This document shows positions 1 through 41,264 of a DNA stretch of 41,264 nucleotides, in pieces. Position 1 is the first letter of the stretch. Each line of letters begins with the position of its first letter. The notes below the pieces were generated by a model that worked only from the letters and a program-made list of their open reading frames with translations, searched no databases and was not told the DNA's origin. Where the stretch lies: assembly GCA_017468985.1 (NCBI GenBank), contig JAFUHF010000029.1:1-41264 (forward strand). The letters are read 5' to 3'. The stretch comes from Bacteroidaceae bacterium. Its GTDB lineage: Bacteria; Bacteroidota; Bacteroidia; Bacteroidales; Bacteroidaceae. Both the position numbers and the translations under genes were made by a program.

Positions 1-732
1 AGATATTGTAAACAGAACGGTCCTAAAGACGCGGGTCACTTTGAGGAACGCGTCATGAAGGATATTCCCGACGACACCAGTTTCCTTGAGATGCTCGACA
101 TACTTAACGAGCAGCTCATCAACGACGGCAAAGAGCCCTTCGTGTTCGACCACGACTGTCGCGAAGGCATCTGCGGCATGTGCTCACTCTACATTAATGG
201 TACCCCTCATGGTAAGACCGAACGTGGAGCCACCACCTGCCAGCTCTACATGCGTCGTTTCAAGGATGGTGACGTCATCACCGTAGAACCCTGGCGCTCC
301 GCAGCATTCCCCGTAATCAAGGACTGCATGGTCAACCGCTCAGCGTTCGACCAGATACAGGCAGCCGGTGGATATACCACTATCCGCACTGGTCAGGCTC
401 AGGATGCCAACGCCATCCTCATCCCCCAGCAAAATGCCGACGAAGCCATGGACTGCGCCACCTGCATTGGTTGTGGCGCATGCGTAGCAGCATGTAAGAA
501 CGGCTCTGCCATGCTCTTCGTAAGCTCCAAGGTAAGCCAGCTGGCACTCCTGCCACAGGGACGCCCCGAGGCAGCAAAGCGCGCCAAGGCCATGGTAGCC
601 AAGATGGACGAGCTGGGCTTCGGCAACTGCACTAATACGCGTGCCTGCGAAGCTGTATGTCCCAAGAATGAGTCGATAGCCAACATTGCTCGTCTCAACC
701 GCGAGTTCCTCAAGGCAAAATTGGCTGATTAA
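1..732 (+). CDS. frdB: Fumarate reductase / succinate dehydrogenase iron-sulfur subunit, 5'-truncated
   Basis: The reading frame is open from base 1, so the gene starts left of the window; the ATG at 55 is internal. The product is the electron-transfer subunit of the fumarate reductase/succinate dehydrogenase complex, which passes electrons between the membrane cytochrome b and the flavoprotein at the inner face of the cytoplasmic membrane. Visible motifs are the [2Fe-2S] cluster motif CREGICGMC with a later single Cys (GATTC), the ferredoxin-like CIGCGACVAAC for the [4Fe-4S] cluster, and the last cysteines in CTNTRACEAVCPK for the 3Fe/4Fe cluster. In Bacteroidales this enzyme usually works as fumarate reductase in succinate-producing fermentation (family knowledge). 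The cytochrome and flavoprotein genes are expected just upstream. A strong hairpin terminator follows. The family call is secure; frd versus sdh naming is convention. Confidence 0.95.
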   Translation, partial: RYCKQNGPKDAGHFEERVMKDIPDDTSFLEMLDILNEQLINDGKEPFVFDHDCREGICGMCSLYINGTPHGKTERGATTCQLYMRRFKDGDVITVEPWRSAAFPVIKDCMVNRSAFDQIQAAGGYTTIRTGQAQDANAILIPQQNADEAMDCATCIGCGACVAACKNGSAMLFVSSKVSQLALLPQGRPEAAKRAKAMVAKMDELGFGNCTNTRACEAVCPKNESIANIARLNREFLKAKLAD

Positions 733-758
733 CATCGTTTGATTATTCTTATTTAATG

Positions 759-790
759 AAATGGCGCCACATCTCTGTGACGCCATTTTT
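759..790 (+). terminator. Rho-independent terminator after frdB
   Basis: Eight-base perfect arms AAATGGCG (759-766) and CGCCATTT (781-788), extended inward by CAC/GTG across one mismatch, followed by a short T run. It lies 27 bases after the frdB stop. The remaining gene-free bases to 998 show no other convincing element. Confidence 0.8.
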
Positions 791-998
791 ATTGGTTCAT
801 GAGGCCTTTCTTAGGTCTTGCGCTCATCCGATAGTTTATTTCCATTATTAAAATAGATAGCATCAAAACCTCGAGATTTCAGTACACACATTCATCACCT
901 GAAAACCTCTGCGGAAAATGCGACGCAATGCGTGCGGCAGGATTTCCAAGGCTTTTCTCACCCCCAAACGGATGAACGATGAAAAAATGTTTTTCTTT

Positions 999-2273
999 TC
1001 ATTCCATAGGTTGAGAATACGGACGCGTCATGATTTCGCACAAGCGGTCTTGGAAGGCACGTGCCGTGGCATGAGTGCGGATGCCCTGATTGAGAATGCA
1101 GAAGCAAAGCTGATGGCCATTGGCTGCCGTAGCATAACCGGCCAGTGTGCTTACACTCCTGAGGGTACCCGTCTTGGCATGCACATTTCCTTCGGCTGAA
1201 GTTTGCCACATCCTGCGCTCCAATGTGCCATCCTCTCCGGCAATGGGGAGGGCCGGAAAAAGATGCTCGAAGATTTCTTCCTTGCTGTAGGCATAGCGCA
1301 GCAGTGTTACGATTTCCTCAGCCGTTACATAGTTGTAGAGCGAAAGTCCGGAACCGTCTGCCACATTATAATCATCGGGCTTCAGGCCGATGGAGCGCAA
1401 CAGCTGTTCCACCTTTCCGGCCGAAACGCGTGCAGAAGGGTAGGGCGGACCGTCCTTGACGCCTAACTGGTAGAACAAAGCTTCGGCATAGAGGTTATTG
1501 CTGTTTTTGAGCAAGGGCATCAGGATTTGATCTACCGTGTGAACCCTCACGCTGAGTTGCCTCACGCTGTCCATGGGAACTATTTTCTCGGTGTAGGTCT
1601 GCGGATGGAGAATGCCGCTATCGTCAAGGCGCTCATAGAAACGCTTCATGAATATGTCCTTCCCGTTATAGAGCAAGGGACGGAGCAGACGCTCATCGTC
1701 GTCCCAGCACCAGCCTTCGCCCCACTTGAGCGTGTCTTTCAGCGACATGTCGGAGTAAACCTGCCCATCTATCTCTTTGATGCCCATCAATGCCAACGTA
1801 TCGATAAATGCCTCCATGTCGTAGGCATCAAACGTGGGGTCGAAACCTCCCTTCATATACAGGTCGCCGTGCAAAACGCTATCGGAAACCTCACCCGATG
1901 CATACATCCGCGTTTGAAACTGAAACGAGCCTCCCAGTTCCGTGAGGGCCGTAACTGTTGTGAGCAGTTTCTGAACTGAGGCCGGACGCAGCAGCTGCAA
2001 ACGCCCACGATCGTAAACGATGGAATCGGCCGTAATGTCATATACCAGAAATCCCAGTTGGCTATATGTAAGCATCTCATCAAAAGCGATGGCCTGATCC
2101 AGCGCGTGTTGCATGTTTTGTGGCCATGGCAGAACGACGCTCTCCTCAGGAGCAATTTCTAGTGAATATTCGTCTGGCTCCTGGGCGCTCAGCCCTGACT
2201 GACAAAACAGCAACATGATAATAAAAAGCCCTCGCAGGCTCCTATGCTTGGAAATCGTTCGTAGAGTTTTCAT
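999..2273 (-). CDS. dacB: D-alanyl-D-alanine carboxypeptidase/endopeptidase, PBP4 (S13) family
   Basis: This 424-residue exported protein trims or cleaves peptide cross-links in peptidoglycan in the periplasm. It has a signal peptide (about residues 1-30, ending GLSAQ). The three penicillin-binding motifs are present in order: SVQK at 99-102 (catalytic Ser99 and Lys102), SNN at 258-260 and KTG at 367-369. The wide spacing between SxxK and SxN fits the extra domains inserted in class C PBPs of the DacB type; total length is slightly below the 470-480 residues of E. coli PBP4. The start codon at 2273 is preceded by a good divergent promoter at 2298-2326. It is transcribed away from nadB, with no obvious operon partner. 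The assignment is firm; carboxypeptidase versus endopeptidase preference cannot be read from sequence. Confidence 0.93.
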   Translation of the reverse strand: MKTLRTISKHRSLRGLFIIMLLFCQSGLSAQEPDEYSLEIAPEESVVLPWPQNMQHALDQAIAFDEMLTYSQLGFLVYDITADSIVYDRGRLQLLRPASVQKLLTTVTALTELGGSFQFQTRMYASGEVSDSVLHGDLYMKGGFDPTFDAYDMEAFIDTLALMGIKEIDGQVYSDMSLKDTLKWGEGWCWDDDERLLRPLLYNGKDIFMKRFYERLDDSGILHPQTYTEKIVPMDSVRQLSVRVHTVDQILMPLLKNSNNLYAEALFYQLGVKDGPPYPSARVSAGKVEQLLRSIGLKPDDYNVADGSGLSLYNYVTAEEIVTLLRYAYSKEEIFEHLFPALPIAGEDGTLERRMWQTSAEGNVHAKTGTLRSVSTLAGYATAANGHQLCFCILNQGIRTHATARAFQDRLCEIMTRPYSQPME

Positions 2274-2297
2274 CGATAATAGTTAATGACTTCTCTG

Positions 2298-2326
2298 CAA
2301 AATTATAAAAAAGCACTTTCGTCAAA
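2298..2326 (-). promoter_or_regulatory. Promoter of dacB
   Basis: On the minus strand TTTG (2323-2326) and TAATTTTG (2298-2305) are separated by 17 bases and match the Bacteroidetes -33/-7 consensus; the dacB start codon lies 25 bases downstream of the -7 box. Confidence 0.6.
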
Positions 2327-2348
2327 CGCATTTGCGCCTGACTTTTTG

Positions 2349-2356
2349 TATTTTTG
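2349..2356 (+). promoter_or_regulatory. -7 promoter element of nadB
   Basis: TATTTTTG matches TAnnTTTG exactly and sits 20 bases before the ATG at 2376. No well-spaced -33 TTTG is visible. Because the element lies downstream of the alternative ATG at 2286, it argues that 2376 is the true start of nadB. Confidence 0.55.
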
Positions 2357-2375
2357 CCACAAAATTACTGAAAAC

Positions 2376-3965
2376 ATGATCAGAAAATTTGATTTCCTCG
2401 TAATCGGTTCCGGAGTGGCTGGTATGTCGTATGCACTCCAAGTGGCCCGAGCCGGTAAGGGCAAGGTGGCCCTCGTTTGCAAAACAACTATTGACGAAGC
2501 CAACACGGCCAAGGCCCAGGGTGGCGTTGCCGCCGTGACAAATCTTGAAGTAGACAACTTTGAAAAGCATATTCAGGACACGATGGTGGCCGGCGATTAC
2601 ATCAGCGACCCTGCCGCCGTGCGTCAGGTGGTGGAACAGGCCCCTGCCGGCATCAGGCGACTGGTGGAATGGGGCGTGAACTTCGACAAAAAAGAAGACG
2701 GTACGTTCGATCTGCACCGTGAGGGCGGCCATTCGGAGTTCCGCATTCTGCACCATGCCGACGATTCCGGTTTCGAGATTCAGCGCGGACTGATTGAAGC
2801 CGTGAGGCGCGAGCCTAACATTACCATTCTGGAACATCACTTCGCGGTAGAAATCATCACGCAGCACCATCTGGGCGTGGAAGTGACGCGACGCACGCCC
2901 GACATAGAATGCTACGGAGCCTACATCTTGGATCCTGATACGGGCAAGGTGGACACCTTCCTCTCCAAGGTCACCCTTCTGGCCACGGGAGGCATCGGGG
3001 CTATCTACAGCAGTACCACGAATCCCAACATTGCCACGGGCGACGGCATAGCCATGGCCTATCGTGCCAAGGCCACGGTGAAGGACATGGAATTCGTGCA
3101 ATTCCATCCCACCGCCCTCTACTGTCCGGGCGAAACCCATCCTGCTTACCTCATCACGGAAGCCATGCGTGGCTACGGCGGCATCTTGCGCCTGCCCAGC
3201 GGTGCGGAGTTCATGCAGAAGTACGACAAGCGTCTTTCACTGGCTCCGCGCGACATCGTGGCGCATGCCATCGACAAGGAAATGAAGATTCACGGCCTGG
3301 ACCACGTATGTTTGGACGTTACCCACAAGGATCCGGAAGAAACGAAGCATCACTTCCCCAATATCTATCAGAAGTGCCTCTCCATCGGCATTGACATCAC
3401 GAAGGAATATATTCCCGTTTGCCCCTGCGCCCACTATTTGTGCGGCGGCATTCTGGTAGATCTCAATGCCCAGAGCTCCATTCACCGTCTCTACGCCGTG
3501 GGCGAATGCTCATGCACCGGCCTTCATGGCGGCAACCGTCTGGCTTCCAACTCGCTGATTGAAGCTGTTGTTTATGCCGACGCAGCCGCGAAGCACAGTC
3601 TGAGCGTTGTTGAAAACTATTCCTTCAACGACGCCATTCCGGAATGGACCGACGAAGGCACCATGACAAACGAGGAGAAGGTGCTTATCAAGCAAGACAT
3701 GCGCGAAGTGGGACAAACCATGTCTAACTACGTGGGCATCGTTCGCAGCGACTTGCGCCTGCACCGTGCATGGACGCGCCTTGACCTGCTTTACGAGGAG
3801 ACCGAGGAGCTCTTTAAGCGCGTAAAAGCCACGCCCGACATTTGCGAACTGCGCAATGCCATCAACGTTGGCTATCTCGTAACGCGCCAGGCCATAGAGC
3901 GCAAGGAAAGCCGCGGCTTGCACTACACCATTGACTATCCGAAGCACGCTTACGACTACAAATAA
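2376..3965 (+). CDS. nadB: L-aspartate oxidase
   Basis: This flavoprotein oxidises L-aspartate to iminoaspartate, the first step of de novo NAD synthesis, in the cytoplasm; fumarate can serve as electron acceptor in anaerobes (family knowledge). The 529-residue product begins with the Rossmann FAD motif GSGVAG (11-16), carries the substrate-region signature HREGGHSEFRILHHAD, and near the C-terminal side of the FAD domain GLHGGNRLASNSLIEA, typical of the FrdA/SdhA/NadB family. Length matches NadB rather than the longer FrdA/SdhA. The frame is open back to an ATG at 2286, but the family N-terminus and the promoter at 2349 favour 2376. No nadA or nadC is adjacent in this window. A strong bidirectional terminator follows. 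Confidence 0.94.
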   Translation: MIRKFDFLVIGSGVAGMSYALQVARAGKGKVALVCKTTIDEANTAKAQGGVAAVTNLEVDNFEKHIQDTMVAGDYISDPAAVRQVVEQAPAGIRRLVEWGVNFDKKEDGTFDLHREGGHSEFRILHHADDSGFEIQRGLIEAVRREPNITILEHHFAVEIITQHHLGVEVTRRTPDIECYGAYILDPDTGKVDTFLSKVTLLATGGIGAIYSSTTNPNIATGDGIAMAYRAKATVKDMEFVQFHPTALYCPGETHPAYLITEAMRGYGGILRLPSGAEFMQKYDKRLSLAPRDIVAHAIDKEMKIHGLDHVCLDVTHKDPEETKHHFPNIYQKCLSIGIDITKEYIPVCPCAHYLCGGILVDLNAQSSIHRLYAVGECSCTGLHGGNRLASNSLIEAVVYADAAAKHSLSVVENYSFNDAIPEWTDEGTMTNEEKVLIKQDMREVGQTMSNYVGIVRSDLRLHRAWTRLDLLYEETEELFKRVKATPDICELRNAINVGYLVTRQAIERKESRGLHYTIDYPKHAYDYK

Positions 3966-3983
3966 CCGTTCTTTGAGCATCAG

Positions 3984-4024
3984 AAAAGGAGAATTGGCCG
4001 CTCCAAATGGCCAATTCTCCTTTT
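3984..4024. terminator. Bidirectional terminator between nadB and the TonB receptor gene
   Basis: A perfect 16-base inverted repeat: AAAAGGAGAATTGGCC at 3984-3999 and its complement at 4009-4024, with a 9-base loop. The outer A/T runs give a T tract in both directions. It separates two convergent genes. Confidence 0.9.
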
Positions 4025-4027
4025 GTT

Positions 4028-6334
4028 TTACAGCTCTATCGGCACTACGAGCTTGAGGGTAAAGTTGCGCCCCATGTCCGAAATGCCTTGGCGGCCGGCC
4101 ACGGGATTGTAGCCGGCATATTTCAGGCGGCTCAGGTGGTTCTGGTAGGCTTTATTGGTAATATTCGAGCCCATCAGGAAGAGGGAGCATACGCGACGGT
4201 GGCGATGCATGAAGTCAGTGCCGATGCTCAGGCCAAGGAGGCCGTAATCCGACGTAGCCGTTTCGGTGCCGCCCTTGGCGTAGAAATGATCCTGCCGGAA
4301 GTTATACTCCAGGTTGAGCGACACGTAGCTGTTGTTGAGCACGCGGCCGTCGCGCACGAGGTCGTAGCGCACTTCCGTCATGATTCGCGGTGCCGGCGTG
4401 AAGGGCAGATAGCGCGAATCGCGATTTTGGTGAAGCTGCAAGGCGTTTACGTAACTGAAACTGCCGCCCATGTGTAACCCCTCTACGGGATGCACGTCGA
4501 GACTCACTTCACCGCCATAAAGCCGCGCATTGCCGGAAGTGTAGGCGTAGGTAGGCTGACCATCGTTCATGACGGGAAGCCCTGCAGCGTCGGTCAGGCG
4601 ATGGGCGTAGATGAAGTGGTCCACCTGATTGTGAAACAGCGACACTTGCGCCGATACAGTGGCCGTGGAGTAATCCATTCCGAGGTCGGCCTGCCAGTTG
4701 CTTTCTGCGCTAAGCTGCGGATTTCCCTGTTCGTACCTGAAGGTACCCTCATGAATGCCGTTCGACGACAACTCGATCACGTTGGGCGCCCTGAAGCCTC
4801 TGGAAAGGTTGACGCGCAGATTGCTTTGGGGCGAAAGGTGGTAAATGCCGCCCACGCTTCCCGTGAAGGAAGTGAAATTGCGGTGGAAGCGACTGAAGCG
4901 CAAGTGGCCTTCATCCCACAGCTCGTTGCTCTTGAAATGGCGATGGTCGGCTCGCACTCCTCCGCTCCAATCCCAACGGCCGAGGCTCTTGCCCAGCGTG
5001 GCAAAGAGACCCACGTCGGTCAGGCGATAATCGGGTATCAGAAATTCGTCACCGCGATTTCCCGAGTGCTGCAGCATACCGTTGGTTCCGGCGGCCAGGG
5101 TCCAGCCGTCATGCTCAGCCATCTGATAGCTCAGGTTGTAGCCCACCGTTCGCAGCATGAGTTGCAAGCCGGCTTCCTCCTCGGCTTCCTCGTACTCCTT
5201 GCGGTTGTTCTGCTGATAGGAAAGGAGGGCTTTCACGCTGCCACGGCGCAGGTACAGTGCATTGTCGAGCACGACCTTGGCATGGCGTATAGTCTGATAG
5301 GGCATCAGGTGGCCGTAGTGCTTGGAGCCCGGAGGCGTATTGTCGTCCAGTTCCACAATGCCTGGCTGTTGCTCGACAAGGCTCATGTTCAGATGCGAGA
5401 ATCCCCACTTGCGGTTCGTCCCCATCATGCCTGAGAGCGCTTTTTCTCCCAAGCCGGAATTATATACGTATCCGTCGCGGCTGTTTTTATAGACGTGGGC
5501 ATCCTTTGCGCTTCCCCTGAGCCTCCAGAGCCATCCGCTATGGTTGCCGGCGGCGTGGGCCGCCAGACTGCGCAGGCCGTTGTTGGTCTGATACTCTGAC
5601 GCCACGCCTGCGTTCACATGGCCTTCTGCCGCGGCAGGCTCATCTTCGAATATCACCACTCCAGCAATGGCGTCAGAGCCGTACATCAGGCTGGCCGGCC
5701 CCTTAAGAATGCGCGCGGCATGTACTGAGGAGGCATCGATCTCTACGCCATGCTCGTCGCCCCACTGCTGACCCTCTTGGCGCACGCCGTTGTGGACCAC
5801 CACCACGCGGTTGTAGCCCAAACCGCGTATGACGGGCTTGGAGATGCTGCTGCCCGTGGTGATCTGCGCCATGCCCGGCTCGCGCGCCAGGGCGTCAATC
5901 ACGTTGCTCGACGCTCGCATTTCCATGTCGCGATGCGAAACAAACGAAATGGGCGATGCCAGGTTCTTCAGCATTCCGTTGCCGGAATAGCCCTTTACGA
6001 CCACCTCACCCAGCCGGGCGCTGTTTTCCTGCATCAGGAAGTCCTGCCTGTCCGTGGTGCGCAAATCGAGGTCGCGCACAATGGTCTGGTGGCCTACGAG
6101 GCTCACCTGCACCATGCTCTTCAGGCCGGGCAGTTCTTTAATGACGTAATGCCCGTCGGCATCGGTGATACCTCCTTTTTTGAGTTCCGGAAAGTAGACC
6201 ACCACGCCCTGCAGGGGCAAACCGCTGATGGAATCCTTCACCACTCCCTCTAATGCCGTATGCCGTACGGCTGCGAATGTTGCTTGCGAGAGGTATAGGC
6301 ACAGCAACATCGTTATGAAACGAACGTTTTTCAT
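4028..6334 (-). CDS. TonB-dependent outer-membrane receptor (possible metal/metallophore uptake)
   Basis: This 768-residue outer-membrane receptor imports a ligand using energy from TonB. A signal peptide (1-22) is followed by a carboxypeptidase-regulatory-like beta domain (about 28-105, EGVVKDSISGLPLQGVVVYF) usual in Bacteroidetes receptors, then a plug domain (about 115-230, with IDALAREPGMAQITTG and ILKGPASLMYGSDAIAGVV) and a C-terminal beta-barrel ending in an aromatic/hydrophobic strand. A loop in the plug reads GDEHGVEIDASSVHAARI. The protein is shorter than SusC-type receptors (about 1000 residues) and has no SusD partner, so a glycan role is unlikely; it looks more like siderophore, cobalamin or zinc receptors. 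The gene is the last of a probable three-gene operon with a small His/Cys-paired membrane protein and an AraC-like regulator, which is why I suggest a metal; that is inference. Confidence 0.88.
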   Translation of the reverse strand: MKNVRFITMLLCLYLSQATFAAVRHTALEGVVKDSISGLPLQGVVVYFPELKKGGITDADGHYVIKELPGLKSMVQVSLVGHQTIVRDLDLRTTDRQDFLMQENSARLGEVVVKGYSGNGMLKNLASPISFVSHRDMEMRASSNVIDALAREPGMAQITTGSSISKPVIRGLGYNRVVVVHNGVRQEGQQWGDEHGVEIDASSVHAARILKGPASLMYGSDAIAGVVIFEDEPAAAEGHVNAGVASEYQTNNGLRSLAAHAAGNHSGWLWRLRGSAKDAHVYKNSRDGYVYNSGLGEKALSGMMGTNRKWGFSHLNMSLVEQQPGIVELDDNTPPGSKHYGHLMPYQTIRHAKVVLDNALYLRRGSVKALLSYQQNNRKEYEEAEEEAGLQLMLRTVGYNLSYQMAEHDGWTLAAGTNGMLQHSGNRGDEFLIPDYRLTDVGLFATLGKSLGRWDWSGGVRADHRHFKSNELWDEGHLRFSRFHRNFTSFTGSVGGIYHLSPQSNLRVNLSRGFRAPNVIELSSNGIHEGTFRYEQGNPQLSAESNWQADLGMDYSTATVSAQVSLFHNQVDHFIYAHRLTDAAGLPVMNDGQPTYAYTSGNARLYGGEVSLDVHPVEGLHMGGSFSYVNALQLHQNRDSRYLPFTPAPRIMTEVRYDLVRDGRVLNNSYVSLNLEYNFRQDHFYAKGGTETATSDYGLLGLSIGTDFMHRHRRVCSLFLMGSNITNKAYQNHLSRLKYAGYNPVAGRQGISDMGRNFTLKLVVPIEL

Positions 6335-6379
6335 TCTGCTTTGAATTAAGAATAAGGTGAAACTTGTTTACCTGATAAC

Positions 6380-6739
6380 TCACAAAACAGCATGAAAGGG
6401 TGGGGCTCTGGGTGACCGAAGATTTAGGGATTGAACAATGATGTGGGCGCCCCGATGGCCATTCTTCCGGCATGCCGCCCTCTGCATGGGACTCAGCATG
6501 CCTGCCACGGGCACGATGAATACGAGGCTCAGAAACTGACAGACCAGACACTCCGACCATCCGCCTGCGTCGGTGCTGAGGTGGCCGCTGTGGGGCACTC
6601 CCGTGGAGCAGTCAACGCAAATCGCGGCCGGTCCGGGCAGCTGCGGCTCGTGCAGATGGAAAGTGCGTGCCGCCAGTATTGAAATGAAGATCAATAACAG
6701 CAGCCGCGCATAGGCCTGATGTCTGCTTTTCAACGTCAT
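6380..6739 (-). CDS. Small membrane or exported protein with paired His and Cys motifs, unknown function
   Basis: I do not recognise a named family with certainty. The 119-residue product has a hydrophobic N-terminal segment (about residues 12-25), followed by HLHEP, CVDC, HSGHL and CLVC, then a second hydrophobic stretch (about 82-102, FLSLVFIVPVAGML). Such paired His/Cys in a short exported or membrane protein suggests metal binding. It ends 45 bases before the TonB receptor gene and starts 45 bases after the stop of the AraC-like gene, all on one strand, so it is probably co-transcribed. Similar small proteins are found beside metal-related TonB receptors in Bacteroidetes (from memory, not checked). 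Longer overlapping frames on either strand lack signal-peptide character and look like shadows. Confidence 0.6.
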   Translation of the reverse strand: MTLKSRHQAYARLLLLIFISILAARTFHLHEPQLPGPAAICVDCSTGVPHSGHLSTDAGGWSECLVCQFLSLVFIVPVAGMLSPMQRAACRKNGHRGAHIIVQSLNLRSPRAPPFHAVL

Positions 6740-6784
6740 GCGTCTTTCCTCTGGTCTGCGGTGGGTGTTTCGGGTTTTACGGAG

Positions 6785-7333
6785 TCAGAGTTTATAGCGG
6801 TCCAGGTCGCCTTCGTAGCGCAAATAGCGGCGGCGCTCGGAGCCCGACATGTCATAGTCGCGTCGCAGGGCGAGGTACATGTTGTTGGGCGAACCGAGAC
6901 CTGAGCGCCGGGCCACCTGGTCATAGCCCAGGTCGGTGAAGCGCAGCAAATCGTCCACGAGCCTCATCTGATAGAGCTGGCGAAAGCGCATGCACTTCAT
7001 GCCGGTCAGGATGAACACCAGCACCGACACCTCTTCCGTGGTCAGTCCATGGCCTTCGGCAAAGGTCTGCATGTTGGAGCCGCCGCCGGCCAGGAAGCGC
7101 AACAGGTCGTCCATCACATGGATGCCGGTAGGCTCCATGTTGCGCTCTACGGGCACGTACTTCCAGTGGCCGTCCTTGTCATACTCCTTCTTCTGAGTGA
7201 AGGGCGTGATGTAAAGGTCGTCAATGGTGAACTGAGGCTTGGATTTCAGTTTGTGCTTCTTGACGATGCGCGGTTCGTCACTCAGGGAACGGGAGTGCTC
7301 GTTGCGCGTTTTCCAAGAATTGCCTGTAGCCAT
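6785..7333 (-). CDS. AraC-like helix-turn-helix protein without a ligand-binding domain
   Basis: The 182-residue product carries a divergent AraC-type DNA-binding domain in its C-terminal half: a first HTH-like segment (MQTFAEGHGLTTEEVSVLV) and a second one (LLRFTDLGYDQVARRSGLGS, then NNMYLALRRDY and SGSERR), matching the layout of AraC/XylS C-terminal domains. The N-terminal part is short, basic and shows no sugar-binding cupin or receiver domain, so it would act as a stand-alone DNA binder. The frame is open to an ATG at 7417, but a -7 element at 7357-7364 lies inside that extension, so the ATG at 7333 is chosen. It leads the small-protein/TonB receptor operon and diverges from the aldolase operon, with a palindrome cluster between them that could hold its operators (inference). 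Confidence 0.7.
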   Translation of the reverse strand: MATGNSWKTRNEHSRSLSDEPRIVKKHKLKSKPQFTIDDLYITPFTQKKEYDKDGHWKYVPVERNMEPTGIHVMDDLLRFLAGGGSNMQTFAEGHGLTTEEVSVLVFILTGMKCMRFRQLYQMRLVDDLLRFTDLGYDQVARRSGLGSPNNMYLALRRDYDMSGSERRRYLRYEGDLDRYKL

Positions 7334-7356
7334 GATGTTACTCTTGTAATGAGTTG

Positions 7357-7364
7357 CGAAGTTA
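7357..7364 (-). promoter_or_regulatory. -7 element of the AraC-like/TonB receptor operon
   Basis: TAACTTCG on the minus strand is one base from the TAnnTTTG consensus and lies 23 bases upstream of the start codon at 7333. Confidence 0.45.
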
Positions 7365-7414
7365 GTCATTTTTTCAGAAACGAGAAAAACGGAGTATGAA
7401 AAACGCTGTAGAAA

Positions 7415-7565
7415 CATTCTCGCATGGCATGAAAGAATGATTCGTCAACGGAAAATCATTCTTTCATGGAACGTAACAATAATTATACTAAAGCATAAAC
7501 ACAATTACATAGCATGAGAGAATAATTCTTCTATGAAAAATCATTCTTGCGTGCTACGCAAGAAT
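7415..7565. repeat. Cluster of inverted and direct copies of a CATTCTnnCATG-like motif
   Basis: In about 150 bases: CATTCTCGCATG (7415-7426); a perfect 15-base inverted repeat CATGAAAGAATGATT (7428-7442) with AATCATTCTTTCATG (7454-7468); CATGAGAGAAT (7513-7523) facing ATTCTTCTATG (7525-7535); and a 10-base hairpin ATTCTTGCGT/ACGCAAGAAT (7543-7552, 7556-7565). They lie between two divergent transcription units, 160 or more bases upstream of the aldolase promoter. Operators or structured DNA are possible; the function is unknown. The rest of the gene-free stretch 7334-7761 holds the two promoters. Confidence 0.75.
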
Positions 7566-7724
7566 ATTTCTGCAATGGATTTTCGCCCGTACCACTGTTG
7601 CATTTCCGAAAAACAAGACCACCAGGCACAAACAAGATGTGGAAAGCCAAAGTTTTAACTATTTTATAAAGTTTCTTTTCATTATTTATGAAACAGAACC
7701 GTAACTTGTTCCCAATATTCCTAT

Positions 7725-7732
7725 TAACTTTG
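7725..7732 (+). promoter_or_regulatory. -7 element of the aldolase-kinase-isomerase-GH92 operon
   Basis: TAACTTTG matches TAnnTTTG exactly, 29 bases before the aldolase ATG. A TTG at 7706-7708 is spaced somewhat short (16 bases) for a -33 element. Confidence 0.7.
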
Positions 7733-7761
7733 CGAAAAGTAAATCCAAAATCAGTAACAAC

Positions 7762-8595
7762 ATGATCGTTTCACTCAGAGAACTCCTCACCGACGCCGAC
7801 CGCAGAGGCTATGCCATTGGCGCCTTCAACTGTTTGAGTCAGGAAAACGTGATGGGGGCCATTCGCGCTGCCGAAGACCTCCGTTCACCCCTCATATTGC
7901 AATTGGCCGAAGTGCAGTTTCCCGAAGCCCCCCTGGCCATGATGGCTCCCCTCTTTCTGGGAGCCGCAGAGCGTGCCAAGGTGCCCGTATGCGTCCATCT
8001 GGACCACGGCCTCAGCCTCGAGACGTGCATCAAGGCCATCCGCCTGGGCTTCACCTCCGTAATGCTCGACGCCTCGGCCCTGCCCTACGAAGAAAACCTG
8101 AAGGCCACCATGGAAATCAGCCGCATAGCCAAAGCCGCAGGCGTTGACGTGGAAGCCGAGCTGGGCCACGTAGGCGACTGCGGAGTAGACACCGCCGACG
8201 TGTTTACGGAAGTGGAGCAGGCCGTAGACTTCGTGAGCCAAACAGGCATTGACGCCCTGGCCGTGGCCATAGGCAACCTGCACGGCCACTACATCGCCAC
8301 CCCTCAGCTCAACATCAAGCGGCTCAACGAAATCCACGAAGCCGTAAGCCTGCCCTTGGTGCTCCACGGCGGCAGCGGAACAAGCGTGGAAGACTTCAAG
8401 GCCTGCCTCAAGGGCGGCATCTGCAAGATCAACGTAGCCACGGCCATTCAGCTGGAAGCCACCAAACAGATTCAGCACTACCTGGCCACGGCCGAAAAGC
8501 CGGCATACATCCCCATGAAGCGCGTCATAGAGAAAGCCTCCTATGAGGTGATCTGTCAGCACATGGAGCTCTTTGAAAGCAACAACAAAGCATAA
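7762..8595 (+). CDS. Class II ketose-bisphosphate (fructose/tagatose-type) aldolase
   Basis: This zinc-dependent aldolase reversibly cleaves a ketose phosphate into dihydroxyacetone phosphate and an aldehyde in the cytoplasm. The 277-residue product has the class II signatures: VHLDHG with catalytic Asp81 and zinc ligand His82, VEAELGHVGD (130-139), His174 in GNLHG, His202 in VLHGGSG (phosphate loop), and INVAT (223-227). It is the short GatY/KbaY/Fba type. It is the first gene of a tight operon followed by a PfkB kinase (22-base gap), a D-lyxose isomerase-type cupin and GH92. That context points to a dedicated sugar pathway rather than to central glycolysis; the true substrate (fructose 1-phosphate, fructose 1,6-bisphosphate, tagatose or xylulose phosphate) cannot be read from the sequence. 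Confidence 0.92.
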   Translation: MIVSLRELLTDADRRGYAIGAFNCLSQENVMGAIRAAEDLRSPLILQLAEVQFPEAPLAMMAPLFLGAAERAKVPVCVHLDHGLSLETCIKAIRLGFTSVMLDASALPYEENLKATMEISRIAKAAGVDVEAELGHVGDCGVDTADVFTEVEQAVDFVSQTGIDALAVAIGNLHGHYIATPQLNIKRLNEIHEAVSLPLVLHGGSGTSVEDFKACLKGGICKINVATAIQLEATKQIQHYLATAEKPAYIPMKRVIEKASYEVICQHMELFESNNKA

Positions 8596-8617
8596 CCCCA
8601 TCACCCCCTCCTCCAGC

Positions 8618-9652
8618 ATGAAACGCAAGAAAGACGACCTGCTCAAGCAGCCAAGGCGCGGCATAGTGTGCGCCGGCAACTGGCTTCTGGACTACGTGAA
8701 CTTCATCCCCACCTATCCCGAAGCCGGCAATCTCGTGACCATCGAAAAGCTGAGCACGGGCTTCGGCGGCTGTGCACACAACGTGGTGGCCGATCTGGCC
8801 GGACTGAAAACCGACCTGCCCCTCTACGCCTGCGGCTGCATAGGAAGCGACAGCCCGGGCAACGACATCATGAAACTCCTGCTGAAACTCAACATCGATG
8901 CTACTGGCATGGAGCGCACCAATCAGCCCACGTCGTATACGCAAGTGATGTCGGACTCCTCACACGCCACGCGCACCTTCTTCCACAACCGAGGGGCAAA
9001 CGCCCTGCTGAATGTGGACCATCTGATGAAGGTCAACGCTCCAGCCAAGATTTTCCACCTGGGCTACCTGCTGCTGCTTGACGCCCTCGATGCCGACGAC
9101 GGGCAGTATGGCACGCGGGCCGCACGCGCGCTCCACGACTTGCAGCAGAAGGGCTACCTCACGTCGGTCGACGTAGTGTCGGAAGAAAGCGACCGCTTCC
9201 GCAAAATCGTGCTCCCGTCGCTGCGCTACATTGACTACTTCATCATTAACGAAGTGGAGGCCGGCAAATGCTTCGGCTACTCGCTGCGCTCCGCCGACGG
9301 AAAAATCCTGCTGCCCAAGGTTGCCGAAGCCGCAGAATTCCTGATCTCCCACGGCGTGAGGCGCGTGTGCGCCATTCATTTTCCCGAAGGAGGCTACGCC
9401 CTGACCAAAGAAGGCGAAACGCGCTTTGTTCCTTCCATACGCATACCGGCATCAGGCATCGTTTCGAGCGTAGGAGCCGGCGACGCCTTCACGGCAGGAA
9501 TGCTCTATGCCCTCCACGAAAACTACTCCCTGACGCAGGCCCTGCGCATCGGCGCCGCATCGGCGTACTACAACCTGAAGTCGCCCACCTCCACCGGCGG
9601 AGCACCGCGACTCACCCAGATAGAAGAATTCATCAAGACTCACTACGAATAA
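8618..9652 (+). CDS. PfkB-family carbohydrate kinase
   Basis: A 344-residue ribokinase-fold sugar kinase. The N-terminal PfkB region (FGGCAHNVVADLAGL, then CGCIGSDSPG) and the C-terminal catalytic/anion-hole motif SSVGAGDAFTAGM are clear; the Asp in GAGD is the expected general base. An in-frame ATG at 8573 would overlap the aldolase gene; the ATG at 8618, 22 bases after the aldolase stop, is preferred because the family N-terminus (GIVCAGNWLLD) follows it directly. Its place between an aldolase and a mannose/lyxose isomerase suggests it phosphorylates a ketose such as fructose or xylulose (inference). Confidence 0.88.
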   Translation: MKRKKDDLLKQPRRGIVCAGNWLLDYVNFIPTYPEAGNLVTIEKLSTGFGGCAHNVVADLAGLKTDLPLYACGCIGSDSPGNDIMKLLLKLNIDATGMERTNQPTSYTQVMSDSSHATRTFFHNRGANALLNVDHLMKVNAPAKIFHLGYLLLLDALDADDGQYGTRAARALHDLQQKGYLTSVDVVSEESDRFRKIVLPSLRYIDYFIINEVEAGKCFGYSLRSADGKILLPKVAEAAEFLISHGVRRVCAIHFPEGGYALTKEGETRFVPSIRIPASGIVSSVGAGDAFTAGMLYALHENYSLTQALRIGAASAYYNLKSPTSTGGAPRLTQIEEFIKTHYE

Positions 9653-9677
9653 CCATCTTATCTTAAAACATACCATC

Positions 9678-10346
9678 ATGAAAAGAAGTGAAATCAATCA
9701 CTACATCAAGGAAGCTGCAGCATTTTTTGACGCCAATCATTTCTATCTTCCCCCATGGGCCAAGTGGACACCGGCCGAATGGCAAACGAAAGGAACGGAG
9801 TGCAGCGAAATACGCAACAATGCCCTGGGCTGGGACATCACCGACTTCGGAAAGGGAGACTTCCTAAAGGAAGGACTCACGCTCGTCACCATGCGCAACG
9901 GCAACCTGAAACTCGACAAGAAACCCTACTGCGAAAAGATCATGCTCGTACGCGACGGCCAGATCACGCCCACGCACTTCCACTGGACCAAGATGGAAGA
10001 CATCATCAACCGCGGCGGCGGAACCCTCTGCATCAAGCTCTGGAAAGCCAATGCCGAGGAACAGCCCACCAATGATGACGTCAGCATTCAGGTAGACGGC
10101 GTGACGCGCAAGTTCAAAGCCGGCGAAACGCTGCGCCTCCAGCCCGGCGAAAGCATAAGCTTCACGCCCTACATTTATCACACCTTCTGGTCGGAAAACG
10201 GATGGAGCCTCATCGGCGAAGTGTCCACCGTCAACGACGATGCCAACGACAACCGCTTCCTGGAAGAGCTGCCGCGCTATCCGGCCATCATGGAAGACGA
10301 AGCTCCGGCCTTCCTGCTCTGCAATGAATACAACAAGCTCTTCTGA
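9678..10346 (+). CDS. D-lyxose isomerase-type cupin (D-lyxose/D-mannose ketol-isomerase)
   Basis: This 222-residue cupin matches the D-lyxose isomerase family (EC 5.3.1.15), which interconverts D-lyxose and D-xylulose and in characterised members also D-mannose and D-fructose. Expected metal ligands are visible: His100 and His102 in PTHFHW, Glu107 in KMEDIINRGGG, and His168 in YIYHTFW; EVSTVNDD follows as in the family. It starts 25 bases after the kinase and ends 4 bases before the GH92 start. The neighbouring alpha-mannosidase makes mannose-to-fructose isomerisation an attractive role, which is inference. Confidence 0.88.
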   Translation: MKRSEINHYIKEAAAFFDANHFYLPPWAKWTPAEWQTKGTECSEIRNNALGWDITDFGKGDFLKEGLTLVTMRNGNLKLDKKPYCEKIMLVRDGQITPTHFHWTKMEDIINRGGGTLCIKLWKANAEEQPTNDDVSIQVDGVTRKFKAGETLRLQPGESISFTPYIYHTFWSENGWSLIGEVSTVNDDANDNRFLEELPRYPAIMEDEAPAFLLCNEYNKLF

Positions 10347-10350
10347 CCGA

Positions 10351-12567
10351 ATGAAAAAGACCCTAAGCCTGCTCTGCCTGAGCGTAGGACTGCTCCTCAT
10401 CTCGGCATGCTCCACAAGCCACGAGAAGGAACCCATCGACTACGTGAATCCCTACATTGGAAACATCAGCCACATGCTGGTGCCCACCACACCGATGCAA
10501 CACCTTCCGGCCAGCATGATGCGCGTAAACCCCATGCGCGAAGGCTACAACGACGAACGACTGGCCGGCCTGCCCGTGCTGCTCACCAACGACCGCGGCA
10601 GCTTTGCCTTCAGCTTCAATCCCTATCAGGGAGAGGCCCAAGGCTTGCGCCCCATACTCAGTTACTCCTACGACAACGAGAAAGCCACGCCCTATCGCTA
10701 CAGCGTACTCCTGGACTGGCCCGGAATACAAGTGGACTTCGCCCCCTCCCATCAAAGCGCACTCTATCGTTTCAGCTACGAAGGCAAGGGCAAGCCTTAC
10801 TTCATCGTGTCAACCCAGAACGGCCACATTGAAGCCCAAGGCGACGCCTTCTGGGGAGAAGAATTGATCGATGCTGCGTCAGGAACGAAAGTATATCTGT
10901 ATGGACAATTACAGCAGCAGGCCGAGGACATCATTCCCGTACAGCATACGGAAAAGGGACAGGCCTTAGCCCTGGCCTTTGCCGACGGACAGAAGCAGCA
11001 GCAAGTGCGCTACGGTGTTTCGTTCATCAGCGTGGAACAGGCCCAGAAGAACCTTCAGCGTGAAATCACGGACTGGAATCTGGACCGACTGGCCCTGGCA
11101 GGACGCGAAACGTGGAACAAGGCACTGAGCAGCATCAGCGTGGAAGGCGGTACGGACGACGACAAAGCCGTGTTCTACACCGCACTCTACCGCTGCCTCA
11201 CCCGACCCGTATGCATGAGCGAAGACGATCACTACTACAGCGGATTCGACGGGAAGGTTCATGACAACGATGGCCGCAACTTCTACACCGACGACTGGAT
11301 TTGGGACACCTATCGCACGGCCCACCCCCTGCGCGCCCTCATCGATGCACAGATGGAAAGCGACATCCTTCATTCCTGCATCCTCATGGCCGAGCAAATG
11401 GACAATCACTGGCTGCCCACGTTCACCGCTTCCACCGGTCCTCGCTGGTGGATGAACAGCAACCACGCCGTAGCCTCCATGATTGACGGCTATCGTAAAG
11501 GCATTCGCGGATTCAGCCTGGAAAAAGCCTTTGAGTATGGCAAGAAAGGCATTGAGGAGAAATCGCTCATCCCCTGGTATGGCGGACCGGCCGGCGAGCT
11601 TGAGGCATTCTACCAAGAGCATGGCTACATTCCTGCCCTACGCCCGGGCGAACCCGAAACGGTAAAGGGAGTGAACACCAGCTGGGAGAAACGGCAGCCT
11701 GTAGCCGTAACGCTCGGCACCGTATATGACGAATGGTGCTTGGCACAATTGGCTCAGGAACTGGGCGACACGGCACAGGCCAACCACTATCTGAAACGGT
11801 CGTACAACTACCGGACGCTCTTCCATCCAGAAACGCATTTCTTCCATCCAAAAGACAAGGACGGACAGTTCATTCCCGACGTAAACTACAAAACCATCGG
11901 CCGTGAATACTACTGCGAGAACAACGGCTACATTCACCGCTGGGACGTACAGCACAACTTCGCCGACCTTGTCAGCCTTCTTGGAGGCAACGAAGCCACC
12001 GACCGAGAGTTGGACCTGCTCTTCACGACTCCCATCGGCATGCCGCGATACAACTTCTATCACCTCATGCCCGACCATGGGGCTAACGTGGGCATGTTCT
12101 CCATGGCCAACGAGCCCTGCTGCCACATTCCTTACCTCTATAACTACATTCTCCGCCCCTGGAAAACACAGAAGCTCGTACGCAAACTGCTTCACGAATG
12201 GTTCCGCAACGACTTGATGGGAATGCCGGGCGACGAAGACGGCGGCGGAATGTCGGGATTCGTTGTGTTCAGCATGATTGGCTTCTATCCCACCACACCG
12301 GGACTCCCCATGTACACCATCGGCAGTCCCGTATTCTCCGACATCAAGATTCAGCTTTCTGACGGCCACACCCTACAGATAAAAGCCCACAACGCAAGCG
12401 AGGAAAACAAATACATCCAGTCGGCTCGTCTGAACGGCAAGCCTCTGACGAACGCATGGTTTATGCACGCCGACATTGCGCAAGGCGGCCTCCTCGAACT
12501 GGAAATGGGCCACCGGCCCAACAAGCAATGGGGCACCAGTGAGGCTCCGCCCTCTCTCGGAATGTAA
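10351..12567 (+). CDS. GH92 alpha-mannosidase-like lipoprotein
   Basis: A 738-residue exo-alpha-mannosidase-type enzyme predicted to be a lipoprotein: signal peptide with lipobox ISAC and Cys20. GH92 signatures run in order: VNPYIGN near the N-terminus (beta-sandwich domain), DDWIWDTYRTAHPL, the GPAGELEAFYQEHGYIP segment, ANEPCCHIPYLYNY with the expected catalytic Glu, and GDEDGGGMSGF with the expected catalytic-base Asp pair. The last two motifs are usually written NEPSHH and N(E/D)D-GQMS from memory, so this enzyme departs at SH to CC and Q to G, and linkage specificity is uncertain. The frame opens at 10240, but only the ATG at 10351 gives the signal peptide. Calcium dependence is known for the family. 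Confidence 0.9.
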   Translation: MKKTLSLLCLSVGLLLISACSTSHEKEPIDYVNPYIGNISHMLVPTTPMQHLPASMMRVNPMREGYNDERLAGLPVLLTNDRGSFAFSFNPYQGEAQGLRPILSYSYDNEKATPYRYSVLLDWPGIQVDFAPSHQSALYRFSYEGKGKPYFIVSTQNGHIEAQGDAFWGEELIDAASGTKVYLYGQLQQQAEDIIPVQHTEKGQALALAFADGQKQQQVRYGVSFISVEQAQKNLQREITDWNLDRLALAGRETWNKALSSISVEGGTDDDKAVFYTALYRCLTRPVCMSEDDHYYSGFDGKVHDNDGRNFYTDDWIWDTYRTAHPLRALIDAQMESDILHSCILMAEQMDNHWLPTFTASTGPRWWMNSNHAVASMIDGYRKGIRGFSLEKAFEYGKKGIEEKSLIPWYGGPAGELEAFYQEHGYIPALRPGEPETVKGVNTSWEKRQPVAVTLGTVYDEWCLAQLAQELGDTAQANHYLKRSYNYRTLFHPETHFFHPKDKDGQFIPDVNYKTIGREYYCENNGYIHRWDVQHNFADLVSLLGGNEATDRELDLLFTTPIGMPRYNFYHLMPDHGANVGMFSMANEPCCHIPYLYNYILRPWKTQKLVRKLLHEWFRNDLMGMPGDEDGGGMSGFVVFSMIGFYPTTPGLPMYTIGSPVFSDIKIQLSDGHTLQIKAHNASEENKYIQSARLNGKPLTNAWFMHADIAQGGLLELEMGHRPNKQWGTSEAPPSLGM

Positions 12568-12609
12568 AAAAACTTCTTCGCCTATTCCTATATTATAAAT
12601 TATTCTGCT

Positions 12610-12617
12610 TACCTTTG
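12610..12617 (+). promoter_or_regulatory. -7 element of the GH27 gene
   Basis: TACCTTTG is an exact TAnnTTTG match 38 bases before the ATG at 12656, in the gap after GH92. It suggests that the GH27 gene has its own start even if read-through occurs. Confidence 0.6.
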
Positions 12618-12655
12618 CAAACATAAAGAAATTCATTATTCATTCATAATACACA

Positions 12656-14236
12656 ATGAAAAGAACCAAATACCTGATGCTTTCGGCCGCGTGCGCCGTG
12701 GCACTTACGGTTGAAGCTTTCGATCCACCTACGATGGGTTGGAGTTCTTGGAACACGTTTGCGCTCAACATCAATGAGCAGGTCATTAAGAGCCAGGCCG
12801 ACGCAATGGTTGCCACCGGATTGGATAAAGCCGGCTACAAATTCATCAACATTGACGACGGATATTGGGATGGCCGTGGCGAGGACGGACATCTGCGTCT
12901 GAACACAAAGCTCTTTCCAAGCGGAATGCGCTCTCTCGTAGACTATATTCACAAGAAGGGCCTGAAAGCAGGCATTTACAGCGACGCCGGCGACAATACG
13001 TGCGGATCGGGCAACCGTGCAGCATGGGGACTGGGCGTAGGCTTTGCCGGACATGAAGATGAAGACTGCCATCTCTACTTCATTGACTGGGATTTTGACT
13101 TCATTAAGGTGGACTATTGCGGCGGTGCTCACATGGGTCTTGACGAACGCCAGCAATACACAAAGATCAGCAATGCCATCAAGAACTGTGGCAAGCCCGG
13201 CATCATCTTCAATGTTTGCCGCTGGGCCTATCCCGGCACATGGATTTCTGACGTAGCCGATTCGTGGCGCACCACGGGCGACATCAACTGCTCATGGGGC
13301 TCTTTGCGCAGCATCGTGAAAGAAAACCTCTATCTGCAGGCCTTTACGGGCGGTGGCCATTACAACGACCCCGACATGCTGGAAATTGGCCGTACGCTCA
13401 CTCACGACGAGGAAAATACCCACATGGGTTATTGGTGCATCACGAGTGCTCCCATGCTCATCGGGTGCGACATGACCACCATTCCCGAGTATTCGCTCAA
13501 CCTACTCAAGAACGCTGACCTCGTAGCCATGAATCAGGACAAACTGGGCATCGGTGCCCCTGTGGTGCAGCGCGAAGGCGAGGTTTACGTATTCGCCAAG
13601 GACATGAATAAGTTCCACGGCCCAAAGCGTGCCGTTGTGGTGACTAACCTGACGGATGAAACCCAAACCATCAATGTGGACATCCAAGCACTGGGATTCA
13701 CTGGAAAGGTAAAAGTATACGACTGCTTCACCCATCAGGTGGCCAATGCCGCCGCTCAGGGAAAATACAGCGTAACCGTTCCTGCCCATGGCTCTGCCGC
13801 TTACTTTGTGACAGGCAAACGCATTGAGCAGATCATTTATCAGGCCGAAGAAGCTTATCTCAACGCTTATCAGGAAATCAAGAATTGGCAAACAGCCAAG
13901 CACGAGCAGAACACTCAGGCCGATCAGGGCGTTTTCGTTGGTTCGTTAGGCAACAGCGCAGACAACTATCTGGAATGGCGCAATGTCTATAGCGAAAAGG
14001 GCGGACAATACACGTTATCCATTCGTTACGCCAGCGGCGATCCACGTACCATTCGACTTGACGTGAATGGCGGCCAGACACGCGAGCTCAACAACCTGAA
14101 CAGTGGTGATTTCTACAAGAAATGGACCACCGTCAATGTACAGGTAACACTCAAGAAGGGATATAACACCATTCGCCTTTCCAATCCGTCATCTTGGATG
14201 CCGAACGTAGACTGCATGTCTGTTCGCAAGGCTTAA
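12656..14236 (+). CDS. GH27 alpha-galactosidase-like secreted enzyme with C-terminal carbohydrate-binding domain
   Basis: A 526-residue exported retaining glycosidase. After a signal peptide (about 1-21) comes the clan GH-D TIM barrel: MGWSSWNTF (27-35), NIDDGYW, the nucleophile Asp153 in IKVDYCGG, and the acid/base Asp209 in SWRTTGDI; GGHYNDPDML follows. A beta-sandwich follows the barrel, and the last 135 or so residues (from IIYQAEEAYLNAY, with RYASGDPRTIRLDVNGG) resemble a CBM35/CBM6-type module. Activity is most likely alpha-galactosidase, but beta-L-arabinopyranosidase also occurs in GH27. It follows the mannosidase operon and could debranch a galactose-decorated mannan; this is inference. 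Confidence 0.92.
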   Translation: MKRTKYLMLSAACAVALTVEAFDPPTMGWSSWNTFALNINEQVIKSQADAMVATGLDKAGYKFINIDDGYWDGRGEDGHLRLNTKLFPSGMRSLVDYIHKKGLKAGIYSDAGDNTCGSGNRAAWGLGVGFAGHEDEDCHLYFIDWDFDFIKVDYCGGAHMGLDERQQYTKISNAIKNCGKPGIIFNVCRWAYPGTWISDVADSWRTTGDINCSWGSLRSIVKENLYLQAFTGGGHYNDPDMLEIGRTLTHDEENTHMGYWCITSAPMLIGCDMTTIPEYSLNLLKNADLVAMNQDKLGIGAPVVQREGEVYVFAKDMNKFHGPKRAVVVTNLTDETQTINVDIQALGFTGKVKVYDCFTHQVANAAAQGKYSVTVPAHGSAAYFVTGKRIEQIIYQAEEAYLNAYQEIKNWQTAKHEQNTQADQGVFVGSLGNSADNYLEWRNVYSEKGGQYTLSIRYASGDPRTIRLDVNGGQTRELNNLNSGDFYKKWTTVNVQVTLKKGYNTIRLSNPSSWMPNVDCMSVRKA

Positions 14237-14253
14237 TACCGTTTTCTCATCCC

Positions 14254-14292
14254 ATATGCTGGCAAAGGAAACAATATCCTTTGCCAGCATAT
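14254..14292. terminator. Bidirectional terminator between GH27 and the AlaX-like gene
   Basis: A perfect 16-base inverted repeat (14254-14269 and 14277-14292; arm ATATGCTGGCAAAGGA) with a 7-base loop, followed by a TTTTATTTT tract on the plus strand. It serves two convergent genes. Confidence 0.88.
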
Positions 14293-14293
14293 T

Positions 14294-14779
14294 TTATTTT
14301 CCGGCTTCACTATCGTCCAAGCGGAACACGATACGCTGAACGCCTTCCTGCCAACGGTAGCTGGAAATACGAAAAATCCCTATTTGCGACGTATGTTCCA
14401 CATGCTGCCCTATGCACAGGCATTCATCATAATCGCCTACGTGAACTATGCGCACCGTTTCTGCAACATCGTCGGGTAAACGATCTAGATCAAATCGTTC
14501 CGCCACTTCTTCCTTCTTGGCATATTCCATCCAGATGGGCAGATCGTCTTTTATTACCTGATTTACGCGCTCTTCCAATTCGCGAATCTGAGCCTCTGTC
14601 AGCGGAACATCCATGCGATAGTCAAGCTTCGACTTTTTCCGCTCCACATGACCCTGAAACGCACGACCACAACCGTACAATCGCGCCACAGTTCCGTTAA
14701 GAATATGTTCCGCCGTATGAGATGGACGGTGTTCTTCCTTATTATGCTCGTTGAGCATTGGCAATTCTTCTGGTTTCAT
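14294..14779 (-). CDS. AlaX-like alanyl-tRNA editing domain protein
   Basis: A 161-residue free-standing editing domain related to the second additional domain of ThrRS/AlaRS. The zinc motif pair is present: HTAEH (HxxxH, residues 21-25) and CIGQH followed by VEHTSQIGIF (CxxxH). Free-standing members hydrolyse mischarged Ser- or Gly-tRNA(Ala) in the cytoplasm (family knowledge). The protein is short, as in the AlaX-S type, and lacks the glycine-rich core of the larger types. It is a single gene with its own promoter at 14800. Confidence 0.82.
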   Translation of the reverse strand: MKPEELPMLNEHNKEEHRPSHTAEHILNGTVARLYGCGRAFQGHVERKKSKLDYRMDVPLTEAQIRELEERVNQVIKDDLPIWMEYAKKEEVAERFDLDRLPDDVAETVRIVHVGDYDECLCIGQHVEHTSQIGIFRISSYRWQEGVQRIVFRLDDSEAGK

Positions 14780-14799
14780 AAATGAACGTGATAGGATTG

Positions 14800-14807
14800 C
14801 AAAGTTA
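14800..14807 (-). promoter_or_regulatory. -7 element of the AlaX-like gene
   Basis: TAACTTTG on the minus strand, an exact consensus match, 20 bases upstream of the start codon. Confidence 0.65.
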
Positions 14808-14883
14808 ATGCTTTCGTGTTACACTTTTCCCTCTTTTCTTCCATATCTTCTTCACAACAAAATGACAATAAAACGAAAGGAAC

Positions 14884-14914
14884 TTGCTAATAAAACCGAA
14901 AAAGGGTAACTTTG
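14884..14914 (+). promoter_or_regulatory. Promoter of the GH71/99-like and MATE genes
   Basis: TTG at 14884-14886 and TAACTTTG at 14907-14914 are separated by 20 bases, a good Bacteroidetes promoter; the ATG is at 14949. Confidence 0.72.
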
Positions 14915-14948
14915 CCTATCCAAAAACAATATTAACGGACTACAAACC

Positions 14949-16952
14949 ATGAATCATCTTCTGCAACGCATTGCAGCAGGCATGATATGCTGCTGCGCAC
15001 TGCTCCCCTCAATGGGACAAGACCTGATGTCCGACACTTGGGTGGGAACGGATGCCTTAGGACGCACGATGCCCACCAGCGAAGAGGTGGGACTGCCTAA
15101 AACGGACAAGCAAAGAGTAGTAGGCATGTTCTACATCACTTGGCATGATGAAGGAAAATACAATGTACCTAAGAATTATAAGGATGTTTCTCAGGTATTA
15201 GACCAAGACCCAGGGGCGCGAATCAACGGTGATTCGGAAGCATGGCCTCGCAATGTGGGGGCTTGGCATTGGGGAGAGCCCGAAAACGGCTATTTCCTCA
15301 GTCGCGACAGGTATGTCATCCGTCACGACATCTCAATGCTCACCGACGCCGGTGTGGATGTACTGATTTTCGACGTAACCAATGCCGTATGCTACTGGGA
15401 GGAATGGGAAACGGTGTGTTCCGTGATTGAAGAAATGAAACTTGAAGGTAATCCTACCCCAAAGATATGTTTCTGGACGTTTAATGGCCCTTCGATCGTG
15501 GTAAGTCTCAATCTGTATGAGCGCATTTACTTGCAGAATAAATATAAGGATCTGTGGTTCTATTGGGAAGGCAAACCGCTTTTGCTCTGTAACAGCCGCC
15601 CCGAAGTGGATTCCACCCCCAATCGTCCCGTTAACCGTAATCCCCACTACGAAGCCGAGGCCGTAACCGATCCCAACCATCCGCATTACAACAATGAACG
15701 TTATACCACGGAAATCTTTACTGACTATCCACAGGAAATGAAGGATTTCTTCACCATGCGCGGCATGTGGTGGGGCTATTATGAATGGTTTGGAAAGCGT
15801 TACGTCGGTACCGAAGACTCTTGGAGCTTTGGATATCAAATGGACGACCCTAACGTAGCCCGTCTCACTCCTGAAGAGCGCGCTTCCAAGCATCAGGGCA
15901 AGCTGGAAGAAATGGCCGTAACACCTGCACAGCACCCTATTTCCATTACAGGAAAGAGCTGGCGCACCGATACCAAGGAACCTTCTTTAGATGAGCATGA
16001 CTCACCGGCCGAGGCCTACGTTCCCTGGTTGGGAAAGACGGTGAAGAATCCAGAAGGCTACGGCATTTATTTTCAAGACCGCTGGGATGAAGCCCTGAAA
16101 GCTGATCCGCCTTTCATTTATCTCAACGACTGGAATGAATGGACGGCTGGTAAATATGTCACCGGTCATGCACCAGGCGATCCAGCCCCTGGACCAACGG
16201 AGTTTTTGGGACGAAAGGAAAACACGTTCTACTTCGTTGACCAGTACAATGCTGAGTTCAATCGCACCATCGCTCCCGTCAAAGGACGCTATACCGACAA
16301 TTACTACATGCAGATGGCACAGAACATCCGTCGCTACAAGGGTGCTCGCCCCATTCCCCAGAACAAGGGCCTGCGTTCCATCAGCATTGACGGACGCTTT
16401 GACGACTGGGCCGCTTCTGCCGCCTTCTTCGACACCCGTGGCGACATTACCCATCGCGATCACAATGGTTATGCCGGACGACATTACGTGAACACTTCAG
16501 GTCGCAACGACATTGTGGAGAGTCGCGTGGCTGTTGATCGAAAAAACGTCTACTTCTACGTAAAGGCAGCCTCCGATCTTACGTCCTTCCACGATCCTAA
16601 CTGGATGCTCCTTCTCATCGATGCCGACAACGATAGTCAAACGGGATGGTATGGCTACGACTTCATCATCAACAAGGAAGTGAGCGATGACCACCATACG
16701 GTCCTCATGCAGTTTGATGCTTCTTCTGCATCCTGGAAGCCGGTTACTCAAATTTCTTATGCACAGCAGGGAAACCGTATGGAGCTTGCCGTTCCTCGCA
16801 AGCTGTTACGCCTCACACAGAAGCAGTTCACGTTCGACTTCAAGTGGGCCGACAATCCCCAAACCCTGACTGACCCCATTTCTCTCTGTACCGACGGCGA
16901 CACTGCCCCCAACCGACGATTCAACTATCGGTTTATCTGGAACCAACAGTAG
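14949..16952 (+). CDS. Secreted GH71/GH99-like glycoside hydrolase candidate with CBM9/DOMON-like C-terminal domain
   Basis: A 667-residue exported protein (signal peptide about 1-23). Residues 55-440 resemble the TIM barrel of the GH71/GH99-like group: VGMFYITWHDEGKY, GAWHWGEPENGYFLSRDRYVIRHDISMLTDAGVDVLIFDVTN (read as separate stretches), then FYWEGKPLLLC, RGMWWGYYEW and FIYLNDWNEW. The C-terminal 180 residues (from LRSISIDGRFDDWAA, with LLIDADNDSQTGW) look like a CBM9/DOMON-type beta-sandwich. Its catalytic residues cannot be named with confidence, so substrate is open; mannan or a related polysaccharide would fit the neighbours. It ends 6 bases before the MATE gene. Confidence 0.72.
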   Translation: MNHLLQRIAAGMICCCALLPSMGQDLMSDTWVGTDALGRTMPTSEEVGLPKTDKQRVVGMFYITWHDEGKYNVPKNYKDVSQVLDQDPGARINGDSEAWPRNVGAWHWGEPENGYFLSRDRYVIRHDISMLTDAGVDVLIFDVTNAVCYWEEWETVCSVIEEMKLEGNPTPKICFWTFNGPSIVVSLNLYERIYLQNKYKDLWFYWEGKPLLLCNSRPEVDSTPNRPVNRNPHYEAEAVTDPNHPHYNNERYTTEIFTDYPQEMKDFFTMRGMWWGYYEWFGKRYVGTEDSWSFGYQMDDPNVARLTPEERASKHQGKLEEMAVTPAQHPISITGKSWRTDTKEPSLDEHDSPAEAYVPWLGKTVKNPEGYGIYFQDRWDEALKADPPFIYLNDWNEWTAGKYVTGHAPGDPAPGPTEFLGRKENTFYFVDQYNAEFNRTIAPVKGRYTDNYYMQMAQNIRRYKGARPIPQNKGLRSISIDGRFDDWAASAAFFDTRGDITHRDHNGYAGRHYVNTSGRNDIVESRVAVDRKNVYFYVKAASDLTSFHDPNWMLLLIDADNDSQTGWYGYDFIINKEVSDDHHTVLMQFDASSASWKPVTQISYAQQGNRMELAVPRKLLRLTQKQFTFDFKWADNPQTLTDPISLCTDGDTAPNRRFNYRFIWNQQ

Positions 16953-16958
16953 CAGCCG

Positions 16959-18317
16959 ATGTCTGTCGACACCCAGCAACAGAAGTTTCAGCACATGACC
17001 ACGATGCCCGTTGACAGACTGGTCAGACAACTTGCGCTCCCTACGGTAATCTCCATGCTCATCACGGCCATATATAACATGGCCGATACTTTCTTTGTGG
17101 GTCAGTTGGGGGCCAGTGCACAGGGAGCCATTGGCGTGGTCTATTCCCTCATGATGATTATTCAGGCCATTGGTTTTGGCTTTGGCCATGGCTCGGGCAA
17201 CTACATTTCGCGCAAACTGGGTGAGCAAAATGTCCTTGAAGCTGCCCAAATGGCTGTAGTGGGCTTTGTTTCTTCTTTTTTTACGGGACTGCTCGTACTG
17301 TTAGCCGGTTTGCTCTTCATGCCTCAGATAGCTCTGATCTTAGGCTCCACGCTCACCATCCTGCCTTACGCTGAAGAATACATGTTCTTCATACTCCTTG
17401 CCGCTCCTTTCTACGCATCATCGCTTACGCTCAACAACCAACTGCGCCTGCAAGGCTGTGCCCAGCGCGCTCTTTTGGGTATTGGCACCGGTGCTCTGCT
17501 GAATTGCGCTCTTGATCCGCTCTTGATCTTTGGTTTCCACATGGGAGTAACGGGTGCCGGCCTCTCTACGCTCATCAGCCAGATATTCAGTTTCCTTATC
17601 CTGCTCTATCAAACTCAGCATAGCGACGCAGTAAGTCTCAGTCTGCGCCTTTATCGCCCTTACAAGGGTCTCTTAATGGCCATCATGCAAGGTGGCTTGC
17701 CATCCGTAAGCCGACAGGGCATTCATTCCTTGGCTAACATCCTGCTCAGCCATGCCATGAAGTTCTATGGTGATCAGTTCTTTGCAGCCATGACCATCGT
17801 TGTGCGGCTTTCCAACCTTCTTTTCGCCAGTGTGGCTGGCATCGGTCAGGGATTCCAACCCGTTTGCGGTTTCAACTATGGCGCTCGTCTCTACTCTCGT
17901 GTGCACAGTGCCTATATCTACACGCAGCGGTTAGCCCTCACCACCTTGAGCATTGCCACACTGGTACTGCTCATCTTCACGCCTCAGATCATAGCCTTCT
18001 TTTCCCAATCACCTCAAGTTATCGCTCTCAGTGTGCAAGCTCAACGCTGGCAGTGCATTTCCATCCCCTTCATGGGCTTCTGCATCATTGTGAGTATGCT
18101 GCTTCAAAACATTAATCACTATAAGCAAGCCACCGTCATGGCCCTGAGCCGCAGCGGCATCTTTTTCATTCCTGCCATTCTGCTTATGCCTTCTTGCTTA
18201 GGTATGCTGGGCGTCATGCTGGCGCAACCTGTGGCCGACTTCTGCTCCTTTGCCTTAGCCCTTCCCATGCAGCGCAGGGTAATGCGCCAACTAAAGCAGC
18301 CTGACGCCATTTCATGA
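16959..18317 (+). CDS. MATE-family efflux transporter
   Basis: A 452-residue inner-membrane antiporter with about 12 hydrophobic helices in two similar halves, of the NorM/DinF superfamily, which exports organic cations or drugs using sodium or proton gradients. Family features: LALPTVISMLITAIYNMADT at the start of helix 1, GQLGASAQGAIG, and in the second half GGLPSVSRQG and GIGQGFQPVCGFNYGA, a classic MATE signature. The 6-base spacing from the upstream hydrolase gene makes co-transcription very likely, though the functional link is unclear. Confidence 0.92.
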   Translation: MSVDTQQQKFQHMTTMPVDRLVRQLALPTVISMLITAIYNMADTFFVGQLGASAQGAIGVVYSLMMIIQAIGFGFGHGSGNYISRKLGEQNVLEAAQMAVVGFVSSFFTGLLVLLAGLLFMPQIALILGSTLTILPYAEEYMFFILLAAPFYASSLTLNNQLRLQGCAQRALLGIGTGALLNCALDPLLIFGFHMGVTGAGLSTLISQIFSFLILLYQTQHSDAVSLSLRLYRPYKGLLMAIMQGGLPSVSRQGIHSLANILLSHAMKFYGDQFFAAMTIVVRLSNLLFASVAGIGQGFQPVCGFNYGARLYSRVHSAYIYTQRLALTTLSIATLVLLIFTPQIIAFFSQSPQVIALSVQAQRWQCISIPFMGFCIIVSMLLQNINHYKQATVMALSRSGIFFIPAILLMPSCLGMLGVMLAQPVADFCSFALALPMQRRVMRQLKQPDAIS

Positions 18318-18322
18318 AGAAA

Positions 18323-18351
18323 GCCTGCTCAGAATCTTCTCCTGAACAGGC
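18323..18351. terminator. Possible terminator between MATE and LRR-protein genes
   Basis: Ten-base arms GCCTGCTCAG (18323-18332) and CTGAACAGGC (18342-18351) with one mismatch. There is no clear T tract, so the role is tentative, but it lies between two convergent genes. Confidence 0.4.
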
Positions 18352-18379
18352 CCTCTTGATTTATGAATTTGAAATTTGC

Positions 18380-19522
18380 TTACTTCTTATAAGCCTTTTT
18401 ACCGTTCTGAATATAAATGCCCTTTTCCGGACGATTCGTTTTACGGCCCTGCAAGTCGTAGGTGGCTTTTGTATCAGCCTGATTCTTTACGGCTTTGATA
18501 CCTGTTGTTTCGCCACTCAGAATGGCCTTGGCCTGAGCACTCAGTGCAATGGTCTTAGGCAAGAAAGCCTCATGGCCTGCAAGCATTTCGCCGCTCTGCA
18601 CCGGACGGAAAGCAGCCCATTCCGTACCACCTTCTGTCTGAGTTTCACTCAATACGTAGAATTCGCCGTTTGTCTTTGCTGTCACGTCTTCTAATGTGCC
18701 TTGCAGCAGATTGCCCGTCACGTCATCGGTTTTTTCACCATTGGCAATCTCTGTGGTGCGAAGTACTACGTTAGCTCCGGGCTGTGCCTTAATCAACACG
18801 GCTGTTCCTGCTGGAATGTAAACTCCTTGCAGGGGTTCAAAGTTTACCTGACCACCCTGTTCTTTCAATATATAAACAGTAGCTTCCTGCTTTTCTTCTA
18901 TCTTTACAGTCTTGTTCAGGAAATAAGTAGCCCATCCTTTGGCGTTCATCGTTATGTTCAGTGCCAGTCCATTCACGTAGGGTGCCCACAGCGTGTAGTC
19001 ACTACCTTCAGGAGTATTGATTTGACGTCCTTGAGCGATGTCCTTCAGCAGGTTGCGTTTTTGTGCATCCTTATTCCAGAAAGCAGGCGACTGTGCGGCC
19101 TCTGCATTGATTACTTTCAGATTACGACAAGCAAAGAACGGCCCTGACTGATACACGGTTTTCTCCTCAAGTGTGGAGGTATACATGTAGTTCAGGTTAG
19201 CCGGAATGGTGAGTTCTTCCAAATTATAGCAACGCTGAAAGGCATATCCATGAATAGAAGTGACTTTATAACTGCGTCCTTCGTGTTTCACCACATTTGG
19301 GATACTGATATTCTTCAACTTCATATCTGCACCCGAAACAGCCACTTCACCTTTATCCGTAATGGTATAAACCAGTGGAGCTTCATAGAATGTGTTCTCG
19401 GCATTGTAGTAGCGCGGATGGTAAATGGCATACTTGAACTTACTGAAGTTCGTATCTTCATAAGCCGCACGGCTTACTGCCACGCTGCACATTAGTGTAA
19501 TGAAGAGTAATGCTTTTTTCAT
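18380..19522 (-). CDS. Secreted protein with BspA-type LRR segment and C-terminal sorting-like domain
   Basis: A 380-residue exported protein (signal peptide 1-19). The segment around residues 75-110 (YKVTSIHGYAFQRCYNLEELTIP) matches a BspA/TpLRR leucine-rich repeat, continued by FFACRNLKVINAEA. The middle (about 190-320) is a beta-rich region with threonine and glycine. The C-terminus (ATYDLQGRKTNRPEKGIYI then a lysine-rich tail NGKKAYKK) is the short sorting-like tail common on Prevotella surface proteins, similar in layout to type IX secretion signals. Role unknown: surface display or adhesion is plausible. Single gene with its own promoter. Confidence 0.75.
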   Translation of the reverse strand: MKKALLFITLMCSVAVSRAAYEDTNFSKFKYAIYHPRYYNAENTFYEAPLVYTITDKGEVAVSGADMKLKNISIPNVVKHEGRSYKVTSIHGYAFQRCYNLEELTIPANLNYMYTSTLEEKTVYQSGPFFACRNLKVINAEAAQSPAFWNKDAQKRNLLKDIAQGRQINTPEGSDYTLWAPYVNGLALNITMNAKGWATYFLNKTVKIEEKQEATVYILKEQGGQVNFEPLQGVYIPAGTAVLIKAQPGANVVLRTTEIANGEKTDDVTGNLLQGTLEDVTAKTNGEFYVLSETQTEGGTEWAAFRPVQSGEMLAGHEAFLPKTIALSAQAKAILSGETTGIKAVKNQADTKATYDLQGRKTNRPEKGIYIQNGKKAYKK

Positions 19523-19557
19523 TGTGCTTATTGTTTAATAGTTTCTGATATTCAAGG

Positions 19558-19565
19558 CAAAGTTA
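19558..19565 (-). promoter_or_regulatory. -7 element of the LRR-protein gene
   Basis: TAACTTTG on the minus strand, exact consensus, 35 bases upstream of the start codon at 19522. The gene-free bases from here to 19873 show nothing else I can support beyond a six-base hairpin near 19746. Confidence 0.65.
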
Positions 19566-19873
19566 AGAAGAATATCTTAATCCGTATTACTCAACGCTTA
19601 AAAAATCCATCATTAGGATTTCGTGATTCGCCTTTTGCTTATTCAGACATAACACTTTTCATAAAATATTACACATAATTACCTTGATACGCAAAAAGGA
19701 TATCTGTTGGGAAATGATCAGAAAAAACGCCCTTTATTTCAAAAGTTCCCCAATGGGGAAAACGTGATGCAAGGGTCGTAACATCGATTCCCAAATGAAA
19801 ATAACATATTACTATCATCGGTTCATGCTCTTTACTGACAGAAACTCAATCTTACAATTATTGCTAAAAGTAC

Positions 19874-19903
19874 TTGCACTCACAAGTAGTTTTATTACCT
19901 TTG
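19874..19903 (+). promoter_or_regulatory. Promoter of the SpoU methyltransferase gene
   Basis: TTG at 19874-19876, 19 bases, then TACCTTTG at 19896-19903: a near-ideal Bacteroidetes promoter 42 bases before the ATG. Confidence 0.72.
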
Positions 19904-19945
19904 CGACATCATAGAAACAACATTCATTTTAAATGAATACACATC

Positions 19946-20488
19946 ATGAGAAAACTAAAGGTAACGGAACTTGGCCGATTAAACATAGACGAATATAAGC
20001 AAACAGAGAAAGTTCCACTGATCATCGTACTGGATAACATCAGGAGTGTTTACAACGTAGGATCCGTATTTCGCACTGCCGATGCGTTTAAAATTGAAAA
20101 AATTATGCTTTGCGGTATTACGGCGGTACCCCCCATGCTGGAAATTCACAAGACTGCGCTTGGCGCAGAAGATTCCGTAGAATGGACTTACTATGAAGAT
20201 ACACTCAAAGCCATACAGGAACTAAAAGAACTGAGCTATCAACTCATGGCCATTGAACAGGTTGAAAACAGTCTGCCGCTTCATCAATGGACATTAGAAA
20301 ATGAGAAAAAATATGCCTTCATCTTGGGTAATGAAGTGAAAGGGGTGAGACAGGACGTTGTCGATGCCTGCCATCATAGTATTGAAATTCCGCAATTCGG
20401 TACGAAGCACTCCCTTAACATTGCCAATGCAGCAGCCATAGTGATGTGGGAATTCATGAAACAACATCTGTCGATAAGCTGTCCATAA
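19946..20488 (+). CDS. TrmH/SpoU-family RNA 2'-O-methyltransferase
   Basis: A 180-residue SPOUT-fold enzyme that would transfer a methyl group from S-adenosylmethionine to a ribose 2'-OH in tRNA or rRNA. The three SpoU motifs are all present: NIRSVYNVGSVFRTADAF (31-48), LGNEVKGV (about 131-138) and IPQFGTKHSLNIANAAAIV (about 148-166). The protein is a catalytic domain without the L30-like RNA-binding extension of RlmB, like many small TrmH-group proteins; target RNA unknown. Its stop codon runs directly into the DnaA-box-rich region, and one DnaA-like sequence overlaps its final codons. Confidence 0.9.
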   Translation: MRKLKVTELGRLNIDEYKQTEKVPLIIVLDNIRSVYNVGSVFRTADAFKIEKIMLCGITAVPPMLEIHKTALGAEDSVEWTYYEDTLKAIQELKELSYQLMAIEQVENSLPLHQWTLENEKKYAFILGNEVKGVRQDVVDACHHSIEIPQFGTKHSLNIANAAAIVMWEFMKQHLSISCP

Positions 20489-20921
20489 ACATTGCGAAAT
20501 TCGTTGATAACTGACCGAAAAAGCTGTGGATAATTACCTCCAAAAAATTCAATTTATGAATACACAGAAAGACGCAGTTTATCATTACATTCACCTTAGC
20601 ATTTCTACAGATACAGTCACTTTATCCACAATTTGTCACAAATAAATTCTTCCACCGACCACTTATTCACAACATGTCAATAACTTTTGATGAACTGCCT
20701 ACATTCTTCAAATCTTCAAACCGTTACTTTTTCCTGTTTATTGTTCACTACATGTGGATAGCAGAACACCTCATGTTGATAAATTCATAGCAAAATAAAT
20801 CAACCACAAAGTTTTCATCGTTTCCACAGTATATCATTATCAGTATTTACATCATACACCAATATTACCCTATTAATATAATCTTAAAACAGTATAGATT
20901 ATAATGTGATTGTGGACAACC
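20469..20921. other. Candidate chromosomal replication origin (oriC-like DnaA-box cluster)
   Basis: A 433-base gene-free, strongly AT-rich stretch. Perfect DnaA boxes: TGTGGATAA at 20525-20533 (minus orientation) and TTATCCACA at 20622-20630 (plus). TTATTCACA at 20663-20671 fits TTATNCACA. One-mismatch boxes: TGTCGATAA 20469-20477, TGTCCATAA 20480-20488, TGTGGATAG 20753-20761, TGTTGATAA 20774-20782 and TGTGGACAA 20911-20919. An especially AT-rich run at about 20831-20910 could be the unwinding element. No dnaA, dnaN or gyrB is in the window. The clustering is seen directly; function as origin is inference. Confidence 0.65.
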
Positions 20922-21635
20922 TTACGATTTGCTGTTTTTCAACCACTCTTTTCTTTCTTCTTCAGGGTAATGCTCTATGGCATAGCGAAGGGCTGTACGG
21001 GGAAGTTCTCGTGCATAGGATTCGAGAAAAGCGGTAAGCACAGGTTCATCACGTTTTCCTACTTCGCGAAGCATCCATCCCGTAGCTTTGTGCATCAGGC
21101 TTTCTTTGTCGTTCAGCAGCATTTTGGAAAGTGCTAAGGTATCCTGAAACTGATCATGACGAATGAAGGTCAAGGTAGAAACCATAGCGATGCGGCGCTT
21201 CCAGAGCATATCGCTTTCTGCTAATTCGTACAACAGGCTTCTGTCATTAGACGTAAGAAGGTAGGCTCCCACAATGTGCGGCGCCGAAAGATCTACGAGA
21301 TCCCAATTATTGATGTACCTGGCATGGTCAACGTAAAACTTAACGATCAGCTCCTGCTCATTCTTGAGTTTCTTGAATCGAGTAATGAGCATCAAGAGTG
21401 CACACAGCCTTACCTCATGCCACTCGTTGAGCAGCAATTGGTGAATGGTGTTCAAATCTACCAATACAAACGTTTTTGCTATGGCTCTGGTAGTGGGAAC
21501 GGGAATACCAAGGAATTGGTCACCTTCTCCATATTCTCCAGGCCCCGTTTTGAAAAATCCCATCAGGATTTTTTGCTTTTCGGGCGTACCTTGATGGGAT
21601 TTTAGGGTGTTAATGATTTGTTGGGTCAGTGTCAT
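20922..21635 (-). CDS. AlkD-like DNA alkylation repair protein
   Basis: A 237-residue all-helical HEAT-like repeat protein of the DNA alkylation repair family, whose characterised members are DNA glycosylases removing bulky or charged alkylated bases. Family stretches are evident: NNWDLVDLSAPHIVG, SDMLWKRRIAMVSTLTFIR, HKATGWMLREVGKRDEP and the terminal ELPRTALRYAIEHYPEEER. Its start codon overlaps the stop of the upstream esterase gene in TAATG, so translation is probably coupled. Its 3' end abuts the origin-like region. Confidence 0.9.
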   Translation of the reverse strand: MTLTQQIINTLKSHQGTPEKQKILMGFFKTGPGEYGEGDQFLGIPVPTTRAIAKTFVLVDLNTIHQLLLNEWHEVRLCALLMLITRFKKLKNEQELIVKFYVDHARYINNWDLVDLSAPHIVGAYLLTSNDRSLLYELAESDMLWKRRIAMVSTLTFIRHDQFQDTLALSKMLLNDKESLMHKATGWMLREVGKRDEPVLTAFLESYARELPRTALRYAIEHYPEEERKEWLKNSKS

Positions 21636-22447
21636 TACTTTCCGTCTCTTTTAAGCCAGCGCATGAGCTCTGGAAGCCAAATATCGGCATCCTTGAATCC
21701 CATGTTCGAACCGAAACCATGGAAACCGTAGGGATAAATATGGAAGGAAACGGGCACCTTGTGGTCAATGAGTGCCTGAACGTAGGTCATGCTATTCTTT
21801 ACCGGCACCAAATTGTCAGCAGCAGAGGTAACGATGAAGGCGCGAGGCGTTTGATCGGTCACTTGCTTTTCGTTGCTGTACTTATTGACCAATTCATCGG
21901 AGGGGTTTTGGCCAATTAGGTTGTCGTGTGTACCTTTATGAGTAAAGGAAGGGTCCATCGTAATCACCGGATATAGCAATACCTGAAAGTCAGGCCGGGT
22001 TTCTTCACTGCTGTAATGGGTAGCCAGCGTGGAAGCTAAGTGTCCACCGGCTGAACTGCCCATAATACCAATATTGTGGGCGTCAATATTCCACTGTTTG
22101 GCGTGCTGACGAACGATGCGCATGGCTTGTTCAGTATCAGACAGAGGAACGGTGTTGCGCTGTTTTGGCATGCGATACTTTAAGATGATAACGCTGATGC
22201 CATTGTCGTTGAACCATGGTGCGAAGTTGAAACCTTCGTTGTCAATTGCCAAACCGTGATAACCGCCACCCGGACAAATCACGATGGCCTGTCCAGTGGG
22301 TTGCTTTGACAGTCTGACATACAGGCGTGCATCAGCAGCGTCGTCCTTCACGTCACTGCCTTCCCAAACGGACAATTCAAAACTGGTCTGAGCCATGGCA
22401 AACAGACCAGTGATACATAAAAGAAAAAAGAATGAAAGTCGTTTCAT
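21635..22447 (-). CDS. Secreted alpha/beta-hydrolase esterase (acetylesterase-like), copy 2
   Basis: A 270-residue exported hydrolase (signal peptide 1-19, FAMAQ). The oxyanion motif CPGGGYHGLAID, nucleophile Ser in GSSAGGHLAS, Asp region near SAADNLVPV and His in YGFHGFGS complete the catalytic triad. The arrangement matches the carbohydrate acetylesterase/BD-FAE-like group common in gut Bacteroidales, which removes acetyl groups from hemicellulose. It lies 27 bases after a closely similar paralogue and overlaps the AlkD-like gene by one base. Confidence 0.87.
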   Translation of the reverse strand: MKRLSFFFLLCITGLFAMAQTSFELSVWEGSDVKDDAADARLYVRLSKQPTGQAIVICPGGGYHGLAIDNEGFNFAPWFNDNGISVIILKYRMPKQRNTVPLSDTEQAMRIVRQHAKQWNIDAHNIGIMGSSAGGHLASTLATHYSSEETRPDFQVLLYPVITMDPSFTHKGTHDNLIGQNPSDELVNKYSNEKQVTDQTPRAFIVTSAADNLVPVKNSMTYVQALIDHKVPVSFHIYPYGFHGFGSNMGFKDADIWLPELMRWLKRDGK

Positions 22448-22474
22448 ATTAATATAAGAAGATTAAGTGATACA

Positions 22475-23284
22475 TCATTTATAATTGCGTTTGAGCCAAC
22501 GCATTAGTTCCGGATGCCAAATATCGGCATCCTTAAATTTCGTGCTATAGCCAAAGCCATGTGTTCCGTATGGATATACATGCAGGGAAACGGGGACCTG
22601 ATGATCTATCAAGGCCTGTGTATAAGCTAAGGAATTCTGAGCAGGTACCACCTTGTCGCCAGCCGAAACTACGATAAAGGCTGGTGGCGTTTGAGCATTG
22701 ACATTGAGTTCGGCACTAAACCGTGTTTCAAGCTCCTTCGAAGGATTCTTTCCAATGAGTTGTTGCCGTGATCCCATGTGTGTAAAGGAAGGATTCATCG
22801 TAATCACTGGGTAAAGCAGAATCTGGAAGTCGGGCCGGGTTTCTTTCGAATGATACAACGTAGAAAGCGTAGCGGCCAGATGTCCACCGGCAGAGTTACC
22901 CATCACTCCTACCTGATGACGGTCAATGTTCCACTCCTCAGCATGCTTTCGGATAATGCGCATGGCCTGCTCCGCATCTTCAAGAGGCACCTCATGTCGC
23001 TCCGAAGGCAGTCGGTATTTCAGAATAATCACACTGATGCCGTTCAGGTTCATTTGTCCGGCCAGATCGTGGCCCGCATTGGTAACATTGGAGTAGCCAC
23101 CTCCGGGAAGTACCAAAAGGGCCTTACCGTTAGGCTGGTCGGACAAATAAACGTCCAGTCGGCTGATGGCTTTGTCGTCTACCAGTTCTTCACCGGTCCA
23201 AACGGGAAGTAAAAAATGTTTCTGACCCTTTGCTGCTTGAAAAGCAAGTAGCAGGGTACATATTAAAACAACGAACTTTCTCAT
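22475..23284 (-). CDS. Secreted alpha/beta-hydrolase esterase (acetylesterase-like), copy 1
   Basis: A 269-residue exported paralogue of the next gene, collinear along its length (for example LILKYR- and MRWLKR-type stretches in both). Signal peptide about 1-20 (FQAAKG). Catalytic features: LPGGGYSNVTN, GNSAGGHLAATL, SAGDKVVPAQ and YGTHGFGY. The two differ around the lid (ETRFSAELNVNAQ against NKYSNEKQVTDQ), so they may prefer different esters. It is the first gene of a three-gene unit with its own promoter at 23306. Confidence 0.87.
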   Translation of the reverse strand: MRKFVVLICTLLLAFQAAKGQKHFLLPVWTGEELVDDKAISRLDVYLSDQPNGKALLVLPGGGYSNVTNAGHDLAGQMNLNGISVIILKYRLPSERHEVPLEDAEQAMRIIRKHAEEWNIDRHQVGVMGNSAGGHLAATLSTLYHSKETRPDFQILLYPVITMNPSFTHMGSRQQLIGKNPSKELETRFSAELNVNAQTPPAFIVVSAGDKVVPAQNSLAYTQALIDHQVPVSLHVYPYGTHGFGYSTKFKDADIWHPELMRWLKRNYK

Positions 23285-23305
23285 GAGAAAACGATTTTTA
23301 GACTA

Positions 23306-23313
23306 CAAAGGTA
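23306..23313 (-). promoter_or_regulatory. -7 element of the esterase-esterase-alkD unit
   Basis: TACCTTTG on the minus strand, exact consensus, 21 bases upstream of the start codon at 23284. Confidence 0.62.
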
Positions 23314-23335
23314 CGGAAAAGCCATGAAAAAGCGG

Positions 23336-23343
23336 TAACTTCG
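23336..23343 (+). promoter_or_regulatory. -7 element of ychF
   Basis: TAACTTCG, one base from consensus, 41 bases before the ychF ATG; it diverges from the esterase promoter only 22 bases away. Confidence 0.5.
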
Positions 23344-23384
23344 CGTTTCAATAATAAGATTATCTCAAGTTAACAGCATATATC

Positions 23385-24488
23385 ATGAGTTTACAATGCG
23401 GCATCGTAGGTTTGCCCAATGTGGGTAAGTCAACGTTATTTAATTGCCTGAGCAATGCCAAGGCGCAGGCGGCAAATTTTCCCTTTTGCACCATAGAACC
23501 CAATGTGGGAGTCATTACCGTTCCTGATGAACGGCTGGCAAAGCTGGCAGAATTAGTTCATCCTGGGAGAATTGTTCCAACGACAGTAGAGATCGTAGAC
23601 ATTGCAGGACTGGTGAAAGGAGCGAGTAAGGGTGAAGGATTAGGCAATCAGTTTTTGGCCAATATTCGTGAGACAGATGCCATTATTCATGTATTGCGCT
23701 GTTTTGATGATGACAATGTTACTCATGTGGATGGGAGTGTAGATCCAGTACGCGATAAGGAAATCATCGATGCAGAATTGCAGATCAAGGATCTAGAAAC
23801 GGTGGAAAACCGAATCCGACGCGTGGAGAAAACGGCCCAAATGGGTGGAGACCAAAACGCCAAAACCGAATATAATGTTCTCTTAGCTTATAAGGAAGCA
23901 TTGGAAAAAGGTCTGTCAGCTCGTACTGTTACTTTTGAGAAAAAAGAAGAGCAGTTGGCAGCTCATCATCTTTTTTTGCTTACTGCAAAGCCTGTGCTTT
24001 ATGTTTGCAATGTAGATGAAGGGAGTGCCGTTAGTGAAAATAATTATGTGGAAAAGGTGCGAGAAGCCATAAAGGACGAAAATGCCGATTTGTTGGTAGT
24101 CGCAGCACGAACAGAGGCCGATATTGCTGAACTCGAAACCTACGAAGAGCGACAAGAATTTCTACAAGATATCGGGCTCAATGAATCAGGATGTAATCGA
24201 CTCATCAAGTCGGCTTATGCCTTACTTAATCTGCAAACGTTCATCACGGCTGGTCCAATGGAGGTGAAGGCTTGGACGTATCGTAAGGGTTGGAAGGCTC
24301 CACAATGTGCAGGAGTGATTCATACAGATTTCGAAAAAGGCTTCATTCGTGCCGAAGTTATCAAGTACGATGATTATATTCAGTATGGTAGCGAAGCAGC
24401 AGTGAGAGATGCAGGTAAGCTCTACATAGAAGGTAAGGATTACGAAGTACAGGATGGTGACATTATGCACTTCCGATTCAACGTTTAA
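23385..24488 (+). CDS. ychF: Ribosome-associated P-loop ATPase YchF (OLA1/Obg-like)
   Basis: A 367-residue cytoplasmic TRAFAC-class NTPase that prefers ATP and associates with ribosomes. G1 loop GLPNVGKS (8-15), switch I region with NFPFCTIEPNVG, DIAGL in the G3 region, and in place of the usual NKxD the YchF-type NVDE (VCNVDEGS). A coiled-coil insertion (about 130-180) and a C-terminal TGS domain (from about 280, ending QDGDIMHFRFNV) complete the family architecture and usual length. Lgt follows 16 bases downstream. Confidence 0.96.
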   Translation: MSLQCGIVGLPNVGKSTLFNCLSNAKAQAANFPFCTIEPNVGVITVPDERLAKLAELVHPGRIVPTTVEIVDIAGLVKGASKGEGLGNQFLANIRETDAIIHVLRCFDDDNVTHVDGSVDPVRDKEIIDAELQIKDLETVENRIRRVEKTAQMGGDQNAKTEYNVLLAYKEALEKGLSARTVTFEKKEEQLAAHHLFLLTAKPVLYVCNVDEGSAVSENNYVEKVREAIKDENADLLVVAARTEADIAELETYEERQEFLQDIGLNESGCNRLIKSAYALLNLQTFITAGPMEVKAWTYRKGWKAPQCAGVIHTDFEKGFIRAEVIKYDDYIQYGSEAAVRDAGKLYIEGKDYEVQDGDIMHFRFNV

Positions 24489-24504
24489 CCTTTAAGGCAT
24501 TTCT

Positions 24505-25326
24505 ATGGCTATATCGGAATTATTCATTTCTTGGAATCCTGATCCCATTGCTTTCCACATTTTTGGCCGAGCCATCAGGTGGTACTCCCTGTGCTGGTGC
24601 ATGGCCTTGGGTGCCGGATACTTCAACATGCGCCGGCTCTATCTCAGTCAGGGCTTGAGCGAACCCTTGTTCGAAAAGCTCTTTCTCTACTGTTTCGCCA
24701 GCGTGCTCATCGGAGCGCGCCTGGGTCACTGTTTGTTTTACGAGCCTGGCTACTTCCTGTCTCATCCTATCGAGATGTTCTTCCCCATACGCCATTTTGA
24801 TACTGGATGGAAACTGGTAGGTTACGAAGGCCTCTCCAGCCATGGCGGCGTGATCGGTATGCTGATGGCCATTTGGATCTATTGTAAAAAGACCCATTTG
24901 TCCTACATCCACATTTTAGACAACATGGGTATCATCACTCCACTCTCCGCTGCCTTCATTCGTTTGGGCAACGTGTTCAATTCCGAAATCGTAGGCATCC
25001 CCACCGAGAAGCCGTGGGGTTTCATCTTTAAAGCTAATGGCGAAGATTTTGCCCGTCATCCGGCGCAGCTGTATGAATGCTTGGCTTACATAGCCATTTA
25101 TATCATCATCAAGATGATTCATCGCCGCTATCCAGAGAGAGTGTCCACTGGATTTTATTTCGGTCTGTGTGTAACGCTGATCTTCACCTTCCGCTTCTTC
25201 ATCGAGTTTCTCAAGGCTGACCAGGAAGCCTTTGAGGCCGATCAACTGCTCAACATGGGCCAGCTCCTTAGCCTCCCTCTTATTGCGGCCGGACTATATG
25301 CTATTTTCAGAAAGAAAAAACGATAA
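24505..25326 (+). CDS. lgt: Prolipoprotein diacylglyceryl transferase
   Basis: A 273-residue integral membrane enzyme that transfers diacylglycerol from phosphatidylglycerol to the lipobox cysteine of prolipoproteins. About seven hydrophobic helices; the conserved HGG-type motif is in GLSSHGGVIGML and the Lgt signature in RLGNVFNSEIVG. Length is typical. It is probably co-transcribed with ychF. Its substrates in this window include the GH92 and metallophosphoesterase lipoproteins. Confidence 0.95.
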   Translation: MAISELFISWNPDPIAFHIFGRAIRWYSLCWCMALGAGYFNMRRLYLSQGLSEPLFEKLFLYCFASVLIGARLGHCLFYEPGYFLSHPIEMFFPIRHFDTGWKLVGYEGLSSHGGVIGMLMAIWIYCKKTHLSYIHILDNMGIITPLSAAFIRLGNVFNSEIVGIPTEKPWGFIFKANGEDFARHPAQLYECLAYIAIYIIIKMIHRRYPERVSTGFYFGLCVTLIFTFRFFIEFLKADQEAFEADQLLNMGQLLSLPLIAAGLYAIFRKKKR

Positions 25327-25332
25327 TAAGAA

Positions 25333-25376
25333 TAATGAGGGTTAAAGTAAAAAATAGTTTGCTTTAACCCTCATTA
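25333..25376. terminator. Bidirectional terminator between lgt and GH97
   Basis: A perfect 15-base inverted repeat (25333-25347 TAATGAGGGTTAAAG; 25362-25376) with a 14-base loop, between convergent genes. The T tract is weak. Confidence 0.65.
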
Positions 25377-25393
25377 CTTCATTTCCTCTTATT

Positions 25394-27307
25394 TTATTCT
25401 ATGATAGCGGCATAGCCTCCGTTGCGAGCCATGCTAATCTTGATACGGTCGTTCTTGTGGACTTTACGTTGTTTCTTTACATAGTTTACGGCTACACGGC
25501 TTGCAAGCGGCCCGTCTTCAAATGAAGTGAGGGTATAGGTTTTGCCGTCTTTGAGGAAGTCGAGCGTAACTTCGGTTACGTAAGCCTCTGATGCTGTCAG
25601 GCCGCCTAAATACCACTTCTCTCCTTTCCGCTTGGCCACAATGGCATGTCGACCTATCTGAGCGTTGAGACCACGGGTTTCGTCCCAAGTGAGCGGAACA
25701 CCGGCAATGAAGCGCGCACAATCTTCGTTGCGGTAATAATTGGATGGTGTGTCGCTCAACATCTGTATGCCCGACTCAAAGATGACAAACATAGCTAACT
25801 GCGAAGCGCGTGTGCCGATGGCGGCAAATTCTGGTGACCGCTTGTAATCTTCTGGTTGCCAGCTTACCATTAGGCCGGGAGTGAAGTCAAGAGGTCCGCT
25901 CACTCCGCGTACAAAGGGTACGTAAAGCGTATTGTCAGGATGGCATCCTGCAGCTTGTTCCAAACCGCGTACGCCTTCGTAAGACAGAAGGTTTGGATAC
26001 ATGAATTCCAAACCGGCAGGTTTGTAGGCTCCGTGGAAGTCTACCATGAGATGGTGCCTTGCTGCTTGCTGCACGGTGTTTTCGTAAAAGTTTACCATTT
26101 CTTGGTCGGAACGGTCCATGAAGTCTATCTTCATACCCTTTACTCCCCATTTCTCATATAGTTCGAAAACTTCCGGATGAGCCTTGACGGCGTGCCATGG
26201 AACCCACAGCATAATGTTTACACCACGCTGGTTAGCATACTTTATGAGTTCCGGTATGTCCAGTCCATCACGGGCTATGGTGGGATTTCCATGCCGTTCT
26301 TTAGCCCAACCATCATCGATGAGCAGTGACTTAATACCAAACTTCTGTGCAAAGTCAATAAAGTATTTATACGTAGGCATATTTACTCCTGAAGTGAAGG
26401 TTATGTCAGGTCCATATACCGTGTTACGGCTAAACCAGTCCCAGGTTACTACTTGTGGCTCAATCCATGAAATGTCGTCCAAGCGACAGGGTTCACTCAG
26501 TCGTACGTTCATAGTGGTTTCCAGCAGCTGGCGTGCGTCGAAGGTAGTGACAAAATAGCGCCAGGGGTAGCTTCGTGTGCCGCTGGTGTGGGCAATAAAG
26601 GCAGATCCGTCGTCGGCTTTCTCCGGATGGGGCGGCATGGCGGCTGAAAGCACAGAACTGCCACCAGATTTCAGAAACATTCCCGGATAGTCCCATTGGG
26701 CAGCTTCACTCATAAGCACCTTCATGCCCCTTTCTGTTTCAACGAGTATGGGAAGATTGGCCACACCATCCTGATTGTTGAGCTCTGAGAGCTTGAGGTG
26801 CTGGTAGGCATTTTCACTTGCGGTATGGAATCCTTTGTTCATCTGTGCATGGGCCAAGGTGCCCTCCGTCATTACCCAGTTCATCGTTTCATCTTCGATA
26901 AGAATTTCTCCGCCCAATTCGGTGAAGAACCTGTAGGCCACTCCGTCATCAAAGGCTCTCAACTCTATTCCGTAGCCTCCTTGTAGCCAAAGCTTCAGTT
27001 CATTGTAACGGCTGTCTACTTCAGCCTTTCGGTAAGGAAATGTAGGGCGGATGGTTTCATCGCCTTTTCGGATTTGTTGCTTCTTGATGCGTGGGTGCTC
27101 TCCCAGTGTGGTGCCATTCTTTAGTTTCAACGTCAAGTGGTCCAACTTCATCAGAGGTTCTCCATCATAGTTGATGTCGACGGTCAGTTGACTTCCAGTT
27201 TGGAGGTTAACGCTTAGGCGTCCGTCGGGCGAAGTGACAATATGGTTTGCTGCCGCGGCGCTGAAGCTGATGATAGCCAGAACAGATAATGATAAGAGTT
27301 TTTTCAT
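25394..27307 (-). CDS. GH97 family alpha-glycosidase
   Basis: A 637-residue exported enzyme (signal peptide 1-20) with the three-part GH97 build: N-terminal beta-super-sandwich (about 22-280), TIM barrel (about 285-540, with EPQVVTWDWFSRNTVYG, SLLIDDGWA, GMKIDFMDRSDQEMVNF, DFHGAYKPAGLEFMYPNLLS and SYEGVRGLEQ) and a C-terminal beta domain. GH97 includes inverting alpha-glucosidases (SusB) and retaining alpha-galactosidases (BT1871-like); I cannot firmly assign the subtype, though catalytic-type acidic residues are present in KIDFMD and SYEGV. It likely acts in the periplasm. It sits 3' of a SusD-like gene but has its own promoter, and an intervening terminator. Confidence 0.9.
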   Translation of the reverse strand: MKKLLSLSVLAIISFSAAAANHIVTSPDGRLSVNLQTGSQLTVDINYDGEPLMKLDHLTLKLKNGTTLGEHPRIKKQQIRKGDETIRPTFPYRKAEVDSRYNELKLWLQGGYGIELRAFDDGVAYRFFTELGGEILIEDETMNWVMTEGTLAHAQMNKGFHTASENAYQHLKLSELNNQDGVANLPILVETERGMKVLMSEAAQWDYPGMFLKSGGSSVLSAAMPPHPEKADDGSAFIAHTSGTRSYPWRYFVTTFDARQLLETTMNVRLSEPCRLDDISWIEPQVVTWDWFSRNTVYGPDITFTSGVNMPTYKYFIDFAQKFGIKSLLIDDGWAKERHGNPTIARDGLDIPELIKYANQRGVNIMLWVPWHAVKAHPEVFELYEKWGVKGMKIDFMDRSDQEMVNFYENTVQQAARHHLMVDFHGAYKPAGLEFMYPNLLSYEGVRGLEQAAGCHPDNTLYVPFVRGVSGPLDFTPGLMVSWQPEDYKRSPEFAAIGTRASQLAMFVIFESGIQMLSDTPSNYYRNEDCARFIAGVPLTWDETRGLNAQIGRHAIVAKRKGEKWYLGGLTASEAYVTEVTLDFLKDGKTYTLTSFEDGPLASRVAVNYVKKQRKVHKNDRIKISMARNGGYAAIIE

Positions 27308-27342
27308 TGTGTTGTTATTGGAATAGGATTATTATCACCCTG

Positions 27343-27350
27343 CAAAGTTA
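27343..27350 (-). promoter_or_regulatory. -7 element of the GH97 gene
   Basis: TAACTTTG on the minus strand, exact consensus, 35 bases upstream of the start codon. Confidence 0.62.
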
Positions 27351-27367
27351 ATCATAATAGATAAAAC

Positions 27368-27403
27368 AATGGGGTGCATCGTTTTAGTTTGATGTACCCC
27401 ATT
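27368..27403 (-). terminator. Terminator after the SusD-like gene
   Basis: Thirteen-base arms AATGGGGTGCATC (27368-27380) and GATGTACCCCATT (27391-27403), paired with one G-T wobble, then a TTTTAT-rich tract in the minus direction. Confidence 0.72.
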
Positions 27404-27421
27404 ATGTTTACGTCCTAAGGT

Positions 27422-30400
27422 TCACTCTTTGATGGTGAAGGCGTCGTAGTCTCCTGTGTTGAAACGGCCGACGTCTATGCGCCATTGAAATGGAATCATG
27501 AACTGGCCCGACTCTTCGTCATAACCCGTGAACATCTCGGTATTCCAAACTACAAAGATGGTGTATTCTGTACCTTGATAGTTGTAAGTATAGGTGGTGT
27601 TGATTCGGCCATTGTTGTAGGTTCCGGACTTGTTGGTAATGTAGAATTCCGACTCGTCGTTCTTCTTTCCGTTCCAGTGGAAGTAGAGCTCTGTGCCTTC
27701 TCCGGAAAAGTTCTTGATGCAATAGTTGTCAAGTGCTTCGCAGTAGAGCAGTTCCTTTTCAGTGGTTTTTTCTTCCCACCAGGAGGTGTAGTTCACCGTT
27801 CCTTTCGGTTCATAGGTGACGTTATAGATGTTGATGGGGAACTGGTCCTGGCCTTCCGTTTGATATTCTTCGGGCAGACGGATGGAGGTCTTCAGATTTT
27901 CACCTTCTTCAATGGGATCGATGGTGATGTCTATCCAGGCCTGATTGCTTCCCTTGTAGAAGGTAACCGTTTCGGGGATGTGTACCTTGCTGCTCTCAGT
28001 GGTGAGCATCAGAGGCAAGGTCTTCTCCGTTTCCTGTCCCTTGCGCTGAAGGAGGATGGAGAAGGTGCCACCTTTATAGGGAGCTACTTGGTTCAGTTCT
28101 GCATCAAACGTATAGAGATCCTTTTCGTAATAAGTAAACGTGGCCTCTTCTTTGGGGTTGGTATACTTTTCGGGCACGGCAGGATTGTCGCTGTAGTCTA
28201 CGTCGAGCGCGATGCTGTAGTTGTAGGTCTTGCCGCTCTCGGGCTTGTTGATGCTGATTTCTACGTAGGCTGAGTTGCTGTTTTCCGGAATGGTGACGGT
28301 CTTCGGTGCTGAAAGCACATTAGGATCGTCGGTCCAGAACTGGATGGGAATGTTTTCTTCCACTCCGCTGTAATTGCGCGTAATGGTAAACTTCTGGATG
28401 GTACGGCCTTCATAGAGTTCGTCTTCCACCAATACTTCTCCGCTGCTGAATTTGTTAATCATGTAGATTTTGGCGATGGCCGGATTGCGCATGAGTTCGT
28501 ATTCTCCGCAGTCGTAGATCAGGCGGTCGTCGTCGTGGTTTACGTCGAACTTCCATTGTTCAGGATAGTTGCCTATGTCAGTACGGACGATGTCCTTCTG
28601 AAGGCGAAGAATGTCGAAGTAGGAAAGTCCTTCGCCGAAGAATTCTATGCGTCGCTGCTTCCAGACTTCGCTGATGAAGTCACCCTCCGGCGTGGGGTAT
28701 TGCGGATCGCGATACGTCTTGATGAAACTGGCAAGCTCTTCCCTTGCGGCGGCTTCACGTCCTGTGCGATAGAGGGCTTCGGCCTTGATGAGATACATTT
28801 CTTCTATACGCATCAGTGGAATGTCGTTGGCCATGATGTTATCGCCCACAATGTTATTGTAGGGAGCAAACTTCACTTCGGTATATGCCGAAAGGTTGTT
28901 GCTTTCTTGCATAAACTGACGGGCACCTGGATAGAGCTCTTCCAGAGTGGGATGATTGCCGTCTTCGTCAAGGAACCACTTTTTACGTTCGTCCGTGCTG
29001 GAGATTTGGTTGTAAAGGTTTTCGTTTACGGTGCATGCTACTACGGTGCAATATCCATTGCTTAAGGTTGAGGTATGGCTGGCGAAGGTGTTGATGTAGC
29101 CTTGCTTTTGGGCATCCTCTTCAGTGATGTCAATGCCCCAGAGCCAGTTCTCTGCGTTGATGTCATTGAAGCCGGGCTTGCCCACCTCTGCGAGCGACAG
29201 TGGTGTGGCGTCACCTGTGCCGATGGCCTTTTCTGCCGCTGCCAAGGCATCGCCATAGTCGCCTTTGGTGAGGTAGACGCGGGCCTTCAGACCTTCTATG
29301 GCTCCAATGCTGAGGTCAGATTTGGTTTGAGGACTCATGTTTTCCGTTTCGAGAACCTGCTCGGCGGCATTCAGCTCATTAATGATAAACTCATATACTT
29401 TGTCTACGGTGGAGAGGGGGATGCCCGTCGTTCCCAGCAGATGGCTGTTTTCTTCGGTAATGATGGGGGCTAATGGTTCGTTCTTGGCTATGGCGTAGGG
29501 CCATTGGTAGAGTTGAGCCAGAATGAAGTAGTAGTAGGCACGGCGTGCACGGGCCTGTGCGCGGTTATACTTCCACTGTAGCTGTGTAACGGTGGCTGGT
29601 ATGGAGATAAGCACGTTGTTAGTGGCCGTGATGCCGGAGAAGATCAGTGCATAATGGTTTTCCCCCATGTTCCGGCTTTTATCGGTCAGGGCGTGATAGT
29701 TGGAATACCAATTATAGCCGGTATTTTCAGAAATGAAGTCCATGCCCTTACGGTCAAGTCCGACGAAAATGCTGGGCAATCCGAAGCCGTCGGCACGTCC
29801 GCTGTTCCAGCTGGTGGCGGTATTGTGTTGTTCGTCAATGATCTGCTGAATGGGGTCTTCATCGGGGTATGCAGAAATCTCCAGCACCATGGTGTCGGCC
29901 TGGTTAGGAAACACATAGCCTTTGTCCGTGCGCAGGAATGCCAATCCAAACTGTTCTTCCATGTTGAAATCGGCTACGTTCAGTCGCACAAAGGCTACGG
30001 AGTCGCCGGCAGCAAATGTGGCATTGTCCTGAACGCTGATGGGGTTGACTGTGTTTCCTAAAATCACCATATGCGTCTCGTCAGAGACGGTCACCGTGGC
30101 CGTGGCAGCCTTGGTGAGGTCGCCCGTGCGTTTGAGCTGCATGTCAATGGTCTTCAGGTTACGCGTAGCATCGTCAATGTTAATGAAGCCAATGGTAGAA
30201 AGTCCGAGACCTGCGAAGTTGGCCGTAAACTTACTACAATAGGCATGCAGGGCAATGTCTCCTTCGGTAATGAAGCCATTTTGCAGGAAGGTAAAGTGGC
30301 TGGGCTTCACTTCCTTTCGGTCCACGAAGATCTCCTCTATGTCGGAGGTCAGGAGTGTCTTGCCGTTGAGGGTCAGTTTTACTTCTTCCGTCTTGATGAC

Positions 30401-30517
30401 GTCGGCCGGTGCCTTGAACGAATGAACCTGTCCTTTGGTTCTTACGTTGACGGTCTGACTGCTTGCTGCCACGCCAAGGAGCAGCAACAGGGCGAGAGAA
30501 AGGAGCGCACGTTTCAT
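27422..30517 (-). CDS. Large RagB/SusD-like protein with extra N- and C-terminal domains
   Basis: A 1031-residue exported protein. Residues about 225-690 are a SusD fold: NNVLISI, the TPR helix ARARRAYYYFILAQLY, GLKARVYLTKGDYGDALAAA, MRIEEMYLIKAEALYRTG and the closing EVWKQRRIEFFGEGLSYFD. Typical SusD proteins have 500-650 residues. Here about 200 residues precede it, with SQTVNVRTKGQVHSF and VKLTLNGKTLL, resembling the small upstream gene product, and about 330 beta-rich residues follow (FWTDDPNVLSAPKTVTIPE onward, with a second similar segment at TTESSKVHIPETVTFYKG). The signal peptide ends AASSQ without a lipobox Cys, unusual for SusD. Its start codon overlaps the upstream stop (ATGA). No SusC gene is adjacent. 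Confidence 0.85.
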   Translation of the reverse strand: MKRALLSLALLLLLGVAASSQTVNVRTKGQVHSFKAPADVIKTEEVKLTLNGKTLLTSDIEEIFVDRKEVKPSHFTFLQNGFITEGDIALHAYCSKFTANFAGLGLSTIGFINIDDATRNLKTIDMQLKRTGDLTKAATATVTVSDETHMVILGNTVNPISVQDNATFAAGDSVAFVRLNVADFNMEEQFGLAFLRTDKGYVFPNQADTMVLEISAYPDEDPIQQIIDEQHNTATSWNSGRADGFGLPSIFVGLDRKGMDFISENTGYNWYSNYHALTDKSRNMGENHYALIFSGITATNNVLISIPATVTQLQWKYNRAQARARRAYYYFILAQLYQWPYAIAKNEPLAPIITEENSHLLGTTGIPLSTVDKVYEFIINELNAAEQVLETENMSPQTKSDLSIGAIEGLKARVYLTKGDYGDALAAAEKAIGTGDATPLSLAEVGKPGFNDINAENWLWGIDITEEDAQKQGYINTFASHTSTLSNGYCTVVACTVNENLYNQISSTDERKKWFLDEDGNHPTLEELYPGARQFMQESNNLSAYTEVKFAPYNNIVGDNIMANDIPLMRIEEMYLIKAEALYRTGREAAAREELASFIKTYRDPQYPTPEGDFISEVWKQRRIEFFGEGLSYFDILRLQKDIVRTDIGNYPEQWKFDVNHDDDRLIYDCGEYELMRNPAIAKIYMINKFSSGEVLVEDELYEGRTIQKFTITRNYSGVEENIPIQFWTDDPNVLSAPKTVTIPENSNSAYVEISINKPESGKTYNYSIALDVDYSDNPAVPEKYTNPKEEATFTYYEKDLYTFDAELNQVAPYKGGTFSILLQRKGQETEKTLPLMLTTESSKVHIPETVTFYKGSNQAWIDITIDPIEEGENLKTSIRLPEEYQTEGQDQFPINIYNVTYEPKGTVNYTSWWEEKTTEKELLYCEALDNYCIKNFSGEGTELYFHWNGKKNDESEFYITNKSGTYNNGRINTTYTYNYQGTEYTIFVVWNTEMFTGYDEESGQFMIPFQWRIDVGRFNTGDYDAFTIKE

Positions 30518-30927
30518 TGTATTCTGATTTTATGAGCCTTACCGCCGGCCTTCACAATGTAGATGCCTGCAGGAAGCTGGTTGTTCAGTCTGTTTTCATC
30601 GAATTGTCCCTTTTGGTAGGTCTTCAGCAGCACTCCCTCAAGGTTGTAGATGCGCACTACGGTACCTTCCTCCACCTTCTTGAGCTCTTGGAGCCCAGTG
30701 GGAGAGTCGGAGAAAGAAATGTGTTTCAGTTCGCCAAAATTCAAGGTCAGCTTTTGGCTGCCATTGAGTGCTGTCATCATGCCGTCGGTAATGGTGATGG
30801 AGGTACCCACCGGCGTAAAGGCATGCGTTTGGCCATCCAGCTGCTTGAACACCATATATTGGTATTCACCGTCGGCCATGGCCGTCAGGCTTGCAGCTGC
30901 CAACAATAAAAATAAAAGTTTTCTCAT
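30514..30927 (-). CDS. Small secreted protein with C-terminal sorting-like domain
   Basis: A 137-residue exported protein (signal peptide 1-18, LTAMADG). The N-terminal half (YMVFKQLDGQTHAFTPVGTS, then TALNGSQKLTLNFGELKHIS) is a domain type common in Prevotella secreted proteins and resembles the start of the neighbouring SusD-like protein. The C-terminus (VVRIYNLEGVLLKTYQKG, then LPAGIYIVKAGGKAHKIRI) has the layout of a type A T9SS sorting domain. The frame opens at 30975, but a -7 element at 30973-30980 supports the ATG at 30927, which also gives a clean signal peptide. It overlaps the SusD-like gene by four bases, indicating translational coupling. Confidence 0.75.
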   Translation of the reverse strand: MRKLLFLLLAAASLTAMADGEYQYMVFKQLDGQTHAFTPVGTSITITDGMMTALNGSQKLTLNFGELKHISFSDSPTGLQELKKVEEGTVVRIYNLEGVLLKTYQKGQFDENRLNNQLPAGIYIVKAGGKAHKIRIQ

Positions 30928-30972
30928 TGCGAAAAAGTTTAAACTTGAAAGTGAATATCTTACAAATGAGTG

Positions 30973-30980
30973 CAAATATA
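30973..30980 (-). promoter_or_regulatory. -7 element of the small secreted protein/SusD-like operon
   Basis: TATATTTG on the minus strand, exact TAnnTTTG match, 45 bases upstream of the chosen start at 30927. Confidence 0.58.
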
Positions 30981-31241
30981 AGCAGATATTTCCATATCGC
31001 TTCCTACCCCCCGTTAAAAAATATTAACAAAATAGGTTTGGCAGAAAAACCATGTGTGGTGGCTTTGGAGAATAAACAAGGAGCAAAAGGAAAGCGTGCT
31101 GTCAGAAGCGTAGCAGTGACCTTTTCTGAATGACTGAGCATGTTGTGTACTCAGATTTGCCACGAATGACGGAAACGCTCACATCTTTCTGCGTGTTTAA
31201 TTATTTTGCCGTCTTCGGCATCATTGCAGAAAAAATCTGCT

Positions 31242-31249
31242 AAATTTGC
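31242..31249 (+). promoter_or_regulatory. Possible -7 element for the metallophosphoesterase gene
   Basis: TAAATTTG fits TAnnTTTG exactly, but a correctly spaced -33 is missing and the leader would be about 120 bases. Otherwise the 394-base gap 30981-31374 shows no gene or repeat. Confidence 0.35.
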
Positions 31250-31374
31250 ATTCCTCATGGGGAGCACATCAGTTTTAGTTCATCGTGCCCAAAGCATTGT
31301 TACTGCGTTACTCTGGTGTTCGTGATCCTTGGTTCTCCCTTCGGAATGTTCAAATTTAGTTTATTGATTGAGGT

Positions 31375-32424
31375 ATGGACAGAAGAGACTTTTTGAAAAC
31401 TTCGGGAGCTGCTGTAGCAGGATGGGCTCTCACGGGCTGTGCTGCCAAGAAAGTGGAAAAGACATCAGGCCATGAGGCCTTGGCTTCCGTTCCTTTTATT
31501 CCGGAAGTAGTGCGCAGTGCCATTACGCGCGATATTAAGCCCTTGCTGCCACTCAATGTCAAGAACATTCACCTGAAAGTGGGTGCCCGGCGGCCGTTCG
31601 CCGTAATGCACGTTTCCGACACTCATATCGTTCGTGTTGACAACCGTGATGACGAGGCGAAAACGAAGCTGGCCTCTCGTCGTGCCAGAAGCATGGCCTG
31701 GGGTGAGCACTATTTGGATGAAGCCATCGCTTATGCTTGCAATCACGGAATGCACATGATGCACACCGGTGATCTATATGACTTCGTTTCGGAGGCCAAC
31801 CTCGACACTTGTGCACAACACATGCTTATGGCCGACTGGTTTGTATGTGCCGGCAATCATGAGTATTCCAAATATGTGGGCGAAGCCAAGGAAGACGAAG
31901 CCTATAAGGCTGACAGCCGAGAAGCCGTCAGTAGTGCCTATCCCAACGATCTGACCTTTGCCAGCCGCGTAATTGAGGGTGTAAATTTTGTGGCTGTAGA
32001 CGATGTGTACTATTATTTCACGGAACATCAGCATGCCCTCATGGAAGCGGAGATGAAGAAGGGGCTACCCGTGGTGATGCTCTGTCACGTGCCTCTTTAC
32101 ACTCCTGAGGCACTGGCTTACGAACTGAAGGCCACGAAGGGCAGTTGTGGCTATCTGACGGGTGTGCCTGAGGAAATCACGTCTAAGTATGATCCTGGCG
32201 TTACCTATCCCGAAGGACAGGAATGGCGCTACCGAAAGGTGCAGCAGCATGCCGACAAGCCCACGCTCGACTTCATTGCCTGGCTGAAAGAGCAGCAACT
32301 CCTGAAAGCCATTCTCTGTGGCCATTGCCACCGCTTCTTCGAGGAGCGCTTCTCTCCAACGGCCATGCAGTATGCCGTTGATGCCACTTATCATGGTGGT
32401 GCACAGGCAGTGTTCTTTGAGTAG
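31375..32424 (+). CDS. Calcineurin-like metallophosphoesterase lipoprotein
   Basis: A 349-residue exported two-metal phosphoesterase. The N-terminus combines a twin-arginine-like motif (MDRRDFLKTSG) with a lipobox (ALTGC, Cys22), so the protein is probably lipid-anchored. The metallophosphoesterase motifs run in order: DTH at 82-84 (VMHVSDTHIV), GDLYD, GNHEY, CHVPLY and GHCHRF. The natural substrate is unknown; such proteins include purple-phosphatase-like and phosphodiesterase types. Confidence 0.87.
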   Translation: MDRRDFLKTSGAAVAGWALTGCAAKKVEKTSGHEALASVPFIPEVVRSAITRDIKPLLPLNVKNIHLKVGARRPFAVMHVSDTHIVRVDNRDDEAKTKLASRRARSMAWGEHYLDEAIAYACNHGMHMMHTGDLYDFVSEANLDTCAQHMLMADWFVCAGNHEYSKYVGEAKEDEAYKADSREAVSSAYPNDLTFASRVIEGVNFVAVDDVYYYFTEHQHALMEAEMKKGLPVVMLCHVPLYTPEALAYELKATKGSCGYLTGVPEEITSKYDPGVTYPEGQEWRYRKVQQHADKPTLDFIAWLKEQQLLKAILCGHCHRFFEERFSPTAMQYAVDATYHGGAQAVFFE

Positions 32425-32543
32425 TGATGCACTTTTGCATGTTCATAAGGAGTGAAAGGAATTCAGCGAGTCAAAGGAGTTAAAACCCAGACTACATAAA
32501 TGATGTAGGCGCAGACTTCAATCCGAAGAAACCGAGTATAAAA

Positions 32544-32574
32544 AGCTCCTCTCGTATAAAACACGAGAGGAGCT
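32544..32574. terminator. Strong hairpin between the metallophosphoesterase and DUF6261-type genes
   Basis: A perfect 12-base inverted repeat AGCTCCTCTCGT (32544-32555) and ACGAGAGGAGCT (32563-32574), 7-base loop, with a TTTTAT tract in the minus direction. Located between convergent genes; the remaining bases 32425-32707 show nothing more. Confidence 0.75.
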
Positions 32575-32707
32575 CATAGGTTCTCCATTTTCCATTCTTA
32601 TCTTTCCATTTCTGAGCTCTTTCGGTGCTTATGACCGTCGGTTCTCACTTCTCTATTTTTAATAATCTGATCCTTCTCAGTCCCTCACGGCTCAGGGACG
32701 GGTTCAA

Positions 32708-33550
32708 CTATTCATTAACAGCCATCTCGGTTTGATGGTTCACATTGTCCTCAGAAGCCTCCGTTTGCCCGTCGGTGGCAGCAGCGTCCTGCTCCCCGGG
32801 AGTCGGAAGGTCTTCCTTCTGCTTCCTGGCAATGGTCCTTGCCCTCTTGTTGGAGGCAATGACCGTCTGCCTGTAGTACTGGATGTCCTTGTTCATGCTC
32901 TCAATGAAAGCATTGAAGTCGGCAGTCTGATCCAGTTCTGCAACAACGTTCACCTGATTGATGAACGTGCGATAGGCCTTCTCGGCCCGTTCTCTGGATT
33001 CATCCAGATGGTACGACCCCTTGCCCGGTCTTCCCTGCGTTCTTTTCTGAATCAGGGCCTTGAAAACTTCATGCTCGTGGAGCAATGCCTTGACGGCCAT
33101 CTCGGCATTGACGGCCTTCACGTCGGCAGCATACTGATCCGACGAAAGGTCATTGAGCAGGTTGTACACCTGGTTGGTCAACTCGGTCTGATTCATGCGA
33201 GGATTGATGCTGTAGGTCTCCATCAGCAGATGGATCTTGTGGGCACTCTTCCCAGCGGCATCAGTGGCCGAATAGGTTACAGCGGCATTGAAGATGTCCC
33301 TCATGGCCCTGTAGCAGTTCCTGAAGCGAATCCTCGCTTCTTCCACCTCTTTGGTGAGGTGGCTGGCAATAAGCTGCCTGTACTGAACGTCGAATTCGTC
33401 CGTAGCAGCCTGCATGATGGAGAGTCCGGAAGTGAGCTTGGCAGATACCTTTTCATCGTTCAGTGCCTTGCTTACGGTGTCCATCAGATGCTCCAAACTC
33501 TGGCTTGAGTTGAGCTTGCTCAAGTTAAGAGTAGCAATTTTACTATTCAT
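32708..33550 (-). CDS. DUF6261-type helical protein, function unknown
   Basis: A 280-residue cytoplasmic, largely helical protein with no signal peptide, recalled as the Bacteroidetes DUF6261 family. It opens MNSKIATLNLSKLNSSQSLE. Features: a mid-region with RFRNCYRAMRDIFNAAVTY and DLSSDQYAADVKAVNAEMAV, conserved-looking ALIQKRTQGRPGKGSYHLDE, then helices with many charged residues (KAYRTFINQVNVVAELDQ), a basic stretch (SNKRARTIARKQKED) and a low-complexity acidic tail. Two adjacent ATGs (33550, 33553) are possible starts; another at 33574 lacks any support. It is transcribed from duplicated promoters about 675-790 bases upstream, through a structured leader with 42-base repeats. I do not know its function. 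Confidence 0.72.
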   Translation of the reverse strand: MNSKIATLNLSKLNSSQSLEHLMDTVSKALNDEKVSAKLTSGLSIMQAATDEFDVQYRQLIASHLTKEVEEARIRFRNCYRAMRDIFNAAVTYSATDAAGKSAHKIHLLMETYSINPRMNQTELTNQVYNLLNDLSSDQYAADVKAVNAEMAVKALLHEHEVFKALIQKRTQGRPGKGSYHLDESRERAEKAYRTFINQVNVVAELDQTADFNAFIESMNKDIQYYRQTVIASNKRARTIARKQKEDLPTPGEQDAAATDGQTEASEDNVNHQTEMAVNE

Positions 33551-34217
33551 CATTATAAAATATTTATGTCCCATTGCCGGAGAAACTCCGAAGGGATCAG
33601 ATTATCTTATAGGTGAATGACAGATTTGCTTATTGGAATTGCATTTTACCGAGCGGCACGGAGTTTTTCCTTCGACGGTTTTGCCCATTCCGAACGGCGC
33701 GGAGCTTTTCCTTCGACGGTTTTGCACCATTCCGAACGGCACGGAGCTTTTCCTTCGACGGTTTTGCACCATTCCGAGCGGCGCGGAGCTTTTCCTTCGA
33801 CGGTTTTGCACCATTCCGAACGGCACGGAACTTTTCCTTCGACGGTTTTGCACCATTCCGAACGGCATCGGATGGTTCCCTCAGAGGAGAAGGAAGAATG
33901 CTGTCCTTCTCGTCATTTTGGTCTTGTCCATTGCCTCGTGGAGCATCCGCAGGAGGCTTTTCCTCCGGTCCTTTTCTCCAAACCCACGCCTTCGTGGGCC
34001 CGACGCTCAAGCATTTCTGTCTGGAGCTTGTGGCTCCTCCTTAAAACAACAATTGATTTGTAGGTAACTGCTGTCTCAGTTTCATATGGTATAACCGAAT
34101 GGCGCTCTTTTCCTGCTGTTCCCTTGGCTCTCGCGGCTCATCCGGCAGCTTCGGCTTTAGACTTGTGGTCCGCCGCCTGACTCTTTGGTAGGGCTGAAGG
34201 ACTCTTCCCATCAGCTT
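33551..34217 (-). other. Long structured leader of the DUF6261-type gene
   Basis: Transcription from the 34225 promoter would produce about 665 untranslated bases before the DUF6261-type start. Predicted hairpins: GGAGG/CCTCC (33952-33966, loop 5), CCCACG/CGTGGG (33983-33998, loop 4) and GGAGC/GCTCC (34023-34037). The proximal part then holds the 42-base repeat array. A 126-codon frame (34010-33630, minus) through the repeats is a possible but unsupported basic protein. The RNA may be regulatory, attenuating or a separate non-coding product; inference. Confidence 0.55.
33643..33878. repeat. Tandem array of a 42-base unit, five copies plus a partial sixth
   Basis: The core ACGGTTTTGCACCATTCCG repeats with CCGA(A/G)CGGC at 33649, 33690, 33732, 33774, 33816 and 33858: spacings 41, 42, 42, 42, 42. 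Unit-to-unit differences are single bases (A/G in GAACGG/GAGCGG, GGCGC/GGCAC, GGAGC/GGAAC). Because 42 is divisible by three and the unit has no stop in several frames, overlapping open frames appear on both strands; there are no spacers. On the minus strand the array is in the leader of the DUF6261-type gene. Confidence 0.92.
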
Positions 34218-34224
34218 TGCGCTG

Positions 34225-34255
34225 CAAAGTTACGATTTAGTGAGTGACGTGCAAA
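34225..34255 (-). promoter_or_regulatory. Proximal promoter for the DUF6261-type leader
   Basis: On the minus strand TTTG (34252-34255), 19 bases, TAACTTTG (34225-34232): an ideal Bacteroidetes promoter. No closer promoter to the DUF6261-type start is visible. Confidence 0.72.
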
Positions 34256-34309
34256 GAAAAACTTGTTTTATTTGTACGGCCGAGCGAGAGGAACTAAGCC
34301 ACGAAGTGG

Positions 34310-34340
34310 CAGAGTTACGATTTAGTGAGTGATGAGCAAA
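34310..34340 (-). promoter_or_regulatory. Duplicated distal promoter for the DUF6261-type leader
   Basis: A second copy 85 bases away: TTTG (34337-34340), 19 bases, TAACTCTG (34310-34317). The 20 bases AGTTACGATTTAGTGAGTGA are identical in both copies (34228-34247 and 34313-34332). A hairpin GCCAC-GAA-GTGGC (34298-34310) lies at its expected start point. Confidence 0.55.
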
Positions 34341-34585
34341 ACAAAAAGACAAGATATTAGTTGGGCACACATCTACTCAGCGCTCATGTTCACTATGCCT
34401 TACCGAGCATCCATCTTGAAAAGCATTCTATCCGTAAGAGTAAAACATTATGTTATCGTAACCCATAATTAAAGGAGGATGATCGCTGCTTCATAAAACC
34501 GGTGCTCTGCGCCATCAGGGACTTAAAAACCCTGCCTTTCCTCACAAAATACATTCATCTGCCACCGCTTACCCTGAATTATTTG

Positions 34586-34593
34586 TAACTTCG
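34586..34593 (+). promoter_or_regulatory. -7 element of the LptF/G-ribBA unit
   Basis: TAACTTCG, one base from consensus, 39 bases before the permease ATG. The preceding bases 34341-34585 hold no recognisable feature. Confidence 0.5.
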
Positions 34594-34632
34594 CGGTGCG
34601 AAAGGCGAAAGGCCTGAAAAGTTTGCATACAG

Positions 34633-36546
34633 ATGCCACTAATAAAGAAAATAGACCTTTACGTACTCAAAAAGTTTCTGATGCTTTTTGTAGGTTCGTT
34701 TTTTGTGGTATTGTTCGTACTGATGATGCAGTTTCTGTGGCGTTACCTGGACGAACTGATAGGCAAAGGACTTTCGTTCAAGATTCTCGGACAATTCTTC
34801 TGGCACGCCAGCATCACGCTGGTTCCCATGGGCCTGCCGCTTTCCATTCTGCTCGCCTCGCTCATCTCCTTCGGCAACATGGGCGAGCAGCTGGAGCTCA
34901 CGGCACTCAAATCGGCCGGCATTCCACTACGCAGGATCATGGCACCGGTGGGCATCTTCTGTGCAGCACTGGGTATCTATTCCCTCTATTTTCAGAACAG
35001 CATCATGCCCAATGCACAAAAGGAGCTCACCCGACTGGTGGTGACGATGAAAGAAACGAGCCCAGCCATTGAGATTCCCGAAGGCATGTTCTACAGCGGC
35101 ATACCCGACGTAAACATCTACGTAGACCATAAGAATGCCAAGACGGGCATGCTCTACAAGGTGATCATCTACAAGGTAGACCAAGGCATACAGAATGCCC
35201 AGATTGTAGTGGCCGACTCTGCGCAACTGGAGACTACGGCCGACAAGCATTTTCTGCGGCTGGCCATCTTCAGCGGAGAGCAGTTTGAGAACTTGCAACA
35301 GGGAGGAGGCAATAAACTGATGAAGGGCGCACAAGTGCCCTACGACCGCGAAACCTTCAAGGAAAAGGTGATCCTGATTCCCTTTGATTCTGATTTCAAC
35401 CTGATGGATGCTGAACTGTTCAGTGGTGTGGCAAAAGTGAAGAATCTGCGTGAGCTGCGTAAGGGGGCCGACTCCATCAAGCGCACCTGCGACAGCATTG
35501 GCCGCAACTTCTACCTCAGTCTGGAAGCTCGCTACCTGCAAGCCGGATACCTTCAGAGCAAGGACTCGGCCATGGCCCTGAAGCGTGCGGAGCAGGCCAG
35601 TTCGAACATTGACACGCTATGGAACAATCTGAAGGCAGAGAAAAAGGTGAGCATACTGGAAAGCTCCGGACAGACGGTTCACAGCGCACTGACTGACTTG
35701 GAATTTGAGAAACCCGTCACCCAGGATGGCTACAAGAACATGCGCCGCCACCTCATTGAATGGCACAAGAAATTTGCCGTAGCCCTTTCGTGCATCATCT
35801 TCTTTTTTATTGGTGCCCCATTGGGGGCCATCATCCGCAAGGGAGGATTGGGCCTGCCTACGGTGGTGTCGGTGTTGATCTTCATTATATATTATATCAT
35901 TGACACTTCAGGCATGAAGCTGGCACGCGACGGCAACGTAACGGTGACCTACGGCATGTGGATCAGCACCATGGTGCTGGTACCGCTCGGAACCTTCATT
36001 ACCATTAAAGCCAACAGTGACTCGTCCGTGTTCAACATGGATGCCATCAAGATAAAGCTCAGCCGCTTCTTCGGCATCAGGCAGAAGAGAAACCTGATGA
36101 AGAAAGAAGTCATCATTGAGTCGCCCCACTATGAAGAGGAACTCCTCCATGTGAAGGAACTTACAAAGGCCTGCCAGGCGTGCATTGACGCAGAAAGGCT
36201 GCCCCATGCCCCGAACTATTTCAGGCTGTTCTTCCGCAACGACCAAGCTGACGGCATTTCCCATCTCAAGGAATCACTGGAAGCCATGATTGAACGCTTG
36301 TGGAACACCGACGACCTGTATCTGCTCGACGCCATGAACAAATATCCGGAAATCTACACCCTATCCCACAAAATCATGGGGCCACACTGGGCCAAAGTCG
36401 CTCAAGGCGCCATACTGCCCATAGGTCTGCTGATGTGGATCAGGGCGTGGAGATTCCGCATCAGGCTCTACAACGACCTGAGGCAGGTAATGAAAACCAA
36501 TGCCAAGGTGGCCGAGCAGCTTCAAAAACTGATTTCAAAGACATAG
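34633..36546 (+). CDS. LptF/LptG-family (YjgP/YjgQ) lipopolysaccharide export permease
   Basis: A 637-residue inner-membrane protein of the Lpt ABC exporter, which extracts LPS from the inner membrane and passes it to the LptA bridge. Three N-terminal hydrophobic helices (about 15-36, 56-80, 102-122) and three C-terminal ones (about 378-400, 408-425, 438-460) flank a periplasmic beta-jellyroll region, as in the family. LptF and LptG are normally about 360 residues; here about 170 extra residues follow helix 6, predicted cytoplasmic, ending with a hydrophobic stretch near the terminus ([12 protein letters not shown]). Which of LptF or LptG it is cannot be decided from one sequence. ribBA follows 13 bases later. 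Confidence 0.88.
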
Positions 36547-36559
36547 ACCAATATCCATC

Positions 36560-37774
36560 ATGGAACAATTCAAACTTAGCAAGATCGAAGAGGCCGTAGC
36601 GGACTTCAAGGAAGGAAAGTTCGTCATCGTTGTGGATGACGAAGACCGCGAAAATGAGGGTGACCTCATCATTGCTGCCGAGAAGATTACGCCCGAAAAG
36701 GTAAACTTCATGCTCCTTCATGCACGTGGCGTACTGTGCGCCCCCATCACCATAAGCCGCTGCAAAGAACTGGACTTGCCGCGACAAGTGAAAGACAATA
36801 CTTCCGTACTGGGTACGCCCTTTACCGTTACCATTGACAAACTGGAGGGTTGTACCACGGGAGTTTCGGCCCACGACCGCGCCGCTACCATCAAGGCCCT
36901 GGCCGATCCGGAGGCCAGACCGGAAACCTTCGGACGCCCCGGCCACATCAATCCGCTCTACGCACAGGACAATGGCGTATTGCGCCGCAGCGGCCATACC
37001 GAAGCAAGTATAGACCTGTGCCGCCTGTCGGGACTCTATCCGGCAGCCGCACTGATGGAAATCATGAACGAAGACGGCACCATGGCACGCATGCCGGAAT
37101 TGCAGAAGATGGCTAACGAATATGGTCTGAAGATCATCACCATCAAGGACCTCATTGCTTACCGGCTGGAACATGAGTCGCTGATAGAAGTGGGCGACAA
37201 AGTAGACCTGCCCACCGACTACGGGCACTTCAAGCTCATTCCCTTCCGCCAGAAAAGCAACGGGCTGGAACACATTGCCTTGATCAAAGGAGAATGGAAG
37301 GAAGATGAGGCCGTACTGGTAAGAGTGCATTCCTCATGCATGACTGGCGACATCTTTGGCAGCATGCGCTGTGACTGCGGCGAACAACTCCACAAAGCTA
37401 TGCAGATGATAGAAAAGGAAGGCAAAGGAGCCATCGTATATTTGAATCAGGAAGGGCGAGGAATAGGACTCATGGCCAAGATTGCGGCCTACAAGCTGCA
37501 AGAGGAAGGCTACGACACCGTGGACGCCAACATTCACTTAGGCTACGATGCCGACCAGCGCGACTACGGCGTGGGAGCACAAATTCTGCGTCAGATTGGC
37601 ATCAGAAAGATGAGGCTGCTCACGAACAACCCCGTAAAGCGCGCCGGTCTGGAGGGATTCGGGCTTCAGGTGATAGAAAACGTACCCATCGAAATCACTC
37701 CCAACCCCTACAACGAACGCTACCTGCACACCAAACAGGAGCGCATGGGGCACACGCTGCATTTCAACAAATAG
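36560..37774 (+). CDS. ribBA: Bifunctional 3,4-dihydroxy-2-butanone-4-phosphate synthase / GTP cyclohydrolase II
   Basis: A 404-residue cytoplasmic fusion starting both branches of riboflavin synthesis. The N-terminal RibB domain (about 1-205) has [47 protein letters not shown] and [13 protein letters not shown]. The C-terminal RibA domain (about 210-404) has the zinc and catalytic motif [31 protein letters not shown] and [12 protein letters not shown]. Both active sites look intact. Co-directional and 13 bases from the permease gene. Confidence 0.97.
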
Positions 37775-37839
37775 CTCCTGACCCATTTGGCCCGATATTT
37801 GTATCTCCACCATTACCATTCACATTTAATTCTTAAGTT

Positions 37840-38577
37840 ATGTTCGACAGAAATAACAACTACTTCACCGATTATGAAGAAGTAAGTGCTTCTTCCTACA
37901 ATCCCACAAAAGTTCAGAGTGCTTTTTCCGCGCTGATGCGCAAGGTCTACACATGGATGGCCCTGGCACTGACCGTTACAGGCCTTACCGCACTCTACGT
38001 AGCCGGCAACGAGCAACTCGCCGTTTCAGTGACCACGGGCGGAACGCTTTGGGTGCTGCTCATTGCAGAGCTGGCCTTAGTATTTATCCTTTCCGGCGCC
38101 ATTAACAAACTGTCATTCATGACCGCCGGCCTGATGTTCATCGCCTACTCTGTGCTTAACGGTATTACCATGTCGTTCATCTTCCTGATTTACACCAAGG
38201 CCTCCATCGCTTCCACATTCTTTATCACAGCCGGAACATTTGCTGCCATGAGCGTGGTGGGCTACGTGACGAAGCGCGACCTTTCGGGCATGGGCAAAAT
38301 TCTGTTTATGGCACTCATCGGCCTCATCATCGCCAGCATCGTAAACATCTTCCTGAAAAGCACGCCCATCTACTGGCTGTTGAGCATCGTGGGCGTACTC
38401 ATATTCGTAGGCCTTACGGCATGGGACACGCAGAAGATTAAGCAAATGTTTCTGGCCTACGGCAACGACGTAAATCCAGAAACACAGAAACTGGCCCTGT
38501 TGGGCAGCCTGACGCTCTACCTTGACTTCATCAACCTCTTCCTCTACCTGCTCCGCCTCCTGGGCGACAGGAAATAA
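37840..38577 (+). CDS. Bax inhibitor-1/YccA family membrane protein
   Basis: A 245-residue integral membrane protein with about seven hydrophobic helices, of the BI-1 (TMBIM/YccA) family. The signature is seen in FSALMRKVYTWMALALTVTG, AYSVLNGITMSFIFLIYT, and the last loop FVGLTAWDTQKIKQM with the acidic residue used in the calcium-leak pore of characterised members, then SLTLYLDFINLFLYLLRLLG. In bacteria these proteins often interact with FtsH or act as ion channels (family knowledge). Confidence 0.93.
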   Translation: MFDRNNNYFTDYEEVSASSYNPTKVQSAFSALMRKVYTWMALALTVTGLTALYVAGNEQLAVSVTTGGTLWVLLIAELALVFILSGAINKLSFMTAGLMFIAYSVLNGITMSFIFLIYTKASIASTFFITAGTFAAMSVVGYVTKRDLSGMGKILFMALIGLIIASIVNIFLKSTPIYWLLSIVGVLIFVGLTAWDTQKIKQMFLAYGNDVNPETQKLALLGSLTLYLDFINLFLYLLRLLGDRK

Positions 38578-38609
38578 AACTCATCATCAAACATTATTCC
38601 ATTAACATC

Positions 38610-39806
38610 ATGAATGCGCTATCCAACCGCATAAACCGCCTTCAACCCTCGGCCACACTGGCCATGTCGCAAAAGAGCAGCGAACTAAAGGCCCAGGGCA
38701 TTGACGTCATTAACCTCAGCGTAGGCGAGCCCGACTTCAACACGCCCGAGAGCATCAAGCAAGCAGCACACAAAGCCATAGACGACAACTATTCACACTA
38801 CTCGCCCGTGCCCGGCTATCCGCAACTGACGGAAGCCATTGTTCAGAAACTGAAAACGGAAAACAAACTGATCTATGCACCATCACAGATTCTTTGCTCG
38901 AATGGCGCCAAGCAAAGCGTATGCAACGTCATTCTGGCACTGGTCAATGCAGGAGACGAGGTAATCATACCGGCCCCATACTGGGTGAGCTATCCGCAGA
39001 TGGTAATCCTTGCAGGCGGCACGCCCGTATACGTGGAAGCCACCATTGAGCAAAACTTCAAGATCACTCCCGAGCAACTCGAAGCCGCCATTACACCGCA
39101 GACGAAAGCACTGATTCTTTGCTCTCCGAGTAACCCAACAGGATCCGTTTATTCGGCCGAGGAACTGAGTGGCTTGGCTGCCGTGCTCCGCAGGCACGAA
39201 GACGTTATCGTCCTTTCCGATGAAATCTATGAGCACATCAACTACGTGGGCCACCATGCCAGCATAGCACAGATGGAAGGTATGAAAGACCGCACCGTAA
39301 TCATCAACGGCGTGTCGAAAGCTTATGCCATGACCGGATGGCGCATCGGCTTCATTGCCGGACCGGAATGGATCGTAAAGGGTTGCAACAAACTGCAAGG
39401 GCAATACACCAGTGGACCATGCAGCGTGAGCCAGATTGCAGCAACAGAAGCATTTGCCGGAGACCAGCAATGCGTGGAAGACATGCGTCAGGCGTTCTTG
39501 CACCGAAAGAGACTCATCGTGGAACTGGCCAAGGAGATTCCCGGATTTGAAGTTCGCGAACCCGAAGGCGCTTTCTATCTGTTCCCCAAGATCAGCAGCT
39601 TCTTTGGCAAGAAATATGAAGACCACGTGATTCGCACCAGCACGGACTTTGCCATGTTCCTGCTTGAGGTGGGCCACGTGGCCGCCGTAGGAGGTGATGC
39701 CTTTGGCAGTCCTGAGTGCATTCGCTTCAGCTATGCTACCAGCGAAGACAACATTCGCAAGGCTATGGAACGCATCAAAGAGGCCACAGCCTTGCTGAAA
39801 GCATAA
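38610..39806 (+). CDS. aspC: Pyridoxal-phosphate aminotransferase, aspartate aminotransferase type (class I/II)
   Basis: A 398-residue cytoplasmic PLP enzyme transferring amino groups between aspartate and 2-oxoglutarate, or a related pair. It has INLSVGEPDFNTPESIK (23-40 region), the PLP-binding SPSNPTGSVYS with the substrate Asn, VLSDEIYEHINY with the PLP-contacting Asp and Tyr, the Schiff-base Lys in VSKAYAMTGWRIGF, and the C-terminal RFSYATSEDNI with the carboxylate-binding Arg. It is typical of the Iγ subgroup by length. It lies 32 bases after the BI-1 gene and may be co-transcribed. Exact substrate is not fixed by sequence. Confidence 0.92.
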   Translation: MNALSNRINRLQPSATLAMSQKSSELKAQGIDVINLSVGEPDFNTPESIKQAAHKAIDDNYSHYSPVPGYPQLTEAIVQKLKTENKLIYAPSQILCSNGAKQSVCNVILALVNAGDEVIIPAPYWVSYPQMVILAGGTPVYVEATIEQNFKITPEQLEAAITPQTKALILCSPSNPTGSVYSAEELSGLAAVLRRHEDVIVLSDEIYEHINYVGHHASIAQMEGMKDRTVIINGVSKAYAMTGWRIGFIAGPEWIVKGCNKLQGQYTSGPCSVSQIAATEAFAGDQQCVEDMRQAFLHRKRLIVELAKEIPGFEVREPEGAFYLFPKISSFFGKKYEDHVIRTSTDFAMFLLEVGHVAAVGGDAFGSPECIRFSYATSEDNIRKAMERIKEATALLKA

Positions 39807-39831
39807 CGTCCCTACAACCAATCATCGAAAC

Positions 39832-39874
39832 ATCACCCCCGAAGTTCACCAAGAACCTCGGGGGTGATGTTGTT
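39832..39874 (+). terminator. Terminator after aspC
   Basis: Arms ATCACCCCCGA (39832-39842) and TCGGGGGTGAT (39858-39868), extended inward by GTTC/GAAC, then a GTTGTTT tract. Very stable. Confidence 0.85.
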
Positions 39875-39950
39875 TAGAAGAAAGGAAACGTTATCTTTTC
39901 TACACCTTCTTCGGACTGTAGGTGAAGCATGTATCTTCCACCTATAACAA

Positions 39951-39974
39951 AGGCACTGACCTAAGTCAGTGCCT
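39951..39974 (-). terminator. Terminator after the ferredoxin gene
   Basis: Ten-base perfect hairpin AGGCACTGAC (39951-39960), loop CTAA, GTCAGTGCCT (39965-39974), followed on the minus strand by TTTGTT. Confidence 0.78.
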
Positions 39975-40005
39975 CAACAGAGTCTTTTCTTTGTTACGGT
40001 TGTGA

Positions 40006-40176
40006 TTATTCGCCCGGAGCAATAGCACCTGAAGGACATACATCGGCACATGTGCCACAGTCCATGCATGCACTCGGATCAATCACATACTTGTCACCTT
40101 CGGAAATTGCGCCAGCTGGGCACTCACCAATGCAAGAACCACAAGCAACACAATCATCTCCAATTACGTAAGCCAT
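40006..40176 (-). CDS. 2[4Fe-4S] clostridial-type ferredoxin
   Basis: A 56-residue electron carrier encoded by a frame too short for routine ORF listing. Two CxxCxxCxxxCP motifs: CVACGSCIGECP (9-20) and CMDCGTCADVCP (37-48), with the internal two-fold symmetry of this small ferredoxin family; AGAISEGD and SGAIAPGE follow each half. It would carry low-potential electrons for pyruvate:ferredoxin oxidoreductase, hydrogenase or Rnf in an anaerobe. It has a textbook promoter at 40208 and a terminator at 39951, so it is monocistronic. Confidence 0.95.
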   Translation of the reverse strand: MAYVIGDDCVACGSCIGECPAGAISEGDKYVIDPSACMDCGTCADVCPSGAIAPGE

Positions 40177-40207
40177 ACTTATTTTATCTTTTTAAGTTAA
40201 ACCGGTG

Positions 40208-40238
40208 CAAAGTTAGTGGAAGTTGAGATAAAGACAAA
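40208..40238 (-). promoter_or_regulatory. Promoter of the ferredoxin gene
   Basis: On the minus strand TTTG (40235-40238), 19 bases, TAACTTTG (40208-40215): consensus boxes with consensus spacing, 31 bases before the ATG. Confidence 0.8.
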
Positions 40239-40345
40239 GCATTCGAGCAACTTTTTATGACTTTTATTTCGAAGATGAGCATACTTTGATTGAAGTAGAC
40301 TTTTTATTCCTTGATACTGCATTTGCAGTAAGTCAAATCACGACG

Positions 40346-41264
40346 TTACTCCTTATATAATAAATAGGGGCGCCGTTGCTGCTTAAAAAGCTCGACATCC
40401 TGCTGCCACGTAGCCTTGATTTCTTCCGCTGAATGGCCGTCGACGATCATCTGACGCACGTAACCTTGCCCTATCAGCTTTTCGAAAAAGGAAGTAAAGA
40501 ACTTGTTCCCCATTCCTAAAGCTCGGTATGCCTCAATCAGATAAGTCAGATCTAATCCCATCTGCCTGATAGTTTGCTCGGGAAGGTAACTTAAGTCGCG
40601 ACCATAACAAAGCTCTCCCATCAACACCGGTTTCTTGGCACCTGGACGACTCTCGGGCGTGAACGTATAAGGAAAGCCTTTCATCTGGGGATGACCGAAT
40701 ATCTGGAAGGGAAGGTCGGTGCCGCGCCCCATGCTTACAGGAGTGGCTTCGAAATAGCAGAGACTGGGATAGAGCAGGATGGACTGCAAGTTGGGAAGAT
40801 TGGGCGAAGGGGCCACACTGATGAGCACACGCGACTGATGCGTATAGTGTTTGCAAGGAATAATGGTGAGCTCACACTTATGGCCGTTTTCCAACCATCC
40901 TTCACCATTGACCATCAGCGCCAGTTCGCCCAATGTCATGCCGTGTACTACGGGAATGGGCAACCACCCTACCCCTGACCTGTACTTCATGTCGAGCACG
41001 GGACCATCTACGTAATGCCCATTAGGATTAGGACGATCCAGAATGATCACAGGCTTGCCTGCATCGGTACAAGCATCCATCAGGTGGCACATCGTGACGT
41101 AATAGGTATAGAAACGAAGCCCCACGTCCTGAATATCCACCACAAGCACATCAATCTGTTGCATCGTTTCAGGGTTCTTGAGCGGCGACTTTCCGCCATA
41201 GAGGGAAACGATAGGAACACCCGTCTTATCGTCCACTCCGCTGTTAACAAGTTCACCAGCATCT
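40346..41264 (-). CDS. namZ: NamZ-type exo-beta-N-acetylmuramidase (DUF1343/GH171), 5'-truncated by the window end
   Basis: The frame is open to the right edge: residues DAGELVNSG precede VDDKTGVPIVSLYGGK, so the start lies outside the window; the GTG at 41236 is not the start. The visible part has the DUF1343 signatures QIDVLVVDIQDVGLRFYTYY, VIILDRPNPNGHYVDGP, IPVVHGMTLGELALMVNGE, PSPNLPNLQSILLYPSLCYF and GRGTDLPFQIFGHPQM. Characterised NamZ removes N-acetylmuramic acid from the non-reducing ends of peptidoglycan fragments during cell-wall recycling. Any signal peptide would be outside the window. Confidence 0.9.
   Translation of the reverse strand, partial: DAGELVNSGVDDKTGVPIVSLYGGKSPLKNPETMQQIDVLVVDIQDVGLRFYTYYVTMCHLMDACTDAGKPVIILDRPNPNGHYVDGPVLDMKYRSGVGWLPIPVVHGMTLGELALMVNGEGWLENGHKCELTIIPCKHYTHQSRVLISVAPSPNLPNLQSILLYPSLCYFEATPVSMGRGTDLPFQIFGHPQMKGFPYTFTPESRPGAKKPVLMGELCYGRDLSYLPEQTIRQMGLDLTYLIEAYRALGMGNKFFTSFFEKLIGQGYVRQMIVDGHSAEEIKATWQQDVELFKQQRRPYLLYKE

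Follow-up and report, generated by a model that had tools for sequence, protein, structure and literature searches.

A predicted chromosomal replication origin away from dnaA, beside a spoU gene, in a Bacteroidota bacterium

Introduction

Origins of replication far from dnaA are called common in Bacteroidetes in the passage of PMC4755523 that cites DoriC, and the same source, where it treats the first chromosome of Prevotella intermedia OMA14, gives a predicted oriC at 1,498,452-1,498,927, a multi-box segment of 476 bp at a skew transition. Maps of P. gingivalis in PMC5771137 place oriC at dnaA, which we take as a drawing convention, and a cyanobacterium with an oriC far from dnaA is described in a part of PMC6323995. 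The orientation and spacing of DnaA boxes matter for origin activity, as stated in PMC4285127.

Here, we analysed a DnaA-box cluster beside a SpoU/TrmH-type RNA methylase gene (spoU) in a Bacteroidaceae bacterium. The original prediction, a chromosomal origin away from dnaA, appears to be right but of a kind already known, because Bacteroidetes origins commonly lie far from dnaA according to that passage of PMC4755523. The only modest novelty is that spoU and the predicted oriC are linked in this family; among the papers listed by our search of the open-access literature, none names spoU/trmH as an oriC neighbour.

Results

A DnaA-box cluster between spoU and an AlkD-like gene

The window, that is, the whole stretch of 41,264 nt that was analysed, is the entire contig C23 of an assembly of 2,171,813 bases in 87 contigs that is 78.65% complete. 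In its middle, spoU and an AlkD-like gene (alkD) converge on a gap of 433 bp (20489-20921) with 68% A+T, so that the gap is upstream of neither gene. The features of the locus are as follows.

19946..20488, + strand: spoU, SpoU/TrmH-type RNA methylase gene (PF00588, 1.7e-34)
20469..20921, no strand: predicted oriC, a DnaA-box cluster with an AT-rich side (shuffles, assembly uniqueness, GC-skew minimum at 20963)
20469..20488, - strand: two one-mismatch boxes, TTATCGACA and TTATGGACA, 11 bp apart and co-oriented, within the spoU 3' end
20525..20533, - strand: exact DnaA box TTATCCACA (motif scan)
20622..20630, + strand: exact DnaA box TTATCCACA (motif scan)
20663..20671, + strand: exact DnaA box TTATTCACA (motif scan)
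20675..20683, - strand: one-mismatch box TTATTGACA (motif scan)
20753..20782, - strand: two one-mismatch boxes, CTATCCACA and TTATCAACA, 21 bp apart and co-oriented
20821..20910, no strand: AT-rich run, candidate unwinding element (75-78% A+T in 60-bp windows)
20911..20919, - strand: one-mismatch box TTGTCCACA (motif scan)
20922..21635, - strand: alkD, AlkD-like DNA alkylation repair gene (PF08713, 2.4e-59)

The two perfect boxes in opposite orientation 97 bases apart, TTATCCACA at 20525-20533 (-) and 20622-20630 (+), and the third exact box, TTATTCACA at 20663-20671 (+), were found as originally claimed. One-mismatch boxes had been put at five; we count six relative to TTATNCACA, each of them on the - strand (at 20469, 20480, 20675, 20753, 20774 and 20911). 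The description of the stretch as gene-free holds for 20489-20921 only, the boxes at 20469 and 20480 lying inside the last 20 bases of spoU, and its AT-rich run is real but moderate rather than very AT-rich, with 75-78% A+T at 20821-20910 versus 68% in the gap and 82% in the richest 50-mer (20861-20910). That no dnaA or dnaN is nearby was borne out, as neither family occurs among the 30 window ORFs scanned.

Altogether, 20469-20921 holds 3 exact TTATNCACA boxes and 9 at ≤1 mismatch, compared with means of 0.07 and 1.33 in dinucleotide shuffles of the same segment, and the observed counts were reached in 0 of 2000 shuffles. Taken over all of the window, the motif shows no enrichment, since the 6 matches to TTWTNCACA were reached by 12 of 100 shuffles and the 35 matches to TTATNCACA with ≤1 mismatch by 27 of 100; clustering, not box number, is the unusual feature of the window. 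The same holds for the 2.17-Mb assembly, in which 39 exact boxes against 38 matches of a reversed control motif indicate no enrichment. Among the listed positions in all 87 contigs of this 78.65% complete assembly, the only exact boxes with a neighbour within 500 bp are the three in the gap. By the shuffle counts, 20469-20921 contains a DnaA-box cluster, in largely non-coding DNA, beyond chance.

Scanning 20441-20960 for other origin motifs gave no DnaA-trio-like run (a run of four [TA]A[GA], as a simple pattern on both strands) and no GATC. The DnaA-trio motif is optional in bacterial oriC and does not define it.

Gene content of the window

Eight + strand ORFs with Pfam matches occupy window positions 7762-20488 and would meet a predicted leftward fork head-on. 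They are a class II aldolase, a PfkB kinase, a D-lyxose isomerase, a GH92, an alpha-galactosidase-like and a MatE ORF, an ORF with a weak GH99 match below the cut-off, and spoU, and a single - strand ORF (18380-19522) is interspersed among them; this segment is likely a sugar-use cluster. At 55-3965, an Fe-S protein gene (55-732, +) is separated from a FAD_binding_2/Succ_DH_flav_C gene (2286-3965, +) by an S13 carboxypeptidase gene (999-2273, -). An ORF of 1031 residues, which is long for a SusD protein, lies at 27422-30517, and its SusD-type matches are confined to the middle (265-639).

Strand asymmetry around the cluster

The cumulative GC-skew minimum of the contig lies at 20963, just past the gap, and the cumulative skew drops again beyond approximately 32 kb. 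Third-codon-position skew on the + strand, computed from ORFs that were called mechanically, is -0.161 to the left of the cluster and +0.023 to its right; of 12 further genomes, 11 show a rise over the cluster as well, and the remaining one (G010; relatives carry our genome numbers) is nearly unchanged.

We then compared the position of the skew minimum with that of spoU over 15 stretches, of which the window is one. The two are ≤3 kb apart in 7 of the 15, where 1.9 would be expected (combined p of about 0.001), although one of the seven minima, in G006, falls at a contig end. The minimum lies farther than 3 kb from spoU in G007, G018, G010, G014, G021, G019, G023 and G109 (in G109 by 38 bases). 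Further stretches of 80 kb had the minimum within 3 kb of spoU in 0 of 5, G172 being nearest at 4.1 kb, which brings the stretches beyond 3 kb to 13 of 20 over both sets. In the one-contig genome G109, the minimum of the 80 kb read, at 1704183, is separated by 2.4 kb from the cluster at 1706611 and by about 0.9 Mb from dnaA, and the skew changes sign at spoU, from -0.061 over the 20 kb before to +0.036 over the 20 kb after. These results support the origin reading, though the support is noisy and mixed in relatives, since only 7 of 15 and 0 of 5 stretches have their minimum ≤3 kb from spoU.

Box clusters beside spoU in relatives

Among contig stretches of 14 genomes, own window included, the best 500-bp box window lies ≤1.6 kb from spoU in 11. 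Further genomes gave the same in 4 of 5, one of the four (G158) only by equalling the score of another window at a distance of 2.5 kb. For G109, 20 stretches were sampled, and the best box window among them is beside spoU. In total, 16 of 20 genomes of the genus or family have the best window of the stretch next to spoU. With boxes counted on both sides of spoU, 24 of 56 spoU loci exceeded all 60 of their own shuffles and 32 of 56 did not; this set includes 26 further family loci that are the best SpoU matches and no random draw. Of the dnaA loci, 1 of 40 exceeded all of its shuffles, and none of the 26 alkD loci did.

The side of spoU on which the cluster lies varies. The window, G013, G011 and G006 have it downstream and G007, G004, G005 and G109 upstream of the gene, and a rule that the cluster is always downstream was therefore rejected. 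The top-scoring cluster among those examined, in G007 (L010, 2123-2561), lies upstream of spoU, opposite to its side in the window, and comprises 3 exact boxes together with 10 that have one mismatch.

Exceptions were found in several genomes. The best box window of G021 is not beside spoU; that of G018 is about 6 kb from it, at 11855 and near the skew minimum (11301); and G023 and G172, both of one genus (g6), have strong clusters 28 and 15 kb from spoU, respectively, the places in G018, G023 and G172 having been picked post hoc by box density. The strong cluster in G023 (L164, 5618-6115), with three TTATCCACA and several TTATCAACA boxes between nadA and a sulfatase gene, is a probable oriC, 28 kb from spoU.

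The other neighbour of the gap behaves differently from spoU. Among the 24 relatives that have an AlkD match, AlkD adjoins spoU in none, and the shortest distance is about 4.9 kb, in G012; spoU is the conserved neighbour of the gap and alkD is a non-conserved one. Linkage of spoU and cluster in farther Bacteroidota was rejected, being absent in 7 of 7 named records with SpoU relatives (three Flavobacterium, a Roseivirga, a Cytophagaceae, a Bacteroidales and a Bacteroidetes record). In these, up to 20 kb around spoU contained no cluster (best score 4) and ≤2 exact boxes, which in no case lay within 500 bp of each other.

Spacing and orientation of the boxes

We next considered the arrangement of boxes in 20 clusters, including that of the window, which were selected post hoc by box density. 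Within 30 bp, these contain 37 same-orientation pairs versus 5 opposed pairs, and 29 of the 37 are spaced by 11-12 or 21-23 bp, equal to one or two helix turns. Outside the clusters (1.92 Mb), there are 26 same-orientation pairs, 5 of them at 11-12 or 21-23 bp, and 34 opposed pairs. Because the genomes are related, box pairs are not independent events. The window itself has two phased co-oriented pairs, 20469/20480 and 20753/20774, an arrangement that fits cooperative assembly of DnaA and may reflect it.

Position of dnaA

No match to dnaA was found anywhere in the 78.65% complete assembly, the simplest explanation being that it lacks about a fifth of the genome. Among 40 relatives, 37 have a dnaA match, that of G036 being weak. 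In seven of seven relatives of one or few contigs (six are single contigs and G042 consists of three), with the contig taken as circular, the cluster lies 0.43-1.34 Mb from dnaA: about 1.34 Mb in G042, 0.43 in G043, 1.04 in G059, 0.83 in G158, 0.84 in G172, 0.90 in G109 and 0.62 in G023.

Discussion

We conclude that 20469-20921 is very probably the chromosomal oriC of this bacterium, as judged from the sequence. An origin away from dnaA is supported by the clustering of the boxes, the skew minimum of the contig, the conservation beside spoU in the family, the phasing of the boxes and the lack of clusters at dnaA loci. Against it stand the mixed skew of the relatives, the renewed drop in skew beyond approximately 32 kb of the window, the eight ORFs that a leftward fork would meet head-on, the clusters 15 and 28 kb from spoU in g6, the 32 of 56 spoU loci that do not exceed their shuffles, the 7 farther records with no cluster at spoU, and a simple-pattern scan that gave no DnaA-trio-like run. 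In the mechanism that we infer, with DnaA binding, unwinding and bidirectional initiation at the gap, DnaA encoded elsewhere would bind the exact boxes first and then occupy the weaker, helically phased boxes to form an oligomer, which would melt the AT-rich run at about 20821-20910 for helicase loading, and two forks would then depart, one to the left and one to the right.

A cluster of DnaA boxes alone cannot separate an origin from a titration or reactivation site, such as datA and DARS of E. coli, respectively. A gap of that type would alter the level of free DnaA-ATP and the true oriC would lie at another place, perhaps in that fifth of the genome which the assembly lacks, where, at 78.65% completeness, another cluster could have been lost from view. 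This is unlikely given that the gap coincides with the skew minimum of the contig, that the 2.17 Mb contain no second group of exact boxes, and that the best box windows of the family are near the same gene, spoU, when a single dnaA locus of 40 beats its shuffles.

The position of the boxes, around and partly within the end of spoU, could also suggest a promoter or terminator region of spoU or alkD that is regulated by DnaA and has no role as an origin. We regard this as very improbable: the convergent genes leave the gap upstream of neither, and the cluster, being upstream of spoU in some relatives and downstream in others, takes a position on either side of the gene that a gene-regulatory role does not predict. 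The 68% A+T of the gap would favour chance accumulation of boxes in an AT-rich spacer, an explanation that is hardly credible when none of 2000 shuffled versions of the stretch reached the count and when clusters and phasing recur in relatives.

Taking the locus as a probable origin, we lean towards the view that oriC lies beside spoU/trmH family-wide, on either side of it and with dnaA hundreds of kb away. In that case, spoU would be the indicator gene for oriC in the family, usable on fragmented assemblies, and its linkage to oriC may reflect selection for an RNA methylase at maximal gene dosage. The present analysis locates a predicted oriC even though the genome is fragmented, and it suggests spoU rather than dnaA as a pointer to the origin for much of the family; if dnaA were used instead, the predicted oriC would be off by 0.43-1.34 Mb in the seven measured genomes. 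A correct pointer would allow correct coverage-based estimates of growth rate and rotation of genome maps in these bacteria.

Compared with oriC of E. coli, the predicted origin has other neighbour genes and lacks GATC in 20441-20960, which means no Dam/SeqA control via GATC. It resembles E. coli oriC, as commonly described and as treated in part of PMC4285127, in having boxes of differing strength, helical-turn spacing and an adjacent AT-rich run, here a candidate unwinding element. As in the Bacteroidetes origins of DoriC and Ori-Finder, described in passages of PMC4755523 and PMC10225481, an intergenic box cluster lies near the minimum of GC disparity, here that of the contig, and not always near dnaA. 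The P. intermedia OMA14 chromosome, compared by its description in that portion of PMC4755523 only, differs from the window in being closed and in having clear opposite skew transitions; in the same description, its oriC shares with the predicted origin a length of about 0.45 kb, several DnaA boxes, a GC-skew transition and a position away from dnaA.
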